From Leptolyngbyaceae cyanobacterium (lineage in GTDB: Bacteria; Cyanobacteriota; Cyanobacteriia; Cyanobacteriales; Aerosakkonemataceae): a stretch of 64,000 nt of DNA. Positions 1-64,000 of the stretch are shown piece by piece. The first letter of the stretch is position 1. Each line of letters opens with the position of its first letter. The DNA lies in assembly GCA_036703985.1 (NCBI GenBank), contig DATNQN010000089.1, positions 1-64,000 of the forward strand, read 5' to 3'. Below the pieces are notes generated by a model. The model saw only the letters and a program-made list of their open reading frames with translations, was not told the DNA's origin and did not search any database. Both the position numbers and the translations under genes were made by a program.

Positions 1-183
1 CCTCCATCCCCCTCATCTGAATGAATCCGGAGGCTAGGGTTAGTCGATTGGAGAAAAGTAAGACAAGAAAAAACTATCTGTAGGAAAAAAGTATTTGGTG
101 TCAGATTTTGGTTAAAAAATCCTAAATTATCGCCAAAATGCTTTCTCTTTATTCAATCCCTAGTCTCGATCGCAATTTTGAAG

Positions 184-750
184 ATGCAAAAACAATTTCC
201 GTTAACTTTATTAGGAATCGTTTGTCTTGCTGGTGGTATTGCAGGGTGTAATTCTGTCATAGAAATCGAGCAAATTAAACCTACCCAACAACCTACCGTG
301 ACGAGATCTCCTGAATCCTCAGCGCCGAAAACATCCCCATCTAATTCTATAAGTGCTTTGGAAAAAGCGATTTTTGACCAAGTAAATCAATATCGCAAAT
401 CCCAAAACCTATCCGCCTTGACTCTCGACTCCCGCATTAGCGCACAAGCAAAGCTACATAGCGAAGCAATGGCTAATGGTAAAGTTGATTTCGGTCATGG
501 GGGATTTGAAGATAGAGTAAAAGCGATCGCAAAATCGATTCCTTATCGAAGCGCCTCTGAAAATGTCGCTTTCAATCAAGGTTATAGCGATCCGGCTACC
601 AAAGCAGTTGATGGGTGGTTAAAAAGTCCCGGTCATTTGAAAAATATTCAAGGTAATTTTGATTTGACTGGGATAGCTGTTGTCAAAAACGCTCAAAACG
701 AGTACTACTTTACCCAAATTTTTATTCGTCGTTCTCGATATGGATTTTGA
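184..750 (+). CDS. CAP/SCP-domain lipoprotein
   Basis: The protein (188 aa from ATG 184; a TTG six bases upstream is also in frame) starts with a short charged stretch and a hydrophobic segment ending in a lipobox (IAGC), so it is probably a lipoprotein. A low-complexity Pro/Ser/Thr linker (about residues 30-55) leads to a CAP (SCP/PR1-like) domain at about 58-186, with the family's helix containing IFDQVNQYR, a conserved HGGF and the SENVA segment. Bacterial CAP proteins are envelope-associated or secreted and the biochemical role is generally unknown. The last 11 bases overlap the start of the next gene, which suggests translational coupling. Confidence 0.85.
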   Translation: MQKQFPLTLLGIVCLAGGIAGCNSVIEIEQIKPTQQPTVTRSPESSAPKTSPSNSISALEKAIFDQVNQYRKSQNLSALTLDSRISAQAKLHSEAMANGKVDFGHGGFEDRVKAIAKSIPYRSASENVAFNQGYSDPATKAVDGWLKSPGHLKNIQGNFDLTGIAVVKNAQNEYYFTQIFIRRSRYGF

Positions 751-1369
751 AGAAGATTTCCAGGTTTGCGATCGCGACCTTTCCGACGCCAGATTATCTC
801 AATATTTGCAAGCAGAAGCCGTAGCAGTCGATACCGAAACGATGGGATTGTTACCCCATCGCGATCGCTTGTGTTTAGTGCAGTTATTTTCTCCCGGATA
901 CTTAACTGTTATTCGCATTCCTAAAGGACAAACAGAAGCGCCAAACTTAAAAAAATTAATGGAAGCGCAGAATGTCTCAAAAGTGTTTCATTTTGCCAGG
1001 TTTGATGTTGCTCAATTGCGTCATAATTTAGGCATTCAAGTAGCACCCGTATTCTGCACCAAAATTGCCAGCAAATTAGCTAGAACTTATACTCAAAGAC
1101 ACGGTTTAAAAGATTTAATTCAAGAGTTAGAAAAAGTTGAATTAGACAAAACCGCCCAAAGTTCCGATTGGGGAAATGCAGAAAACTTATCCGAACAACA
1201 ACTGCGTTACGCTGCTAATGATGTACGTTATCTTCTCAATGCTCGCGATAAACTAATTGCCATGCTCAAACGGGAAGAACGATGGGAACTTGCCCAGGAG
1301 TGTTTTCAGTGTCTATCTACGATCGTGCAACTAGATTTACTCCTTTACAAGGACGTATTTGAACATTGA
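740..1369 (+). CDS. Ribonuclease D-like 3'-5' exonuclease
   Basis: This 209-aa protein is a stand-alone DnaQ-fold (DEDDy) exonuclease domain without the C-terminal HRDC domains of full RNase D. The first catalytic motif is visible as AVDTETMGL (about residues 30-38), followed by a central FHFARFDVAQL and a C-terminal YAANDVRYLL containing the Tyr and Asp of the third motif. The reading frame is open further upstream, but ATG 740 gives the normal family N-terminus, whereas the longer version would run 70 bases into the CAP gene. Expected activity is 3'-5' trimming of RNA in the cytoplasm. Short RNase D proteins of this type are common in cyanobacteria. Confidence 0.88.
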   Translation: MDFEEDFQVCDRDLSDARLSQYLQAEAVAVDTETMGLLPHRDRLCLVQLFSPGYLTVIRIPKGQTEAPNLKKLMEAQNVSKVFHFARFDVAQLRHNLGIQVAPVFCTKIASKLARTYTQRHGLKDLIQELEKVELDKTAQSSDWGNAENLSEQQLRYAANDVRYLLNARDKLIAMLKREERWELAQECFQCLSTIVQLDLLLYKDVFEH

Positions 1370-1386
1370 TCGAATTTAGCTCGTAG

Positions 1387-1414
1387 GGTGCGTTAGCGAA
1401 GCGCGTAACGCACC
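1387..1414. repeat. Short palindromic repeat (GGTGCGTTA...TAACGCACC)
   Basis: A 9-bp perfect inverted repeat encloses a 10-base GC-rich spacer, in the gap between the exonuclease and the ABC ATPase. The same GGTGCGTTA/TAACGCACC palindrome is familiar as a dispersed element in cyanobacterial genomes (recollection, not searched). It could also fold as a hairpin in the transcript of the upstream gene, but no T-run follows, so I do not call it a terminator. Confidence 0.6.
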
Positions 1415-1586
1415 ATTGTAATACAATGATTTGGTGATGGTGCGTATAGCCTACGGCATTCAAGAAAAAGCACGGGAATTTAATTATTGGTTTAAAGACT
1501 CAATTTCTTTCCCGTATAACACACCCTACATACATATAAATAAGATTTTATTCATAAATACGAGAAAGCTAATTACTTTTAATTCA

Positions 1587-2510
1587 ATGATTATTCTAGC
1601 TGCAAGTCACCTAAATAAATCTTACACCAATAAAGGACAAACACTCACTGCGGTGCGAGATGTTTCTATTCAAATGAATGCGGGTGAAGTATTAGCATTT
1701 CTAGGGCCAAATGGAGCCGGAAAAACCACTTGCATTAAAATGATTGCAGGGCTAATTCAACCCGATGATGGCTCGGTACGCATTGGTGATTACGACCCCC
1801 ACAGCCAACCAAAAGCATTGAAATTGTTAGGTGCAGTCTTAGAAGGTAACCGCAATCTTTACTGGCGATTAACACCAGAAGAAAACTTAGAATATTTTGG
1901 GGTATTGCGAGGATTGAGCCAGCGAGTTGCCCGTCAAAGAGGTAATTTATTATTAGAAAGATTTAATCTCAGCCACAAACGACGCGCTCAAGTTCAATCC
2001 CTGTCACGGGGAATGCAGCAAAAACTTGCTGTTGCCGTAGCTTTAATCCATCAACCCCAATTGTTATTGTTGGATGAACCGACATTAGGATTAGATGTGG
2101 AAGCTACGATCGATGTCAAGCAATTGGTACGGGAAGTGGCGGCTGAGGGATGTGCTATTTTGCTGACTACTCATCAATTAGCGATCGCAGAAGAGCTTTC
2201 CGATCGAGTTGCAATTATTAACAATGGAGAAATTGTCGTCCAAGAGCCTACTGAGGAGCTAATTCGGCAATTTTCTGGTAATGCTTACTCGATCGAATTG
2301 GAAACTGCGATCGATCCAGAACGCAGAAATCGTTTGGAAAGTTTAGAAGCCATCATTCAAACCGAGCAAAGTATCCGCGTACCCCGCGAAAATATCCTTT
2401 ACCAAGTATTAGAAATTCTCAAACCATTACCTTTATTAAAAGTGGAAAAAGACCGAGCTAACTTGAGCGATGTTTTCTTGAAATTAGTACGGGAAGGAAA
2501 AAATGGTTAA
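1587..2510 (+). CDS. ABC-2 type exporter, ATP-binding subunit
   Basis: The 307-aa ATPase shows Walker A GPNGAGKTT at about residues 41-49, signature LSRGM near 142, Walker B LLLLDEPTLGLD near 158-169, and a switch His in LLTTHQ. It matches the single-domain ATPases of ABC-2 exporters (CcmA/DrrA-like). The frame is open back to a TTG at 1431, but the extra 52 residues look like translated spacer and ATG 1587 gives a standard N-terminus. The final codons overlap the permease start by eight bases, so the two are co-translated and form one transporter. The substrate cannot be told from sequence. Confidence 0.9.
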   Translation: MIILAASHLNKSYTNKGQTLTAVRDVSIQMNAGEVLAFLGPNGAGKTTCIKMIAGLIQPDDGSVRIGDYDPHSQPKALKLLGAVLEGNRNLYWRLTPEENLEYFGVLRGLSQRVARQRGNLLLERFNLSHKRRAQVQSLSRGMQQKLAVAVALIHQPQLLLLDEPTLGLDVEATIDVKQLVREVAAEGCAILLTTHQLAIAEELSDRVAIINNGEIVVQEPTEELIRQFSGNAYSIELETAIDPERRNRLESLEAIIQTEQSIRVPRENILYQVLEILKPLPLLKVEKDRANLSDVFLKLVREGKNG

Positions 2511-3276
2511 GTTATTTCTGGCAGAACTGAAACGCGAATGGATTATCCTGCGCCGCTATTTTGTAGAAACTTTCAGTTTCGTAATCGGCTTAACAATTAT
2601 ATTTTACGGCTTGTTTGAAAGTACTCGCTTTATTGCTGGCCCTGGCGTGCAGATGGGCGATCGCTTAGACTCAATTATCATTGGTTACGTACTTTGGTCT
2701 TTTTGTTTGTTTATTTTGGGCGATATCGCTGGAGGACTGCAACAAGAAGCGCAAACAGGTACGTTAGAACAACTTTTTCTTTCTCCTTTTGGGGCAGCGC
2801 AAATTTTTCTGACCAGAGCAGTTGCTAATTTAACAATTCAAATAATCATCAATCTCTCCATTCTTTCGATCATTATAGCACTCACAGGTAGCCAACTTTC
2901 TTTTCCCCCAACCCTATTGCTACCTCTGTTTACAGTGCTGCTTGGTGCTTATGGATTAGCATTAGCAATGGGGTCTTTAGCTTTGTTGATCAAACGAGTG
3001 CAGCAAGTGTTAGGCATATTTCAATTTGTGCTATTTTTTCTGCTGCTAATACCTGTAGAAAACTGGGCAAAGTCTGCTAGTTTTTTACAATGGTTGTTAC
3101 CGATGACGCCGGGAGCGGGATTGCTCAGAGCAGTGATGGCACGAGGAGAATCATTAAATTTAGTAGGATTTTTGTTAGCATTGCTCAACGGTGCTGTTTA
3201 TTTTAGTTTGGGTTTGTTTTTGTTTCGTTTCGCAGAACGAGAAGCCAAGCGTAAGGGGCAATTGGGAGGATATTAA
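2503..3276 (+). CDS. ABC-2 type exporter, permease subunit
   Basis: This 257-aa membrane protein has about six hydrophobic segments and the ABC-2 permease layout: an N-terminal cytoplasmic helix (FLAELKREWIILRRY), a coupling region with EAQTGTLEQLFLSP, and a last membrane helix followed by a basic tail. The EAQTGTLEQLFLSP motif is typical of the EfhA/NodJ/DrrB-like permease branch. Its start lies inside the end of the ATPase gene, confirming a two-gene exporter operon. The substrate is unknown. Confidence 0.9.
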   Translation: MVKLFLAELKREWIILRRYFVETFSFVIGLTIIFYGLFESTRFIAGPGVQMGDRLDSIIIGYVLWSFCLFILGDIAGGLQQEAQTGTLEQLFLSPFGAAQIFLTRAVANLTIQIIINLSILSIIIALTGSQLSFPPTLLLPLFTVLLGAYGLALAMGSLALLIKRVQQVLGIFQFVLFFLLLIPVENWAKSASFLQWLLPMTPGAGLLRAVMARGESLNLVGFLLALLNGAVYFSLGLFLFRFAEREAKRKGQLGGY

Positions 3277-3543
3277 AGTCAGAATTCAGGAGTCAGAATT
3301 CTGAATTCAGGAGTCAGGAGTCAGTAGGCATATTGCTAAAGGGTAAAAGCTTTGACTTGTGCTGAATAAAGAAAAGTAGAAAACGTTATTGTAGGGTAAT
3401 AATGCTGAGATAACCAGGAGATGAGAAACCCGGTTTCTTGAAGAAACCGGGTTTCTAGCTTGTCCTTCATAATAAATGAACAGTCCTATATAGAAGTCAA
3501 CAAAAAAAATATTCTGACTCCTGAATTCTGAATTCTGACTCCT
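3277..3543. repeat. Composite repeat spacer built from GGAGTCAGAATTC units
   Basis: At the left end (3281-3325) are alternating CAGAATTC and CAGGAGTC words; at the right end (3514-3543) are the same words in inverse orientation (CTGACTCCTGAATTCTG). The two ends therefore form a long imperfect inverted repeat around about 190 bases, which contain a separate AGAAACCCGGTTTCT hairpin. The same words recur at 43,990-44,062 and 46,022-46,044. No coding sequence is seen here. It looks like a non-coding, possibly mobile, repeat cassette. Confidence 0.65.
3424..3456. repeat. Perfect inverted repeat of the AGAAACCCGGTTTCT family
   Basis: Two 16-base arms (3424-3439 and 3441-3456) are exact reverse complements separated by one base, and each arm is itself nearly palindromic around CCCGG. 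Related words occur at 12,779-12,807, 17,617-17,631, 17,670-17,683 and 33,075-33,084, so this is a dispersed palindrome. It could also terminate transcription of the exporter operon, but no T-run follows. Confidence 0.7.
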
Positions 3544-3544
3544 A

Positions 3545-3919
3545 TTAACAAACTACCGGAATTGCTTCAACAGGGAAGCCAACTGCTTTCCAGGCAGGAA
3601 GTCCGCCTCTAATTTGAGAAACGTTGAGATATCCAGCCGATCGCAATTTCGTTGCGGCTTGGGCGCTTTCTTCGTCGGTATCGCCGTAAACGTAGATATC
3701 GCGGGTAAGTTCGAGACAGTTCAAAGCGCGATCGACTAATTCGTTCATCGGCATGGGGACAGCACCCAGGATGTGACTTTGGTGGAATTCATCGCGATCG
3801 CGCACGTCAATAATCGTTAACCCCGGTTCTCCCCAGTCAAGTCGCGCTTTCAAATCGTAAACCAAAGACTGAGCTTTCAGAGGGGGCGGGGCAGGAAATA
3901 AGTTGAGAAACCGACTCAT
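3545..3919 (-). CDS. Rhodanese-homology protein lacking the catalytic Cys
   Basis: The protein (124 aa) is a single rhodanese domain: IIDVRDRDEFHQSHI near residues 36-50, the PMPMNEL segment, and the C-terminal GGLPAWKAVGFPVE. The active-site loop after DIYVY normally begins with Cys; here it reads GDTDEES, so the sulfur-accepting Cys is replaced by Gly79. It should be catalytically inactive as a sulfurtransferase and may instead act as a binding or regulatory domain (inference). It is clearly paralogous to the domain encoded at 7538-8110, on the other side of the kinase-cyclase gene. No signal peptide is seen. Confidence 0.85.
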   Translation of the reverse strand: MSRFLNLFPAPPPLKAQSLVYDLKARLDWGEPGLTIIDVRDRDEFHQSHILGAVPMPMNELVDRALNCLELTRDIYVYGDTDEESAQAATKLRSAGYLNVSQIRGGLPAWKAVGFPVEAIPVVC

Positions 3920-4050
3920 AGCGTAACATCTTGTATCACATTACCCGCAATTTAACAACTTATTTTACAATTTGCAAATATTTTTTGAGCAAATATTTAC
4001 ATTTGCAGACATTTATGCTTGTGCTTGCTTGTCAACTCAACCAAAGCATC

Positions 4051-4076
4051 AATCTAAAATCTAAAATCTAAAATCG
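4051..4076. repeat. Heptamer tandem repeat AATCTAA (three copies plus AATCG)
   Basis: Three exact AATCTAA units followed by AATCG lie 31 bases before the ATG of the kinase-cyclase gene. The same heptamer array with the same AATCG or AATT ending occurs at 10,949, 33,736, 56,038, 58,899 and 59,995. Heptamer short tandemly repeated repetitive (STRR) sequences are known in filamentous cyanobacteria. Confidence 0.8.
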
Positions 4077-4107
4077 AATTAATTACCTATACAGGCACGA
4101 AAAATTC

Positions 4108-7100
4108 ATGAAGCTAGCATTTCGGTTCAACCGCATCGATATAGCTTTGTTTTTAGGAGCTTTCTTGCTAGCTTTGCTAACTGGGCTTCCTTTTAACAGC
4201 ACCTTGAGTAGGGTTGAATATCGCACCGTTGCAGAATTGCCGCCAGTAGAAATTACTCAAGGCTGGCAATATCGATGGGGTGATTTGCCGATCGATGATG
4301 CAGGCGTGCCAATTTTGGATAATCAAAATGCGGCATCATCTGAATGGAAGCCCTTAAAAGTTCCTGCCAAACTAACCAAACCAACGGGAGAAAAATTCAT
4401 TTGGTTTCGCGTCAATTTACCAGCTGGAGACTGGAAACATCCAGGCGTAGATATTCGAGGCGTAGCATCAGTATTGGAAATTTATTTAAATAATCAGTTA
4501 ATTCGTAAGTTAGGAGAAATCAACCAAGCCGGTAATATTAAAGCTACTAATGATATTTGGCCTATAATACCTATTGAGCCTGATTTTGCCGGAAAAACCC
4601 TGCTTTTTAGGAGTTATGTAGCAGAAGTACCTTATGTTGCAATTGGTAAGCTAACTAACGTAACCGTTGGTTCTTTATCAACACTGGTTAACAGATTAAT
4701 TAGGCAAAATATTATTGAATTTGTTTTAGGATTTTTCTTTTTAATTATTGGATTATCTTGCCTTACCATCTACACGTTCAATCAAAAAATCAAAGAATAT
4801 TTTGCTTTTGGCTTGCTCACTCTTGGCAATGCCATTTTATCCCTATCTGGTAACTTTATCACTTATAATTTTCTGTTACCTTACAATCCTTTCATTAGTT
4901 TTGTCGTTCAACTTGTTTGTTTTCATTCCCTACCGATCGGAGTTTGTTTATTCTTCGAGCGAGTCTTTGACGATGGTGGCAGGTTTATCGTTCGGCGGTT
5001 GTGGCAAGTTTACTTAATCTTTGCACTGACAAGTTTACCATTTAATATCGTTAATATTCATACGGTTCCCCGTACTGTCAAGTTAGCCTATGTGGGAATG
5101 ATTTTAATAATTTTAATTTTATTTGCCAAGGCTACTAAATTTGCCATCAAGGGGAATTTTGAAGCAAAACTCATGACCGCTGCTTTTATTGTTTTAGGAT
5201 TATTTGCTTTATTTGACATTCTAAAAAATTTAGATATTATATGGATGAATTTCCCTGTTGAAATGTATTCGATCGGCACGCTCATTTTTATTTTAATATT
5301 AGGGATTATCCTAGAACGTCGATTCATGGAGACGCGAAAAAAAATGCGTCTCTATTTTAGAGAATTAGAAGATAAAAACGAGACTTTGGAGCGCGTTGAC
5401 AAACTAAAAGATGAATTTTTGGCTAACACTTCTCACGAACTAAGGACACCATTAAATGGTATTATTGGCATTGCCGAGTCAATGATTGATGGTGCGACGG
5501 GTAAGCTAACCAAGCAGCAAGTAAAAAATCTGGCTACGATCGTATCCAGTGGCAAACGTCTGACAAATTTAGTTAACGATATTTTAGATTTTGCCAAACT
5601 CAAAAATAAAAATATCGAACTGCAAATTAGACCCGTCGATATGCGAACGATCGCAGATGTGATTTTAACAGTTTGCCAGCCATTAATCGGGCAGAAAAAT
5701 TTGCAATTAATCAATCAAATTCCGGTTGACATTCCAGCCGTAGATGCTGATGAAAACCGAGTACAACAAATCATGTATAACTTAATCGGTAATGCAATTA
5801 AATTTACTGATGCGGGTGAAGTTACCGTATTAGCAGAAGTAGTAAACGAAAATTTAGAAATTACCATTGCAGACACGGGAATTGGGATTACAGCCGATAA
5901 GTTAGAACGCATTTTTGAATCGTTTGAACAAGCAGATGGTTCCACGGCAAGACAGTACGGCGGTACGGGTTTGGGATTGGCAGTTACGAAAAAGTTAGTG
6001 CAGTTGCATGGGGGAGAAATTCGGGTAGAATCAACCGTTGGTAATGGTTCTAGGTTTACTTTTAATTTACCGATATCCCAAACTCCGATCGAAGAAACAC
6101 CAGAGGCTTCCTTATCTTTAAGAGATTTACCAGAAATATCGGATATTGCTGATGAAGAAATTATCGATGGGCAATTAATCGCTACTGGTAACGGAGATTT
6201 CAAAATTTTAATCGTGGATGACGAACCTGTTAACCTGCAAGTTTTAGTTAATCACTTGTCATTACAAAACTATGCTATTTCACAAGCGTCCAATGGTTTA
6301 GATGCTTTAACAGCCATTGAAAACGGTTTTTTGCCAGATTTGATTTTATTAGACGTAATGATGCCTAAAATGACTGGTTATGAAGTGTGTGAAAAAATTC
6401 GCGAACGGTTTCCGGCAAGTCAATTACCCGTAGTGTTTTTAACGGCGAACAATCAAATGTCAGAAACGATGGAATGGTTCGGTTACGGTGCAAATGATTA
6501 TTTGGTTAAACCAATCTCAAAAAATGAATTACTAGCGCGAATTAAAACTCATATTCATTTAGCCAAAATTAATACTGCCTATGCCCGATTCGTTCCTCAT
6601 GAATTTCTCCGTTTTCTAGAAAAAGAAACCATTTTGGACGTAAAACTGGGCGATCAAGTACAGAAAGAAATGACGATTCTGTTTTCCGATATTCGTTCGT
6701 TTACTACTCTCTCGGAAACTATGACACCGAAAGATAATTTTAATTTTATTAACTCATATTTGAAGAGAGTTGGCCCGGTGATTCGCGATCATCATGGTTT
6801 TATCGATAAGTATATAGGGGATGCGGTGATGGCGCTGTTTCCCGAAACGGCGGAAGATGCTTTGCAGGCAGCTATTAATATGCAAAAGCAGGTATTTTTG
6901 TATAATCAGCATCGTCACAATAGCGGTTATCCACCAATTGCGATCGGCGTGGGATTGCACACTGGCATTTTGATGCTAGGTACGATCGGAGAAGAACAGC
7001 GAATGGAAAGTACCGTGATTTCCGATGCCGTTAATTTAGCGTCTCGCATGGAGGGTTTAACTAGTTTATACGGTGTTGGTATTGCGATTAGCGAGAAGAC

Positions 7101-7440
7101 TTTGTTTTGTCTTAGCCAACCAGAAAAATACAATATTCGGTTTTTAGGAAGAGTGAGGGTGAAAGGAAAAACAGCGCCAGTGGCAGTTTTTGAAGTTTAC
7201 GATGCCGATCCTGAACCGATGTTGCAACTAAAGACAGAAACTCGCGCTGAATTTGAGGAAGCCGTTTATCTTTATCACCAACAAAAATGGGTGCAAGCGC
7301 AAGTAATTTTCCAAGATTTATTGCACAGAAACGAACAAGATAAAGCGGTTAAGCTTTATCTCGATCGCTGCCAACAATGGCAAAAATACGGAATATCTAA
7401 GGATTGGGAAGGAATCGAAACTTTAGAGGAAAAATCTTGA
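4108..7440 (+). CDS. 7TM hybrid histidine kinase / receiver / adenylate cyclase
   Basis: This 1110-aa protein fuses four modules. An N-terminal membrane helix (13-30), an extracytoplasmic region (about 40-195) and seven hydrophobic segments (about 198-410) resemble 7TMR-DISM sensors. A histidine kinase follows (TSHELRTPLNG, H-box near 441; HATPase with NLIGNAIKFTD, DTGIGI, GGTGLGLAV at about 550-655). A receiver spans about 700-815 (ILIVDDE; phospho-Asp in LLDVMMPK near 748). The C-terminal class III cyclase (about 850-1030) keeps both metal Asp residues (FSDIRSF, YIGDAVMAL), the Lys of DKYIGD and the Asp of ISDAVNLASR, the Lys/Asp pair that favours ATP. It probably couples an outside signal to cAMP. 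It is flanked by two rhodanese-like genes. Confidence 0.9.
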   Translation: MKLAFRFNRIDIALFLGAFLLALLTGLPFNSTLSRVEYRTVAELPPVEITQGWQYRWGDLPIDDAGVPILDNQNAASSEWKPLKVPAKLTKPTGEKFIWFRVNLPAGDWKHPGVDIRGVASVLEIYLNNQLIRKLGEINQAGNIKATNDIWPIIPIEPDFAGKTLLFRSYVAEVPYVAIGKLTNVTVGSLSTLVNRLIRQNIIEFVLGFFFLIIGLSCLTIYTFNQKIKEYFAFGLLTLGNAILSLSGNFITYNFLLPYNPFISFVVQLVCFHSLPIGVCLFFERVFDDGGRFIVRRLWQVYLIFALTSLPFNIVNIHTVPRTVKLAYVGMILIILILFAKATKFAIKGNFEAKLMTAAFIVLGLFALFDILKNLDIIWMNFPVEMYSIGTLIFILILGIILERRFMETRKKMRLYFRELEDKNETLERVDKLKDEFLANTSHELRTPLNGIIGIAESMIDGATGKLTKQQVKNLATIVSSGKRLTNLVNDILDFAKLKNKNIELQIRPVDMRTIADVILTVCQPLIGQKNLQLINQIPVDIPAVDADENRVQQIMYNLIGNAIKFTDAGEVTVLAEVVNENLEITIADTGIGITADKLERIFESFEQADGSTARQYGGTGLGLAVTKKLVQLHGGEIRVESTVGNGSRFTFNLPISQTPIEETPEASLSLRDLPEISDIADEEIIDGQLIATGNGDFKILIVDDEPVNLQVLVNHLSLQNYAISQASNGLDALTAIENGFLPDLILLDVMMPKMTGYEVCEKIRERFPASQLPVVFLTANNQMSETMEWFGYGANDYLVKPISKNELLARIKTHIHLAKINTAYARFVPHEFLRFLEKETILDVKLGDQVQKEMTILFSDIRSFTTLSETMTPKDNFNFINSYLKRVGPVIRDHHGFIDKYIGDAVMALFPETAEDALQAAINMQKQVFLYNQHRHNSGYPPIAIGVGLHTGILMLGTIGEEQRMESTVISDAVNLASRMEGLTSLYGVGIAISEKTLFCLSQPEKYNIRFLGRVRVKGKTAPVAVFEVYDADPEPMLQLKTETRAEFEEAVYLYHQQKWVQAQVIFQDLLHRNEQDKAVKLYLDRCQQWQKYGISKDWEGIETLEEKS

Positions 7441-7537
7441 GGGGCAAATCCTGCGAGTTGCCCCAACAATCGCTAAGATTTCGTTCAAAATTCAAAGTTC
7501 AAAATGAATGAAATACAGGAATTTTGAATTAATTTGG

Positions 7538-8110
7538 CTATTTCTGAGTGGCGGCATGATTTTTTAGCCGATCGACTATGTTGTAGTCATCAGCGCCAGC
7601 TGGAGTTTTTGATTCGATCGCGCCTTCCGTTGGGCCACCGACCGCCTTCCACGCTGCCAAACCGCCTTTGAGTTCTGCAACGGAACTAAAACCGGCACCC
7701 CGCAGCATATCGGCGGCTTGGGAGGTTTGGTCATCGCTGTCAGCGTAAACGTAGATATCCCGATTAACATCGATCGAAGACTGGGCGCGACTTACCAATT
7801 CATCCATCGGCATGGGCATTGCTCCCATGATATGTCCGTCGTTGAAGATTTCGCGATCGCGCACGTCCAAAATCGTAAAAGCAGGTTCACCCCATTCCAA
7901 ACGAGATTTCAAGTCATGTGCAGAAGACTGAGATTTCATTCCCGAAGGTTGGGGAGTTACGTTAGGCATCTTTTCTTTAGCATTGAGGATCGCTTCGGAA
8001 ACTTTATCGCCAGAGTATTTAATATCCTCAGATAGCTTTTCCTTAGCGGTTTGTGCGCCTTCAGCAACTTTATTTTGCATTTCGCGAACGTTGTCTTGCA
8101 TATTTTCCAT
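7538..8110 (-). CDS. Rhodanese-homology protein with amphipathic N-terminal helix, no catalytic Cys
   Basis: The protein (190 aa) begins with about 50 charged residues predicted to be helical (QDNVREMQNKVAEGAQTAKE), then a rhodanese domain at about 62-170 (ILDVRDREIFNDGHIMGAMP ... GGLAAWKAVGGPTEG). The loop after DIYVY reads ADSDDQT, so Ala123 replaces the active-site Cys. The domain closely matches the product of 3545-3919 (shared DLKxRLxWGEP, PMPMxELVxRA, DIYVY). Both point away from a phosphosulfurtransferase role and towards a non-catalytic one. The N-terminal helix resembles membrane-surface or stress-protein helices (low confidence). A second ATG lies at 8101. Confidence 0.85.
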   Translation of the reverse strand: MENMQDNVREMQNKVAEGAQTAKEKLSEDIKYSGDKVSEAILNAKEKMPNVTPQPSGMKSQSSAHDLKSRLEWGEPAFTILDVRDREIFNDGHIMGAMPMPMDELVSRAQSSIDVNRDIYVYADSDDQTSQAADMLRGAGFSSVAELKGGLAAWKAVGGPTEGAIESKTPAGADDYNIVDRLKNHAATQK

Positions 8111-8783
8111 GTGTTTTATACCTTACTTAGTTACTTCACCTGAAATGTAGCAAGGCACTCAAATTTTCCTAATCTTTCTGTGGAGGGATCGCTACAATTA
8201 TCCTTCTTTTGGCACAGTTCGTATCCTTCTTGAGGCTGAGTTGGCTGATTTACCTTAAAGTCGATCGACTTTAGATTTAATTATTGACTTTGTAGATAAA
8301 TTTAGTAAGCGTAACTAAGGTGAAAATTTTTATTTAATTGAAATTTTGAAACTATTTTTATTGATTAAAGTATTCTATTGGATCGCAAATCTTTTAACAA
8401 AGTAATAATTTTTCTAAAAAATATAGCATTCTGTCATTATGTCAAGGTTAATTTACAAAAAATTACTTTTCATCGATCGAGTTGACTGATAATTAATTTA
8501 TGAAAACCAGAAACTCGGCGATTTATTTGCAATTCATTGGCAGTGAGCGAACGAAATTTTCCACGCTTACAATCGGCTGAAACCCTTGTAGGATATCGAA
8601 TGTAGCAGTAATTCCCTGAAATAGCCCATAGGGATCGGAGGGGTCTATAAATAATAGACTACTTTATCCATAAGAATTTCCTTGGGTAACTTTTAACTTA
8701 AAAAATTATCTGTTGTATTAATCGTATTAATATTAATTCTAATCAATGCCGAGCTTCTCGATCTGCTTATCTCTTTACGCTCT
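8111..8783. other. Intergenic region upstream of bicA
   Basis: This 673-base, AT-rich spacer lies between two divergently transcribed genes, so it must hold the promoters of both. No ORF worth calling is present. A small stem GTCTAT/ATAGAC lies at 8643-8659. No LysR-type operator could be assigned by eye, although bicA genes are known to be regulated by inorganic carbon in some cyanobacteria. Confidence 0.5.
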
Positions 8784-10448
8784 ATGCAAATCACAAATCA
8801 AATCCACTTTAGAAATTTGCAGGGTGATATTTTTGGAGGTGTCACGGCTGCCATTGTTTCATTACCCCTCGCCCTCGCCTTCGGGGTTGCTTCTGGTGCT
8901 GGGCCAGTAGCGGGACTTTACGGAGCAGCTTGTGTTGGTTTTTTTGCAGCCCTGTTCGGGGGTACGCCCACCCTCATTTCCGAACCCACTGGGCCAATGA
9001 CCGTGGTGATGACCGCGATCGTCAGTTCGATGACGGCAAATAACCCAGAAAACGGACTGGCAATGGCATTCACCGTGGTGATGCTAGCGGGAATATTCCA
9101 AATCATTTTTGGCGTTTTCCGCTTGGGGAAATACATCACCTTAATGCCCTACAGCGTGATTTCCGGCTTCATGTCTGGAATTGGCGTGATTTTGATCGTC
9201 CTTCAGATCGGGCCGTTTTTGGGACAGAAAGCACCGAAAGGCGGCGTTTTGGGAACCCTAATTAACTTACCCAACCTGATCGCCAATATCAATATTCCTG
9301 CCACCATATTGGCAATTTTGACGGTGCTGATTATTTTCTCGATGCCCCGCCAACTTAAGCGCTATGCACCGCCTCAGTTAGTAGCCTTAATTGTGGGTAC
9401 GATCGTATCGGTAGTAGTATTCCCAAATGCCGATATCCAAAGAATCGGAGAAATCCCGATGGGATTGCCCACTCTGCAAGTACCAACTTTCACCCCATCC
9501 CAAGTCACCACTATGTTGGTGGATGGCGTAATGCTGGGAATGCTGGGATGTATCGATACTCTACTAACGGCAGTAATTGCTGATAGCTTGACTCGCACCG
9601 AACATAATTCTAATAAAGAATTAATCGGTCAAGGAATTGCCAATTTGGTGTCCGGTCTGTGCGGTGGCTTACCCGGTGCGGGAGCTACGATGGGAACGGT
9701 GGTTAATATCCAAACAGGTGCAAAAACTGCTTTATCCGGTCTGACTCGTGCGGTAATCTTGCTAATAGTGGTGTTGTGGGCAGCAGGATTGACTAGCAAT
9801 ATCCCGATGGCAGTACTAGCAGGGATTGCGCTGAAAGTAGGGATAGATATTCTCGATTGGAGTTTCCTGAAACGATCCCATCAGGTGTCTTGGAAAGGCA
9901 CCATGATTATGTACGGGGTACTGCTGCTGACAGTATTTGTTGATTTGATCGTAGCAGTGGGTGTTGGAGTGTTTATTGCTAATATCCTGACGATCGAACG
10001 TTTGAGTGAATTGCAGTCCCAAGAAGTAAAAGCAATTAGCGATACTGATGACGCGATTCCTCTCAATCCGGAAGACAAAGCTTTACTTGATGAAGGAAAG
10101 GGTCGGATATTACTATTTTATTTAAGTGGGCCGATGATTTTCGGCGTATCCAAAGCAATCGCCCGCGAACACAATGCGATCAAAGATTGCGACGTGCTAG
10201 TGATGGATCTGGGCGACGTACCTATTTTGGGAGTCACTGCATCGTTGGCAATCGAAAATGCCATCCAAGAAGCATCTGAAAAAGGACGCCAGATATTTAT
10301 CGTATGTAAAGCCGAGAAAGTGAAGCGCCGCCTAGAACGTCTGGGCTTGTTTAACTTCGTTCCTTACGAGCATATGCTTAACGATCGTACCGATGCACTG
10401 CGACAAGCTTTAGCAAAAGTCAACGCATCCGTAGTAGCAAGCAATTGA
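8784..10448 (+). CDS. bicA: SulP-family sodium-dependent bicarbonate transporter BicA
   Basis: The 554-aa protein follows the known BicA of marine Synechococcus along its length: N-terminal IHFRNLQGDIFGG, the FFAALFGGTPTLISEPTGP stretch in the substrate region, LTRTEHNSNKELIGQG, GGLPGAGATMGTVVNIQ, and a cytoplasmic C-terminal STAS domain (about 435-545, with LSGPMIFGVSKAIAREHNA). There are about 14 membrane spans between residues 15 and 410. BicA imports HCO3- at the plasma membrane with low affinity and high flux, feeding the CO2-concentrating mechanism. A strong terminator follows. Neighbouring genes do not belong to carbon uptake. Confidence 0.95.
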   Translation: MQITNQIHFRNLQGDIFGGVTAAIVSLPLALAFGVASGAGPVAGLYGAACVGFFAALFGGTPTLISEPTGPMTVVMTAIVSSMTANNPENGLAMAFTVVMLAGIFQIIFGVFRLGKYITLMPYSVISGFMSGIGVILIVLQIGPFLGQKAPKGGVLGTLINLPNLIANINIPATILAILTVLIIFSMPRQLKRYAPPQLVALIVGTIVSVVVFPNADIQRIGEIPMGLPTLQVPTFTPSQVTTMLVDGVMLGMLGCIDTLLTAVIADSLTRTEHNSNKELIGQGIANLVSGLCGGLPGAGATMGTVVNIQTGAKTALSGLTRAVILLIVVLWAAGLTSNIPMAVLAGIALKVGIDILDWSFLKRSHQVSWKGTMIMYGVLLLTVFVDLIVAVGVGVFIANILTIERLSELQSQEVKAISDTDDAIPLNPEDKALLDEGKGRILLFYLSGPMIFGVSKAIAREHNAIKDCDVLVMDLGDVPILGVTASLAIENAIQEASEKGRQIFIVCKAEKVKRRLERLGLFNFVPYEHMLNDRTDALRQALAKVNASVVASN

Positions 10449-10483
10449 AAAATATCAACTAACTTCACAATATCTGGAAGAAA

Positions 10484-10528
10484 AAAGAATGTAGAGACGT
10501 TTCGCAAAACATCTCTGCATTCTTTTTT
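10484..10528 (+). terminator. Rho-independent terminator of bicA
   Basis: A stem of about 18 bp (AAAGAATGTAGAGACGTT paired with AACATCTCTGCATTCTTT, two wobble positions) with a very short loop is followed directly by a run of six T. It lies 36 bases after the bicA stop codon. Its sequence resembles the GTAGAGACG palindromes dispersed in cyanobacteria, so it may be a repeat co-opted as a terminator. Confidence 0.85.
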
Positions 10529-10536
10529 AGTTAAGG

Positions 10537-10613
10537 GTAGGGGCTCTCGCATTCGGGCGACAAATTATCGGTTCAAAGCCTAGATTTTCTGCTCCGAATG
10601 CGAGAGCCCCTAC
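10537..10613. mobile_element. Small element with 20-bp perfect terminal inverted repeats
   Basis: The 77-base element starts with GTAGGGGCTCTCGCATTCGG and ends with its exact reverse complement (10,594-10,613), around 37 unpaired bases. It has no coding capacity. Perfect 20-bp ends make a MITE-like or REP/BIME-like identity likely. It lies just after the bicA terminator, a typical tolerated site. Confidence 0.75.
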
Positions 10614-10666
10614 AAAGACAAAAAATACTTAACCGAGCAGTATTAACGCCACTTCCATCAGTTCTG

Positions 10667-10752
10667 ATACCAATTCACCTTAACCGTGTCATTTATCTTT
10701 CTCCCTGCCCCCTGCCAAAATTAAAAGTGACAGCGTTTAAGTGAAGTGGTAT
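10667..10752. repeat. Imperfect inverted repeat with ATACCAATTC end
   Basis: The left arm ATACCAATTCACCTTAA and the right arm TTAAGTGAAGTGGTAT pair with few mismatches, and the pairing continues inward through GTGTCATTT and AAAGTGACA. The middle is pyrimidine-rich (TTTCTCCCTGCCCCCTGCC). Similar ATACCAGTTC and GTCACATTTA words reappear near 39,210, so this is probably a degenerate dispersed repeat. Confidence 0.55.
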
Positions 10753-10995
10753 GAGATACCCGATCGAACTCCTGGAGTAATCGCATTTCAAAAGCGAGCG
10801 CGATCGTTTTTTTGGCTTGCTTAAAATCTGTCAAGAAGTATGTAGCGAATAGTAAAATTAGTTAAAACTCTTTTTCCCTTCAGCCTTTAGTCTTCAGCTT
10901 TCTATCTCTTACCTACTCAGGCTAACAGAGCAATCAAATAGCTTCTCAAATCTAAAATCGGACGAGATGCACCCAATCTCATATAAATTGCATAG

Positions 10996-11616
10996 TTATC
11001 GCGCACTATATCTTCTTAATCTTCTTCCTCCAATTCTTTCAAATCTATTAATTTCCATATTGCCTGCCAAGTTAGTTTCACCAGCAATAGTTTCGTTCAA
11101 ATTAGTCCCGACTAGGTTAGCTTGATGTAAACTGGCACCACTTAGATTTGCATCAATTAGATTGGCACCGCTAAGATTAGCATGGCTTAAGTTAGCATCG
11201 ATCAGATTAGCAACACCCAGATTAGTATTACTTAAATTTGCACCTTTTAAATTTGCACCGCTTAAATTAATAGAACTCAAGTTGGCTTTACTTAAATCGG
11301 CATTGGTTAGGTCAGCGCTGGCAACATTTGCCTCGAATAAGTTAGCATTAATCAAGTTAGCATTATTTAGTTTAGTATTAGACAAATTAGCATTAAATAA
11401 GTTAGCTCCTCCCAATTTAGCACCGCTTAAGTTAGCGCCTCTTAAGTCAGCCTTACTGAGGTCAGCCCCTAATAAATCGGCTTGACTGAGATCGCAACCT
11501 TGGCATTGTTTAGTTTCTAACAAACGTTTAACGTGAGCGGGATTTTCAGCTTTGACGGTATTTGCAAAACTTAATACGGTTGGCAGTGCTAGACCAATTA
11601 AAATGCTTAATTTCAT
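10996..11616 (-). CDS. Exported pentapeptide-repeat protein
   Basis: From ATG 11,616 the protein has a signal peptide (MKLSILIGLALPTVLSFANTVKA, probable cleavage after KA), then ENPAHVKRLLETKQCQGCDLS and about 25 tandem A(D/N)Lxx pentapeptides ending in a short basic tail (GGRRLRRYSAR). The frame is open to 11,658, but the 14 extra residues precede a normal signal peptide. Pentapeptide repeats fold into a right-handed beta-helix; the function of exported versions in cyanobacteria is mostly unknown. The N-terminal motif with paired Cys (CxxC) is shared with the protein at 23,246-24,373 and, without the Cys pair, with that at 12,048-12,605. Confidence 0.88.
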   Translation of the reverse strand: MKLSILIGLALPTVLSFANTVKAENPAHVKRLLETKQCQGCDLSQADLLGADLSKADLRGANLSGAKLGGANLFNANLSNTKLNNANLINANLFEANVASADLTNADLSKANLSSINLSGANLKGANLSNTNLGVANLIDANLSHANLSGANLIDANLSGASLHQANLVGTNLNETIAGETNLAGNMEINRFERIGGRRLRRYSAR

Positions 11617-11760
11617 TTTTTTATTTAAACTAATGCTGTTGGGATCTAGTTTGCCCAATTTCGGCCTATCACTATCATTAGCTCAAATATTCTTTGGATA
11701 TTTTCGCGATCGCTATTTGTTTTAGCGATCGCGCACACTATGGAAAAATTTGCAAGGGGT

Positions 11761-11944
11761 CTATAGCGATCCTATTTAAATAATCAACCCCACCCTAGCC
11801 CCCTCGTTACCAAGGGGAGGTTTGGCAGGGGTTTAGTTGTTCGCAATTCATTTAAAATTAATCAACCCCACCCTAGCCCTCCCCTTGGTAAGGGGAGGTT
11901 TGGCAGGGGTATAGTTGTTCGCAATTCATTTAGGATCGCTATAG
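11761..11944. mobile_element. MITE-like element, TATAGCGATCCTA ends, duplicated core
   Basis: The element begins CTATAGCGATCCTA and ends with the exact reverse complement TAGGATCGCTATAG. Inside are two direct copies of a 73-base unit (11,782-11,854 and 11,860-11,932), each carrying AACCCCACCCTAGCCC and ending GTTGTTCGCAATTCATTTA. A shorter copy with the same ends and one core unit lies at 22,603-22,713. No transposase is encoded, so it would depend on an enzyme supplied elsewhere. Confidence 0.82.
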
Positions 11945-12004
11945 TACATTTCTAAACATAGGGAGGAAGGGGGATGGAGTGAGTAGGTGAAGAATTTAAT
12001 TTTT

Positions 12005-12038
12005 ATCCTTCATCCTTCATACTTCATACTTCATCCTT
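12005..12038. repeat. Heptamer array TTCATCC/TTCATAC
   Basis: Tandem seven-base units CTTCATC, CTTCATA, CTTCATA, CTTCATC precede the end of the pentapeptide gene. Similar arrays are at 35,598-35,620, 48,309-48,340 and 55,974-56,036. They appear to be STRR heptamers at gene ends. Confidence 0.65.
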
Positions 12039-12047
12039 GCCAGCGCA

Positions 12048-12605
12048 TTAACGAGGAAGCCCACCCGTATTTGTCAAATTGGCACCTCTCACGCCATACA
12101 GACTAGCGCCAAATAGATTAGCCGCGTTCAAATTAGCCTTAAACAGGTTCGCACCTCTGAGGTTAGCTTCGTTGAGGTTAGCTCTAAATAGATCGGCTTC
12201 TCTTAAATCGGCGCTAATCAACTCAGCACCTCTTAAATTAGCGGCATTTAATTTAGCACCAACCAAAGTAGCTTCATTAAAGTTAGCATTCACTAGATTG
12301 GCAACGGCTAAATTTGCACCATTAAGATTAGCTCCGTTCAGGTTAGCATCGCTCAGGTTCGCCCCGTTGAGGTTAGCACCGCTCAAATTAGCATTGCTCA
12401 AATTAGCTCCGTTTAAATTAGCACCCCTCAGATCGACGTTTGCCAAGTTAATTCCGCTCAGGTTAACTCCACTAAAGTTCAGACCCGCACCCTGCCTAGT
12501 TTGCAACAATTGTTGAACCTGTGGGGGATTTTCAGCCTTAGCGATCGCGCTTAAACCTAGCGAGGCGCTTAAAAGTGCTGTAGTGGCCAGAATTTTCAGT
12601 TTCAT
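12048..12605 (-). CDS. Exported pentapeptide-repeat protein
   Basis: This 185-aa protein has a clear signal peptide (MKLKILATTALLSASLGLSAIAKA, cleavage after AKA), then ENPPQVQQLLQTRQGAGLNF and about 27 ANLxG-type pentapeptides to near the C-terminus (GGLPR). The leader motif NPxxVxxLLxTxQ matches those of the proteins at 10,996-11,616 and 23,246-24,373, but the CxxC pair is replaced by GAGL. It is predicted to be a periplasmic beta-helix. A purine-rich GGAGGAGC lies about 8 bases before the ATG as a good ribosome binding site. Confidence 0.9.
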   Translation of the reverse strand: MKLKILATTALLSASLGLSAIAKAENPPQVQQLLQTRQGAGLNFSGVNLSGINLANVDLRGANLNGANLSNANLSGANLNGANLSDANLNGANLNGANLAVANLVNANFNEATLVGAKLNAANLRGAELISADLREADLFRANLNEANLRGANLFKANLNAANLFGASLYGVRGANLTNTGGLPR

Positions 12606-12778
12606 TTTTGATGCTCCTCCGACCGGATCTATACGTAAAAATACCGTGTTTATTTAGCAGCTACTCTATCAAATTTACTTATTAATATAAGTACTAAAAA
12701 AATTTTGCTTAGAGTTTCTCCGTGGATGCACTTATACTAGCATTAAATCTTAAAATACGATCGATTGTGGTTAACCAA

Positions 12779-12807
12779 AAACCCGGTTTTTCTGACAAAC
12801 CGGGTTT
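12779..12807 (-). terminator. Hairpin downstream of the porin gene (AAACCCGGTTT repeat)
   Basis: An 11-bp perfect stem (AAACCCGGTTT with AAACCGGGTTT) and a 7-base loop lie 70 bases past the porin stop codon. On the minus strand the stem is followed by TTTTGG, so weak terminator activity is possible. The stem belongs to the same CCCGGTTT palindrome family as the hairpin at 3424-3456. Confidence 0.5.
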
Positions 12808-12876
12808 GTTAAATGCCTCGCAACTAGATTGGCAAGCTAGTATTAATGCTGGATCGATGACTTTGGATTTGCTGTT

Positions 12877-14589
12877 CTAGAAGTTGAATTGCGTTCGCAC
12901 CGCACCAGAGAAGACAGTGGGATTGCGATCGAAGTTGTTGGGGTTTCCAGTGATGTAAAAAGTGGGGACGATCGCAATATTGCCGTTAACCGGAAAATAG
13001 TAATTGGCTTCAATTTCGTACTGAGTACCGCCATCACCGCCACCAGAGACGAGAAATTGACGCCCATCCAAGATATCGAACGGCACTACATAAGATATGG
13101 TTGCCAATGCCCCCTTTTTACCCAGATCGAGCAAAGCTACTCCCAATTGAACCGACTGGACGTTGATATGACCGCTCTCCATCCCGTCTGAAGCGGGATT
13201 CAGCCTGGTAGTACTATACGTGTAGCGCCCGAAAAGACCGAACTGAGGGGTAATCAACCAATCGAAATTGAATCCAAAACTATTTGCGGTGGCATTTTCT
13301 AATTCACCGCCAAAACCGTCATCGGCTACTCCGATAATCGGTTTAGTTCTAATTTGTCCGTCAACGGGCAGAATTCTCGATCGATCGTAGATCAGCCGCA
13401 AATTCACCTTCGAGATCGGAGAGTAGGTTAACTGAGTGGTAAAAGCCCGATTGCCGTTAAAAAATCCCGTATTCGGGCTAGCCGCGTTGGGACTCACGGT
13501 GTAGCCAACGCGCCAGTCGAATTGTTCGTCGATCCGCCAAGTAACGATCGCTCCCGCACCCCGTCCTAATTCTTGGACTAAAGGGCTACCAAAGGTGTTG
13601 AAGCCGCTGGCACCTTTGCCAAAGATGTTTGTAAAAGCATTAGTGTCAAAATATGATAGCCAGAACAATCTTGGCCCAACGATCGCTCGAATCGAATCAT
13701 TAATCGGAAAAGAGTAGAATGACTCGAGCAAAGCTATTTGGTTGGCGGTGGTAGTGGGCGTAAAATCAGAACCGGGAGTGCCAAAAGAATTGTAAAAGCC
13801 AGCAGAAGTGTAAACGTTAGCCGGGGAGTTTCCACTTCCCGTCACCAAAGAGGTAACTAAAGAATCTTTACCTGTAAAGGAAGTGGTAAGAAACAAACCA
13901 GTAATGTGGCTAAAAGTCACTTCCGGATCGTCCGCTACTCTAGTGACGATCGGCTTTCCATCTTCTCCCCTTCTGGCAGCGCTGAAAACATCTTGCGGGT
14001 CGATTCTTTCTACTTTCACATCTCCCGCCGCCCTCGCTGCGGTGATATTAAAAAGGATAATGCCGTTCAGCTTGGTGGTGGTGGAAAACTGAGTTGCTTC
14101 TAGTAATGCCGTGGTAGCTTGCAAGTTGTCTACCCTGGCGGGTAGATTCGCTAGTTCGGTGGCGAAATCAGTTTGCAATCGTCGCAAGGTAACTAAATCT
14201 TCTTCTCGTACTTGATTACCTTGATGAGATAGATTAGTAGATCCAGTATCGATCAACTCTTCAATTCGAGTTAAAGCTGCATTCAGCCCAGCGGCAAATT
14301 CGTAGCGCGTCATAGCCCGATTCCCCCGGAAAGTACCATCTGGATATCCAGCAATTACACCGTACCGCTCGATCAAAGACTGCAAAGCTTGAAAAGCCCA
14401 ATCTGTAGGTTGTACGTCCTCCAACTGGGAAACAGAAGTCACGTTAGCTAAAGGATTTTCTTCCTCTTGAACTAGGGGATCTAATTGGAAGATCGCCTCC
14501 TGAGCCACTAATGGGTAATTGTCCACCAAAAAGGCAGACCCCAAAATAATTGCACTCAATTTCAAAGCGGCCAAAAAAAATTTTGTCAT
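12877..14589 (-). CDS. SLH-domain OprB-type outer-membrane porin
   Basis: The 570-aa protein has an N-terminal signal peptide (about 1-29), an SLH domain at about 58-113 (DVQPTDWAFQALQSLIERYGVIAGYPDGTFRGNRAMTRYE is the diagnostic region), a short coiled coil around 120-160, and a carbohydrate-selective/OprB-like beta-barrel to the end. The last residue is Phe, as in most outer-membrane barrels. Such proteins are the abundant porins of cyanobacteria; some were assigned to iron or general solute passage, which cannot be settled here. The SLH domain binds pyruvylated cell-wall polymer. It is monocistronic, with a long upstream spacer. Confidence 0.93.
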   Translation of the reverse strand: MTKFFLAALKLSAIILGSAFLVDNYPLVAQEAIFQLDPLVQEEENPLANVTSVSQLEDVQPTDWAFQALQSLIERYGVIAGYPDGTFRGNRAMTRYEFAAGLNAALTRIEELIDTGSTNLSHQGNQVREEDLVTLRRLQTDFATELANLPARVDNLQATTALLEATQFSTTTKLNGIILFNITAARAAGDVKVERIDPQDVFSAARRGEDGKPIVTRVADDPEVTFSHITGLFLTTSFTGKDSLVTSLVTGSGNSPANVYTSAGFYNSFGTPGSDFTPTTTANQIALLESFYSFPINDSIRAIVGPRLFWLSYFDTNAFTNIFGKGASGFNTFGSPLVQELGRGAGAIVTWRIDEQFDWRVGYTVSPNAASPNTGFFNGNRAFTTQLTYSPISKVNLRLIYDRSRILPVDGQIRTKPIIGVADDGFGGELENATANSFGFNFDWLITPQFGLFGRYTYSTTRLNPASDGMESGHINVQSVQLGVALLDLGKKGALATISYVVPFDILDGRQFLVSGGGDGGTQYEIEANYYFPVNGNIAIVPTFYITGNPNNFDRNPTVFSGAVRTQFNF

Positions 14590-15269
14590 GTGTCTTTAGT
14601 TCTTTGGGTCTTTCGTTCCTAGCACGATCGATCGATAGCTAGTAGCGCACCGCAAGGATCGAGATCAAACCGGGACTTACGCATGGAGTGGCTGAGGGTA
14701 CGGGGCACGGCGAAAGAAAATGCGATCGCAATACAACCGGGCTTGACTTGATATTCCGCTCTAAAGCAAGTAGATGCGTAGTTTTTAGATTTGAGGCCGT
14801 ACTCCAAATCTGGCTGGTAAAGTTTTTTGCATAAGACCTAATATCATTAACTATCGATTAGTCGCGATCTTGAGATTACCCTATTGTTGGCTTGCCGCTC
14901 TTTAAGTTTTTCTAAATGGGTTTTTTAACTGTATAGCTAAAATTGAAACAACGATTTAACTCTCTCAAAACTCTATTCCTTATGCCTGATGCCTTTCATA
15001 TGTCAGTTCGCTCATACTGAGAAATTAATTGTATTCAATGATAGAAGTTGTAGGGCAGACTAGAAGATCCGCCTCCATACCATTGGTTTTATTTTTATTG
15101 CATTTGAATTGTGGAACCTACCTATTAGTAGATGTTTCACAATTCTTAATCTAAAGGTCTTGCTTTCAAAATGGTATTAGCTGCTCCTGTTGCCTGTTCT
15201 ACATCTGTTAATTGAACGCAACTTAATATCGGGACTTGTCCTGAGAGCCAGGAGTAAAAAGGCTGTTTT
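14590..15269. other. Intergenic region between divergent porin and sugar transporter genes
   Basis: This 680-base spacer must hold both promoters. It carries a CGGGACTTACGCA word (14,670-14,682) known to me as a dispersed cyanobacterial repeat. The open frame on the minus strand at 14,619-14,807 crosses that word and looks spurious. I see no RNA gene or operator I can defend. Confidence 0.45.
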
Positions 15270-16691
15270 ATGAAATCGTATTCATCAGAAACCCAATATA
15301 TTGCAGATAGGCCGAATGTAGCTCATCTGATTCTGATTGCTTGTGCTGCTGCTTTGGGTGGCTTTTTGTTTGGTTTTGATACTGCCGTAATTAACGGTGC
15401 GGTTGCGGCATTGCAAAGTACGTTCGCTGCCAGCACTGCCATGATCGGTTTGGCAGTTTCTTCGGCATTGCTGGGTTCGGCGGTGGGAGCTTTTATTGCT
15501 GGGCCGATCGCCGATCGACGAGGGCGCGTTCCAACTATGATCGTTGCTTCCATTATGTTCACCTTCAGCGCGATCGGTTCTGGGATGCCCTTTGGAATTT
15601 GGGACTTTATTTTCTGGCGTGCATTGGGTGGAATCGGCGTTGGGATAGCTAGCGTAATCGCACCTGCTTATATTGCAGAAGTAGCACCGGCGCACTTACG
15701 GGGAAGATTGGGATCTTTACAACAATTAGCGATCGTAGTCGGTATTTTTATTGCACTACTGAGCGATTACTTCATTGCATTAGGATCGGGGGGTTCAGCC
15801 GAAGGGACTTTTTGGTTTGGATTCACCGCTTGGCGCTGGATGTTTTGGTCGGAAGTTCCCCCAGCTATCCTCTACGGAATAGCAGCTTTAATGATTCCCG
15901 AATCGCCTCGCTATTTGGTCGCGCAAGGTCGAGAACAACAAGCGGCTAAAGTTCTTGCGAAGGTGGTGGGGGGTAACGTAGAAGCAAAAATTGAAGAAAT
16001 TCGCCACACGGTCAATCGGGAACGCAAACCGAAATTTTCCGACCTCCTGAGCAGAAGGGGTGGACTGCTTCCGATTGTTTGGATCGGAATGGGTCTATCG
16101 ATTCTCCAGCAATTTGTTGGTATCAACGTGATCTTTTACTACAGCAGCATTTTGTGGCGGTCTGTGGGATTTTCCGAACGAGATTCTCTGTTAATTACAG
16201 TCATCACTGGTGTTGTCAACATCGTCACGACGCTGATCGCGATCGCCACTGTAGACAAGTTCGGTCGCAAACCATTGCTGCTGTTAGGTTCGATCGGGAT
16301 GACCGTTACTCTGGGAACGCTGGGAGTTATGTTCGGTAACGCGGCGATCGATCCCGCTACTGGTAATCCCAGCCTGACAGGTTCCTCTGGTATCATCGCT
16401 CTTTTAGCAGCCAACCTTTACGTAGTTTTCTTTGGTTTCTCTTGGGGGCCGATCGTTTGGGTACTATTAGGGGAAATCTTCAACAACAATATTCGCGCCG
16501 CCGCACTTTCTCTCGCCGCTTCCATACAGTGGATTGCCAATTTTATCGTCTCCACTACATTTCCTCCCCTACTTAAATTCTTCGGCTTAGGTGCTGCCTA
16601 CGGTCTTTACACGATCTCGGCAGCAATTTCCATCTTTTTCGTTGCCTTCTTTATCAAAGAAACTAAAGGCAAGGAATTAGAAGAGATGTAA
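15270..16691 (+). CDS. glcP: Sugar/H+ symporter of the MFS sugar-porter family
   Basis: The protein (473 aa) has 12 hydrophobic spans and the sugar-porter signatures: GFLFGFDTAVINGAV in helix 1, GPIADRRGRVPT after helix 2, PESPRYLVAQGR before the central loop, QQFVGINVIFYYSS in helix 7, and DKFGRKPLLLLG after helix 8. Over its length it resembles the glucose transporter GlcP of Synechocystis (for example ALGGFLFGFDTAVINGAV and HLRGRLGSLQQLAIV), so hexose uptake is the likely role; the exact sugar is not proven. It would support photomixotrophic growth. It is monocistronic with its own terminator. Confidence 0.85.
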   Translation: MKSYSSETQYIADRPNVAHLILIACAAALGGFLFGFDTAVINGAVAALQSTFAASTAMIGLAVSSALLGSAVGAFIAGPIADRRGRVPTMIVASIMFTFSAIGSGMPFGIWDFIFWRALGGIGVGIASVIAPAYIAEVAPAHLRGRLGSLQQLAIVVGIFIALLSDYFIALGSGGSAEGTFWFGFTAWRWMFWSEVPPAILYGIAALMIPESPRYLVAQGREQQAAKVLAKVVGGNVEAKIEEIRHTVNRERKPKFSDLLSRRGGLLPIVWIGMGLSILQQFVGINVIFYYSSILWRSVGFSERDSLLITVITGVVNIVTTLIAIATVDKFGRKPLLLLGSIGMTVTLGTLGVMFGNAAIDPATGNPSLTGSSGIIALLAANLYVVFFGFSWGPIVWVLLGEIFNNNIRAAALSLAASIQWIANFIVSTTFPPLLKFFGLGAAYGLYTISAAISIFFVAFFIKETKGKELEEM

Positions 16692-16723
16692 CTAGTTAAA
16701 ATTCACCAAAGAGCCTCAAAACA

Positions 16724-16760
16724 TCGCTTCCAGGTTGAACCTGGGAGCGAAAAATTTTTT
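16724..16760 (+). terminator. Rho-independent terminator of the sugar transporter gene
   Basis: A 12-bp stem (TCGCTTCCAGGT with ACCTGGGAGCGA, one wobble) and a 3-base loop are followed by AAAATTTTTT. It lies 32 bases after the stop codon. Confidence 0.85.
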
Positions 16761-16802
16761 GTTTGGTAAATTAGAATTATTTAAACCTCCGAAGCATCAC
16801 AG

Positions 16803-17459
16803 ATGAAACTACTACATCGATTTTCTCTACCGATAACTTTAACTCTTTGCCTTTGCTTAATATCAAACAAAGGAAGGGCTACGGTCGGATTGGCTGAATG
16901 GGAAGTATATACTCCTGGGGGTAACGTTATCAGCGATTCAGATTCTTGGAGAGACTTGTGCGGCGATGGAATTTGTTTGGGAGCAGATACATCTGAATTG
17001 AACCTAGAAAGAGTAGTTTTTATTTCCGATCTCAAGCGTTGGAGATTTTATCAGGATTATATGATTGGCGAAACTAAAAATGAGTATTTTATCTTCAATG
17101 AATTAAACAAGGAAATCAAAAAATATTCCACTGAAAACCAGGTTTCAGATCAAATAGAAAAATTAAACTTAGGAGAACCGAAATCTCCCTGGTTAACGCC
17201 TGAGGATGGCTGGGAAGAAGCTTGGTTTCCCGTATTAATCTGGCAGCCATGTAAAAACATTTTGAATGGAGAAAATGTTGAAAATCCAGGTCTTTCAAAA
17301 GAAGTTTGTCAGCAGAAACTTGCACCAGAACGGCTATCTCAATACAAAGAGAGAACTTGGGGTCAGCAATGTAGAAAAATAAATTTCAATGAATTAACTG
17401 ACAATCAATCAAGTCCAAATTTAAAAGAATTTTGCAACGATATTATGAATGAGAATTAA
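16803..17459 (+). CDS. Exported protein of unknown function
   Basis: This 218-aa protein starts with a signal peptide (hydrophobic residues 7-20, probable cleavage near KGRA). The mature part is hydrophilic, has no recognised domain and carries seven Cys residues (in LCGDGICLG, WQPCKN, EVCQQK, QQCRK and FCNDI), enough for several disulfides in the periplasm. Trp and acidic residues are common (PWLTPEDGWEEAWF). I do not recognise the family. It follows the sugar transporter terminator and is probably transcribed alone. Confidence 0.65.
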   Translation: MKLLHRFSLPITLTLCLCLISNKGRATVGLAEWEVYTPGGNVISDSDSWRDLCGDGICLGADTSELNLERVVFISDLKRWRFYQDYMIGETKNEYFIFNELNKEIKKYSTENQVSDQIEKLNLGEPKSPWLTPEDGWEEAWFPVLIWQPCKNILNGENVENPGLSKEVCQQKLAPERLSQYKERTWGQQCRKINFNELTDNQSSPNLKEFCNDIMNEN

Positions 17460-17513
17460 ATAAATCAAGATTTACGTAATTTCATACTTGAATCCACTGG
17501 CTCGATCGAATCA

Positions 17514-17869
17514 CTATCTTGGACGGCCAAATTCAGCTAACAATGTGGACTTGCCACAACCGCGATGTCCGATAAAAATAATTTTGCCATCGCTAGAACA
17601 CCAATTCAGTAATTCCAGAAACCGGGTTTCTTTCGCGATCTCAATCGATATTTCGTTACCCCAAGCCAAAGAAACCAGGTTTCTCATCCCCGACGACAAT
17701 CCTGAATCGGTGTTCTAGAAGGACTATCTTCAACTAATTGCTCTAATTCTTCGATAATTTCGCCACCCTAATCTACTCTCAATTTATTTAAATCTTTTTG
17801 CTGCAATAAGGGCAATAATTCCAAATTTCGATAAGCTTCTTGAAAAGCTGCTAACAAATTTCCAGACAT
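17514..17869 (-). pseudogene. P-loop ATPase gene, interrupted by a MITE and truncated
   Basis: Reading down from ATG 17,869 gives MSGNLLAAFQEAYRNLELL..., then an in-frame TAG, then GGEIIEELEQLVEDSPS. A 126-base insertion follows, after which the frame resumes as SDGKIIFIGHRGCGKSTLLAEFGRPR and stops at 17,514. The GHRGCGKST segment is a Walker A motif, and the text around it resembles the N-terminus of a family of cyanobacterial AAA-type ATPases. Removing the insertion while keeping one CTAG restores a continuous frame. Nothing beyond the P-loop remains (no Walker B), so the gene is dead three ways: stop, insertion and truncation. Confidence 0.75.
17593..17718. mobile_element. MITE inside the ATPase pseudogene, 17-bp TIRs, CTAG borders
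   Basis: The ends CTAGAACACCAATTCAG and CTGAATCGGTGTTCTAG are inverted repeats with one mismatch. The outermost CTAG is palindromic, and excision leaving one CTAG repairs the host reading frame, so the target was CTAG with TA or CTAG duplicated. IS630/Tc1-mariner elements duplicate TA and often choose CTAG, which fits a MITE moved by such an enzyme (inference). Inside are two GAAACC(C/T)GGTTTC palindromes. Confidence 0.78.
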
Positions 17870-17940
17870 CGCGTTTTGTTGCTAAGATATTCTACCCAAC
17901 CATTATGATGACGCATTGCAAAGGCGATCGCATTCTCTGG
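17851..17940 (-). pseudogene. Possible C-terminal remnant of a gene preceding the ATPase
   Basis: On the minus strand a frame open from 17,940 reads PENAIAFAMRHHNGWVEYL and stops at 17,851, overlapping the ATPase start by 19 bases. It has no start codon of its own; a stop lies just upstream. The sequence looks protein-like, but its family is not recognised. It may be the leftover end of an operon partner of the dead ATPase. Confidence 0.3.
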
Positions 17941-17975
17941 CTATCCATTTATATTTATACCGAATTAGTAAAATT

Positions 17976-19667
17976 ATGCCCTCTCCCATCCAAATCTTAC
18001 CCGCAGAAGTCGTACACCTCATCGCCGCAGGTGAAGTAATCGACTCGTTAGCAGCAGTAGTGCGGGAATTAGTGGAAAACTCCCTGGATGCTGGCGCGAC
18101 TCGCATTACAATTTCTCTTTGGCCCGATCGCTGGTGCGTCCGAGTAGCGGATAATGGAATTGGGATGGACTTGACGGATTTGCGATTAGCAGCAACTGCC
18201 CACAGTACCAGCAAAATAAGGCATTGCGAAGATTTGTGGAAAATTATTAGTTTGGGATTTCGCGGCGAAGCTTTGCACAGTTTAGCTCAGTTATCGGAAT
18301 TGGAAATCGCCAGTCGTTCTGTAGATGGTAATGAAGGATGGCGTATTTTATATGATGCACTAGGAGAACCGATTATAGAAGAAGCTGTCGCGATCGCACC
18401 CGGAACAGTCGTCACTGCAACTAACTTATTCGGTAATTGGCAAATTCGCCGGGAAGGACTCCCCACCACCGCACAACAACTCAAAGCAGTACAAGCAATT
18501 ATTTACCAAATTGCCTTGTGCCATCCCCATGTTACCTGGCAAGTGCAACAAAGCGATCGCCAATGGTTTGCCATCAGTCCCGGCGACTCTCCCCAAGAAA
18601 TCTTGCCGCAAATTCTCCGGGATATCAAAGTCGGTGACTTGCACTTTCTGAAAGTGGAAGTATCCGGCGAAGAGGAATTGTCCGCCGTGAATCCCCAATT
18701 CCTAGAATTAGTGGTAGGTTTACCAGATAGGTGTCATCGCCACCGCCCTGACTGGGTAAGAGTAGCGACTAATGGCAGAATCGTCAAATCCTCAGAATTA
18801 GAGCAAACTATCCTGACTTGTTTCGGACGCACCTTACCGCGCGATCGCTATCCTATCTGTTTTTTACACCTGCGAATAGCACCCCATCAAATAGATTGGA
18901 ATCGCCATCCCGCCAAAGCAGAAATTTATTTGCACTCCATAAATTATTGGCAGGAACAAATCAGCCAAGCAATCGCACGCGCTTTGCAAATTAATTCAGC
19001 TAATCTACCAGAAAAATTTCACAATCACAGAGTTAGCAACCTACTGATAGCTGCCGAAAACAAAAGCAACTACAACGTCAACCGTTCCCTTTCACCAACC
19101 TCACCACCTCAAAAAGAAATTGGATTAATGGAACTGCGTGCCGTTGCCCAAGTTCGCCATACTTATATAGTGGCAGAATATCCTGCCGGACTTTGGTTAA
19201 TCGAACAACACATCGCCCACGAGCGAGTATTATACGAACAGTTATGCGATAACTGGCAACTCGTACCCCTAGAACTTCCCATCGTTTTAAACAAACTTTC
19301 TACCAAACAAATAGAACAATTGCAACGAATCGGTTTGGTAGTAGAATCTTTTGGCGAACAAATGTGGGCAGTACGCAACGCACCCAACTTATTAGCGACC
19401 AGAAATGACTGTGCAGACGCTCTTTTAGAACTTAGTTTAGGCGGTGACTTGCAAACCGCACAAGTCGCCGTTGCCTGTCGCAGTGCAATCCGCAACGGTA
19501 CTCCTCTTAGTTTAGAACAAATGCAAACTCTCTTAGCGCAATGGCAGTGCACCCGCCATCCTCGTACTTGCCCTCACGGTCGTCCGATTTATTTGTCTTT
19601 AGAAGAAACTGACCTCGCTCGTTTTTTCCGCCGTCATTGGGTAATCGGTAAAAGTCACGGTATATAA
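17976..19667 (+). CDS. mutL: DNA mismatch repair protein MutL
   Basis: The 563-aa protein has the GHKL ATPase motifs of MutL: VVRELVENSLDAGATRI near residues 25-42, DNGIGM, and GFRGEALHSLAQLSE. The C-terminal region shows the endonuclease-type motifs in near-canonical form: EQHIAHERVLYE (for DQHAxxExxxxE), ACRSAIRNG and CPHGRP. It therefore probably nicks the daughter strand, as expected in bacteria without MutH. The N-terminus MPSPIQILPAEVVHLIAAGEVI fixes the start at ATG 17,976 rather than the open frame from 17,916. It is not next to mutS, and no operon partner is visible. Confidence 0.93.
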   Translation: MPSPIQILPAEVVHLIAAGEVIDSLAAVVRELVENSLDAGATRITISLWPDRWCVRVADNGIGMDLTDLRLAATAHSTSKIRHCEDLWKIISLGFRGEALHSLAQLSELEIASRSVDGNEGWRILYDALGEPIIEEAVAIAPGTVVTATNLFGNWQIRREGLPTTAQQLKAVQAIIYQIALCHPHVTWQVQQSDRQWFAISPGDSPQEILPQILRDIKVGDLHFLKVEVSGEEELSAVNPQFLELVVGLPDRCHRHRPDWVRVATNGRIVKSSELEQTILTCFGRTLPRDRYPICFLHLRIAPHQIDWNRHPAKAEIYLHSINYWQEQISQAIARALQINSANLPEKFHNHRVSNLLIAAENKSNYNVNRSLSPTSPPQKEIGLMELRAVAQVRHTYIVAEYPAGLWLIEQHIAHERVLYEQLCDNWQLVPLELPIVLNKLSTKQIEQLQRIGLVVESFGEQMWAVRNAPNLLATRNDCADALLELSLGGDLQTAQVAVACRSAIRNGTPLSLEQMQTLLAQWQCTRHPRTCPHGRPIYLSLEETDLARFFRRHWVIGKSHGI

Positions 19668-20071
19668 TATCATTTAAATTAATATCATATCTGGTCGCAT
19701 CGGTTTCATAGAAAATGCGTTCTTATCTAAATTCCGATCTGCGTTAATCTGCGTTTATCGCTTTTTGAGCAAATCTCAGCCAAAATGCCACTCAAAATCA
19801 GCCAAAAGAGAACTTTACACTCTTAAATTTTTCACATTTATTTCTTATCTTAAAAATAATTCATTTTTTAGAAAAAACAGCAGTTTTTACTATGCTTGTA
19901 TTTACCAATTGCTACAATATGTAGTTTAAAAATAATTGTCTAGCAGCTAAAAAATACCATTATAAGCATCTGCTTATGAAGAGAATCATAATTTTTTTAA
20001 AGATTCGGTATTTTTTAGACTAGCATGATTCACTTCATGTTTATTTACAAATTTTAAATGGTGTCCGTCAA
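19668..20071. other. Intergenic region upstream of the GGDEF/EAL gene
   Basis: An AT-rich 404-base spacer. It contains a short direct repeat (CTGCGTTAATCTGCGTTTATC near 19,739-19,759) of a type dispersed in cyanobacteria. No gene, hairpin terminator or operator was recognised. Confidence 0.45.
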
Positions 20072-22519
20072 ATGATTCCAGGGAACAGTCAGAGCAGAAA
20101 GAATGGGCGGCTGACAGCTATGCTGCGATTAAAAAGTAACTTTCATAGCTGGGGATTACAAACTCGTCTTTTACTACCGATTGGGTTGGTTTTAGGGGTT
20201 GCACTTACTCAGGCAATATTTACTAAAATTTCAACCGAGCGGCAAATGGAACTTTTGGTACATAGACAGGGTGTTGCCGTATTGGATGATATTATTAAAT
20301 CAACCGCTGAAAAACGTCTTTTTCAAGAAAAATTCGCTCAATTATTGTCAATGCAAAGTGGTTTGGCTCAAGCTATCAAAAAAAACGATCGCCAAACTTT
20401 AACCAATACTTTATCTCCTTTCCATCAAAAAATTAATTTAGGAGATATTCACGTATATAATCAAAAAAGCCAAGAGATTTTAAAATTAGGAGAAATCCTC
20501 AATAAAAAAATCGAATTATCGATGATTAAATCCGCTTTATCCGGGCTAAGCAACTCTAAAATCGAAGTTACCCCCGATGGATTGATAATATTAGCATCAT
20601 CTCCTATCATCGAAAATCGAAACATCGTCGGAGCAATTTTAGTTAGTCATAAACTAAGTGGAAAAGCGCTCGAACAACTCAAGCCAGCACATGGGGTACA
20701 ATTAGCTTTATTTCACCAAAATAAACTGGTGGGCAGTATGGTTTCTCAACCAGGATTGCCGGGGGTGGTAAGTCAATTTAAATCTCCTAAATATCAGCTA
20801 TCTGGCATTGATAAAAATTTCATTGCCTACAATTTTTATCTCACTTCTAAACCTTTGACTAAAAACAGCTTATTAGTGGCATTAGTACCGATCGAAGAAT
20901 TTGTTTCGGTAGCAAAGCAGCAAAATATTATTTTTTTTATAAGTAATATAGTTTTGCTGTTTACTTTATCGTGGTTTATCTTAGTGCTAGATCGCGATAT
21001 TGCTAAACCATTAAAAATTATGGTGAATACCACTTTGGATATGGTAAATGGTAACTATCATCGTCGGGTGCTACCTTGTCAAATTCCTGAATTAAACGAT
21101 TTAGCAAAAAGTATTAATTTTTTAGCCGAAAAATTAGAGGTTCAACTAGCCAAATTATCTCATCAGGCATACCACGACACCTTAACTAATTTACCAAATC
21201 GCGCTTTATTTTTAAATAATTTAGAAAAAGCTTTAATGGATACGAAAAAATACAAGTCATCATCAGCAGTGCTATTTTTGGATTTAGATGGGTTTAAAGT
21301 AATCAACGATAGTTTAGGTCATAAAACAGGAGATCGATTACTAATGGCAGTTAGCAAACGGCTAAAAGAATGCGTGCGATCGCAAGATGTAGTGGCACGG
21401 TTTGGCGGTGATGAATTTACCATCTTACTCAAAGATATTACTGAAGAAAAAGAAGCGATTAACGTTGCAGAAAGAATTATTCAAAAATTGCAAACGCCCT
21501 TTATTTTGGAAGGACGAGAAGTATTTATCAGTAGCAGCATTGGTATTGCTTTAGACACCGGGAATTGCGATCGGGGTGATGCACTACTGCGTAATGCAGA
21601 TTCGGCAATGTACGAAGCCAAGAAAAGGGGGAAATCTCGCTATACGCTATTTCAGCCGGAGATGGATTCTCGTGCGTTTGAACGCTTACAATTAGCAACG
21701 GATTTGCGAAAAGCGATCGAGCATCAAGAGTTGAGACTTTACTATCAACCAGTAGTGCAATTAGAAAGCGGTATCATTACCGAAGTAGAAGCATTAGTTC
21801 GTTGGCAACATCCCTATATCGGTTTAATTTCTCCGGCAAAATTCATTCCTTTAGCGGAAGAAACGGGGTTGATTTTACAAATTGGAGAATGGGTTTTGCA
21901 AAAAGCTTGCCAACAAGCACGCACGTGGCAGTTGCAGCATCCGGGATATCCTCCTTTAATTGTAGGTGTTAACCTTTCTCCCAAACAGTTTCAACAACCA
22001 GAATTAGTGGAAAAAATAGCCGAAATTTTGACATTAACTGAGTTACCGCCTCAGTGTTTAAAACTAGAAATTACTGAAAGTATGATGATGGAGGAGGGAG
22101 AAACTACCATTGCTACTTTATATCGATTGAAACAATTAGGTATCGGCTTAGCAATTGATGATTTCGGTACTGGTTTTTCTGCTTTGAATTATCTTAAACG
22201 ATTTCCAGTAGATACCCTCAAAATTGATGGTTCGTTTATCAAAGGGTTAGGGCATAATCGAGAAGACACGGCAATTGTTCATGCAGTAATTGCTTTTGCG
22301 AAAGCATTGCATCTCAGCGTCACTGCTGAAGGAGTGGAAACCTCAGAACAATTATCTCAACTCAAGCTATTGGGATGCGATCGCGGACAAGGATATTATT
22401 TTTGTGCGCCCATATCTGGAGATGCAGTGAAGATGTTAATAGATAAATTATTACAAAAGCAGTTTTTTGACCCGGAAATCTCTCCTAACTCCCTGATTCC
22501 CTCTTTCATTTCCTCATAA
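20072..22519 (+). CDS. Membrane GGDEF/EAL protein (c-di-GMP turnover)
   Basis: The 815-aa protein has two membrane helices (about 30-52 and 285-307) bracketing an extracytoplasmic sensor region, then a HAMP-like linker (about 308-362), a GGDEF domain (about 370-530, intact RFGGDEF near 443) and an EAL domain (about 545-795, EVEALVRW near 570 and DDFGTGFSAL). Both catalytic motifs are intact, so it could make and break c-di-GMP; which activity dominates is unknown. The sensor domain is not a standard Cache by eye. In cyanobacteria c-di-GMP controls motility and aggregation. It is monocistronic. Confidence 0.92.
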   Translation: MIPGNSQSRKNGRLTAMLRLKSNFHSWGLQTRLLLPIGLVLGVALTQAIFTKISTERQMELLVHRQGVAVLDDIIKSTAEKRLFQEKFAQLLSMQSGLAQAIKKNDRQTLTNTLSPFHQKINLGDIHVYNQKSQEILKLGEILNKKIELSMIKSALSGLSNSKIEVTPDGLIILASSPIIENRNIVGAILVSHKLSGKALEQLKPAHGVQLALFHQNKLVGSMVSQPGLPGVVSQFKSPKYQLSGIDKNFIAYNFYLTSKPLTKNSLLVALVPIEEFVSVAKQQNIIFFISNIVLLFTLSWFILVLDRDIAKPLKIMVNTTLDMVNGNYHRRVLPCQIPELNDLAKSINFLAEKLEVQLAKLSHQAYHDTLTNLPNRALFLNNLEKALMDTKKYKSSSAVLFLDLDGFKVINDSLGHKTGDRLLMAVSKRLKECVRSQDVVARFGGDEFTILLKDITEEKEAINVAERIIQKLQTPFILEGREVFISSSIGIALDTGNCDRGDALLRNADSAMYEAKKRGKSRYTLFQPEMDSRAFERLQLATDLRKAIEHQELRLYYQPVVQLESGIITEVEALVRWQHPYIGLISPAKFIPLAEETGLILQIGEWVLQKACQQARTWQLQHPGYPPLIVGVNLSPKQFQQPELVEKIAEILTLTELPPQCLKLEITESMMMEEGETTIATLYRLKQLGIGLAIDDFGTGFSALNYLKRFPVDTLKIDGSFIKGLGHNREDTAIVHAVIAFAKALHLSVTAEGVETSEQLSQLKLLGCDRGQGYYFCAPISGDAVKMLIDKLLQKQFFDPEISPNSLIPSFISS

Positions 22520-22602
22520 ATCGTCAATTCTGCCGTACCTGCGGAGTTTCGATCATTGCATTCGAGCGCTTCTCATACCAATTTCCTTTTTTCTACGTTA
22601 CT

Positions 22603-22713
22603 AAATATAGCGATCCTATTTAAGTAATCAACCCCACCCTAGCCCTCCCCTTACCAAGGGGAGGGCTAGGGTGGGGTTAAGTTGTTCGCAATTCATTTAG
22701 GATCGCTATATTT
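22603..22713. mobile_element. MITE-like element, TATAGCGATCCTA ends, single core with 23-bp hairpin
   Basis: The terminal repeats AAATATAGCGATCCTA and TAGGATCGCTATATTT are exact inverses (16 bp). The core forms a perfect 23-bp stem (22,630-22,652 with 22,656-22,678) around a 3-base loop, beginning AACCCCACCCTAGCCC. It is the shorter relative of the element at 11,761-11,944. Its right end abuts a damaged minus-strand reading frame. Confidence 0.82.
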
Positions 22714-22774
22714 CTCCCGGCTCCGGCTCGACCGAGCGATCGCCGAGACTCCTGCCAAAATAGTAAACGTAGCA

Positions 22775-23068
22775 CTACTCGATCGAACTGGTACGACCAT
22801 CCGATCGAACTTGCGTTACTGCCGCCGCGTCAACGGAGATAGAATCTTTGGAAACCATCCGACTCACTGTTCGTCCCCAACTTCGTACCTTGTTCTGACA
22901 GGCGTTCCTAGCATGAGCGTAGTTTAATTCCTGCTTACTCGCCCCGCTGCCTGGTAAACTTCGCCAACTAGATGTTACTTCCGTTATGGGAGGTAGTGAA
23001 GGTACGATCGTGCCTAAAAAAACAGCAGTCATCGCTAAAGAGGGGGATAATGTTTGGCGATCGGACAT
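22775..23068 (-). CDS. Small exported protein, possibly truncated
   Basis: The 97-aa frame has a plausible signal sequence (MSDRQTLSPSLAMTAVFLGTIVPSLPP) and a hydrophilic remainder (ACQNKVRSWGRTVSRMVSKD). After the TAG at 22,775 the same frame continues for 22 protein-like codons (CYVYYFGRSLGDRS...) and ends at a stop inside the MITE border. The gene may therefore have been longer, and be damaged by a nonsense codon and the MITE. Family not recognised. It is divergent from the pentapeptide gene at 23,246. Confidence 0.4.
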   Translation of the reverse strand: MSDRQTLSPSLAMTAVFLGTIVPSLPPITEVTSSWRSLPGSGASKQELNYAHARNACQNKVRSWGRTVSRMVSKDSISVDAAAVTQVRSDGRTSSIE

Positions 23069-23245
23069 AACTTAGAACCGTGACTTCCGATCTAACCGTA
23101 TCTCGTTGCCCAAAAATTTCGTCCCCCATTAGGTAGGTTTCATTCCTGGTAAAACTTTATTTTGCTAAGTTTAGTTTTAAATCATCCTTCTATAGTTAGA
23201 TTTTGATAATAATATCAATAGGAAAGCTTTTTCCCTGTCAAACCT

Positions 23246-24373
23246 ATGCAAAAAACCATCTTTCAGCTTGCACTTCTGACGCTCTTTCTGGGGTTCGCCA
23301 CCCCAACTCGCGCCGCCAACCCCGAACACATCAAAAAATTACTGACAACCAACCAGTGTCCTAAATGCGACCTGAGTAACGTAGACTTGCGGGGTGGTAT
23401 CTTCCGAGGAGCCGACCTCAGCAATGCTAATTTAGCAGGTGCGATGTTAGAAAATGCAGACTTGAGAGGGGCAAAGTTATTCAACGCTAATTTACAAAAA
23501 ACCGTTCTTAGAGGGGCAATATTAGAATCAGCTGACCTAGAACAAGCCAAAATGCAAGATGCCATGCTCAGGGGAGCTAAACTCAGGGGAGCCAGCCTCA
23601 AAAATGCCAGAATGCGCGGTGCTAGGCTCAGAGAAACTGACTTAAGAGAAACTAATTTAACAACGGCTTTTTTAATCGAAGCCGTCTTGACGGAAGCTAA
23701 TTTAAGCATGGCTGACTTGCGGGGTGCTGTCCTCACCAATGCAAAAATTAGTAAAGCTAATTTGGAAACCGCCAATTGTGAAAGCGCTAACTTAACGGGT
23801 GCCGATTTAACAGATGCTTACCTTGGCGACGCCACTCTTAGAAATGCCGTTCTCACCAATGCCAATCTGAGGGGCGCTAACTTAGCAGCCGTTAGTTTGA
23901 TGGGTGCAAAATTAAACGGGGCAATCCTCAATCGTACCGATATGCAGGGAGCTAATCTGAGTCAAGCTAGCCTCACAAATGCCAAGATTGCTAATGCTGA
24001 CTTGAGTAAAACCGTTCTAACTATGGCTAATTTAAAAGGTGCTAATCTAACCAACACAAAATTGATTAGTGCCTATCTATTTACCGCAAATTTAGAAAAT
24101 GCCATTCTCAGTAATGCAGACTTGACTAGCGCTAATTTGGAAAACGCTAACCTGAGAAATGCCAATTTTAACAATGCTAATTTAAGTCAAGCTACTCTCA
24201 GATATGCCAATTTATTCGATACGAATTTGCTGGGAGCAACTTTAAGCGATGTGGACTTGCGAGAAACTAATATCAAGCAAGCAAAGTTAGTTCCCGACCT
24301 GTTTAGTCATGCCGCTCGCATGGATCGTAGAAGATTAGTTGATTTTCGTTTAAATAGGCATTTTTTAGAATAA
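23246..24373 (+). CDS. Exported pentapeptide-repeat protein (long)
   Basis: The 375-aa protein has a signal peptide (MQKTIFQLALLTLFLGFATPTRA), the leader NPEHIKKLLTTNQCPKCDLS, and about 60 tandem pentapeptides (ADLRGAxL type) to near residue 345, then a basic tail (MDRRRLVDFRLNRHF). The leader with its CxxC pair matches that of the protein at 10,996-11,616 almost exactly, so the two are paralogues differing in repeat number. It should form a long right-handed beta-helix in the periplasm or outside the cell. Function unknown. Confidence 0.9.
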   Translation: MQKTIFQLALLTLFLGFATPTRAANPEHIKKLLTTNQCPKCDLSNVDLRGGIFRGADLSNANLAGAMLENADLRGAKLFNANLQKTVLRGAILESADLEQAKMQDAMLRGAKLRGASLKNARMRGARLRETDLRETNLTTAFLIEAVLTEANLSMADLRGAVLTNAKISKANLETANCESANLTGADLTDAYLGDATLRNAVLTNANLRGANLAAVSLMGAKLNGAILNRTDMQGANLSQASLTNAKIANADLSKTVLTMANLKGANLTNTKLISAYLFTANLENAILSNADLTSANLENANLRNANFNNANLSQATLRYANLFDTNLLGATLSDVDLRETNIKQAKLVPDLFSHAARMDRRRLVDFRLNRHFLE

Positions 24374-24580
24374 AAATTTCATCAAACTAAATAATCAAAC
24401 TTTTTAATAATTTTATTCAACCAGATAATATTTTTTCGAGCGATCCTGTAAATATCATTTAAAAAATCTCTCTACTACCTCTAAAGTGCTAATTTAAATA
24501 GATACGAATTTATTTTTATAAAGTTGTTAAGATCGTCAATTTTAAAACTCGATCGCGCTCATTACTTATCCTTCTTCTTT

Positions 24581-27079
24581 ATGAATAATTCTCCCGCTTC
24601 CTTGCTTAAACAAGTTAATCTAAAACAGCTTCCGCAATTTCGCAGGCGCTTCTCAAGTATTCCAGTGGCGTTCGGAGTTTTATTGTTGGGTTTAATTCTG
24701 ACTGGTTTAGCTTGGAACTATACTAACCGAACCATTAAACAAGAAACAGAAGTTCAGTTTACCAGAGAAATTGATGAAGGAATCATTGCACTCAACAATC
24801 GCATTCAAGTTTATTTAAATACATTTTACGCTGCTCGCGGACTTTGGGTATCTCAGAACCTTGATGTAAAATACGAACAATGGAAAGCTTTTGTTACTTC
24901 ATTAGACTTGCATAAAAGATATCCCGGCATTAACGGGTTAGGTTTTATTCGCTACGTACCGAATAATAGATTGGAATACGAACGATGGGTGAAAGAAAAC
25001 AGGGGAAATGAAGAACTAATTTATCAAAATTACGTAGTTAAACCGCCAGGAGAGCGTCCTGATTATTTTGTCATTGAATATTGCGAACCAATTCAGCGCA
25101 ACCAAAAAGCGATCGGATTAGATGTAGGACACGAACCGATCCGCCGTCGAGGTGTAGAACAAGCTAGAGATACTGGTGAACCCGCTGCCACCGGACGAAT
25201 TATTTTAGTGCAAGACGTTCAACGTACTCCGGGATTGCTAATTTATTTACCGATTTATCGCTTGGGAATGCCAGTAAGTACCGTTGAAGAAAGACGGAAA
25301 GCTTTTTTTGGTTTCATTTACGCACCTTTTCGCGTCCAAGATTTAATTGAAGAAGGATTGCCAACTACCGTTAAACAACATTTTAATTTAGTGGTTTATC
25401 ACAACCGTGATTTGATGTACGGTCAGGCAGAAAACTTACCTAATAATAGTAATAATTTACTATATCATCGAAATATAACTATAAATGTAGCAGGAGAACC
25501 TTGGAATATATACTTCGTTCAACGTCCAGATTTAAAGCTTAACTCCCAACACAAATTACCGCTAATTGTTTTAATTATTGGCACTCTTAGTAGTTTATTA
25601 TTGTTTGGCATTGTTTGGTCTTTAGCCATTTCTTACAACCGGACAAAAGAAGCCAAAAAAGCATCGGATGCTGCTAAAGAAGCCGCCGATGTTGCCAATC
25701 GCTCGAAAAGCGAGTTTCTTGCCAACATGAGTCACGAACTGCGAACTCCCTTAAACGCCATTTTAGGCTTTACCCAAATTTTGCAAAGAGACTCTTCTCT
25801 CCAGCGAGAACAGCAAGAAAGTATCGCTATTATTAGTCGGAGTGGCGAACATTTGCTGTCTTTAATCAATGATGTTTTAGATATGTCGAAAATTGAAGCT
25901 GGAAGGATTACTTTTACTCCCAACAGTTTCGACCTCTATCGCTTATTGAATACAGTTGAAGAGATGTTTCAACTGAAAGCAGAAAACAAAGGAATACAAA
26001 TTATTCTCGAACGACATCCGGATGTTCCCCAATACGTGCAAACTGATGAAAACAAGCTGCGTCAAGTCTTAATTAATCTGATCGGTAATGCGATCAAATT
26101 CACTGAAGAAGGAGGCGTGATTCTCAGAGTCGGATATCAACCAGAAAAATTAATCTTTGAAGTGGAAGATACTGGTGCCGGGATCGCACCTCACGAACTG
26201 GAAAATTTGTTTACTGCTTTCGTACAAACTGAAACCGGACGCAAATCTCAAGAAGGTACAGGTTTGGGTTTACCTATTAGTAAAAAATTCGTGCAGTTGA
26301 TGGGTGGCGACATTTCCGTAACTAGCGAAGTTGGTCGAGGCACGATTTTTCATTTTGATATCCAAATTACGCAAGTTCAGGCGTCTGAGATTCTAGCTAC
26401 TAAGTCAACTCAACGAGTAATCGCTTTAGCACCCGATCAGCCAATATATCGAATTTTAGTAGTAGATGACCGCTGGGAAAACCGCCGCGTTCTCAGCCAA
26501 TTACTGTCATCAATCGGTTTTCAAATGCGGGAAGCAACTAACGGTCAAGAAGCTATTGAAGTTTGGCAAAGCTGGGAACCACATTTAATTTGGATGGATA
26601 TGCGAATGCCCGTGATGGATGGCTATGAAGCGACTAAACGCATTAAAGCAACTCCTAAAGGTCAAGCTACTGCGATTATTGCTTTAACTGCTAGTGCTTT
26701 TGAAGAAGAACGAAATATTGTTTTAGCAGCTGGGTGCGATGATTTTGTGCGTAAACCATTCCGGGAAGCAGTGATTTTTGACAAGATAGCTGAAAAGTTA
26801 GGAGTGAAATATATTTACGAACAAAAAGACGATCGAGAACAACAGATTAATTCTCAGCCAGCAGACATTTCTCTTGCAGAATTACAAACCCGTCACTTAT
26901 CAAAAATGGATGTTCAATGGATTAATGATTTACATCAAGCAGCGATTGAATTAAATCTGAAAAAAACGCTGGTGTTGATCGAGCAAATTACTACAGAGCA
27001 TGATTCGCTCGCCAACATCTTAAAAAACTGGGCTAATAGTTTTCAATTTCAAAACATTGTTGATTTAACTAAAGGTTGA
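24581..27079 (+). CDS. CHASE-domain hybrid histidine kinase
   Basis: From ATG 24,581 (832 aa; the frame is open a further 19 codons upstream) the protein has a membrane helix near 28-48, an extracytoplasmic CHASE domain (about 70-290, with PGINGLGFIRYVP and EYCEPIQRN), a second helix near 322-345, a histidine kinase (MSHELRTPLNAILGF, H near 386; NLIGNAIKFTEEG, DTGAGI, GTGLGLPIS) and a C-terminal receiver (about 625-740, LVVDDRWENRR, phospho-Asp in IWMDMRMP). A further 80-residue helical tail could be an Hpt-like remnant but no HxxKG is seen. CHASE ligands are small molecules; the ligand here is unknown. The next gene begins 5 bases after its stop. Confidence 0.92.
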   Translation: MNNSPASLLKQVNLKQLPQFRRRFSSIPVAFGVLLLGLILTGLAWNYTNRTIKQETEVQFTREIDEGIIALNNRIQVYLNTFYAARGLWVSQNLDVKYEQWKAFVTSLDLHKRYPGINGLGFIRYVPNNRLEYERWVKENRGNEELIYQNYVVKPPGERPDYFVIEYCEPIQRNQKAIGLDVGHEPIRRRGVEQARDTGEPAATGRIILVQDVQRTPGLLIYLPIYRLGMPVSTVEERRKAFFGFIYAPFRVQDLIEEGLPTTVKQHFNLVVYHNRDLMYGQAENLPNNSNNLLYHRNITINVAGEPWNIYFVQRPDLKLNSQHKLPLIVLIIGTLSSLLLFGIVWSLAISYNRTKEAKKASDAAKEAADVANRSKSEFLANMSHELRTPLNAILGFTQILQRDSSLQREQQESIAIISRSGEHLLSLINDVLDMSKIEAGRITFTPNSFDLYRLLNTVEEMFQLKAENKGIQIILERHPDVPQYVQTDENKLRQVLINLIGNAIKFTEEGGVILRVGYQPEKLIFEVEDTGAGIAPHELENLFTAFVQTETGRKSQEGTGLGLPISKKFVQLMGGDISVTSEVGRGTIFHFDIQITQVQASEILATKSTQRVIALAPDQPIYRILVVDDRWENRRVLSQLLSSIGFQMREATNGQEAIEVWQSWEPHLIWMDMRMPVMDGYEATKRIKATPKGQATAIIALTASAFEEERNIVLAAGCDDFVRKPFREAVIFDKIAEKLGVKYIYEQKDDREQQINSQPADISLAELQTRHLSKMDVQWINDLHQAAIELNLKKTLVLIEQITTEHDSLANILKNWANSFQFQNIVDLTKG

Positions 27080-27084
27080 TAATT

Positions 27085-28464
27085 ATGAACTCCAAAGAAA
27101 GCATTATCATTGTCGATGATACGTTAGAAAATCTGCAACTTTTGTCCAATATGCTCAACGATCGAGGATACGAAGTGCGAGTTGCCGTCAATGGAGTAGT
27201 AGCATTAAAGTCGATTCAAGCAGTGCCTCCCGACCTGATTCTGCTTGATATTAATATGCCTCAAATGGATGGTTATGAAGTTTGCCACCATTTAAAATCA
27301 GACCCTCGTATTTGCGAAATTCCCGTCATCTTTATGAGTGCTTTAAATGATGTATTTGATAAAGTAAAAGCTTTTTCCATAGGCGGATGTGACTATATTA
27401 CTAAGCCGTTTCAAGTAGAAGAAGTTTTTGCTAGAATTGAAAATCAATTACGCAATATTCGGTTGAAAAAGCAATTGGAGCAGTCAGAAGCTAAAGAAAG
27501 GGAAAAAGCGCAAAAATTGGCGGATGCTCTCATAAAAATTCAAGATGCGCAAGTACAAATAAATACTGAAAAGATGTTTATGTTGGGCAAAGTTGTGACG
27601 GGAATTGTTTATGAAATTAGCAATCCGATCAATTTCATATTTGGCAACATTTCTCATATTCATCAGTATGTTAATGATTTGGTGGATCTGGTAGAAAGCT
27701 ATCAAAAACTGGTTCCTACACCACCGATGGAAATCCAAAATAAAGTTGAGGATAGTGATATAGATTTTATTAAGTCTGATTTGCCTAAGGTTTTACATTC
27801 TATGAAAATTGGTTCTAAAAGAATTGCGGATATTATTTCTTCGCTGAAACAATTTTCTCAACAAGATGAGTCTGGATTCAAGGCTATAGATTTACATCAA
27901 GCGATTGATAATACATTAATGATTTTGCAGTATCGTTTGAGAGAGAAATCTTATCGTCCGGCGATCGCAATTACGAAAAACTACGGAAAAATCCCGCTAG
28001 TTGAATGCTTGCCCGGAAATCTCCATCAGGTTTTTATGAATATCTTAACTAATGCGATAGACTCTTTAGAGTCGCTCTTCGCGAACAATGGGTTAGAATT
28101 AGGTAACTATTCGGCCCGAAAAATTTATCCTGAAATTAGAATCAATACAGAGTTAACAGGTGTTAATTTTGTGAAAATTACCATTGAAGATAATGGTAAG
28201 GGTATCGAAGAAGATATGCTCGATCGCATATTTGAACCGTTTTTTAGCACAAAATCTTTAGGTAATACTACTGGATTGGGTTTATCGATCGGTCACCAAA
28301 TTATCGTAGAAAAGCATAAAGGAAGGTTAACTTGCTCTTCAGTACCAGGACAGAAAGCTAAGTTTGTCATTGAGATTCCCATTCAACAGGAGTATATTAA
28401 AAGTTCGGCAATTACTAATTTTCAACGAGGAATCATCCCCAGCCAGGAGTTAGGTATGAGGTAA
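27085..28464 (+). CDS. Receiver-kinase protein with Tyr in place of the phospho-acceptor His
   Basis: The protein (459 aa from ATG 27,085; a TTG at 27,076 overlaps the previous stop) has an N-terminal receiver (Asp55 in LILLDINMP, Lys in ITKPF), a coiled linker, then a kinase whose H-box reads VTGIVYEISNPINFI: Tyr176 stands where the family, including the kinase at 48,336-50,273 (GIAHEINNPVNFI), has His. The codon is TAT, one base from CAT. The ATPase lobe is intact (NILTNAIDSLE, DNGKGI, TTGLGLSIG). It should accept phosphate on Asp55 but cannot autophosphorylate normally. It is operonic with the CHASE kinase. Confidence 0.9.
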   Translation: MNSKESIIIVDDTLENLQLLSNMLNDRGYEVRVAVNGVVALKSIQAVPPDLILLDINMPQMDGYEVCHHLKSDPRICEIPVIFMSALNDVFDKVKAFSIGGCDYITKPFQVEEVFARIENQLRNIRLKKQLEQSEAKEREKAQKLADALIKIQDAQVQINTEKMFMLGKVVTGIVYEISNPINFIFGNISHIHQYVNDLVDLVESYQKLVPTPPMEIQNKVEDSDIDFIKSDLPKVLHSMKIGSKRIADIISSLKQFSQQDESGFKAIDLHQAIDNTLMILQYRLREKSYRPAIAITKNYGKIPLVECLPGNLHQVFMNILTNAIDSLESLFANNGLELGNYSARKIYPEIRINTELTGVNFVKITIEDNGKGIEEDMLDRIFEPFFSTKSLGNTTGLGLSIGHQIIVEKHKGRLTCSSVPGQKAKFVIEIPIQQEYIKSSAITNFQRGIIPSQELGMR

Positions 28465-28538
28465 AATAGGATGCGGGGGAATTTAGTATTTTGGAGCAAC
28501 TCGCATTCCAAATACCGGGCAATGAATTGAAAAATTAT

Positions 28539-29108
28539 TTATCGATTATTCACATAATTCCTGGTTTTTAAGATTAATTCTGACAAAATTCCAGCGATAT
28601 TCCAAGCATCATCATATCCTCGATGATGAGTACCTTCAAGAGGTAAGTTCATCAGTTCTAAAGCGTTGGCCATACCTATTTCGTGAGGTAAGCTATAAAT
28701 AATGCCGACCAGAGTTTTGACATTAATATGCCTGCTACCAAAAGGATAGTTAATTTGCCGAGATTTGCATTGCTTTTCAAATTGTTGTTTGTCGTAGTCG
28801 CCATAACTTGCCCAGACTCGCTGATGGCATGAGTATTTATTTTTGAGGATGGTGCAAGCTTCGCTGAAGGAAATGCCTCGCTCGACTTGTTCTTGAGTTA
28901 AAGTAGTGAGTTGAGTGCAAAATTCACTGACTGTAGAACGTTCTGGTTTGATTAAGATGCTTTCTTTTCCTAATCTTTCTCCAGAACTAATGTCTAGCGG
29001 ACAAATACCAATCTCGATAATTTCGTTTTCTTGTCCGGGTGGCGGTGAATGTTCCCAACAAGTTGCTTCGATGTCTATGACGATAATTCGATCGAGTTTT
29101 TTAGCCAT
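28539..29108 (-). CDS. DEDDh-type 3'-5' exonuclease (ERI-1/KapD-like)
   Basis: The 189-aa protein has the exonuclease motifs VIDIEATCWE (D10-E12 region), a central ASYGDYDKQQF, and C-terminal HHRGYDDAWNIAGIL with the catalytic His and Asp. The WEHSPPPGQENEIIEIG segment is typical of the ERI-1/KapD subgroup rather than the DNA polymerase proofreading subunit. It probably trims 3' ends of RNA or DNA in the cytoplasm. It is last of a three-gene minus-strand run after murF and a GNAT gene, with a 12-base gap. Confidence 0.88.
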   Translation of the reverse strand: MAKKLDRIIVIDIEATCWEHSPPPGQENEIIEIGICPLDISSGERLGKESILIKPERSTVSEFCTQLTTLTQEQVERGISFSEACTILKNKYSCHQRVWASYGDYDKQQFEKQCKSRQINYPFGSRHINVKTLVGIIYSLPHEIGMANALELMNLPLEGTHHRGYDDAWNIAGILSELILKTRNYVNNR

Positions 29109-29120
29109 GTTTTTTTGAAG

Positions 29121-29687
29121 TTAAGTTTTTGCTATTCGTTTAGCCATGTAAATATCTGGCTTTCCGAAACCGTTAGCATCTGGCATAACTCCCACAATTA
29201 CAAAACCGCACTTTTGATAAAATTCGTAGGGATGATTGCCCAAGTTTTTGATGTTGGCAATATGTGCAGAAACATCGGGATAAAGGTTGATTCCTGAAAG
29301 GGTGGTTCGATTATCTTCGTCGTCAGTACCAACCCAGAGGGTGATCCCACCACGTTGACTGATTTGATGTTCTAAGTCAGTTACTAGTGCTTTGCCAATT
29401 CCTTGTTGTTGATAGTCTGGATGAACTATTAACGGGTGTAATTCCCAAACGTTGCCGTTATATTGCTTGATGGCTCCAATCCATCCTAAAACTTTACCTT
29501 GTTTATTTATGGCGATGCGACTGATGCGATCTGAATCGAAAGATTGTTCGACTTCTTGTAAAGCGGCTGCTAAATTAGGCCAAGCATCGGGATAATGGGT
29601 TTGGAAACCTTCAAATAATAAAGTTGCAACTTGTGGAATGATGTCTTGGCGATCGCGATCTAAGTCTATGATTTCTACATCGGTCAT
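29121..29687 (-). CDS. GNAT-family N-acetyltransferase
   Basis: The 188-aa protein has the acetyl-CoA binding motif VHPDYQQQGIGKALV (about residues 95-109) and a C-terminal HPYEFYQKCGFVIVGVMPDANG, the usual strand-helix of GNAT enzymes. The closest general type is the aminoglycoside 6'-acetyltransferase-like group, but no substrate can be assigned. Its gene lies 35 bases after murF and 12 before the exonuclease, so all three are probably co-transcribed. Confidence 0.88.
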   Translation of the reverse strand: MTDVEIIDLDRDRQDIIPQVATLLFEGFQTHYPDAWPNLAAALQEVEQSFDSDRISRIAINKQGKVLGWIGAIKQYNGNVWELHPLIVHPDYQQQGIGKALVTDLEHQISQRGGITLWVGTDDEDNRTTLSGINLYPDVSAHIANIKNLGNHPYEFYQKCGFVIVGVMPDANGFGKPDIYMAKRIAKT

Positions 29688-29722
29688 CGATCGAAAATCC
29701 TGGGCGTGTTAGTGGCGGCTAT

Positions 29723-31093
29723 CTACTGATGACCCATCGAGAATTCCCGAAATTGGTTGACCACTCGATCGAGTCCGACGGAATGGGAAGCTTTGAATAA
29801 AATGCGATCGCCAGACCGGACAATTTCCTTCAGGCGTTCGACTACGGCTTCATGAGTGGGAAAACATTCGCTTGGCAAAGGTTTTGCACCTTCGGCAATT
29901 GCTTGTGCTTGGGGGTCGTCGGTCAAAATTAACAAACTATCTAAATTTAACTGATGGGCAGTCGCGCCTACTTTGCGATGCAGTTCGGCAGATTTTTCTC
30001 CCAATTCTTTCATCGTACCCAAAACCGCTATGTGCCGTTGGCCGGGGGTTTGCGCTAACAAATTCAACGCGGCGATCATCGACTCTAAGCCAGCATTGTA
30101 AGTTTCGTCCAAAATCAGGATATCGTTGGCCAAATCGTAACGTTTGGCCCTTCCTTCCGGTAGCTGAACGTTTAATCCAGCCGTTAAAGGCGTCCAGTCA
30201 ATTTGCAATTCTTTGGCAACTGCCAAAGCCGCTAAGTAATTGGTGGCGTTGTGGCGTCCGGGTAAGGGTAAGGGGAGTTGAAAGCCTTCTACCATCATGG
30301 TTTCGGCATCAATTAGTTCTCCTTGTACGTCTCCCCCGGTTAAACCATAAGCGATCGTTTTTCCTTGCCAAACTTTTGCAGAAGTTTCCATCAGCAGGGA
30401 GTTGTCATGGTTGAGAATCGCAATTGCCTGGGGGGACATTTCCGCGAGTAGTTCGCATTTCGCTTCGGCGATCGCTTCCTCCGTACCCAACAAACCGATA
30501 TGTGCCGTTCCTACATTCGTAATTACACCTAAAGTGGGGTGTGCTATTTGCGTTAATTCCGCAATTTGTCCCCTACCCCGCATCGCCATTTCAATCACGG
30601 CAAAGTCGTGTTCCGGGCTTAATTCCAATAAGGTTTTCGGTACGCCAATTTCGTTATTGTAGTTAGCTTGGGTTTTCAACACCTTTCCTTTGGTGGACAA
30701 CACCGCTGCAATCAATTCTTTGGTGGTAGTTTTACCAAATGACCCCGTGACGGCGATGACGGGAATCGTAAATTGGTCGCGCCACCAACTGGCGATCGCT
30801 TGATAAGCTGACAAAGAGTTTTCAACTATTAGCTGGGGTACTTCTTTCGATAGAGGAACTTGGCTGTCTCGTTCGGCAATCACCGCGATCGCACCTTTTT
30901 CGATCGCAGATGACACGAACCGATGACCATCAAAGTTTTCCCCCCGCAGCGCTAAAAAAACCTCTCCAGACCGCAAGCTACGAGTATCGGTAGAAATACC
31001 GAGCGCTAATTCGTTAGAAGCTTCTTCAGGTAGATTATTTGGGTTTATACCCAATATTTCGGCCAATTTAGCTATATTTATTTGAAAAGACAT
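29723..31093 (-). CDS. murF: UDP-N-acetylmuramoyl-tripeptide--D-alanyl-D-alanine ligase
   Basis: The 456-aa protein follows MurF order: an N-terminal substrate domain with STDTRSLRSGEVFLALRGENFDGH cut across residues 35-57, the ATP-binding AVTGSFGKTTTKE near 115, the central domain with NYNNEIGVPKTLL and FAVIEMAMRGRGQI, and the C-terminal domain with LDETYNAGLESM and LGTMKELGE. It adds D-Ala-D-Ala to the UDP-MurNAc tripeptide in the last cytoplasmic step of peptidoglycan precursor synthesis. No other mur genes are nearby; the two downstream genes are unrelated. Confidence 0.96.
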   Translation of the reverse strand: MSFQINIAKLAEILGINPNNLPEEASNELALGISTDTRSLRSGEVFLALRGENFDGHRFVSSAIEKGAIAVIAERDSQVPLSKEVPQLIVENSLSAYQAIASWWRDQFTIPVIAVTGSFGKTTTKELIAAVLSTKGKVLKTQANYNNEIGVPKTLLELSPEHDFAVIEMAMRGRGQIAELTQIAHPTLGVITNVGTAHIGLLGTEEAIAEAKCELLAEMSPQAIAILNHDNSLLMETSAKVWQGKTIAYGLTGGDVQGELIDAETMMVEGFQLPLPLPGRHNATNYLAALAVAKELQIDWTPLTAGLNVQLPEGRAKRYDLANDILILDETYNAGLESMIAALNLLAQTPGQRHIAVLGTMKELGEKSAELHRKVGATAHQLNLDSLLILTDDPQAQAIAEGAKPLPSECFPTHEAVVERLKEIVRSGDRILFKASHSVGLDRVVNQFREFSMGHQ

Positions 31094-31652
31094 GGTAAAC
31101 CGCTGTTTTTAAGTAAATTATCACAAAAAATTCCTAACTTAACAGAATCTTCATGAAAGTAGTAGATTTTTTGTTTGTTTTTTGATAAAAAACCGAAGCT
31201 TCTAGTTATACGCTACGGTAATCTAGGGATATAGCCATTAATAGTTACAGAAGACACAAGGGGGAAAACACCCTTGACAGTTTATCGTAAACCTGAAACC
31301 CTTTTATAAAAAATACCGTTTTACTCGGATAGAGGAAACCCATCCCACTCGTAAAATCAAGCAAATTATTCTGAGCGCGGTGACTTAAGTCACATTCTGT
31401 AACGTAATTTACTGATTAGGATTGAAAAAAGCAAATTTTACAAATTGTTATGCAGGTAAGAAAATAATGTCCAATGCTGACTAAAGTGAAGTCCGATCGT
31501 CTCTATAAAACAGAGATTTCTATCTTGAGAATGATTTTTATCATACCTTCTTAAATCAAAGTGAAAGCGAACTATACTTTAATAGCTCTATACGGAGGTA
31601 TGAAAGGTCTGGGTAAAAAACAATCGCCCAGAATGAGGGAGAGGTAAAAAAA
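31094..31652. other. Intergenic region upstream of the conserved 430-aa protein
   Basis: This 559-base AT-rich spacer lies between divergent genes. A purine-rich GGGAGAGG lies 9-16 bases before GTG 31,653 and a four-codon ATG-initiated frame overlaps that site. Nothing else is recognised: no tRNA, terminator or repeat family seen elsewhere in the window. Confidence 0.45.
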
Positions 31653-32945
31653 GTGACTACTTGGAAAGACCCCTATACAAGGCAAATAAGCACTGAAGAG
31701 CAGCAACTATATCAACACTTGCTACATCTAGCGCAAGTGGAATCTCCTTCTAAGCTAGTAGAGCGTTTTCATAGTTTGTTTATTGACGGAGTAGGCTATC
31801 CCGATAACGAAGTTTTAGTACTGCTCGACAAAATCACCAATTCCAAACACGCCGATCAAGAATTTAAATTCGTACTTAATCGTTGCTGCCACATCATGAT
31901 CAACCGTTGGCAGATGCACCCCCAACATCAATCAGCGATCCCGGCATTGATTTCGTTATTTGAAAATTCACCCGTAAGTTTAGGTCAATACAGCTACCGT
32001 TCTCGTTCGGTAAGGCGTTTGCACGAACTAATTAAAACATTCTTGCAAAGCGAACAATATTTAACTCTGCGCCGTTTATCTCAAGTAATGATGGAAACGG
32101 CAGAAGTAAATAGCGAAGCTAAAACCAAACCATTAGGAACCCTGATTCGCCGTTATCCCTACTTATACGAGCATTGCTTGCTCAGCGAAGACAGCACTTA
32201 CGAACAACAAGAAAGTATTCGCCAAATGCAAGCACAGGCGCAGGCTCAATTTGAAGTGAAGCTTTCGCAATACGTCACCTACCAAGTGCGACGCGCTCAA
32301 GTAGCTCGCGCTCAAGATCCCAATGCCGCCAAAAGAATCATACAACCAGTCAAAAATCCCACCCTATTAACGGATGGGGAACTTTTCGGAGCAATCAAAC
32401 AATATACCGGGAAAGTAGAAGGTTCTTACACTTACCGTGACTATGCCCACAGCTTCTTAAATCATACTAGTAAAACTCGCTCTTTCCGCTCTTTTAAAGA
32501 TGACCTTTACTCGTACCTGACTACTTCCATAGACCCTGACTATGGCAAACGGCAGTTTAATAAGAAATTGTATAATCACTTACAAAACACCCTTTCCCAT
32601 AATGATTCGCAACAAGTTAATGAATTTTTGTTAATTAGAACTTGTACTCATTTGTTAAACTTTTTAGTAGTCCACAGCAACCAACAACCTCAACACTTTG
32701 TATTCATTGACTTAGTAGCTAATTTAGGTATTAACATTACGATTGGTTTATTGCTGAAAATTATTTTGATTTGTCGAAAAGTAAAGCCTTACTTAGAAAA
32801 GCGGTTTTCCATTTTATTTAATCATTACGAATCAGACGCCGGTTCTGCGGTAATGTGGTTGATTCAATCTTTAGAAAACTTAAATGTTGCTCTTAGCATT
32901 CATTTCGGTGCAGTAGACCTTTCTTATCTCAAACAACTCAGGTAA
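31653..32945 (+). CDS. Conserved cyanobacterial protein of unknown function
   Basis: The 430-aa protein begins at GTG 31,653, preceded by a good GGGAGAGG ribosome binding site; no in-frame ATG fits better. It is soluble and mostly helical, with Arg/Gln-rich segments (RQMQAQAQAQFEVKLSQYVTYQ) in the middle and a hydrophobic stretch near 365-390 (FIDLVANLGINITIGLLLK). No domain or catalytic motif is recognised. The ordered, non-repetitive sequence supports a real gene. I recall similar unknown proteins across cyanobacteria, but have not verified it. Confidence 0.75.
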   Translation: MTTWKDPYTRQISTEEQQLYQHLLHLAQVESPSKLVERFHSLFIDGVGYPDNEVLVLLDKITNSKHADQEFKFVLNRCCHIMINRWQMHPQHQSAIPALISLFENSPVSLGQYSYRSRSVRRLHELIKTFLQSEQYLTLRRLSQVMMETAEVNSEAKTKPLGTLIRRYPYLYEHCLLSEDSTYEQQESIRQMQAQAQAQFEVKLSQYVTYQVRRAQVARAQDPNAAKRIIQPVKNPTLLTDGELFGAIKQYTGKVEGSYTYRDYAHSFLNHTSKTRSFRSFKDDLYSYLTTSIDPDYGKRQFNKKLYNHLQNTLSHNDSQQVNEFLLIRTCTHLLNFLVVHSNQQPQHFVFIDLVANLGINITIGLLLKIILICRKVKPYLEKRFSILFNHYESDAGSAVMWLIQSLENLNVALSIHFGAVDLSYLKQLR

Positions 32946-33119
32946 AAAGTAAGTGTTTAAGCAATCAGCAAAACCAACCGATTCATGTTAAAGTACTACT
33001 CGTGGATCGGGTTCGGTTGTAGGCTTTGTTATTAGTTACAGAAAAGTACCCTTCTGTATCGCGGGCATATCTCCGAAACCGGGTTACCAAACTTCACAAT
33101 AAATCTGGGAGATATTTCC

Positions 33120-33428
33120 GTGTCCATTTATGTAGGTAACTTATCTTATCAAGTTACATCTGAAGAAGTAACGGCTGTATTTGCAGAATACGGGACGGTT
33201 AAGCGGGTTCAACTGCCAACCGATCGCGAAACCGGTCGTCCCCGTGGTTTTTGTTTTGTAGAAATGGAAACCGATGCAGAAGAAGAGGCTGCGATCGACG
33301 CCCTGGATGGAATGGAGTGGATGGGACGCACCTTGAGGGTGAATAAAGCTAAACCTCGTGAAGAAAGGGGCACTCGCAGCGGAAATTATTCTTCTGGTGG
33401 TGGAAAATTCTCTCGACAACGGTATTAG
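33120..33428 (+). CDS. RRM-type RNA-binding protein
   Basis: The 102-aa protein is one RNA-recognition motif with RNP2 IYVGNL at residues 3-8 and RNP1 RGFCFVEM near 43-50, plus a short Gly/Ser/Arg-rich tail (SGNYSSGGGKFSRQRY). GTG is the start: it has GGGAGA nine bases upstream and gives the canonical MSIYVGNL. Cyanobacterial Rbp proteins of this class are often cold-inducible and act as RNA chaperones. In Anabaena an rbp gene precedes rpsU; the same order is seen here, but with 778 bases between them. Confidence 0.92.
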   Translation: MSIYVGNLSYQVTSEEVTAVFAEYGTVKRVQLPTDRETGRPRGFCFVEMETDAEEEAAIDALDGMEWMGRTLRVNKAKPREERGTRSGNYSSGGGKFSRQRY

Positions 33429-34206
33429 ATGACTAGTTTAACGTTGAACTGCCATCGGTGAAGTGGGATTTCCTTTCGCCCAGTATGAGGATAGGAAATA
33501 AAAACGCGATCGCAGACTTCTGTTAGACAAAGGCAAAACAAAAACAATTTTCATAAATCTTCCTAACCTAATTTGTCAGGAAGAATCGATCGATTTTAGC
33601 TCGACCGCTCTCATAAGTTAAACAGATGGTGGTTAAAAATTTTAGATTCATCCCGGTTTGATTTTTTAGCCTACAACAGGCTACCTTCCAAGCAGCCAGA
33701 AGTACGGTAAAAACGCATAAAAATCTCACATTTAAAATCTAAAATCTAAAATCGGTCTTCCATAAAATACCTTACTTTTCGATCTGCTTAAATAGATGGA
33801 ATCCCCATCCGTTTACGGTGGGGCGGATGTCAAAGACCCTAGCATGGTGCGTGTGAAACAGTCAGCATAATTTCTTAATTTCCCTAGAAATTCAGACTCT
33901 CCTAGTCGCAACAATGCTTGGTATATACTGGGAATACGCTTGATTAGTGCGAGTTGCTGTAGTTTACTGGGCGTCAAAACCGCAGAAACACTTGGCACGA
34001 ACTAATCCTCAAAAAATTAAATATTTCCAGTCCTCTGCCTGTTAATTGGCAGTCTCTAACAGGGAGTATCAGGTAACCTGGTGATAGCCGGAAGCCTCTT
34101 GGCGCTTGATATAGGCCAAACATAAACCGCTAAGTTTGATTTACAGACTTTTGTAAGTTTTTAGAAGCGGTAGTAAACTAAATTTCGTAGATTCGGAGTA
34201 GCGAGA
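33429..34206. other. Long spacer and probable leader between the RNA-binding protein gene and rpsU
   Basis: The spacer holds an AATCTAA heptamer array (33,736-33,754) and an IS605-end-like hairpin (33,800-33,832). Just before rpsU, about 34,040-34,175, is a GC-richer stretch with several short complementary pairs (CTGTTA/TAACAG, ATCAGG/CCTGGTGAT, GCC/GGC) that could be a structured 5' leader. A minus-strand frame at 33,813-33,998 is open but has no support. I could not match any of this to a known RNA family. Confidence 0.4.
33800..33832. repeat. Hairpin resembling an IS200/IS605-type right end
   Basis: The sequence AATCCCCATCCGTTTACGG followed by TGGGGCGGATGTCAA forms a short stem (CCCC-A-CCG with CGG-T-GGGG) and ends GGATGTCAA. 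From memory, this resembles the right ends that follow tnpB genes in cyanobacterial IS605/IS607-like elements. No tnpB sequence is present in either direction, so at most this is a remnant. Confidence 0.3.
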
Positions 34207-34386
34207 ATGACCCAAGTGGTCTTAGGAGAAAATGAAGGACTTGAGTCAGCTTTGCGTCGATTCAAGCGTCAAGTTTCCAGAGCGGGTATTTTGGCAGATG
34301 TCAAGAATCATCGCCATTTTGAAACACCCCTAGAAAAGCGTAAACGTAAAGCAACGGCGGCTAGACGGAAAAAAAGGATGAAATAA
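34207..34386 (+). CDS. rpsU: 30S ribosomal protein S21
   Basis: The frame encodes 59 residues, [19 protein letters not shown] through to a very basic C-terminus ([15 protein letters not shown]). This is S21, recognised by the [14 protein letters not shown] helix and the Lys/Arg tail. S21 helps the 30S subunit engage the mRNA leader. AGTAGCGAGA before the ATG supplies only a weak ribosome binding site. The gene is downstream of the RRM protein gene, as in other cyanobacteria, and is closed by a strong terminator. Confidence 0.95.
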
Positions 34387-34418
34387 CCCTTAAGTAGCCG
34401 TCTGGCTGTTTGCTTTTC

Positions 34419-34479
34419 CGGAAATTTCCCGTTAAATTCCTTTTTTCATGAATTTGATGGGAAATTTCCGATTTTTTTT
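34419..34479 (+). terminator. Rho-independent terminator of rpsU
   Basis: A 20-bp stem with two imperfect positions (CGGAAATTTCCCGTTAAATT with AATTTGATGGGAAATTTCCG) and a 12-base loop is followed by ATTTTTTTT. The T-run is on the plus-strand side only, so it serves rpsU and not the convergent pth gene. Confidence 0.88.
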
Positions 34480-34491
34480 GGTGATGTTACT

Positions 34492-35136
34492 TTATTTGGC
34501 AGCATCCGTCATCGCAACAGTGCGGTTATTGTAGAGACTCATGGATTTCTCCACACCTTGTTTGAGGCTGAGTTCTACCGATTCCACCACTAGCTGCATT
34601 AGCTGAGAAACTAATTGTGTTTCCCCTTGAGAAAATTTTCCCAGTACGTGGGATATGGTACTCGGATCGTCATTGGTAGCTACTTGAGGTTTACCGATCC
34701 CGATTCGCAAGCGGGGAAAGTTTTGGCTTCCCAAGTGGGCGATCGCAGATTTCATCCCATTATGTCCGCCAGCAGAACCAGACAAGCGCAAACGCATTTT
34801 TCCTAACGGCAAATCCATGTCATCATAAATTACCAACAATGACTCTACGGGTAGCTTATACCAATCAATTGCTGCTCGGATTGCCTGTCCGGAACGATTC
34901 ATGTAAGTTAAAGGTTTCAGCAGACGGATTTTTTCTCCCGTCGAAGAACGACCTTCCCCAAGACAAGCTTGAAACTTGCGATTTTCCGATAAAGGAATCT
35001 GCCAGCGATCCGCCAAAGCATCCACCGCCGCAAAACCAATATTATGCCGGGTGCGATCGTACTTAGGTTCCGGATTTCCCAAACCCACAATTAGTTGGGG
35101 AATCGCCAAAGCCGGTGCATTAGCCGCTGATGTCAT
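34492..35136 (-). CDS. pth: Peptidyl-tRNA hydrolase
   Basis: The 214-aa protein has all Pth motifs: VGLGNPEPKYDRTRHNIGF with the catalytic His, LKPLTYMNRSG, YDDMDLPLGKMRLRLSGSAGGHNG and the FPRLRIGIGKP segment. It releases the peptide from peptidyl-tRNAs that fall off the ribosome. The N-terminus has about 13 extra residues compared with the core family. It starts 12 bases after the tatA stop, so it is probably co-transcribed with tatA. Confidence 0.96.
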   Translation of the reverse strand: MTSAANAPALAIPQLIVGLGNPEPKYDRTRHNIGFAAVDALADRWQIPLSENRKFQACLGEGRSSTGEKIRLLKPLTYMNRSGQAIRAAIDWYKLPVESLLVIYDDMDLPLGKMRLRLSGSAGGHNGMKSAIAHLGSQNFPRLRIGIGKPQVATNDDPSTISHVLGKFSQGETQLVSQLMQLVVESVELSLKQGVEKSMSLYNNRTVAMTDAAK

Positions 35137-35148
35137 CCGATCTTCACC

Positions 35149-35493
35149 TTAACTTTGTTGAGACGGCATAGAAGCATGATTCTCTGAGTTAACTGTCGCC
35201 ACTTCCTCAGATTGAGAAGGTGCTGCCGACTTAGTAGGAGCAGCATCTATACTATGGGAAACCACAGCTTCCGTTGCTTGAGAGTTTGGCAATCCAGCCG
35301 TCTTTACCGATTGCTCAATTTGTTCCGCTTCCCGTTTAAACTCGCTCTCAAAATCCTTAGACGCCTGCTGAAATTTCCGAATAGTTTCCCCCAAGCTGCG
35401 ACCGATTTCCGGCAACTTCTTCGGTCCGAAGATCAACAAAGCCACTACCAAGATGATTACCATTTCTGGCAAACCAATCCCAAAAATATTCAT
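35149..35493 (-). CDS. tatA: Sec-independent translocase subunit TatA
   Basis: From ATG 35,493 (the frame is open to 35,586, but those residues do not belong) the protein is 114 aa: a short N-terminus, one membrane helix (PEMVIILVVALLIF), the FGPKKLPEIGRSLG hinge and amphipathic helix, then an acidic, Ser/Ala-rich disordered tail. This is the pore-forming TatA/E type that moves folded proteins across the thylakoid or plasma membrane. The tail is longer than in compact TatA proteins, as is usual in cyanobacteria. pth follows. Confidence 0.93.
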   Translation of the reverse strand: MNIFGIGLPEMVIILVVALLIFGPKKLPEIGRSLGETIRKFQQASKDFESEFKREAEQIEQSVKTAGLPNSQATEAVVSHSIDAAPTKSAAPSQSEEVATVNSENHASMPSQQS

Positions 35494-35632
35494 GTAACTT
35501 CCTCCAGAGATACACCTAATATAGATGGGGGAAGACAGGGAATGGGAGGCAAGGAAGCAGAAAGCTCCAAGCCAAAAGTCAAGCATTCATTTCTTTTTAC
35601 TTCATCCTTCATCCTTTCCCCTAGCCCCTCAT

Positions 35633-35654
35633 AAAAAAACCCGGTCGAACCGGG
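35633..35654 (-). terminator. Rho-independent terminator of psbH
   Basis: On the minus strand, the stem CCCGGT/ACCGGG with loop TCG is followed by seven T. It lies 41 bases past the psbH stop codon. The adjoining TTCATCC heptamers at 35,598-35,620 are non-coding. Confidence 0.88.
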
Positions 35655-35695
35655 AAAACTGAAAATCTTTTTAAGCTTTGTTAACAATAATCTGC

Positions 35696-35899
35696 TTATC
35701 GTCCCAAGCCTTGCCAGTCTACTTTGAAACCCTCAAGGATCAGTGAGGAGTTGTAGATCTGCAAAATAATTAACAAGAACACGAGAAATAGCACCATGAA
35801 AACACCCATGAGGGTAGTAGTGCCCCAACCAGGAGCAACCTTACCGTATTCTGAGTTCAGGGGTCTGAGGATATCTCCTAACCAAGTCCGTTGTGCCAT
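35696..35899 (-). CDS. psbH: Photosystem II protein H
   Basis: The 67-aa protein begins [20 protein letters not shown], has one membrane helix ([20 protein letters not shown]) and ends [16 protein letters not shown], the complete cyanobacterial PsbH sequence pattern. PsbH is a small PSII core subunit near CP47 that supports QA/QB function and assembly. It is divergent from psbN with a 155-base shared promoter region and has its own terminator. Confidence 0.97.
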
Positions 35900-36054
35900 A
35901 GGTCAAAAATCAATCTCAAATAGTTATGTGTCCTGTGTTACACTGCGGCTGAAGCAGGTGTCAAGTTATTCCACAGCTAGCGCTGAAGAATGTTGGCTAT
36001 TTTGTAACTTTCCGTAATATTATAAAGGAATAGAACTCATAATTTAGCACGCCT

Positions 36055-36186
36055 ATGGAACCTGCAACAGTTCTTAGCATTTGTATCGGCGCTGTCGTGA
36101 TAGTAATTACGGCCTTCTCTATTTATACTGCTTTTGGGCCTCCAGCCAAAGAATTAGCCGATCCTTTTGAAGATCATGAAGATTAA
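36055..36186 (+). CDS. psbN: PsbN protein, PSII assembly
   Basis: The frame encodes 43 residues, MEPATVLSICIGAVVIVITAF cut here, then SIYTAFGPPAKELADPFEDHED; this is PsbN at its normal length. It is a single-span membrane protein needed for assembly and repair of photosystem II rather than a core subunit. The order psbH-divergent-psbN is the usual cyanobacterial and plastid arrangement. AAAGGAATAG upstream gives a possible ribosome binding site. Confidence 0.97.
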   Translation: MEPATVLSICIGAVVIVITAFSIYTAFGPPAKELADPFEDHED

Positions 36187-36492
36187 TACCGCTTTCCCTT
36201 CAACTTGCACCTAGATAGTTGGTAGGGGAGAGTGTTGTCGAAAGATCGTTGCTCTTGGTAAGGGATGATTTGTTAAATCAGTCTCTACGGCTGTGTTAGA
36301 ACATAAAAACAGTAGTTTTCATCGTTTATCTTTCAGCCTAGATGGTTCGTAGCCGCCAAAACTTAAAGTTTTATCAAAAAAGATGAAAATGTCCGGAGCG
36401 AGCTAGCTACCAAAGGAAAGCAAACACAGGATGCTTTCATGGCCAGAGAGCATCTACGTGTTGGCCGATCCGCAATAAGGAAAATATTTCTG
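36187..36492. other. Spacer between psbN and the first leader-family gene
   Basis: A 306-base spacer. No gene is recognised. Near 36,432-36,457 the words GATGCT and AGCATC could pair around a TGGCCA palindrome, just upstream of the small leader-family gene; this is weak and may be chance. The conserved element found before the two sister genes is not present here. Confidence 0.4.
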
Positions 36493-36615
36493 ATGGAAGC
36501 CCTAGCCTATATCTACTCTGCTTTAACTTACGAGCAATTTTGCCGCCCTAAATCGATCGAGAAAAAAAGTAGCCCTGTTTACCTCGATCGACCTCCTTTG
36601 AAAAAAGTTTTCTAA
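36493..36615 (+). CDS. 40-aa leader-only member of the MExLAYxxxAxxYE family
   Basis: The frame reads MEALAYIYSALTYEQF, then CRPKSIEKK and PPLKKVF before TAA. It aligns with the first 40 residues of the product of 36,888-37,604 (METLGYIYCAAAYEE, SIEKA, WKKF) and stops exactly before the hydrophobic segment. It may be a truncated paralogue or a functional micropeptide; a terminator follows at 36,662, which suggests it is still transcribed. GGAAAATATT upstream gives only a weak ribosome binding site. Confidence 0.55.
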   Translation: MEALAYIYSALTYEQFCRPKSIEKKSSPVYLDRPPLKKVF

Positions 36616-36661
36616 CTAAACGCTTCTCTTTTTTGCTTAAATGAATTTAATTTTTTTATGC

Positions 36662-36682
36662 CCGCCGATAGAGGCGGTTTTT
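36662..36682 (+). terminator. Terminator after the 40-aa leader-family gene
   Basis: A compact hairpin CCGCC-GATAGA-GGCGG is followed by TTTTT, 46 bases after the small gene's stop codon. The stem is short but GC-rich. Confidence 0.7.
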
Positions 36683-36841
36683 CATAGGGAAATTTTTATT
36701 TGATAATTTTTTGCTCTCAAGCAGCGATTATTCTACATTTAGCAATAATAAATGAAATTATATTAAAAAATATAAATTTAAACACCCAAAGTTATAAAAA
36801 ATCGTAGTCAAAGATTTAGAATGCTGTAGTTATTCGCCAAC

Positions 36842-36858
36842 AAGAATAGCCCTGGTAA
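36842..36858 (+). promoter_or_regulatory. Conserved 5' element AAGAATAGCCCTGGTAA, copy 1
   Basis: This 17-base word starts 46 bases before ATG 36,888. An identical word starts 46 bases before ATG 37,985. Similarity continues through AATCCACA and then fades. The exact match and spacing point to a shared 5' UTR or promoter element; the mechanism is unknown. Confidence 0.7.
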
Positions 36859-36887
36859 ACAATCCACAATTAAGAGAATCTCTACAC

Positions 36888-37604
36888 ATGGAAACACTTG
36901 GCTATATCTATTGTGCTGCTGCTTATGAAGAATCATCTCCGATTGAGTCAGTAGCTAGTATCGAGAAAGCTCGTGTATCTGACGGGCTGAATTGGAAAAA
37001 GTTCTCAATGCAGGCATGGTTTTACTTATTGCCTCTAGCGATCGTGTTAGGCATCTTTACCGTACCTCAAGAAGCGCAAGCTTATGTCAGGCATGGTAGC
37101 CGAGGCTATAAAGTGGTTAAAGTACAAAATCGCTTGAGAAGTCGAGGCTACTTCCCCAAATACGTACCTTCAACGGGTTATTACGGCCCTGTTACCAAAA
37201 TTGGGGTGCGCTACTTTCAACGGCACGTCGGACTGAGGGCTGATGGTATCGTTGGCCCCAAAACAGCACGGGCGTTAGGTTTGCGCCATTATCGTCACGT
37301 CCGGAGATACCGTAAGGTTTATGCTTGTTCTTGTTCCCCCTCCCACGTTCATCACAAGCATCATCACAAGCATCATCGTCGCCACCATCGCTATCATGGG
37401 CGGACGATCGCATTCCGCGACCGGGGTAATGATGTAGCATGGTTGCAAAAACGCCTGAAACGATCGGGCTATTTCTATAGCAAGCGTACTGGCTATTTCG
37501 GTACTCGTACTGCGAATGCGGTGATCCGTTTCCAGAAAGCTAATGGATTGTATGTAGATGGTGTTGTAGGGCCGCGCACTCGTGCCGCACTGAGATATTA
37601 CTAA
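36888..37604 (+). CDS. Peptidoglycan-binding protein with two PG-binding domains and His-rich linker
   Basis: This 238-aa protein has an unusual 40-residue leader (METLGYIYCAAAYEESS..., WKKFS) before a hydrophobic export segment (about 43-62) ending EAQA. The mature part holds two PG_binding_1 domains (about 68-133 and 172-238, each with a GYFG-type loop and DG(I/V)VGPxT) joined by a linker with a run of His and Lys (SHVHHKHHHKHHRRHHRYHG) that could bind metal or anionic polymers. It should attach to cell wall peptidoglycan; no hydrolase domain is present. The leader and upstream element are shared with 37,985-38,380. Confidence 0.88.
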   Translation: METLGYIYCAAAYEESSPIESVASIEKARVSDGLNWKKFSMQAWFYLLPLAIVLGIFTVPQEAQAYVRHGSRGYKVVKVQNRLRSRGYFPKYVPSTGYYGPVTKIGVRYFQRHVGLRADGIVGPKTARALGLRHYRHVRRYRKVYACSCSPSHVHHKHHHKHHRRHHRYHGRTIAFRDRGNDVAWLQKRLKRSGYFYSKRTGYFGTRTANAVIRFQKANGLYVDGVVGPRTRAALRYY

Positions 37605-37662
37605 ACTAGCTAGCTGAAAATATAGCTGAACTTTCACAGTTTGCTAAAGTTTATTTTTAGAT

Positions 37663-37686
37663 CTCCCCTACAAGGGGAGGTTTTTA
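37663..37686 (+). terminator. Rho-independent terminator of the peptidoglycan-binding gene
   Basis: A 7-bp stem CTCCCCT/AGGGGAG with a 3-base loop is followed by GTTTTTAT. It lies 58 bases after the stop codon. The 380-base spacer to the next gene otherwise holds only the conserved 5' element and AT-rich sequence. Confidence 0.82.
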
Positions 37687-37938
37687 TTTATACTTGTATT
37701 GTTAATTGTTTGACATTTTACAAATTAATTTTTTATTTCTGACGGGAGAAAATTAGTAAAGTTAAAAATGTCATTTCTGGTTGCACTAAATAAGACTTGT
37801 TACCTGACTAGTATTACCGGATAGGCTGGAAAACAGGTGTTATTCAATAATAAACTTCTGTTACAAAATATCAAGATAACTATAAAACACTTTTAGATAG
37901 CAGGAATTAAGTTAAAATTTTCTCGTTATTCTTTCTCA

Positions 37939-37955
37939 AAGAATAGCCCTGGTAA
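37939..37955 (+). promoter_or_regulatory. Conserved 5' element AAGAATAGCCCTGGTAA, copy 2
   Basis: Identical in 17 of 17 bases to the copy at 36,842-36,858 and at the same 46-base distance from its ATG (37,985). Downstream, AATCCACA is also shared. AAAGGAAAGC closer to the ATG could be the ribosome binding site. Confidence 0.7.
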
Positions 37956-37984
37956 GAAATCCACACAAAAGGAAAGCTTCGCTT

Positions 37985-38380
37985 ATGGAAACGCTTGCCT
38001 ATCTGCATTGTGCTTCAGTCTACGAAGACGTTCCCTCAGAGGACTTAGTTCCCAGTAACGATCGCCATCCCGTATTCGGGCTGAATGGCAAAAAGTTCTC
38101 TATTATGCTTAGTATTGCCCTTCTACCAATGGTTTTGGGCGCTACTGTTTTGGGAGGTGCTCAAGAAGCTCACGCTTATCGCGGCTGTGGTGGTGGAGGG
38201 TACTGTAAGGTATCCTATAAAGTTCGTTACAAAACCATCAAAAAAGTTCGTTACAAAACCATCAAAATTGTCCGTTACAAGCGGGTACCAGTTTATCGCA
38301 AGCGCTATCGCTGCGTGATTCCTGTTAAGTATTGCCATTGTTACACCAAATATAAGGTGGTTTATCGGCACTGGTACTAA
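37985..38380 (+). CDS. Exported Tyr/Lys/Arg/Cys-rich protein with the same leader
   Basis: The 131-aa protein starts METLAYLHCASVYEDVPSE, then LNGKKFS, an export segment (about 36-60) and a probable cleavage site after EAHA. The mature 65 residues are highly basic and aromatic, with a tandem unit VRYKTIKK/VRYKTIKI/VRYKRVPV and a CVIPVKYCHCY cluster. A 24-base direct repeat encodes the first two units. Nothing matches a domain I know. The composition suggests a surface or sheath protein that binds acidic polysaccharide or is cross-linked through Tyr/Cys (inference). Confidence 0.8.
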   Translation: METLAYLHCASVYEDVPSEDLVPSNDRHPVFGLNGKKFSIMLSIALLPMVLGATVLGGAQEAHAYRGCGGGGYCKVSYKVRYKTIKKVRYKTIKIVRYKRVPVYRKRYRCVIPVKYCHCYTKYKVVYRHWY

Positions 38381-38405
38381 TATTAGGGGCTTGAATTGAA
38401 AAAAT

Positions 38406-38442
38406 AGATACCTTTTTTCTTGATTGAAAAAGGTATCTTTTG
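38406..38442. terminator. Bidirectional terminator after the Tyr/Lys-rich gene
   Basis: A 12-bp stem AGATACCTTTTT/AAAAAGGTATCT with a 9-base loop is followed by TTTTG. A/T-rich on both sides, it can act in both directions. Confidence 0.82.
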
Positions 38443-38483
38443 AAAAATTCACAGCGAAAGATTGTGGAAAATTAAAAATAAAT

Positions 38484-38523
38484 AGGACACCAGCAAAAAC
38501 TATAAAGCTTTTGCTGGTGTCCT
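38484..38523. terminator. Strong hairpin after the acidic-protein gene
   Basis: A perfect 15-bp stem (AGGACACCAGCAAAA with its complement) and a 10-base loop lie 40 bases past the stop of the minus-strand gene at 38,563. On that strand TATTTATTTTTAA follows. It probably separates the two convergent genes. Confidence 0.75.
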
Positions 38524-38562
38524 TACTATTTAGACAACTTAGGAAACGAGCGTTCGGAAAAC

Positions 38563-38979
38563 TTAGATCGCGCCTTGTCCTTTAGGACGATAGTCATGTT
38601 CCATCGTCAGTTTTCCTTCTTCGTCTTCCTTCAAATTGCCTATTTCTTTCTGCCGTTGCTGGGTTTCGGCTTCTTCTTTTTCTCTTAAGTCACCGGGTTC
38701 GTTGATGTACATTTCCGGTTCGATGGCGTAGTTATTCAACAGACCTTCTTTGTCTACGGTGTAACCATCGGTGGTACGAATGCTTCCATCGTCTACATCA
38801 TCGTTAGTTTTAGCTTCTTCTTCCCGTTCCATTGTGGGAACGGTTTTAAAGGTTTCCTTTTCCCGTTCTCTACGAGCCGCAGTTTCAGCGGGAACGATAT
38901 GGGGATCGTACTTATCTTCAGCAACTCGATCTGATGTATCGGCAGCAGATTGTATATTTTTCTTTATTTCCTTATCCAT
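38563..38979 (-). CDS. Small acidic, charged protein of unknown function
   Basis: From ATG 38,979 (with GAGG 10 bases before it; the upstream open frame is not convincing) the protein is 138 aa and very rich in Glu, Asp, Lys and Arg, with few hydrophobic residues. It looks intrinsically disordered (EKEEAETQQRQKE) with short ordered motifs such as DGYTVDKEGLLNNYAIEPE and MEHDYRPKGQG. No membrane or signal sequence is present. I recognise no family. Disordered proteins like this often relate to stress or desiccation in cyanobacteria, which is only a guess here. Confidence 0.7.
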   Translation of the reverse strand: MDKEIKKNIQSAADTSDRVAEDKYDPHIVPAETAARREREKETFKTVPTMEREEEAKTNDDVDDGSIRTTDGYTVDKEGLLNNYAIEPEMYINEPGDLREKEEAETQQRQKEIGNLKEDEEGKLTMEHDYRPKGQGAI

Positions 38980-39688
38980 GATTAAAACCTCAAAAAATTT
39001 ATCTGTTATACCTAAGATTATCCGCAAGCTAAGCTCAGGCATAACTATCTTTAGTCTGAAGCTATGAGCGAGGTTTTCTCATCCTTTTGGCTAGTTATGA
39101 ATGATTATTAGTTTATTGCTTGTTATTATTAGCTGTGATTAATTCTTAGGCTACCAATCTAATATGAGAAACTTTGGTAAGAGAGACCAGGAGTAAGCAA
39201 AGCAATTCCATACCAGTTCCCTCAACACTGTCACATTTACGATCTTGGCTTCAGAGAGCAGGGGAAAGATAAGTAGCACCAACGCAGGTGAATCGATATT
39301 ACAATCAGCGATTTTTTGATTTTTGATTTTGTTAAATAAGGTTAGTTTATAACCTGAAAGTAATAGTAAATTAATACATCTATCAATTGATATATTTTAT
39401 TTATTCATTTCATTGGTAATTACTTCAAAAGTTATAGAATAATTGATTAGTAACCTAAGCTGTTAGTAATGAGCTTAGGGGTTTTAGCTCTCCCTTTTTC
39501 CCCGCGCTGAAGCGCCGTTTCGCAAAAAAAAGAGGACTAAGAGATCTGGTTCACCCTTAACAAGGGGGATTAGGGGGGTCGCGTCCCTTATAACTAGCAA
39601 CTTGTGTTAGGAAGCGTTTCCATGCCCGACACCCAAAAAAAACCATTTTCCATCCTAAATACGGACGAGCCGGATCGCCTGCAATTTG
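38980..39688. other. Repeat-bearing spacer without genes
   Basis: This 709-base spacer holds ATACCAGTTC...GTCACATTTA (39,213-39,242), related to the inverted repeat at 10,667-10,752, and AACAAGGGGGATTAGGGGGG near 39,559-39,578, another common cyanobacterial spacer word. AT-rich sequence lies between. No ORF or RNA gene is recognised. Confidence 0.45.
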
Positions 39689-40327
39689 CTATATTGGTTT
39701 AAACTTACTATCGCTTTGAATGGTTAAGTATCCATCATCAAAACGTACTACGACAAATTTACTATTGATAGCACGTTCTACGATACCGATTTGATTGGTA
39801 TATTTCCAACCTTCAATTAAGCAAATAACTCGGTCTTGCGAGGAAAAACGAGATTCTCCATACTGCTTTTTGCCACCTTTATCTAAAATCCGCAGCTGTC
39901 TTTCTTCTTCTGCTTGTTGCATTCTTCCCTTGAGTTGTTCTACCGTAATTCCCATAAGCTCTGCATCAGCAGCTAATTGTGCTTCTCTTCTTTGTTGCTG
40001 TAGACGCTGTTGTTTTAATGCTTCCTCTTGCTTATGTTTTTGTAATTCATCAAATGCTTCTTTAGCCATTTCATCACCTGTGGCGGCTAGTTTCTTCAAA
40101 GCATAAAAAGCTGTCGAACTGGTTTTTCGTCCTCTACCGGAAGCGGCGTGTTTGAGGGTGGAAATTGCTTGAGAATTTCCTGCTCCTATTTCACCAAGTC
40201 GTTCCAAAATAGCTACACCTGCAAAATCATAATTACCCCAATTTTGCCACCATTCATATAACTCTAGTAAAGAGCAAACAGATGATTCTTGTTGAGCTAA
40301 GCTTGGTATTGAGTGTTCGTAATCCAT
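39689..40327 (-). CDS. Unknown protein: helical repeats, coiled coil, beta C-terminal domain
   Basis: The 212-aa protein starts with about 90 residues of helical, HEAT-like sequence (GVAILERLGEIGAGNSQAISTLKHAA), followed by a Gln/Arg/Glu-rich coiled coil (about 95-150) and a C-terminal beta-rich segment (RVICLIEGWKYTNQIGIVERAINSKFVVVRFDDG) resembling a KOW or SH3-like fold. No catalytic residues are seen. ATG 40,327 is the only good start. The function is unknown; the layout would suit an adaptor that binds nucleic acid or protein. Confidence 0.7.
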   Translation of the reverse strand: MDYEHSIPSLAQQESSVCSLLELYEWWQNWGNYDFAGVAILERLGEIGAGNSQAISTLKHAASGRGRKTSSTAFYALKKLAATGDEMAKEAFDELQKHKQEEALKQQRLQQQRREAQLAADAELMGITVEQLKGRMQQAEEERQLRILDKGGKKQYGESRFSSQDRVICLIEGWKYTNQIGIVERAINSKFVVVRFDDGYLTIQSDSKFKPI

Positions 40328-40378
40328 TGGCGACGATCGTTTTTGATGGGTAGGGTATGGGTGAAGAAGAATCTAGAA

Positions 40379-40509
40379 TAAACTTCTTGCAAAAGTGTCA
40401 AATATTGTTTTTACCACAGATAAACACAGATAAACACAGATGTAGCGATAGCCTTGGCGTAAGCTAGATAAATGATATTGATGGAATATCGACTTTTGCA
40501 AGAGGTCTA
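40379..40509. mobile_element. MITE-like element with CTTGCAAAAGT ends
   Basis: The ends TAAACTTCTTGCAAAAGT and ACTTTTGCAAGAGGTCTA are inverted repeats with two mismatches in 18 bases, 131 bases apart overall. Inside are direct copies of ACAGATAAAC (40,416-40,440). No protein is encoded. TTGCAAGAGGTCTA ends are familiar from cyanobacterial spacers (recollection). Confidence 0.7.
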
Positions 40510-40664
40510 CTGAATGTCACTAAGTTTAGTCTGGGAAAGCGTGCCATTCGGGTCTAGGATTAAGAACGTTTAACCTCTTTTGGCTATTGCTATACTTGAT
40601 AAGGTTTGGGTTTTAATTAGCAATTAGCGGAAAAATTGTGGTAAACTGAGGAATAAAGTCCTCA

Positions 40665-43600
40665 CTACGAACGATTTTTTTGGTGGGAATTATCGATTAC
40701 TTGAAAAGTGATGATTTTCCACGGTAAAATTTTCAATTGTTCGGGCATATCGACGGGGCGTTCTAATAAGTCAACCGATCGGACGATTTGCAAATTCAAA
40801 TCACTTTTTAGATTGAACTCTGTTTCTTCTCCGCGACACTCATAACATCGCAATATCCAATGATGGGGAGAATCTTCCGATCGCTTAAACGCCATCAATA
40901 TTAAATTTTCTGACGATAAATCTAATAATTGACCGATTGGTGGTAGTGAGATTTGATTTAAGTTGGTTGAACGGATCGGCAAGATTGGTTGCAGGGGTAG
41001 ATTTAATTCGGATCCGTGTCGGACGGTATTGCACGATCGCCAATTGCCATCGTGAGGATAGAGGGCGTAGGTAAATTGGTGAAAACCTCGATCGGCTGAC
41101 GGGTCAGGCCAATTAGGACTTCTTAATAAGGTTAAGCGTAATCGATCGGGTTGGGCGTCGTAACCGTACTTGCCATCATTTAATATGCTGACGCCACAAT
41201 TCTCACCACTTAAATCTGCCCAACGTAGGGCGGGTACTTCCCATTTGGCTTTTTCGGCTGGGGTTTGGGGTTGGGTGGTGCGATCGATCGCGCCGCAGGG
41301 AATTTCGTAGGTAGCAAAATCGGCGGTGAAGTTAAACGGAAAAGCAGCTTTTACTAATACGTGGGATTCTTGCCAGTTGACGGTCGTGCAGATTTTCAAG
41401 ATTGGCGATCGCGCATCTAATACGTAATCTTGACAAAATTCCGATTCACCGATTTGGCGGACTACTCGCAAACGTTGTTGCACTTCTCCTTTATATATCC
41501 ATTCAATTGATGTTAATTCAGGGGTGGGTAAAGGATGTTCTGCATATTTGGGGTCGATATTCCACGCATCCCAATATTGTCCGCTATCTTGAAATGCTTG
41601 GAGTTGATTTGCTTCTTGTTGATGCAGGATTTCTTGATGATTTGTTTTATCGAAAAGGCGAGATATATTACCAGTTTGCGGGTTGACTTTTACCAGGATC
41701 AATTCATTCTCTAAAATCCAATCTTTTTCGTTCAAACTATCTTTTTGGACAAATTCTCGATTTTGTACTAATATAGATGTGTTATTATTGCTATTCTTAT
41801 TGGCTTTTCCAGGAATTTCCTCTCTCAACGACGTATTTTCAAGGGTTTCAGGATTTAGAGGACTTAACCAGAACAGGCGATAACCTACAGACGGCACACT
41901 ATTTGCGACGAAAAGCAGGGTGTTACGAACGGAATTTGTTATAGGTTCGTCGGATGAAGCATTATTTATGCTAATCAGAGAAGGGAAATCCAGGGGAGTA
42001 GTTGATGATATTTGTTGACTGAGGATGGGGTTTCCTTCCCAGTCGCAAACTTGCCAGGGGTCGGAGTTGGGTAAGTTTACAGCAACAACTTGCGATCGCT
42101 CCCAGTTCGATGGGTTGAAAACGACGATCGGGAAAGCGTTGGGGTGGGGTGCTGGGGGAAGCGCAATTTGAGATGCGATCGCGTTCAGCGATTTGTGTAA
42201 AATTTGGGCACCGACTCGTTCCACTGCTTGCCAATCTTCATTCGCATCGACGAACACTTCTGGAATCGAGGTTCCGGGCAAGATATCGTGAAATTGATTG
42301 AAAAGTAACTTCTTCCAACTTTCCTCTAATTCCATTTGCGGATAAGTTACTTTCGCAGAGATGGCAGCGAGACTGGCGAACAATTCCGCTTGGTACAGCA
42401 ATCCTTCAGAGCGACGATTGTAACGCTTTTGGTCGGCGTGGGTGGTATAGCAACCGCGATGAAATTCCAGATAAAGTTCGTCATCCCAAATCGGAATCGG
42501 CAATTGGCGATCGCGTGCCAACTGTTCGATGTTCTGCAAATAATTTTCCGCTGTAGTAAATTCCAATTGCGGGAAGAAAGGAGATTTTTGCCAGCGATTC
42601 GCCACTTCCAACATATCGCGGGTAGGGCCGCCACCCCGATCGCCTACGCCCGGTAACCAAAGCGCATTTGCTAAATTAGTTTTGCTCTGCCAATCGACAG
42701 CGTAATTTGCCATTTTGATCGGGTCGATATCTTCGCCAATTAAGGCAGACATCAAACTGAAGATTTGACTGCCGTCGGGCGATCGCCACCAGAAAAAGCC
42801 ATAAGGAAATTTCGTCGTGTCGTTCCAAGACAACTTTTGGGTAACGAAATATTCGATGCCGCCGAGTTGGAGAAATTGGGGGAGGGTAGCGCAGAAACCA
42901 AAAGTATCGGGAACCCAAGCAACTTTCGTTATTTGATGAAATTTTTCTTTGACGTAGCGCTGACCGTAAAGGATTTGGCGGACGATCGATTCGCCATCAA
43001 TTAAATTTAAATCCGGTTCGATCCACATTCCGCCGACGATTTCCCAACGTCCGGTTTTGACTTGATTTTGAATTGCCGCAAATAAGTCCGGGCGATGTTC
43101 TTCCATCCAAGCGTACAAAGCGGGAGTGGAATGACAGAAAATCAAATCGGGAAATTCTCGTTGTAATTTTAAAGCTGACTCGAAAGTGCGTTGGGCAGCG
43201 ATCCAAGTTTCCTTCACAGGCCACAACCAAGCCATATCTAAATGAGCGTGACCTAATAAAAAGATTTTCGATTGGCGAGCGGGAATTTGAGAAAGCAGAT
43301 TTTGGCGTAAGTGGGAGAGGGAGATATTGAATTTCGTGACATCGGGGAGAGATGACCGATCGATATTCGCGATCGCATTTTCCAAAATATCTAATTTGGC
43401 GATATCGAAAGCTTTTAAATAACTATGTAAGACGGCTAACTCGTTAGCGACAAAACCAGGTTCTGGGTATCGGTCGTCGTTCGATTCATATATTAATAGA
43501 GAACGCATCAGAGCACCGCGATCGTGACCGGGACTCACCAAGCGCAAAGCTACCAAAATTTCCGATTCAGGCGTGACGGATGAACTCAACAAGATGCGCG

Positions 43601-43964
43601 TGAAATAATCAAATAAATCTCCCGTTTGCACCAATTCGCCGTTAACGAAAATCTGTACGTCTTCCGCCCACCAAGTTAACGCCAACCGCAACGTCAAACC
43701 TGCAACCGGATAATTACATCTATATATATAGTGGGGAATGACAATTTTTTGTACCAGCCATTGTACCTGCTTTCCCGATGACCAAATAATCTGTTTTTTC
43801 TCATTCAATTCAACAATCGGCCACTCGTCCCACCGATCGGTTTGCCAAATTGCAGATAAAGGTAAGTCACCCGAATGATATCGCCAATTTGACAGCACAT
43901 CCAACTGAGTGAGTTGGCGAAGTTTTTCTATTTCTAAGTCAATTGCGTTCTGCTCGGCTGTCAT
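40665..43964 (-). CDS. Alpha-mannosidase, glycoside hydrolase family 38
   Basis: The 1099-aa protein is full length for GH38. The catalytic domain has GHAHLDMAWLWPVKET (zinc-binding His and Asp near 238-253), FCHSTPALYAWMEEHRPDLF split near 285-304, and GGMWIEPDLNLIDGE with the nucleophile Asp near 320. VPDTFGFCATLPQ and the WNDTTKFPYGFFWWRSPDGS stretch are also diagnostic. Middle and C-terminal beta domains follow. It hydrolyses alpha-mannosides; there is no signal peptide, so it is cytoplasmic, perhaps recycling glycans or oligosaccharides. It is an isolated gene with no sugar genes beside it. Confidence 0.94.
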   Translation of the reverse strand: MTAEQNAIDLEIEKLRQLTQLDVLSNWRYHSGDLPLSAIWQTDRWDEWPIVELNEKKQIIWSSGKQVQWLVQKIVIPHYIYRCNYPVAGLTLRLALTWWAEDVQIFVNGELVQTGDLFDYFTRILLSSSVTPESEILVALRLVSPGHDRGALMRSLLIYESNDDRYPEPGFVANELAVLHSYLKAFDIAKLDILENAIANIDRSSLPDVTKFNISLSHLRQNLLSQIPARQSKIFLLGHAHLDMAWLWPVKETWIAAQRTFESALKLQREFPDLIFCHSTPALYAWMEEHRPDLFAAIQNQVKTGRWEIVGGMWIEPDLNLIDGESIVRQILYGQRYVKEKFHQITKVAWVPDTFGFCATLPQFLQLGGIEYFVTQKLSWNDTTKFPYGFFWWRSPDGSQIFSLMSALIGEDIDPIKMANYAVDWQSKTNLANALWLPGVGDRGGGPTRDMLEVANRWQKSPFFPQLEFTTAENYLQNIEQLARDRQLPIPIWDDELYLEFHRGCYTTHADQKRYNRRSEGLLYQAELFASLAAISAKVTYPQMELEESWKKLLFNQFHDILPGTSIPEVFVDANEDWQAVERVGAQILHKSLNAIASQIALPPAPHPNAFPIVVFNPSNWERSQVVAVNLPNSDPWQVCDWEGNPILSQQISSTTPLDFPSLISINNASSDEPITNSVRNTLLFVANSVPSVGYRLFWLSPLNPETLENTSLREEIPGKANKNSNNNTSILVQNREFVQKDSLNEKDWILENELILVKVNPQTGNISRLFDKTNHQEILHQQEANQLQAFQDSGQYWDAWNIDPKYAEHPLPTPELTSIEWIYKGEVQQRLRVVRQIGESEFCQDYVLDARSPILKICTTVNWQESHVLVKAAFPFNFTADFATYEIPCGAIDRTTQPQTPAEKAKWEVPALRWADLSGENCGVSILNDGKYGYDAQPDRLRLTLLRSPNWPDPSADRGFHQFTYALYPHDGNWRSCNTVRHGSELNLPLQPILPIRSTNLNQISLPPIGQLLDLSSENLILMAFKRSEDSPHHWILRCYECRGEETEFNLKSDLNLQIVRSVDLLERPVDMPEQLKILPWKIITFQVIDNSHQKNRS

Positions 43965-43989
43965 CGGTTAGAAAATATTGTTATGTTGA

Positions 43990-44105
43990 GTCAGAATTCA
44001 GGAGTCAGGAGTCAGGATTCAGGATTCAGGAGTCGGAATTTAGGAGTCAGTATTCAGGAGTTACAAAATTTCCCCTTCCCCTTTCCCTTTCCCCTTTCCC
44101 TAGCC
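43990..44105. repeat. Tandem GGAGTCAG/GATTCA units and CCCTTTCC array
   Basis: Between 43,990 and 44,062 the words CAGGAGTC, AGGATTCA and AGAATTCA repeat head to tail at about 7-14 base intervals. From 44,072 to 44,105 follows a pyrimidine array of CCCCTTTCCCTTT units ending CCCTAGCCCCT. Both belong to repeat families seen at 3277-3543 and 46,022. Non-coding. Confidence 0.7.
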
Positions 44106-44193
44106 CCTAAAATTTTCATCAACCAGGGTGTTTTGAAGATAAAATAAAGACCTTACCGTTTTCATATTAGCTGCCTTTCCCTGAGAACTGATT

Positions 44194-45918
44194 ATGGCTT
44201 CTGGTGCTGGTCGCTATCGTAGTAGGTTATTCGGTTTATTATCGCGCCAAACCCGTCGCTGGGTAGATAAAAGCGATCGCGCACTCAGACATTTAGGAGT
44301 AGGCGTCACTTGGGGAGCGCAAATTCTCCTTTTTCCAGTGTACCTGATGGTGCAAGCGGCGCGAGTAGCAGGCAGGCAATTAAAGCAAGCGGTAAGAGAG
44401 ACCGACGAACTTCAACTTCCGCCTGCGGATATGCCAATTCAGCGAGTATTGGAAACGGCGGTGGCTTTATCTCCATTGTTTGAATTGTCTGGAGATGTTC
44501 AAAATGGGAATGCGATCGCGAATCTGGCAATTCGCGATCGCGAAATTCAAGGAATTGCCACTAGCCTGGAAAATCGCGCTTTAGTACTAGTGAATTCCCA
44601 CAATCAAGTAGCAGGCAACTTCACTGCCGAACAACAACAAGAAATTCAAAAATTAATTACTTTAGAAGTCTCCGATTATTTACACCAAAGCATTTTAGCT
44701 GAAGAAGCAAAAGCCAAATTAATCAATCAACTGCCGCCTCTCGAAGACCGCCCTCATCTTTTACCACCTATTCGCTGGTTCCGCAAAGTAATATCTTGGG
44801 TACAAACCGGGCCAGTAGCTAGTTTAGTTAACCTTTTCCAAGAAGAAAACCTGGTTGTCAATTTAGAAGCGAGGACTCAACAACTAAAACTGAAAAGTCA
44901 ACAATTAAAAGAACAAAACGAACAATTAGAACTGAAAAGCCAGCAACTCATCTCGGAACGAACTTCGCAAATTGTCGCGCCATTCAACTCATCAGAAACC
45001 GTCGAAATATCGCCGAATTCTCTGATTGCCAAAATAGATGGCGCGTTGGCTAAATTGGAAGCGGAAAACTTGGCAGTCGTGTCGAAAGTTACCACATCGA
45101 TTACCCATCGCGGTCAGGAATTTCTGCAAATAGTCAAAACTCGCTTTCACGATTCCCCAGCAATTGAATTGCCTGCCGGAGAAATGGAAAATTCCCAGGC
45201 ACATCAGTTTCGCATTCAAGATTTAATTAAAGCCGCAGTTGATTACTTTTTTGGTTTGGATGACGCCAATAAGTTATCCGGTGAAGCAAGAACGGCGATT
45301 GGTTACGCACCACCATCAACTAAAGAAAGTAATATTTATGCAGAAGACCCTTGGTTAACGGCAGAAGAATTATTTGCTAGTAGTTTACCTAATCAAACAA
45401 AGCAATCTTATGCTGAGGCTTTCCCAAACTTAAAACAACCTTTAAAGAAAAAAATATCGCCCGTCACTAGTCCTATTGATTCTGACTATCCAGGGGAAAT
45501 TAGTATTGGCAATATCGTTGTTAGCAATGGCAAAGATGATTTTCAAACTACCCAAAAAAACTCGCGCCAATCCGAACCTTACCCACCCCAACCATCCAGT
45601 CAGAAAAAGAACCGAAAAAATGGGTTAACCAGCGATCGCAAATCCGATCGATCGCCATCGCCCAACTATAATTCTACATCGATAACCCCAAACAAGAAAA
45701 ATTCTCCCAGTTCTTACCAGTCTCAGTCTTTGCCAAATGAAGATCTTGATGATGATGCAGAATCAGACTGGATCGAAATCCAAGCTAAGCCTGTTGGATA
45801 TGTCAAACATCCCCTAGAACAAATATTGGAATGGTTAGACTTAGCAATGTTATGGCTGGAAGAATTATTGCTAAAAGTTTGGCAGCAATTTAAGCAGTTG
45901 TTCGCTGGGAAAAAGTAA
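44194..45918 (+). CDS. Unknown cyanobacterial protein with N-terminal membrane-associated helix
   Basis: This 574-aa protein has a basic N-terminus (RYRSRLFGLLSRQTRRWVDK), one hydrophobic segment (about 33-55, GVGVTWGAQILLFPVYLMVQ) that may insert in or lie on a membrane, coiled-coil sequence near 225-255 (repeating LKLKSQQLKEQNEQLEL), and a long Ser/Pro/Asn-rich disordered region (about 385-520). It ends with an amphipathic Trp/Leu-rich helix (WLDLAMLWLEELLLKVWQQF). No domain is known to me. The ordered ends joined by disorder suggest a membrane-tethered scaffold (inference). Confidence 0.75.
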   Translation: MASGAGRYRSRLFGLLSRQTRRWVDKSDRALRHLGVGVTWGAQILLFPVYLMVQAARVAGRQLKQAVRETDELQLPPADMPIQRVLETAVALSPLFELSGDVQNGNAIANLAIRDREIQGIATSLENRALVLVNSHNQVAGNFTAEQQQEIQKLITLEVSDYLHQSILAEEAKAKLINQLPPLEDRPHLLPPIRWFRKVISWVQTGPVASLVNLFQEENLVVNLEARTQQLKLKSQQLKEQNEQLELKSQQLISERTSQIVAPFNSSETVEISPNSLIAKIDGALAKLEAENLAVVSKVTTSITHRGQEFLQIVKTRFHDSPAIELPAGEMENSQAHQFRIQDLIKAAVDYFFGLDDANKLSGEARTAIGYAPPSTKESNIYAEDPWLTAEELFASSLPNQTKQSYAEAFPNLKQPLKKKISPVTSPIDSDYPGEISIGNIVVSNGKDDFQTTQKNSRQSEPYPPQPSSQKKNRKNGLTSDRKSDRSPSPNYNSTSITPNKKNSPSSYQSQSLPNEDLDDDAESDWIEIQAKPVGYVKHPLEQILEWLDLAMLWLEELLLKVWQQFKQLFAGKK

Positions 45919-46541
45919 AGAAATCGATCGGGAATGGGGAATGGAATTATCAAATTGACACTCTCACCGTCAAGCTGACGCTGTGACGGGAGATTCTTGC
46001 TTCATCGAAACCTGCTCTATAGAATTCAGGAGTCAGGAGTCAGAATGCAGAATGAATTGGAGTCCGACTGGTGGACTCCGAAAAGTTGGTTTAAGACCCC
46101 CACTAAATTAAAAATTTAGCGGTCTACAATTAGTAGCGGGACTCTTATCCCCCATTAATTGCATTCTGACTCGGAGAATTTTGACTTCTGAATTCTTCTT
46201 CAATACTAGCTTCAACGATAATTCTTAACAAATTATTTATTATTTAATACCTATAGTTTACTACCCATGACAGATTTTACTCGATCGCTTTTGTCAGTAA
46301 ATTTATATAATTTATGAGGATAGTTAAAAAGTCTTTTTAGTTGCCTATAGACTAATGTTCAGTACGAACGTTAGTCTAGGTAATAAAGTATATTCAAACA
46401 CTAGGTGAAGCAAAAGTTATGCTTACATTGTTGAGATTATTATTTAATCTATCTTAAGGAATATCAATTCCTTTCCGGCGATTGATATAAATGATTCATT
46501 AAACCTCATTTAAAATAAAAAAACCAAAAGATCCGAAAAAA
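45919..46541. repeat. Spacer with TCAGGAGTC units and two hairpins
   Basis: In this 623-base spacer, 46,022-46,044 carries the TCAGGAGTC words. A 7-bp stem GGAGTCC/GGACTCC at 46,059-46,079 and a split stem (AGACC, CTAAATT with AATTTAG, GGTCT) at 46,094-46,125 follow directly, then GAGAATTTTGACTTCTGAATTC near 46,175. The rest is AT-rich and presumably holds the promoter of the downstream kinase. No ORF is called. Confidence 0.6.
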
Positions 46542-48281
46542 ATGAGCGAAATGGATAAGAAAGCAAGTAATTTAGAGTTATTAGCTCAATATACTCACAT
46601 TCTGAACCAGCGCACTCAAGAAATCAACCAGTGGGTTGGCAAAGCCCGTATCAACTCACCCGAACTGCTAGAAGAATCTTTAGAAGAATTATGTACCACC
46701 GTAGAAGAAATGCAGATAGCTGAGGAGGAGTTGCGCTTACAAAACGAACAGTTAAGGGCGTCCCAGGAAGAACGATTAGCAGAACGACAGCGTTATCAAG
46801 ATTTATTTGAATTTGCACCCGATGCTTATTTAGTTACGGATGTGGATGGAAAAATTTTAGAGGCAAATTACGCTGCTGCCGAATTGTTTCAACTTTCCCA
46901 AGAATTCCTCATCGGTAAACCGTTAGTGTTATTTGTTACGCAAATAGGCCGACGCAACTTTTCCATTCAATTAATTCGACTTCAGGAAACAGACTGGTTG
47001 CAAAATTGGGAGATTACTTTACAACAGCGAAACGGTCAGATATTTGATGCTGCTATAAATGTAAAAGCGGTACGCGATCGCGACGGAAAAGCGATCGGTT
47101 TGCGTTGGTTGGTGCGAGATGTTACTATTCGCAAACGCCGAGAAGAAAGATTGCGACTGCTAGAGTCAGTAGTTGTTAATGCTAACGATGCCATCATTAT
47201 TACCGAAGCGCAGCCAATTGAGGAACCAGGGCCGCGCGTTTTATATGTAAACGAAGCCTTCACTCGGATGACAGGCTATACTTCCGAAGAAATATTGGGA
47301 AAAACTCCCCGCATTTTGCAAGGAGAAAACACCGATCGAACTACTCTGAATAAAATTCATACCGCACTGCTCGATTGGCAATCCATCGTAGTTGAACTGA
47401 TCAATTATCGTAAAGATGGATCGGAATTTTGGGTAGAAATGAGCATCGTACCGATCGCAAATGAAACTGGTTGGTATACTCACTGGATAGCGGTACAAAG
47501 AGATATTACCGATCGCAAGCAAGCAGAAAAACAAAAAATAGAAATCATTCGCGAACAGGTAGCGCGAGAAGAAGCGCAAGCAGCTAACCGCGCCAAAGAT
47601 GAGTTTATCGCCACCGTCTCCCACGAACTTCGCACGCCTCTACAAGCAGTGATCGGTTGGACTCAAATATTAAAGAGAAAACTGCTCGATCGCACCATGA
47701 TGAATCGCGCTTTAGAGACGATCGAACATAATGCCAAAATGCAAGCAAAACTGATTGAGGAATTGTTAGACCTGTCTCGGATCGCCCAAGGTAAAGTTGA
47801 TCTGAAGATGACTGCCATTTCTCTATGCCAAGTCATTGAAATCGCGATCGATACCTTACGTCCGATAATAGAAGCTAAAGAAATCCAACTCAATACCTAT
47901 CTAGACGATCGCGATGTTTCGATTTTGGGTGATGCGGAACGCTTGCGACAAGTGGTATCGAATTTGCTAACTAACGCGATCAAATTCACCCCGGACAGAG
48001 GAAATATCGAAGTTTCGCTTTATTACAACGATTCTCACGCTCAAATTATTGTCAAAGATAACGGTAAAGGCATCAGTGCAGAATTTTTACCTTACGTATT
48101 CGATCGCTTTCGCCAAGCGGACTGCCAAAATAGCAGTGCTCAAACAGGATTGGGATTGGGATTGGCGATCGCCCGTCAGTTAGTCGAAATGCACGGCGGT
48201 ACTATCCACGCAGATAGTCTCGGCGAAAATCAAGGCGCTACTTTTACCGTCCTATTACCTCTCAATGCTACCCCTGATTGA
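46542..48281 (+). CDS. Cytoplasmic PAS-PAS sensor histidine kinase
   Basis: The 579-aa protein starts with an N-terminal coiled coil (about 20-80, rich in Glu/Gln), a PAS domain (about 85-200, FEFAPDAYLVTDVDGKILEAN), a second PAS/PAC (about 210-335, with NEAFTRMTGYTSEEILGKTPRIL and AVQRDITDRKQ), and a kinase core (VSHELRTPLQAVIG with His near 366; NLLTNAIKFTPDRG, DNGKGI, GLGLGLAIARQL). The second PAS has the NEAFTRMTGY text of PAS domains but not the NCRFLQ motif of a LOV domain (it reads PRILQG), so flavin photochemistry is not supported. It has no membrane segment and no fused receiver. Confidence 0.92.
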   Translation: MSEMDKKASNLELLAQYTHILNQRTQEINQWVGKARINSPELLEESLEELCTTVEEMQIAEEELRLQNEQLRASQEERLAERQRYQDLFEFAPDAYLVTDVDGKILEANYAAAELFQLSQEFLIGKPLVLFVTQIGRRNFSIQLIRLQETDWLQNWEITLQQRNGQIFDAAINVKAVRDRDGKAIGLRWLVRDVTIRKRREERLRLLESVVVNANDAIIITEAQPIEEPGPRVLYVNEAFTRMTGYTSEEILGKTPRILQGENTDRTTLNKIHTALLDWQSIVVELINYRKDGSEFWVEMSIVPIANETGWYTHWIAVQRDITDRKQAEKQKIEIIREQVAREEAQAANRAKDEFIATVSHELRTPLQAVIGWTQILKRKLLDRTMMNRALETIEHNAKMQAKLIEELLDLSRIAQGKVDLKMTAISLCQVIEIAIDTLRPIIEAKEIQLNTYLDDRDVSILGDAERLRQVVSNLLTNAIKFTPDRGNIEVSLYYNDSHAQIIVKDNGKGISAEFLPYVFDRFRQADCQNSSAQTGLGLGLAIARQLVEMHGGTIHADSLGENQGATFTVLLPLNATPD

Positions 48282-48335
48282 GCGTTCTTCCCCTAGCCCC
48301 TAGATTAAATTTCATACTTGTTCATACTTGATTTT

Positions 48336-50273
48336 TCATCCTGAAATTCCGTTCCGACTGACTGGAATTTCGATCGCGAATTCCGAACCTTTTCCCAATT
48401 CAGAATTACATTTAATTGTCCCCCGATGCTTTTCGACAATAATTTGATAACTAATAGATAATCCCAGTCCAGTTCCTTTGCCGACAGGTTTAGTCGTAAA
48501 AAACGGATCGAATAATCGATTTTTTACTGCTTCTTTCATACCAGAACCATTATCGGTAATAGAAATTAAAACTCGATCGCCTTGCATTTTAGGTTGGGAA
48601 ATCAACTCGGTATGGATTTTAATAATTCTCGGTGGCGATTGGTTTTCCAAAGCATCGATGGCGTTGACGATAATATTCATAAACACCTGATTTAATTGTC
48701 CGGCATAGCACTCTACCAAAGGTAGATTACCGTATTCTTTTATTATTTCTACTCCCGGATCGTGACCGCTGGCTTTTAACCGATTGTGCAAAATCAACAG
48801 AGTGCTATCAATTCCTTCATGAATATCGACGGGTTTCATTTCCGCTTCATCTAAGCGAGAGAAATTCCGCAGGGATAATACAATTTGGCGAATGCGTTCG
48901 GTTCCCATTTGCATAGAAGACAGCAGTTTGGGCAAATCCTCTCTAATAAATTCTAAATCGATATCTGCAATATAATTTTGGATATTTGGAACGGCGTTCG
49001 GATAACATTCTTGATAAATATCGAGCAACTCTAACAAATCTTTAATGTAGTCCTCAGCGTGAATGAGATTCCCATTAATAAAGTTAACTGGATTGTTAAT
49101 TTCATGGGCAATTCCCGCAATCATCTGCCCTAAACTAGACATCTTTTCTTGTTGTACTAGTTGAGATTGCGCTTGTTGTAATTTATATAAAACCGCACTC
49201 AAATGTTGGGCTTGCGTTTGTGCTGCTAGTGCGCTGGCGCGAGTTTGGGCGTAAAATTCCGCTTGATCGATCGCTACCGCTACTTGTTCGCATACCCCTT
49301 GGAGAAATTCCACTTCGCTATCACTCCAAGGACGCGCCCCCTGACAATGACTGCAAACAATCGCACCGTATTGACCTGTATGGGTTTTAAATGGTAGCAG
49401 CAGTTGAGCGGTAATGCCAAATTTAGTTAAAATTTGTTTGATTTCTTCGTCTAAATCAAATGCGGTAGCTACCTCATCAATCCGCATAATTTCTAAATTG
49501 CTGATTTGATGAAGGATGATATTGCTTTGGGGGGCTGGGAAATCTCCCATTAAACTGGGGAAGCTGCCATTTTGTACTTCATGAGTAATCGTAATCCGAG
49601 GCTCGATCGCGTTAGGAAAATACCATAAAAAATGACAGCGATCGATTTTCAATAATTTATGCACTTCCTGCAAAGCCGTTTCTAATATAGTATTGAAATC
49701 TAAAGACTGACGCAACTGACTTGCTAAATGCAGTAGTAAACTATCCCGGCGATCGCAAAGCGCTTTTTTGGCAAAAATTCGGTCGATTCCTAAGGCAATA
49801 TGATTCGCTACCCAACTTAAAAGAATGTCTTCTGCTTCCCGCAGAGATTGTTTCCCAAATAAGGCGATCGCTCCTAACAGATGGTTTTCCACGATTAAAC
49901 AGTACAAGCGATATTTAAAAGGCGCCACTTGGTAAGTAACGGGAATTAATTTTGGTTTAATTTCTTCTAATTCTAATGATGGTAAAAGCGTACTTTTAGT
50001 TATACTGGCAGTGTAAATTTTTTCTCCGGCAAATGCCGCCAAATTCAGTAAATTTGTCTGTTCGTCAAACGTCCAGATACAGACATTCGTCGCATCCAGA
50101 TAATGCGCGATCGTCTCCGCACAAACTTGCAGCGTTTCCGGTAAAGTTCTGCTTTCTAACAAAACCGACCCTATTTCAGCACCCAAAGTTAAGAGGTGAA
50201 TTGGTAATCCATCTAAATTATGTTCTCCCCGAACCATAGCCTGCATTTTTTTGGTTGACGATAGCTTAGCCAT
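48336..50273 (-). CDS. GAF-GAF sensor histidine kinase
   Basis: The 645-aa protein has two GAF domains (about 35-165 and 190-342), a coiled linker, and a kinase core with GIAHEINNPVNFI (His390), DGIDSTLLILHNRL, NIIVNAIDALE, DNGSGM and GTGLGLSISYQI. The second GAF carries CSHCQGARPWSD, similar to phytochrome-superfamily GAFs, but lacks the canonical Cys-His for bilin attachment, so it is probably not a photoreceptor. It has no membrane segment. It converges on the PAS kinase gene with 54 bases between stops. This H-box is the intact counterpart of the Tyr-containing one at 27,085-28,464. Confidence 0.92.
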   Translation of the reverse strand: MAKLSSTKKMQAMVRGEHNLDGLPIHLLTLGAEIGSVLLESRTLPETLQVCAETIAHYLDATNVCIWTFDEQTNLLNLAAFAGEKIYTASITKSTLLPSLELEEIKPKLIPVTYQVAPFKYRLYCLIVENHLLGAIALFGKQSLREAEDILLSWVANHIALGIDRIFAKKALCDRRDSLLLHLASQLRQSLDFNTILETALQEVHKLLKIDRCHFLWYFPNAIEPRITITHEVQNGSFPSLMGDFPAPQSNIILHQISNLEIMRIDEVATAFDLDEEIKQILTKFGITAQLLLPFKTHTGQYGAIVCSHCQGARPWSDSEVEFLQGVCEQVAVAIDQAEFYAQTRASALAAQTQAQHLSAVLYKLQQAQSQLVQQEKMSSLGQMIAGIAHEINNPVNFINGNLIHAEDYIKDLLELLDIYQECYPNAVPNIQNYIADIDLEFIREDLPKLLSSMQMGTERIRQIVLSLRNFSRLDEAEMKPVDIHEGIDSTLLILHNRLKASGHDPGVEIIKEYGNLPLVECYAGQLNQVFMNIIVNAIDALENQSPPRIIKIHTELISQPKMQGDRVLISITDNGSGMKEAVKNRLFDPFFTTKPVGKGTGLGLSISYQIIVEKHRGTIKCNSELGKGSEFAIEIPVSRNGISG

Positions 50274-50716
50274 TATTAATTTTTCTTCTGTGGAAATTTA
50301 TTAAAATTACGGAATTTGATTTGCTATCAAAAAGTAAAATAATTTACTTGTAGATTTGTAAAAAAAATAATTACCTTATATAGACTGCTTAATTAATTTT
50401 AGATACCTGGCCTGCCTAAAATAAAAAAATAATTCGGTTTCGTTATATAAGTTAACAAAAAATAATTTATGGCATTTACGTATTGGTAACTAACCTATTT
50501 TTATTATAAAATTAAACTAAAAAAGCAGAAAATCTGAATTTTCTTTATTAATGGTTACTCTTCTGCTTTATAGCTAGACAAAATCAGGAAGATCTTTGGC
50601 AAGATCGGTAATATAGCCATGTTACTTTCTCAGCCAACGTGGGAACTTTAATATAAGGTCACTGGCAGGAAGTAAAAATGAAAAAGCCTTGACTTTACAA
50701 TCAAGGAGAAATATAT
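50274..50716. other. Promoter region of the chemosensory cluster
   Basis: A 443-base AT-rich spacer between a divergent kinase gene and cheY. AAGGAGAAA lies 8 bases before the cheY ATG, a strong ribosome binding site. No repeat or operator was identified. Confidence 0.5.
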
Positions 50717-51082
50717 ATGAAGCAAATTTTGGTTGTGGATGATTCAGCTACGATGCGACGGATGGTTATGGCATCCTTGCGAAATTTGAAAAATGTAAAT
50801 TTTAATGAAGCAAGTAACGGCCTAGAAGCTATTGAACGTTTGGTAATTTCACCAGTCAACTTAATGATTTTAGATCTGAATATGCCGGATATGCACGGAC
50901 TAGAAGTACTCAAGTTCGTGCGGTCTCATCAAACATATTGCCACATTCCGATTATGGTGTTAACCACCAGAGGAGACGACGCTAGCCGAGATGAAGCATT
51001 GAAGGCAGGTGCTTCCTGTTATTTAACCAAACCGTTCGAGCCACAAAAATTTGCTGCCCAAGCTAGAGAATTATTAGATTAA
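50717..51082 (+). CDS. cheY: CheY-type single-domain response regulator
   Basis: The 121-aa receiver has DDSATMRR at residues 8-15, the phospho-acceptor Asp53 in ILDLNMPDM, the switch Thr (VLTTRG) and Lys105 in YLTKPFEP. It has no output domain, so it should act by binding a target, as CheY does at motors or PilG does with type IV pili. It is the first gene of the cluster, 103 bases before cheA, with a strong ribosome binding site. Confidence 0.9.
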   Translation: MKQILVVDDSATMRRMVMASLRNLKNVNFNEASNGLEAIERLVISPVNLMILDLNMPDMHGLEVLKFVRSHQTYCHIPIMVLTTRGDDASRDEALKAGASCYLTKPFEPQKFAAQARELLD

Positions 51083-51185
51083 AACAATAGCATTCTTCAT
51101 TGGGTGATTGTTTTTATTAAATTGCCGATCGAATCGCTAACTAATACCCAATGCTCAACGCCCCATTGCCGATGCCATCTAGCCC

Positions 51186-53189
51186 ATGAATGATTTATTC
51201 GCTAGCTTTTTAGACGATTATTTTGCCGAATGTGACGAACACTTAACAGCGATTCGGCAAAACTTACTATTATTTGAACAATTTGTCAATCAACCGCCAA
51301 TCGATCGATCGCTACTGGACAAACTTTTCGTTAGCTTTCATTCCGTCAAAGGTTTGTCCGCAATGGTGGGATTGAAGGACGCCGAACGGCTAGCCCATGA
51401 AATGGAAAGCTATTTGCGAACTTTACGGGATAAGCAAGCAGTGCTCACTCCGGAAGGAATTGATGCTCTAATTAACAACACCAAAATGTTAGAGCAGGTA
51501 ATTAACGCCCATCGCGTTGAAAATGCGGGAAGGGAAGAGACAGGGGATAATTTTTCTGCGGTTCTCCCCATTCCGCCACCTCCTGTCTCCTTACCCGCGA
51601 TCGAACTAAAACCAGAAGAGTTAAAGCAATTAACTCGGGAACTGGCAAATGGAGCCAAAGCTTGGCAAGTCGAATTCGTACCGGGGCGGGAAAAAGCCGA
51701 TCGCGGTATCAACGTCAATACGATTCGCTCGCGCCTACAAGCGATCGGTCGGCTGATTCACGCATCTCCCAGAGCGATCGATAACACCGATATCGTCTTC
51801 GATTTCGTGATCGCTACTCACGCCGAAGCCAGCACTTTCGTCAATGGTGAAGAAGACGGACTCACTTATGCACCCTACATTTACCCAGAAACGACCCAAA
51901 GTGAAAACGCAAATGAAAAAATCACCGAAAGCATAGAAGAATCCGATCGCCAAACAGCCAGAATCGAGACACCAGGGAAAGCTGCTCCTCCTCCCTCCGC
52001 CATCCCCTCCAACGTGGTACGAGTCGATTTAACGCGATTGGATGAAATAATGCGGATTGTCGGAGAACTGGTAGTAACTCGCGCTCGTTTGGCCGAAAAT
52101 TTGAAAAATATCGCCGATATAGTTCCTGGTTCTCAATTACGCGCCTTGCGGGAAACCGCTTTTACTTTAGAACACCAGTTGCGAGACTTGCGAGATGGAG
52201 TAATGCGAGTCCGCTTAGTACCGATCGGAGAACTTTTTGCCCGAATGCAGTTTGCCATTCGCGATTTAGCAAAAGAAAGTCAAAAACAAATCGAACTGGA
52301 ATTAAGGGGTCAAAGCACTGAAATTGATAAGTTTCTAGTCGATCGAACCATCGATCCTTTATTGCATTTAGTGCGAAATGCCGTCAGTCACGGTTTGGAA
52401 TCGGAAGCAGAAAGGATCGCCGCAGGTAAACCAAAAGAAGGCAAAATTTGTTTGCGGGCTTCTACTGCCGGGGAAATGGTGATAATTGAAGTAGAAGATG
52501 ATGGACGGGGAATTGATGTAGAAAAAGTTACAAAGCGTGCGAAAGAGCAGGAATTGCTCGATGCTGATGCTACTCCGGATTTAGCCACGATATTAGATGT
52601 CGTTTGTTCTCCGGGTTTTTCTACACGGGAACAAGCAGATTTAACTAGCGGGCGCGGTGTGGGAATGGCGGTAGTCAAAAATACCGTGACCGAACTAGGT
52701 GGGTCGCTTGCCTTCGATACGGAAGTCGGGAGGGGAACGCGCTTTATCGTTCAATTACCGCTTACTTTAGCGATCGCGGATGCGTTAATCGTTTCGGTGG
52801 GCGGACAAACCTTTGCCATTCCTCAATCTGGCATCCGGGAAGTCGTGGAGGTGAAAAACAACGCGATCGCCTTGTGGGAAAACAGCGAAACGCTCGCCCA
52901 TCGAGGGGCTATTTTACCCCTAATTCGTCTGGGGCGGGTGTTTAACTTGCCGCCATTTCCCATTGCTGATTCGATCGCCATCATTAGCAACGGATTAAAT
53001 CCGATCGCGATCGCCGTCGATCGCATTCTTCGCCAACAAGAAATCGTAGTTAGACCATTAACAGATCCCCTCATCCAAATCCCCGGTATTTCCGGCGCTA
53101 CCGAACTAGGAGATGGGCAAGTAGTTTTAATTATCGATATCTTAGCATTAAGTAACTTTCCCAAAACCAAAATCCCGCATCATCATTAA
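51186..53189 (+). CDS. cheA: Chemotaxis-type histidine kinase CheA
   Basis: The 667-aa protein has an N-terminal Hpt domain with phospho-acceptor His52 in SFHSVKGLSAM, a poorly conserved middle (about 130-270) in the P2 position, a dimerisation domain starting at VRVDLTRLDEIMRIVGELV, a kinase lobe (about 370-505: LLHLVRNAVSHGLE, EVEDDGRGID, GRGVGMAVVK) and a CheW-like domain (about 515-660). It has one Hpt and no fused receiver, unlike the multi-Hpt PilL-type CheAs common in cyanobacteria. It phosphorylates CheY and probably CheB of this cluster. cheW starts 47 bases downstream. Confidence 0.93.
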   Translation: MNDLFASFLDDYFAECDEHLTAIRQNLLLFEQFVNQPPIDRSLLDKLFVSFHSVKGLSAMVGLKDAERLAHEMESYLRTLRDKQAVLTPEGIDALINNTKMLEQVINAHRVENAGREETGDNFSAVLPIPPPPVSLPAIELKPEELKQLTRELANGAKAWQVEFVPGREKADRGINVNTIRSRLQAIGRLIHASPRAIDNTDIVFDFVIATHAEASTFVNGEEDGLTYAPYIYPETTQSENANEKITESIEESDRQTARIETPGKAAPPPSAIPSNVVRVDLTRLDEIMRIVGELVVTRARLAENLKNIADIVPGSQLRALRETAFTLEHQLRDLRDGVMRVRLVPIGELFARMQFAIRDLAKESQKQIELELRGQSTEIDKFLVDRTIDPLLHLVRNAVSHGLESEAERIAAGKPKEGKICLRASTAGEMVIIEVEDDGRGIDVEKVTKRAKEQELLDADATPDLATILDVVCSPGFSTREQADLTSGRGVGMAVVKNTVTELGGSLAFDTEVGRGTRFIVQLPLTLAIADALIVSVGGQTFAIPQSGIREVVEVKNNAIALWENSETLAHRGAILPLIRLGRVFNLPPFPIADSIAIISNGLNPIAIAVDRILRQQEIVVRPLTDPLIQIPGISGATELGDGQVVLIIDILALSNFPKTKIPHHH

Positions 53190-53236
53190 CCAATATTTTC
53201 CATTAAATTACAGAGCGCAATTAAAGGATTTTTCTC

Positions 53237-53701
53237 GTGTTAGATCCTCAAACAAATTGGGAACCATATATTCTTTTTGAACTGGCTGACAGTACCTACG
53301 GCATCCCCGCCCACCTAGTTCAACAAATGGAAATGCTCGAGCGCATTACCCCCGTACCAAACGCTCCGCTTTTTCTAGAAGGAGTAGTTTTTTCTCGCGG
53401 CAAAATGATTCCTGCCGTCAACTTAAGAGTAAAATTCGGCCTGGATAAAATTGCCTACAATCTGCGTTCTCGGCTGATTGTCGTCAACATTGCCAATCGC
53501 TCTATCGGCTTAATTGTTGACTCGGCACGCGAATTCGTTAATATTCCGCACGACGCGCTCAAACCACCACCAGAAGGAATTTCTGAATTAAGCGCCAAAT
53601 ATTTATCAGGCATTGCTCTGTGGGAAAATCGAGTAATTTTAGTCCTTAATTTACCAGAAATCGTGAACGTGAATGGCCGTAGTTTAGTAGAAATGGGTTA
53701 A
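53237..53701 (+). CDS. cheW: CheW coupling protein
   Basis: The 154-aa protein is a single CheW domain: YILFELADSTYGIPAHLVQQ near the start, EGVVFSRGKMIPAVNLRVKFG, and LIVDSAREFVNIPHDAL. The start is GTG 53,237, preceded by AAAGGA 12 bases before; no in-frame ATG fits. It links the receptor to CheA. It is 64 bases before the receptor gene, so probably dedicated to it. Confidence 0.92.
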   Translation: MLDPQTNWEPYILFELADSTYGIPAHLVQQMEMLERITPVPNAPLFLEGVVFSRGKMIPAVNLRVKFGLDKIAYNLRSRLIVVNIANRSIGLIVDSAREFVNIPHDALKPPPEGISELSAKYLSGIALWENRVILVLNLPEIVNVNGRSLVEMG

Positions 53702-53765
53702 AAAACTAAAACCAAAATGACCGATTGACACTTAATAATTTTGTAATAATTCATCGAGAAATAAA

Positions 53766-55892
53766 ATGGCTAAAAATATAAAAAAATCTCCGAAAAAATC
53801 TGCGACTAGAAAGGGCGAATTGACGAGAAAAAAAGTCAAAAATCAACGGTTATCGAACGAAGTCGCTCTGATTTACCATCAAACCGAAGAAATAGCCAAA
53901 TTAACCGAACAAATTGCTCAAACGACAGAAATAGTCTCACAAGGCGTCGATACGCAAACGGGATCGCTCGAGGAAATTTTCAGCGGTACCAACCAATTGA
54001 CCGCATCCTTAAAAGAAACAGCCACCCAAGCAGAATCAGTCGCCACTTCCATCGAACAACTGGTTTCCGGCGCCAACGAAATGGCTGCATCCATCGAAGA
54101 AGTTACCGCCAACACCGTAGAATTAGCCGCATCGGTTAATCAAACTGCCACTTCGATCGAACAAACTACCAGTTCCATTCGGACTGTCGCCGACATCGCC
54201 CAAGAAATGGCAACTTCTGCCACCCAAGTTTCTACCTCGATGAACGAAATTGCCGCCTCTATCAAAACCGTTAACAAAGACACCGAATCTTTAGTCACGT
54301 CGGTGAACGAAACGGCTGCTTCTGTAGAGCAGATTACCCGTTCGATTCAAAGCGTAGCGCAAAACTCCCAAGACGTGAGCAATGCAGCGGAAAGAACCAC
54401 TTCCTCCATCAACGAAATGGCTGCATCGATCGAACAAGTTTCCGCCACATCGGAAAACTTATCAGCTACGGTAGAAACCGTATCCAATTCTATGGAAGAA
54501 ATAGCGCGATCGATCCAGGGAGTCGCCCAAAATGCCGCTCAAATTACCGATGCAGCAAATAACGCCGCCACTAGCGCCACCCAACTCGATCGATCGATCC
54601 GTTCCGTCAGCCACCTTACCAAACAAGCAGATGAAATCAGTACCCGCGTAGCGCGAGATGCAGAAATCGGCGGCGCCACCATTCAAAAATCAATTCAAGG
54701 TTTCATTCGAGTGCGAAACTCAATGGCTGAATCAGCCGATACGATCCGAAACATGGGCAAACGTGCCAGCGAAATCAGTACCATCATCGATACGATCGAT
54801 ATCATCGCCGAACGCACTAACTTACTATCTTTAAATGCCTCGATCGAAGCCGCCCGCGCCGGAGAAGCAGGGCGAGGTTTTGCCGTAGTAGCAGAAGAAA
54901 TTCGCAACCTAGCAGAAAGGGCAGCCCAAGCAACGACAGACATTGCCGCTATTATTAAATCCCTCCAAGAAGTAAGTCAAGAAGCGGTGAATAAATCTAA
55001 TGAAGGAATGGGACTCGCCGAAGAAAGCAGCCGTTTAGTAGAAGATGGGGCGGCTGGATTAACAACTATTTTGTCAGGAGTCCGAGAAACTACCCAAATA
55101 GTGCGTCAAATTGCCCTAGCTTCTCAAGAACAATTAACCGCCGGACAAAATGTAGTAACCGCCATTAATACCACCGTTCAGCAAGCCAAAGAAGTTGCCC
55201 AAGCTACGCAAGAACAAGCCAAATCAGCCCAATACATCGTGCAATCCACTACACAAATGCGGAAAATTGCCCAAGAAGTTTCCCATGCTACTAACGAACA
55301 AGGGCGTGCGGCCAGAGATATTATTAAAGCAGCGCAAATAACTACTACTTTAGCGATGCAAGTTCGCAAAGCAACCTCCGAACAAGTTAATGGAGTAAAT
55401 CAAATTTTGCAAGCGGTAGAACTAATGCGTCGCGGCGCATTGAACACGTCTCGCGCTTTAGCCGAACAAAGTACTGGCGGAGAACAAATTGCTAAAGAAG
55501 CAGAACGCCTTAACCGTTTAATTAATAATGTTACTAAGGCAATGACCGAACAATCTAGCGCTGCTACTCAAATCACGGTTGCCGTCGAAAATGTCCGCCG
55601 CCAAACCGATCGAACTGCTAAAGCAATGACAGAACAAACACGGGCAGTCAAAGAGATCTCTACTGGTACTCACAATATTTCCAAACAGGTTGCCCTCATT
55701 CACCGCGCTAACCGAGAAAATTCCAGCGTGGCTAATATTATTACGACTAATTTAAGTAACATTCGGTCTGTGAGCGAACGGAACGGGCAAGGAGTCAAAG
55801 AAATTCAACGGTCGGTTTTGACTCTGCAAGAAAAGTCGCGAAATTTCATAAATATTGCTGAGGAATTAAGAAATAAGCTACTACCCATTTAA
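53766..55892 (+). CDS. Membrane-free, sensorless methyl-accepting chemotaxis protein
   Basis: The 708-aa protein has a Lys-rich N-terminus and then nothing but Ala/Ser/Thr/Glu heptads. There is no membrane segment, HAMP or recognisable ligand domain. The signalling tip ([20 protein letters not shown], then [18 protein letters not shown]) is at about residues 348-390, almost the midpoint, so about 345 residues on each side form the two antiparallel arms. Glu/Gln-containing segments such as TSIEQL and AASIEEV recur and may include methylation sites for the CheR/CheB encoded downstream. Sensing must come from a partner; the PAS-HEAT gene follows directly. Confidence 0.92.
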
Positions 55893-55920
55893 TTTGAATA
55901 TTTAGGCTGATGGGTAGGTG

Positions 55921-56056
55921 GGTGCAGGGGTGCAGGGGTGCAGGGGTGCAAGAGAAATAAATACAATTAATTTTCATCCTTTATCCTTCAAACTTCATCC
56001 TTTATCCTTCATCCTTCAAACTTCATCCTTTATTTTCAATCTAAAATCTAAAATCG
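55921..56056. repeat. Spacer with GGTGCAGG, CTTCATC and AATCTAA tandem repeats
   Basis: Three repeat types lie back to back between the mcp and PAS-HEAT genes. An 8-base unit GGTGCAGG is repeated nearly four times (55,921-55,950). Heptamers TTCATCC/TTATCCT/TTCAAAC fill 55,974-56,036. Two AATCTAA units plus AATCG (56,038-56,056) end one base before the ATG. Confidence 0.78.
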
Positions 56057-56057
56057 A

Positions 56058-58805
56058 ATGTCTGATGGCACTTTAATTAGTATTTTCACAACTGACGCCG
56101 CTCTGCTCGTGCAATCCTGGGATGATTGGCTAACCGAAATTACGGGATTATCGGAACCAGAGGTGCGGGGAATTAGTTTAACTAAATTGATTCCGGAATT
56201 AGAAAGTAATGGCATTTTACCTTATTTCGAGAGGGTACTGAAAAATGGAGACATAGAAACGATTCCCCATGCAGTTCAGCCTTATTTATTTAAATGTCAG
56301 CCTGCTGGTTTTTCACCTCATTTTGAATCGATGCAGCAAAGGATCGCGATCGCGCCTTTAAGAGAAAATGATGCGATCGTCGGTCTCGTAGTGACGATCG
56401 AAGACGTGACAGATCGGCTGAATCTCACTCGAGATATTGCTCTCAAACTAGCCAGCACTGATGAAACCGTGCGCTTGCGGGCAACGGAAGCACTTTCTAC
56501 CGCCCAAGTGTTAGAACCAGAAGCAATGCTGGTGAAAATGCTAGGGGATAGCAGTTGGCGAGTGCGACGGGCGGCTGTCGATGCTTTAGCAAAACACACC
56601 GGTTCGTCTTTGGCAATGTCTTTGCTGCGAAGCCTGCGGGAACAACATCGGAACCCCAGCGTTTTAAATGGTGTTTTGCAAGTTTTATCTCATAGCAAAG
56701 TCGATATTATTCCCGCCCTGATCGATTGTTTGAATTCCGAAGATAAAGATTTGCGAATCTACGCGGGATTAGCATTGGGAGAACAGCAAGACAGCCGTTG
56801 TATTCCTGCCTTAATTCGCAGTTTAGAAGATGAAGATATCAACGTGCGGTATCACGCCATCGATGCTTTAGGCAAAATGCGGGCGTCCGGGGCGATCGAA
56901 AAATTGCTCGCGATTGCCGAGTCGGGTGATTTCTTTTTAGCATTTCCAGCTTTAGATGCCCTAACTCGGATCGGCGATCCGACGATCGCCCAACGACTGA
57001 TTCCCTTACTAGAGGATGAATTACTTTGTACTGCCGGGGCTGATGCTTTAGGACAATTGGGGGATAGCAGCGTCGTGCCTTCTCTAGCAGTATTGTTGAA
57101 TCGAACAGACGCACCCGTGATGGTAGCCGCCGGTGCTTTAGCCACCCTGTACGATCGCTACGAAAGTACCTATGGCGAAGGTAACTATATTATCGAGTTA
57201 GCTACGGAGTCGATCGACGATCGGGGAATGGAAAACCTGGTGAATGGTGTTGCCACCGCCGGTTCCGATGAATTAAAAGCGATCGTGTTGCTACTGGGTA
57301 AAATGGAGGGGACATTAGTAGAACGTACCCTTACCCAACTACTCGGTCAGCAAACCGTGCGTTCTTCCGTGGTAGAATCTCTCGTCCGCCACGGCAGACA
57401 AGTCACTGAGTTATTGATCGAACAACTCAACAGCGATGATATTGAAATTCGGCGGGCAGCCGCGATCGCTTTGGGCAGAATCGGCGACCCGCGTTCCGTA
57501 TCGGCTCTCACTCGCCTGTTAACCGCCGATCCGGAATTAATGGTGATCGTGGCGGGGGCTTTAGCCCAAATCGGCGATCGTCGCGCTTTCGATACCCTAC
57601 TCGATTTAATCGGTCATCCCGATGCAGCCGTGCGTTTAGCCGTGGTAGCCGCCCTCAATTCTTTGGGCCATCCCGATATGCTGATTCGCACGATCGACCT
57701 TTTGCAAGACCAAAATCCCCACATCAGGGAATCGGCAGTGAAAATTGCCGGTTATTTTGCCTTCAACGAATGCGTCACACTCCTATTAGATCGGTGTCGC
57801 GATCCCGATGAAAACGTGCGACGGGCTGCGATCGAACTAATTCCTTATCTGGAAAACGCCCCCGTACTGCCGACCCTGATCGCCGCTTTAGAAAAAGAAA
57901 CCCCGAAAGTGCGGGCCGCCGCCGCCCGTGCCTTGGGACAAATGGAAAGCGTCCTCGCTTATCCTTACCTGCTAAGTGCTTTGAAAGATGAAGATGCTTG
58001 GGTGCGCTATTACGCCACCCGCGCGATCGGTTGGAATGGCTACCCGGAAGCGATCGAAGTTTTGGCCAAAGCCGCCGTCAGCGACCCCGCCCACCAAGTA
58101 CAAATTGCTACCGTAGAAGCACTGGGACGAATTGGCGGCCCGAGAGCAGTGACGATTCTGGCTCCCATCGTGGAAAATATCAACGCCAGCAGCGATTTAG
58201 TGCGCGTAACTTTGACCGCATTGGGAGAAATCGGTCATCCGAATTCCCTACCGCCGCTTTTATCGGCAACGCGATCGCTCGATCCCTATCGCCGCATCCA
58301 CGCCGCCCGCGCCTTGGGTAAACGAGGCGGTACGGGAGTGGAGTCAGCACTGCAAGAGTTGGCGAATAAAGACCCGGAAGTGGGAGTGGTATTTTCCGCG
58401 ATCGAAGCATTAGCCCAATTAGCCACTCCGGATGCGATCGCCGCTTTGCTAGAACTGACGGCTAATCCCACTCGCAACGAAGCTTGTATCGTCGCCTTAG
58501 CTAATTTGGGTGAAGAACAAATCGAAGCGATCGGACGGGGGCTAACTCATTCCCATGCCAAAGTCAAGCGTGCGGTAGTAGAAGTCTTGATGCGCCTCAA
58601 ACATCCCCGCGCTTCCGAACTTCTGATCGCCGCCTTGGATGACAGAGACACTTCCGTTCGCTTAGCCGCCGTCAATGCCTTAAATCACTTGGGTAACCGT
58701 TATGCAGAACGCAAAATGGCGATTTTGGCTCACACAGACCCCGACCCTGCCGTGCGTCGCGCTGCACAAAAAGGCGCAAAAACCATCGCGGATTTTGGAT
58801 TTTAA
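56058..58805 (+). CDS. PAS-HEAT repeat protein in the chemosensory cluster
   Basis: The 915-aa protein has an N-terminal PAS-like domain (about 1-122; DWLTEITGLSEPEVRG and a PAC-like end GLVVTIEDVTDRLNL) followed by about 22-24 HEAT (PBS-lyase type) repeats to the C-terminus, seen as recurring VRRAAVDAL, VRYHAIDALG, IRRAAAIALGRIG and VRLAAVNALNHLG. It has no kinase, receiver, methyl-accepting or membrane segment. HEAT solenoids bind proteins, so this may be a scaffold or sensory partner of the membrane-free receptor just upstream (inference). The gene lies between mcp and cheR, same strand. Phycobilin lyase activity is not implied. Confidence 0.88.
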   Translation: MSDGTLISIFTTDAALLVQSWDDWLTEITGLSEPEVRGISLTKLIPELESNGILPYFERVLKNGDIETIPHAVQPYLFKCQPAGFSPHFESMQQRIAIAPLRENDAIVGLVVTIEDVTDRLNLTRDIALKLASTDETVRLRATEALSTAQVLEPEAMLVKMLGDSSWRVRRAAVDALAKHTGSSLAMSLLRSLREQHRNPSVLNGVLQVLSHSKVDIIPALIDCLNSEDKDLRIYAGLALGEQQDSRCIPALIRSLEDEDINVRYHAIDALGKMRASGAIEKLLAIAESGDFFLAFPALDALTRIGDPTIAQRLIPLLEDELLCTAGADALGQLGDSSVVPSLAVLLNRTDAPVMVAAGALATLYDRYESTYGEGNYIIELATESIDDRGMENLVNGVATAGSDELKAIVLLLGKMEGTLVERTLTQLLGQQTVRSSVVESLVRHGRQVTELLIEQLNSDDIEIRRAAAIALGRIGDPRSVSALTRLLTADPELMVIVAGALAQIGDRRAFDTLLDLIGHPDAAVRLAVVAALNSLGHPDMLIRTIDLLQDQNPHIRESAVKIAGYFAFNECVTLLLDRCRDPDENVRRAAIELIPYLENAPVLPTLIAALEKETPKVRAAAARALGQMESVLAYPYLLSALKDEDAWVRYYATRAIGWNGYPEAIEVLAKAAVSDPAHQVQIATVEALGRIGGPRAVTILAPIVENINASSDLVRVTLTALGEIGHPNSLPPLLSATRSLDPYRRIHAARALGKRGGTGVESALQELANKDPEVGVVFSAIEALAQLATPDAIAALLELTANPTRNEACIVALANLGEEQIEAIGRGLTHSHAKVKRAVVEVLMRLKHPRASELLIAALDDRDTSVRLAAVNALNHLGNRYAERKMAILAHTDPDPAVRRAAQKGAKTIADFGF

Positions 58806-58821
58806 ATAGGTAACAATTAAC

Positions 58822-58914
58822 TTGTCATCGGTCATTGGTGATTTGTCATTTGTGAATATTTATCCACCATTGACCGATGACTAATGACCGATCGCCAAAA
58901 TCTAAAATCTAAAA
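58822..58914. repeat. GTCATTGGT words and AATCTAA array before cheR
   Basis: From 58,822 the words GTCATCGGTCATTGG and TTTGTCATTTG occur, then inversely TTGACCGATGACTAATGACCGAT, forming an imperfect inverted repeat. Two AATCTAA units follow at 58,899-58,912, ten bases before the cheR ATG. Both are dispersed cyanobacterial repeat types. Confidence 0.7.
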
Positions 58915-58923
58915 TTTATTAAA

Positions 58924-59766
58924 ATGCTATTCATTTCCGAAACGCTCGATTTACCTGATGGCTCATTTACACTTTTAAGGGATTTAATTCACGAACGGAC
59001 GGGTATTTCTTACGAAAATGAAAACCGCGACCTGCTAGCAGACAAACTTTCTCCCCGCGTAGTAGCTTGCGGATTTGATTCTTTTTTAGATTACTATTAC
59101 CTGCTAAAATATGATGATGCCGGCCAACAAGAATGGAAACACGTTATGGATGCCATCTCGGTACAAGAAACTTTTTTTTGGCGGGAGATGGATCAAATTG
59201 AAGCGTTAGTTAAAGTATTAGTTCCTGAATATTTTGCCGCTCAATCAAAACAACCGCTCCGAATTTGGAGCGCTGCTTGCGCTACCGGAGAAGAACCATT
59301 AACGATCGCAATGGCTCTTAACGAAGCTGGTTGGTTCGAGCGGGCAAACATTGAAATTTTGGCCAGCGATGCCAGTCAAAGCGCTATTAATAAAGCTAAA
59401 GCTGGCATTTATCGAAAACGCTCTTTCCGCAATTCATCGCCCATTTTACAACAAAAATATTTCCAAAGTTTGGAAGAGGAAAAATGGCAAGTCATTCCGG
59501 AAATTCAAAATAAAATCAAGTGGAATACAGCCAATTTAATGGTAGAATCAGAAATTAAACATTTGGCGCAATCTCCCATTATATTTTGTCGTAACGTGTT
59601 TATTTATTTTTCGGAAAAATCCATTCAGAAAACCATTGAAGTGTTTTATAAAAATATGCCAAAACCCGGTTACTTGTGTATTGCTGCTGCCGAATCTTTA
59701 TTAAAATTAACGAATTATTTTGAATTGCGAGAAATCGGGGGTGCTTTTATATATGTAAAACGTTAA
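58924..59766 (+). CDS. cheR: CheR-type receptor methyltransferase
   Basis: The 280-aa protein has the CheR N-terminal helical domain (about 10-80, FTLLRDLIHERTGISY) and the SAM-binding domain with IWSAACATGEEPLTIAM near 117-133 and IIFCRNVFIYFSEK near 220-233. SVQETFFWREMDQ corresponds to the conserved T-x-F-F-R region. The usual CSTGEEPYS is CATGEEPLT, a mild change. No TPR or C-terminal tether-binding insert is obvious. It should methylate Glu residues of the MCP at 53,766. Confidence 0.92.
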   Translation: MLFISETLDLPDGSFTLLRDLIHERTGISYENENRDLLADKLSPRVVACGFDSFLDYYYLLKYDDAGQQEWKHVMDAISVQETFFWREMDQIEALVKVLVPEYFAAQSKQPLRIWSAACATGEEPLTIAMALNEAGWFERANIEILASDASQSAINKAKAGIYRKRSFRNSSPILQQKYFQSLEEEKWQVIPEIQNKIKWNTANLMVESEIKHLAQSPIIFCRNVFIYFSEKSIQKTIEVFYKNMPKPGYLCIAAAESLLKLTNYFELREIGGAFIYVKR

Positions 59767-60044
59767 ATAAGTGTCGAACGGATAGAATGAAGAAATTATT
59801 TTAATTCAAACGTATATATGATGGTTCTTTCTGGTTAATTTTAAATAGGATTGGGAAGCGGTTAGTAATGGATGGAGGGGTTGCCAGCAAAAAATATAAT
59901 GAACGGAAAAAAAGGGTTTCAAGCCTCCCCTTGCAAGGGGAATTATCCAAGAAGTTCTTGCTTATTTCAAGCTCCGCCCGATCGTTGCCCAGCCAATCTA
60001 AAATCTAAAATCGAATGACCGATCGCTAATAACGAGTAATTATT
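59767..60044. repeat. Spacer with CCCCTTGCAAGGGG palindrome and AATCTAA array
   Basis: A 14-base perfect palindrome CCCCTTGCAAGGGG lies at 59,927-59,940, resembling the core of the MITEs at 11,761 and 22,603. Two AATCTAA units plus AATCG (59,995-60,013) lie 32 bases before the cheB ATG. No gene is seen. Confidence 0.65.
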
Positions 60045-61085
60045 ATGGCTCAATTAATACGTGTTTTAGTAGTAGACGACTCTGCTTATGTGCGAAAAAC
60101 GATCAAACAAATGCTATCTCGAAGCCCGTTTATCGAAGTAGTTGGTGTGGCACGCGACGGCAAAGAAGCTTTAGAAATGGTGGCACAACTTAAGCCAGAT
60201 GTAGTGACATTGGACTTAATCATGCCCAACATGAATGGAGTGGAATTCTTACGGGAGCAAATGAAAAAAAAACCTTTGCCAGTAATTATCGTGAGTATTG
60301 CTAGTGAAAACGGCGAAATGACTTTGGAAGCGCTGGATGCCGGAGCGGTTGATTTCTTACAAAAACCAACTGCTTTAGCCACCGAAAAAGTCTTTCAAAT
60401 TGCCGATGAATTAATTCAAAAAGTCAAAGCGGCTGCTAATATACGTTTAAGCAATTTACCGACCGGCAATCAACAAGAATGTATTCAGAATTTGCCGACT
60501 AAGGTACAAGCAAATACAGTTGATATAGTAACGATCGGCATTTCTACAGGTGGGCCACAAGCACTTTCTTTTTTAATTCCTCAATTACCGGAAAGCTTTC
60601 CCGTACCGATCGCGGTCGTTTTACATATGCCAGTGGGCTACACGGAAATGTACGCCCAGAGATTAGATGCCATATCAGCTTTAAATGTAGTAGAAGCCAA
60701 AGAAAACGATCTGGTGATTGCTGGTAAAGTATTGATCGCTCCAGCGGGAAAACATCTGAGTTTCATTCGTCGATCGAATGGTAAAGTAGTGACCCATCTC
60801 GATGCCCGTCCTTTCGATACCCTGCATCGTCCCAGCGTAGATGTATTATTTCAATCCGCCGCCGAAGTGTATCGCGATCGCGTTTTGGGCGTAGTGATGA
60901 CCGGAATGGGATCGGATGGCAAACAAGGGTCAGCTTGGATTAAATCGCTTGGTGGTTTAATTTTTACCGAATCCGAAGAAACTTGCGTAGTTTACGGGAT
61001 GCCTCGCGCGGTAGTAGAAGCTTCTTTAAGCGATCGAACTGTACGCTTGGATAAAATGGCATCAGCAATTATGGAAGTTTTGTAA
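60045..61085 (+). CDS. cheB: CheB-type receptor methylesterase/response regulator
   Basis: The 346-aa protein has an N-terminal receiver (VVDDSAYVRK, phospho-Asp57 in VTLDLIMPN, Lys in FLQKPT) and a C-terminal methylesterase domain with all three catalytic residues: Ser167 in IGISTGGPQA, His194 in LHMPVGY and Asp291 in MTGMGSDG. It removes or deamidates the methyl-ester sites that CheR modifies, and is itself activated by CheA. With cheR it shows that this cluster has full adaptation ability. Confidence 0.95.
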   Translation: MAQLIRVLVVDDSAYVRKTIKQMLSRSPFIEVVGVARDGKEALEMVAQLKPDVVTLDLIMPNMNGVEFLREQMKKKPLPVIIVSIASENGEMTLEALDAGAVDFLQKPTALATEKVFQIADELIQKVKAAANIRLSNLPTGNQQECIQNLPTKVQANTVDIVTIGISTGGPQALSFLIPQLPESFPVPIAVVLHMPVGYTEMYAQRLDAISALNVVEAKENDLVIAGKVLIAPAGKHLSFIRRSNGKVVTHLDARPFDTLHRPSVDVLFQSAAEVYRDRVLGVVMTGMGSDGKQGSAWIKSLGGLIFTESEETCVVYGMPRAVVEASLSDRTVRLDKMASAIMEVL

Positions 61086-61427
61086 CAATAGTTACCAGTT
61101 CATTTCCACAACGTGAAGTTTGCTATATTGGCAGGCGAGCAGGGGGTAGGGGAAAAGATCGATCGCGCGTTGAAAGTAAATTGGTAAGTAAAAAGTCACC
61201 AGCGATCGTGCAAAATCCAGAATTATTTCTTAAGTTTAGAGCGCGGATATCACTTTGACAAAATAAAAAAATCGGGCAAAAACTGAAGATAATGAACTTA
61301 TCGGTGTCAAAAGAAAGTAAAAATGGGATACCAATCATCCGACCGGACAGTGGCGAAGATAAATTAGCGGTCTTGTTTTCTTTCTTTTTCTTTTTTTCCC
61401 TTCCTATCTGCCATCTTAATTTAAGAT
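61086..61427. other. Spacer between cheB and the multi-PAS sensor gene
   Basis: This 342-base spacer has no repeat family or terminator I can recognise. It contains a long T/C-rich stretch (61,372-61,402) shortly before the ATG. A frame at 61,292-61,549 on the plus strand overlaps the real sensor gene in another phase and is rejected. Confidence 0.45.
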
Positions 61428-64000
61428 ATGCGATCGTACTTGCCATTTCATCGGCTGAAAATCCCTCTCCGGCTGTTCTTAGTCGTTCCCTTCCTCCTGC
61501 TGCTGGTAATCACCGTCGGAGTTACGAACTACTTTTCAATTCAAAATAGTCGGGAATCGGTGCAAGAACTGGCGCACCAGTTGATGACGGAAGTTAGCGA
61601 TCGCGTTCGCCTCTACCTGGATAATTATTTAGAACAACCTCACCGAATCAATAATCGCAACGCTAAGTCGATCGATTTCCATCAACTCGATCTGCGTCGC
61701 TTGGATGAAGTAGAACGATATCTGATTTGGCAAAGCTCTAACTTCGATTACATTCCAGGCATTGTTTATGCGAACGAACGGGGAGATTTTAGAATTGCCG
61801 AGTCCTCTAATGGTGTCAAGTCAATTTGGGTAACAGATAGCCCCAATATTAGAAAATTTGCTCAATACTCCATCACTGCTGATGGAAAACGAGGTCAATT
61901 ACTCCAAATGGGAGAATATCCGCCAGACTGGGATATTCGACAACGCTCTTGGTATAAATTAGCCAAACAAAAAAAACAAAGTACTTGGAGTTCGGTTTAT
62001 CCGTTGGGTGATGGTAGCGACTTAACTATTAATGCTAGTTTACCCGTTTACGATTCCATCACCAAAGAATTCATCGGCGCTTTTGCGGTGAAGTTGCCTT
62101 TGAGTAAATTAAATCAATTTCTCAAAAATTTGAAATTGGGCAATTCCGGGCTATTTTTTCTGATGGAACCGAATGGTTATTTAATCGCCAGTTCGACAGA
62201 TGAATTGCCTTTTATTAAAACTCCAGATGGAAAATTCAAAAGAATTTTAGCAACCGAAAGCCAACATCCCTTAATCCGTTCTGTCAGTCAATATCTAGCA
62301 TCGCAATTGAAAGATGTGAGCGCGATCGACCAACTAAAAACATTAGATTTTCCGATCGACAATCAAACCTATTGCGTACAAATACAGCCATATAAAGATC
62401 GGCATGGATTGAATTGGTTGCTAGTAACGATCGTGCCGAAATCCGATTTTATGGCGGAGATCGATGGCAATACCCAGCATACGATTCGGCTGACAGTATT
62501 GGCAGCGATCGCAGCGATTTTATGCGGGATGACGATCGCCAATCGAATTGCCAGTCCGATGTTACTGCTCTCTCAAACCTCAGCGGCAATGGCGCGAGGC
62601 AATTTAAATTTGCAAATGCCGGAAGATATGCCAGTGCGGGAACTAGCGCTAATGGCGCGTTCCTTTAACTTGATGGCGCAACAATTGCGAGCAGCTTTCG
62701 ATCGCATCAACACCGATCTGCAAGAATCGGAATCCAGATATGCCATCATCTTTCGCAACAGTCCCGATCCGGTGAGCATCACCACTTTAGAGGATGGACG
62801 CTGGATTGATGTCAACAATAGTTTTTTGGAAGTCAGCGGTTATAGCTATGAAGAAATCATCGGTAAAACCGCACTAGAAACTAATTTTTTGATTGATTTG
62901 TCTCAGGGAGAAGCGATCGTCAGAGAACTTAAAGAAACCGGTATTGTCAGAAATCAAGAATTTCACTGGCGGACTAAATCCGGTGAAATTAAAGTATCCC
63001 TCGTTTCTTGTGAAATCATCGAAATCGCCGGCGAAACTTACGTTCTTAATATAAGTAAAGAAATTGGCGAAATCAAAAAAGTAGAAGAGGCATTGCGTCA
63101 AAGCGAAGCACGATTTCAGGAAATCGTCAAAACCATCAGCCAACTTTTCTTCGTGCGATCGGCAATTACCGGACAATTTATTTATATTAGTACTGCTTAC
63201 GAACGAATTTGGGGACGTAGTTGTGAAAGTTTGTATGAAAACCCTCAATCGTGGGCACAAAGCATTCATCCAGAAGATCGCGCCTCGGTAGAAAAATCTC
63301 TGCAAATCCAATGGGCGGGAAATTCTGTTGCGCGAGAATACCGAATTATTCGACCGAATGGGGAAATTCGGTGGATATTTACTCAAATTAATCTAGTGAG
63401 AGATGAAGCGGGTAATCCATCTAATTTTATCGGTTTTGCTACGGATATTACCGATCGCAAACATCTGGAATTGGCGCTGCAAAAATCGGAAGCCAAATTG
63501 AGCGATATTATTAACAGCCCGATCGCATCGATCGTCCGCATTCAAATGTTTGCCGATCGCAATTGGAATATCGATTACCTTTCAGCAGGTTGCGAAACGA
63601 TCTTTGGCTATACCGTAGAGGAATTTTTTCAAGAAAAAACCATTTGGCTCGCCAGAATAATGCCAGAAGATCTAGAAAATACGATTCTACCTTTATTCGA
63701 TCGAGTGTTGATCGAGCCGATCGTCACTTGCGAGTATCGTTTCTATCGCAAAGATGGCAGCTTGCGCTGGTTATCTGCCAGAATGACTTGTCGATATGAC
63801 GCGGATTTTAATTGTTGGTGGATCAACCAGTTTACCGTCGATATCACCGATCGCAAAACCTTAGAAAAAGAACTCGCATTCCGAGAAGCTCAACTAAATG
63901 CCTTTTTTAATTGTGCGCCCCTCGGTCTTAATATAATCGATGACGAATTGCGATTTGTCAAAATCAACGCACCCTTGGCAGAAATTAATGGAGTACCGAT
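61428..64000 (+). CDS. Cache-HAMP-multi-PAS sensor protein, 3' end outside the window
   Basis: From ATG 61,428 the frame is open for 857 codons to the window edge. The N-terminus has a membrane helix (about 14-35, LFLVVPFLLLLVITVGVTNY), an extracytoplasmic dCache-type domain (about 40-345, with RQRSWYKLAKQ and FIGAFAVKLPLSKLNQFL), a second helix (about 352-372), a HAMP domain (about 372-425) and then at least four PAS/PAC units (about 435, 560, 685 and 820 onward, with ITDRKHLE and ITDRKTLEKE linkers). The C-terminal output is missing; a histidine kinase is the most likely ending. It may be part of the chemosensory cluster or simply follow it. Confidence 0.9.
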   Translation, partial: MRSYLPFHRLKIPLRLFLVVPFLLLLVITVGVTNYFSIQNSRESVQELAHQLMTEVSDRVRLYLDNYLEQPHRINNRNAKSIDFHQLDLRRLDEVERYLIWQSSNFDYIPGIVYANERGDFRIAESSNGVKSIWVTDSPNIRKFAQYSITADGKRGQLLQMGEYPPDWDIRQRSWYKLAKQKKQSTWSSVYPLGDGSDLTINASLPVYDSITKEFIGAFAVKLPLSKLNQFLKNLKLGNSGLFFLMEPNGYLIASSTDELPFIKTPDGKFKRILATESQHPLIRSVSQYLASQLKDVSAIDQLKTLDFPIDNQTYCVQIQPYKDRHGLNWLLVTIVPKSDFMAEIDGNTQHTIRLTVLAAIAAILCGMTIANRIASPMLLLSQTSAAMARGNLNLQMPEDMPVRELALMARSFNLMAQQLRAAFDRINTDLQESESRYAIIFRNSPDPVSITTLEDGRWIDVNNSFLEVSGYSYEEIIGKTALETNFLIDLSQGEAIVRELKETGIVRNQEFHWRTKSGEIKVSLVSCEIIEIAGETYVLNISKEIGEIKKVEEALRQSEARFQEIVKTISQLFFVRSAITGQFIYISTAYERIWGRSCESLYENPQSWAQSIHPEDRASVEKSLQIQWAGNSVAREYRIIRPNGEIRWIFTQINLVRDEAGNPSNFIGFATDITDRKHLELALQKSEAKLSDIINSPIASIVRIQMFADRNWNIDYLSAGCETIFGYTVEEFFQEKTIWLARIMPEDLENTILPLFDRVLIEPIVTCEYRFYRKDGSLRWLSARMTCRYDADFNCWWINQFTVDITDRKTLEKELAFREAQLNAFFNCAPLGLNIIDDELRFVKINAPLAEINGVP

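Follow-up and report, generated by a model that had tools for sequence, protein, structure and literature searches.

The seven-gene chemosensory cluster of the window (the whole stretch of 64,000 nucleotides analysed here) is likely to encode a Che7-type system in a cyanobacterium, in which phosphorylated CheY would act on a HEAT solenoid as the output. The parts of this system and their order were found in Cyanobacteria, Myxococcota and Gemmatimonadota, at least three phyla in all. Because the cluster matches Che7 of Myxococcus in all seven genes and in their order, its HEAT protein, here apparently fused to a PAS domain, is probably the partner of CheY; in M. xanthus, an interaction between Cpc7 and CheY7 has been reported (PMC11514114, citing Darnell 2014).

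The gene cluster and its components

An ORF check found the genes, in the order cheY-cheA-cheW-mcp-HEAT-cheR-cheB and all on the plus strand, where the initial annotation had placed them (table 1), and the key residues that it had described as intact are so (CheY D53, CheA H52, CheB D57/S167/H194/D291). The window proteins also have the ATP-binding motifs of CheA, the motif of CheR and the tip of MCP. CheA consists of the Hpt (P1) domain with H52, a P2-like linker (recognized by eye), P3, the HATPase and the CheW domain, and Pfam detects no receiver in it; with cheR and cheB present, the view of a single-Hpt, adaptation-competent system holds. The gaps between the genes measure 47-278 bases, and a scan for promoter- and terminator-like sites gave matches at chance level, so that the cluster is a putative operon.

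Table 1. Features of the chemosensory cluster, numbered from the first nucleotide of the window
Feature	Position	Strand	Basis
cheY, 121 aa, Che7-type single-domain response regulator	50717..51082	+	Pfam Response_reg
cheA, 667 aa	51186..53189	+	Pfam Hpt + H-kinase_dim + HATPase_c + CheW; tree
cheW, 154 aa, GTG start	53237..53701	+	Pfam CheW
mcp, 708 aa, long heptad-repeat receptor without transmembrane helix	53766..55892	+	Pfam MCPsignal
Basic, lysine-rich N-terminal tail of mcp, residues about 1-30	53766..53855	+	Charge count
PAS-HEAT protein, 915 aa, Cpc7-like, putative CheY partner	56058..58805	+	Pfam HEAT repeats
Predicted N-terminal PAS domain of PAS-HEAT, about residues 1-117	56058..56408	+	Homologue matches, AlphaFold2 model
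FFLAFPA stretch of PAS-HEAT, residues 292-298	56931..56951	+	Alignment
cheR, 280 aa, receptor methyltransferase	58924..59766	+	Pfam CheR_N + CheR
cheB, 346 aa, receiver plus methylesterase	60045..61085	+	Pfam Response_reg + CheB_methylest

Conservation of gene order

The initial annotation regarded the HEAT gene as inserted and proposed a survey of the order mcp-HEAT-cheR. Among the CheA-selected loci the HEAT gene directly follows mcp in 35 of the 36 that could be assessed, which rules out a chance neighbour. Nor is the gene an insertion, because the same position is held in Myxococcota and Gemmatimonadota. The full order (Y-A-W-MCP-HEAT-R-B) is present in the window and in 26 of 37 further cyanobacterial loci, in 37 of the 46 myxobacterial stretches that we classed as Che7-type, and on a complete plasmid of Gemmatirosa kalamazoonensis, the frequencies from the many-genome surveys, which scored few candidates per genome (2 to 6), being lower bounds. 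Two loci (L181 and L208) seem out of order, by our reading only through overlapping frames.

The order in the window is that of Myxococcales and agrees with the locus tags published for che7 of M. xanthus, which are CheB7 6959, CheR7 6960, [6961], Mcp7 6962, CheW7 6963, CheA7 6964 and CheY7 6965 (PMC3945109); by its position, the gene at 6961 would be Cpc7. The same source describes Mcp7 as a protein of 821 aa without transmembrane helices and CheA7 as one of 683 aa without a receiver. Thus the two systems share their components and order, the single-domain CheY, the receiver-less CheA, the long receptor free of transmembrane helices, CheR and CheB, and their CheAs are joined in the tree described below. 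They differ in the PAS domain joined to the HEAT protein of the window cluster, in the size of the receptor (about 700 aa in cyanobacteria versus 821-860 aa), in its charged tail or single hydrophobic helix in cyanobacteria, and in the neighbourhood: a desaturase-like gene adjoins che7 in 22 myxobacterial loci, whereas a Des7-like desaturase gene stands beside none of the 37 cyanobacterial clusters. Because this neighbour is missing from the 37 cyanobacterial loci, the outputs of the two groups may differ.

Phylogeny of CheA and conservation of CheY

In the CheA tree, which was built by a quick method from 76 of 123 distinct cores of our choosing and rooted at the midpoint, 22 cyanobacterial and 12 myxobacterial sequences fall on one side of a branch with SH-aLRT 98, M. 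xanthus being represented by M. vastator, Pyxidicoccus and other relatives. Five other CheAs taken from the genome of the window (four of 957-2008 aa, one of 842 aa) lie outside this Che7 branch, in line with the initial annotation, which had proposed a distinct system, and the separation of the window CheA from the other CheAs sampled speaks against its membership in another known class. In the stretches read beside these five CheAs, no ORF had the HEAT protein of the window as its best match. By plain identity, the myxobacterial Che7 CheA cores are not nearer to that of the window than are the cores of a second HEAT class. A recent transfer between Cyanobacteria and Myxococcota is disfavoured, as the two form separate groups in the tree (99 and 100). 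Identity to the window MCP reaches 54% in G998, 51% in the Gemmatirosa plasmid copy and 37% in myxobacteria; judged by identity rather than by a tree, the G998 and Gemmatirosa copies may have been transferred.

The window cluster is not the sole adaptation-competent one of its genome, because a second, on contig C54, also has cheR and cheB, together with a double-CheW protein, three mcp genes and cheA. Further che genes of this genome are a cheB on C7 and a cheR on C70.

CheY is the best-kept component between the window and Myxococcales, with 52-54.5% identity (Pyxidicoccus L170 52%, Myxococcus vastator L168 54.5%) versus 31-47% for the others. Identity is 83% to the CheY of L023, 62% to that of Gemmatirosa L275 and 61% to that of L273, and 28-40% to the other CheYs compared. 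The component profiles were built from the best BLAST matches per locus, and that of CheB includes sequences from loci without a visible cheB (L025, L030, L031, L168). With the CheY profile, Che7-type proteins score at least 172 and other CheYs at most 123, the exceptions being L274 (142) and L029, whose 165 is an artefact since this one unrelated CheY is contained in the profile. Class-specific CheY residues were also catalogued, and no claim about an interface is drawn from that list.

The PAS-HEAT protein

The PAS call on the window protein is weak (NCBIfam sensory_box, 21.2 bits, under the cut-off of 22.9), and Pfam PAS gives no match in it at E 0.001. Its homologues match PAS_4 in 12 and PAS in 8 of 26 cases (E 0.01), and the AlphaFold2 model (mean pLDDT 88.8, pTM 0.65) has a PAS-like order of strands and helices in residues 7-116 and helices from 118 to 912. 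Homologue matches and model topology together argue for an N-terminal PAS domain. It was found in 22 of the 24 aligned cyanobacterial HEAT proteins (out of 35 known), and the proteins of L273 and Gemmatirosa seem to bear it, judged by their first residues; it is absent from the two aligned myxobacterial proteins and from L029, the second copy in the genome of the window. As G998 and Gemmatirosa seem to carry PAS too, the fusion is no longer regarded as a cyanobacterial novelty.

The HEAT part diverges fast, with 32% identity to the Pyxidicoccus protein, and a fold search with the model returned general HEAT solenoids (CAND1, karyopherins, SF3b) at TM-scores of about 0.2-0.3. One stretch, FFLAFPA, which was picked after the alignment had been seen, is present in all 34 cyanobacterial proteins, in 42 of 43 myxobacterial ones (of at least 500 aa) and in none of the 16 HEAT proteins of the second class. 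It occurs in L273 as well and is missing from L274 and Gemmatirosa L275, so that FFxxFP was dropped as a universal signature; the stretch could be a docking site.

The receptor

A heptad pattern runs across residues 31-702 of the window receptor (96 heptads), with Glu-Gln pairs every 28 residues and one indel among 28 sequences. Neither a transmembrane helix (maximum 19-residue hydropathy 0.78) nor, by Pfam, a ligand-binding domain was found in it. The receptor looks unusually long: by heptad count rather than class HMMs, its pattern exceeds 64H, the longest of the MiST3 classes (24H-64H). Against a class of such length, 40H is the published assignment of all M. xanthus receptors other than DifA and McpK (PMC3945109). 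The structural model is poor (mean pLDDT 67.8, pTM 0.29, hairpin unresolved) and shows only that the protein is almost all helix.

Residues 1-35 contain 12 Lys/Arg and 2 Asp/Glu, and this positively charged tail may anchor the receptor in the window organism. The charge is weaker in some relatives (7 and 6 in L034). Five of 37 cyanobacterial receptors have a hydrophobic N-terminal helix instead, and most others the charged tail. In view of these two forms of N-terminus, the cytoplasmic location that the initial annotation had proposed is a tentative one. Recurrent switching between the two was dropped as an explanation, the tree needing two changes with one change also possible.

Proposed mechanism and alternatives

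In the Che7-type system proposed here, the long receptor and CheW would control CheA, which would phosphorylate CheY and CheB; CheR would methylate and CheB demethylate the receptor, probably among the spaced Glu-Gln positions, which would provide adaptation. The output would pass from protein to protein: phosphorylated CheY would dock on the HEAT solenoid of its own cluster, which takes the place of Cpc7, and would switch what the solenoid holds. Through the solenoid's own PAS domain, CheY and a PAS ligand or cofactor could be read together. The CheY-HEAT contact in cyanobacteria, the methylation sites and the downstream process are what we infer in this scheme. In M. xanthus, the coupling of aggregation to sporulation is reported to require Che7 (PMC9040617), and because of this reported effect on development, our guess for the downstream process is a developmental or stress response, which we rank ahead of a motor. 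Several points weigh against the scheme: HEAT repeats change quickly, other HEAT proteins bind phycobiliproteins, L274 and Gemmatirosa lack the possible docking stretch, and by plain identity the CheA cores do not set myxobacterial Che7 apart from the second HEAT class.

The PAS domain could make the HEAT protein a sensory input, and the initial annotation had described it as a sensory or scaffold protein. According to such an explanation, PAS would respond to a metabolite, to light or to redox; the solenoid, docked on the sensor-less receptor or on CheW, would set the activity of CheA. On the one hand, the receptor has no ligand-binding domain, PAS is frequent among the aligned cyanobacterial proteins, and the HEAT gene follows mcp in all assessable cyanobacterial loci but one. 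On the other hand, PAS is lacking in the myxobacterial proteins and in L029, and the relative G035 has lost cheY as well as the HEAT gene, two genes that do not adjoin in the cluster, yet has kept the receptor, CheW, CheA, CheR and CheB, a pattern that fits an output better. Whole-genome searches of G035 found neither a Che7-type HEAT protein (best E 8e-14) nor a Che7-type CheY (32% identity in the best-scoring match, 38% at most), the joint loss being that of one lineage, known from a single draft genome of 90 contigs and 92% completeness. Because cheY and the HEAT gene disappeared together, and because an interaction of Cpc7 with CheY7 has been reported (PMC11514114), we consider a role as output the more likely and one as input or scaffold unlikely.

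It is most improbable that the HEAT protein is of a phycobilisome type (NblB/CpcE-like) and informs the pathway of the condition of the light-harvesting antenna. The host looks cyanobacterial, and NblB (162 bits) and CpcE (114 bits) are the best NCBIfam matches; however, these scores are far below the curated cut-offs (300 and 330 bits), and homologues occupy this position in Myxococcales and Gemmatirosa, which are not known to have phycobilisomes. Taxis, in which CheY and the HEAT protein would act on the motor for motility (the type IV pili or a gliding machinery), with the HEAT protein as an adaptor of the kind proposed in haloarchaea, is a special case of the proposed output, so that our confidences in the two overlap; taken by itself, it seems quite unlikely. 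A haloarchaeal HEAT_PBS protein, OE2401F, is described as essential for motor switching (PMC2666748), and a difA mutant of M. xanthus is reported to regain exopolysaccharide through a cheW7 mutation (PMC4319316); against this, Che7 of M. xanthus is tied to the coupling of aggregation and sporulation (PMC9040617), and motility could be served by the other CheA clusters of the genome.

Comparison with other systems

The Frz gene set of M. xanthus differs from that of the window cluster, and FrzE is a CheA-receiver hybrid. The Frz receptor, FrzCD, is similar in being described as without a membrane domain and as having a positively charged N-terminal tail (PMC5716589). Haloarchaeal OE2401F is likewise a HEAT_PBS protein of a che locus, reported as needed between the Che system and the output (PMC2666748). 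It serves the archaellum motor with CheF (DUF439) as a partner and is likened here by role and locus, not by sequence. The cyanobacterial chemosensory systems of type IV pili share the CheA-CheW-MCP core; they are named Pix/Tax, Pil-Chp and Hmp.

With this reading, a cyanobacterial cluster that looked like an orphan can be defined and tested as a homologue of a developmental pathway of myxobacteria, and HEAT solenoids are suggested as a recurring output of CheY, beside motors and receiver chains. A natural experiment is offered by the relative that has lost cheY together with the HEAT gene, and by receptors that resemble each other except for a charged tail or a hydrophobic helix; for cryo-ET, the prediction is a base plate at a much greater distance from the anchoring surface than that of E. 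coli. A wider joint reading is tentative. It would place Cyanobacteria, Myxococcota and Gemmatimonadota, with the Geomobilimonas phylum as a probable fourth, in one HEAT-output chemosensory class. The receptor of this class would form a hairpin with some 94-96 heptads, compared with 36 in E. coli Tsr (a factor of about 2.6), and would exceed 64H; polar layers, made of Ser on one arm and of Gln on the other, would recur at intervals of 28 residues. The cyanobacterial array would sit on DNA (basic tail) or on the membrane (one helix), and the output would be a HEAT solenoid that is gated by CheY and responds to a PAS signal as well.

Elsewhere in the window, two features fit a cyanobacterial origin: a BicA bicarbonate transporter scores above its curated cut-off at 8784-10448, and GCGATCGC, which we take to be the cyanobacterial HIP1 repeat, occurs at 51 sites versus 0.92 expected.

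Conservation of the gene order in cyanobacteria

The initial annotation regarded the PAS-HEAT gene as a member of the chemosensory cluster and not as a chance neighbour, and the gene order bears this out. The HEAT gene lies directly 3′ of mcp in 35 of the 36 assessable loci selected by CheA (38 loci, of which L236 and L252 stop short of the HEAT position), including L025 and L031, where the contig ends ahead of the expected cheR; the sole assessable locus without it is L234. Genomes other than the window's are called cyanobacterial where they are assigned to the same family or order as the window, and survey frequencies are lower bounds, few candidates being scored per genome. A search with the HEAT protein gave matches in 12 of 60 relatives at E <= 1e-100 and in 6 of 386 genomes across the phylum at E <= 1e-60. 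Because this query selects for HEAT, the survey was redone with CheA, which matched 37 of 388 genomes order-wide at E <= 1e-95 (38 matches, two from the window's own genome). Across the phylum CheA matched the identical six of 386 genomes at E <= 1e-90, and the distribution of the system is therefore patchy.

The full order cheY-cheA-cheW-mcp-HEAT-cheR-cheB is present in 26 of 37 loci besides the window. Departures are a doubled cheY (L028), six clusters cut by contig ends (L025, L029, L031, L034, L236, L252), CheW fused to the C-terminus of CheA with no separate cheW (L179, L180), no cheB within the 3.4 kb remaining to the contig end (L030) and the lack of both cheY and HEAT (L234). The CheA frame of L251 is split into fragments. 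The CheW-CheA fusion is a natural sign of pairing. Among the matches listed (for example the first 15 of 99 and 15 of 245), no cyanobacterial Che7-type or HEAT-containing che cluster is named in the titles or abstract beginnings of the open literature, subscription papers being mostly outside its scope; this is weak evidence for novelty.

In the window, all seven genes were confirmed on one strand with the expected domains, and the key residues previously named (CheY D53, CheA H52, CheB D57/S167/H194/D291) are all in place. The cluster is flanked by sensor kinases, and a long PAS-rich frame lies downstream of it. The DNA looks cyanobacterial by its sequence, considering the excess of GCGATCGC sites (51 observed vs 0.92 expected) and the bicarbonate transporter BicA (996 bits, cut-off 880).

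Features of the window and of related loci
Feature	Locus	Position	Strand	Remark
Che7-type cluster	window	50717-61085	plus	seven genes
Sensor kinases	window	46542-50273		upstream side
PAS kinase	window	46542-48281		upstream flank
GAF kinase	window	48336-50273	minus	upstream flank
Long PAS-rich frame	window	61428-64000		downstream flank; continues beyond window end
CheW-CheA fusion	L179	3812-6391
CheW-CheA fusion	L180	3322-6024
Genes 3′ of cheB	L026	13736-17761		small receiver, second protein
Genes 3′ of cheB	L027	14008-18028		small receiver, second protein
Genes 3′ of cheB	L273	1069-3422		small receiver, second protein
Genes 3′ of cheB	L275	15580-17731		small receiver, second protein
Che7-type set	L275	5983-15575		Gemmatirosa, NZ_CP007130.1; complete, in full order
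Desaturase-like gene	L170	15075-16121		histidine boxes
Further che cluster	L035 (C54)	7500-19712		cheR, double cheW, three mcp, cheA, cheB

Che7 order in other phyla and CheA phylogeny

The published listing of M. xanthus che7 leaves a single gene, 6961, in precisely the place of HEAT (PMC3945109). Stand-ins for this species were Myxococcus vastator, where the Che7 order is found on two contigs split within the HEAT gene (L168/L169), Pyxidicoccus fallax (L170), where adjacent frames touch or overlap as in one operon, and Corallococcus praedator (L172), which has the order as far as the contig reaches. The HEAT query matched 56 of 144 Myxococcota genomes at E <= 1e-25, and the loci of all 56 were divided by profile scores into 45 Che7-type genomes (46 stretches) and 11 of a second class. 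The full order is present in 37 of the 46 stretches; in others the HEAT frame is broken (L220, L224), pieces lie at contig ends (L168, L169, L172, L215, L221), or there is an apparent re-ordering that we read as due only to overlapping frames (L181, L208). In the second, related class (L171, L173-L176, L222, L223, L225-L233 among others) there are two CheW, and the HEAT protein 5′ of cheR-cheB is shorter; this class was seen among Myxococcota as well as in two genomes reached via Geomobilimonas and strain IMCC39146. A fatty acid desaturase-like gene adjoins che7 in 22 myxobacterial loci and none of the 37 cyanobacterial ones.

A CheA tree was built from 76 cores, picked by us from 123 distinct ones. 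The window's CheA groups with 21 cyanobacterial sequences (support 99), 12 myxobacterial CheA7 make up a group of their own (support 100), and the two groups are joined by a branch with support 98, beyond which fall five other CheAs of the window's genome and the 15 sampled second-class CheAs. Because the method was quick and the root a midpoint, this grouping is shown as a branch, not a clade, and several long branches drew warnings. Core identity to the window is 37-40% for myxobacterial CheA7 vs 37-41% for the second class; the former being no closer, it is the tree and gene order that support the grouping. Identities between Pyxidicoccus and the window are 52% (CheY), 47% (CheB), 37% (MCP and CheR), 36% (CheW) and 32% (HEAT and CheA).

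In the phylum of Geomobilimonas luticola the receptor matched 8 of 198 genomes at E <= 1e-55. Two were examined. The set of G998 (L273) is complete, PAS-HEAT included, and its receptor has a charged tail; that of G842 (L274) is more distant, and its order by profile matches is the same. Both may come from mis-binning. Of 72,556 plasmid records, one matched the receptor at E <= 1e-60, the one-megabase plasmid 2 of Gemmatirosa kalamazoonensis (Gemmatimonadota), which carries a complete set. Its HEAT protein has a PAS-like N-terminus, and identities to the window are 62% (cheY), 44% (cheA), 48% (cheW), 51% (mcp), 43% (HEAT), 48% (cheR) and 59% (cheB).

In four loci (L026, L027, L273, L275) a small receiver protein and a second protein lie 3′ of cheB. 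The second protein is a weak match to the HEAT profile, confined in L026 and L027 to its PAS part, and these genes are possibly a further branch of the Che7-type pathway. L273 also holds beyond cheB an ORF that by eye is CheC/CheX-like.

The HEAT protein

Cpc7, a HEAT protein of M. xanthus, is reported to interact with CheY7 in a review that cites work of 2014 (PMC11514114); by its position it would be MXAN_6961. Che7 has been tied to a HEAT protein and is described as required to couple aggregation with sporulation (PMC9040617). In L234 (genome G035) cheA, cheW, mcp, cheR and cheB are kept and cheY is lost; where HEAT would stand, the opposite strand carries one gene that reads as a KaiC-like ATPase and another that reads as a histidine kinase. 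Genome-wide, the search for a HEAT protein in G035 gave a best match of E 8e-14, and that for a Che7-type CheY a best-scoring match 32% identical (highest 38%). Since cheY and HEAT are three genes apart, at least two removals are needed in this one lineage, represented by one draft genome (92% complete).

The PAS domain named in the initial annotation is a weak match in the window protein taken singly; it is upheld by the homologues (PAS_4 in 12 of 26, PAS in 8 of 26) and by a predicted structure. The HEAT part spans residues ~118-912. Alignment A1 took in 24 cyanobacterial proteins (35 are known), and 22 of these carry the PAS; L029, L242 and both myxobacterial members lack it. The motif FFxxF[PSA][AS] is found in 34 of 34 cyanobacterial proteins, besides the window's own, in 42 of 43 myxobacterial proteins of at least 500 aa and in none of 16 second-class proteins, counts that are description and not a test because the motif was chosen from the alignment. 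It occurs twice in 17 of the 34, which agrees with a repetition of the first HEAT block, and is present in L273 and absent from L274 and L275.

The receptor

The window receptor is free of proline from residue 10 to 706, and a hydropathy period of 3.5 is strongest in each 56-residue block of 31-702, the weakest block being 311-366. Over residues 45-640, 28 sequences (26 cyanobacterial, 2 myxobacterial) show one indel, a single-residue insertion in L028. Glu-Gln pairs recur at 455, 483, 511, 539, 567, 595 and 623, spaced exactly 28 apart (Gln in 28/28 at each, Glu in 22-28), and the mirror positions 277, 249, 221, 193, 165, 137, 109 and 81 hold Ser in 28, 28, 28, 28, 24, 24, 26 and 22 of 28. 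This pattern fits an in-register hairpin with its bend near residue 366; structure prediction did not resolve the hairpin. Receptor classes in MiST3 reach 64H (PMC6943060). Because all but two M. xanthus receptors were assigned to 40H (PMC3945109), the core may formally fall into a class shorter than the coil as a whole.

A hydrophobic N-terminal helix is present in five of 37 cyanobacterial receptors (L026, L027, L028, L031, L234). The other 32 mostly start MAK-, MAR- or MGK- and have 4-12 Lys/Arg among the first 35 residues, some being nearly as rich in acidic residues (L034); in L032, L235, L239, L249 and L255 the ORF as called begins upstream of the likely start. The tree of 26 cyanobacterial receptors needs two changes between receptors with and without the helix; a single change may separate the two kinds among these 26. 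Judged by sequence, the charged tail resembles that of FrzCD, which binds DNA through a positively charged N-terminal tail (PMC5716589). M. xanthus Mcp7 localizes to mobile subpolar clusters (PMC3945109). Most myxobacterial relatives' receptors, and that of Gemmatirosa, have neither tail nor helix.

Other clusters in the window's genome

A second Che7-type cluster, whose HEAT protein is the PAS-less one of L029, is located on contig C82. Both its CheA and its receptor cluster with those of L242, which belongs to another family. Its cheY position falls past the contig end, and no second Che7-type CheY was found among the 150 of 235 candidates scored. Another adaptation-competent cluster lies on contig C54.
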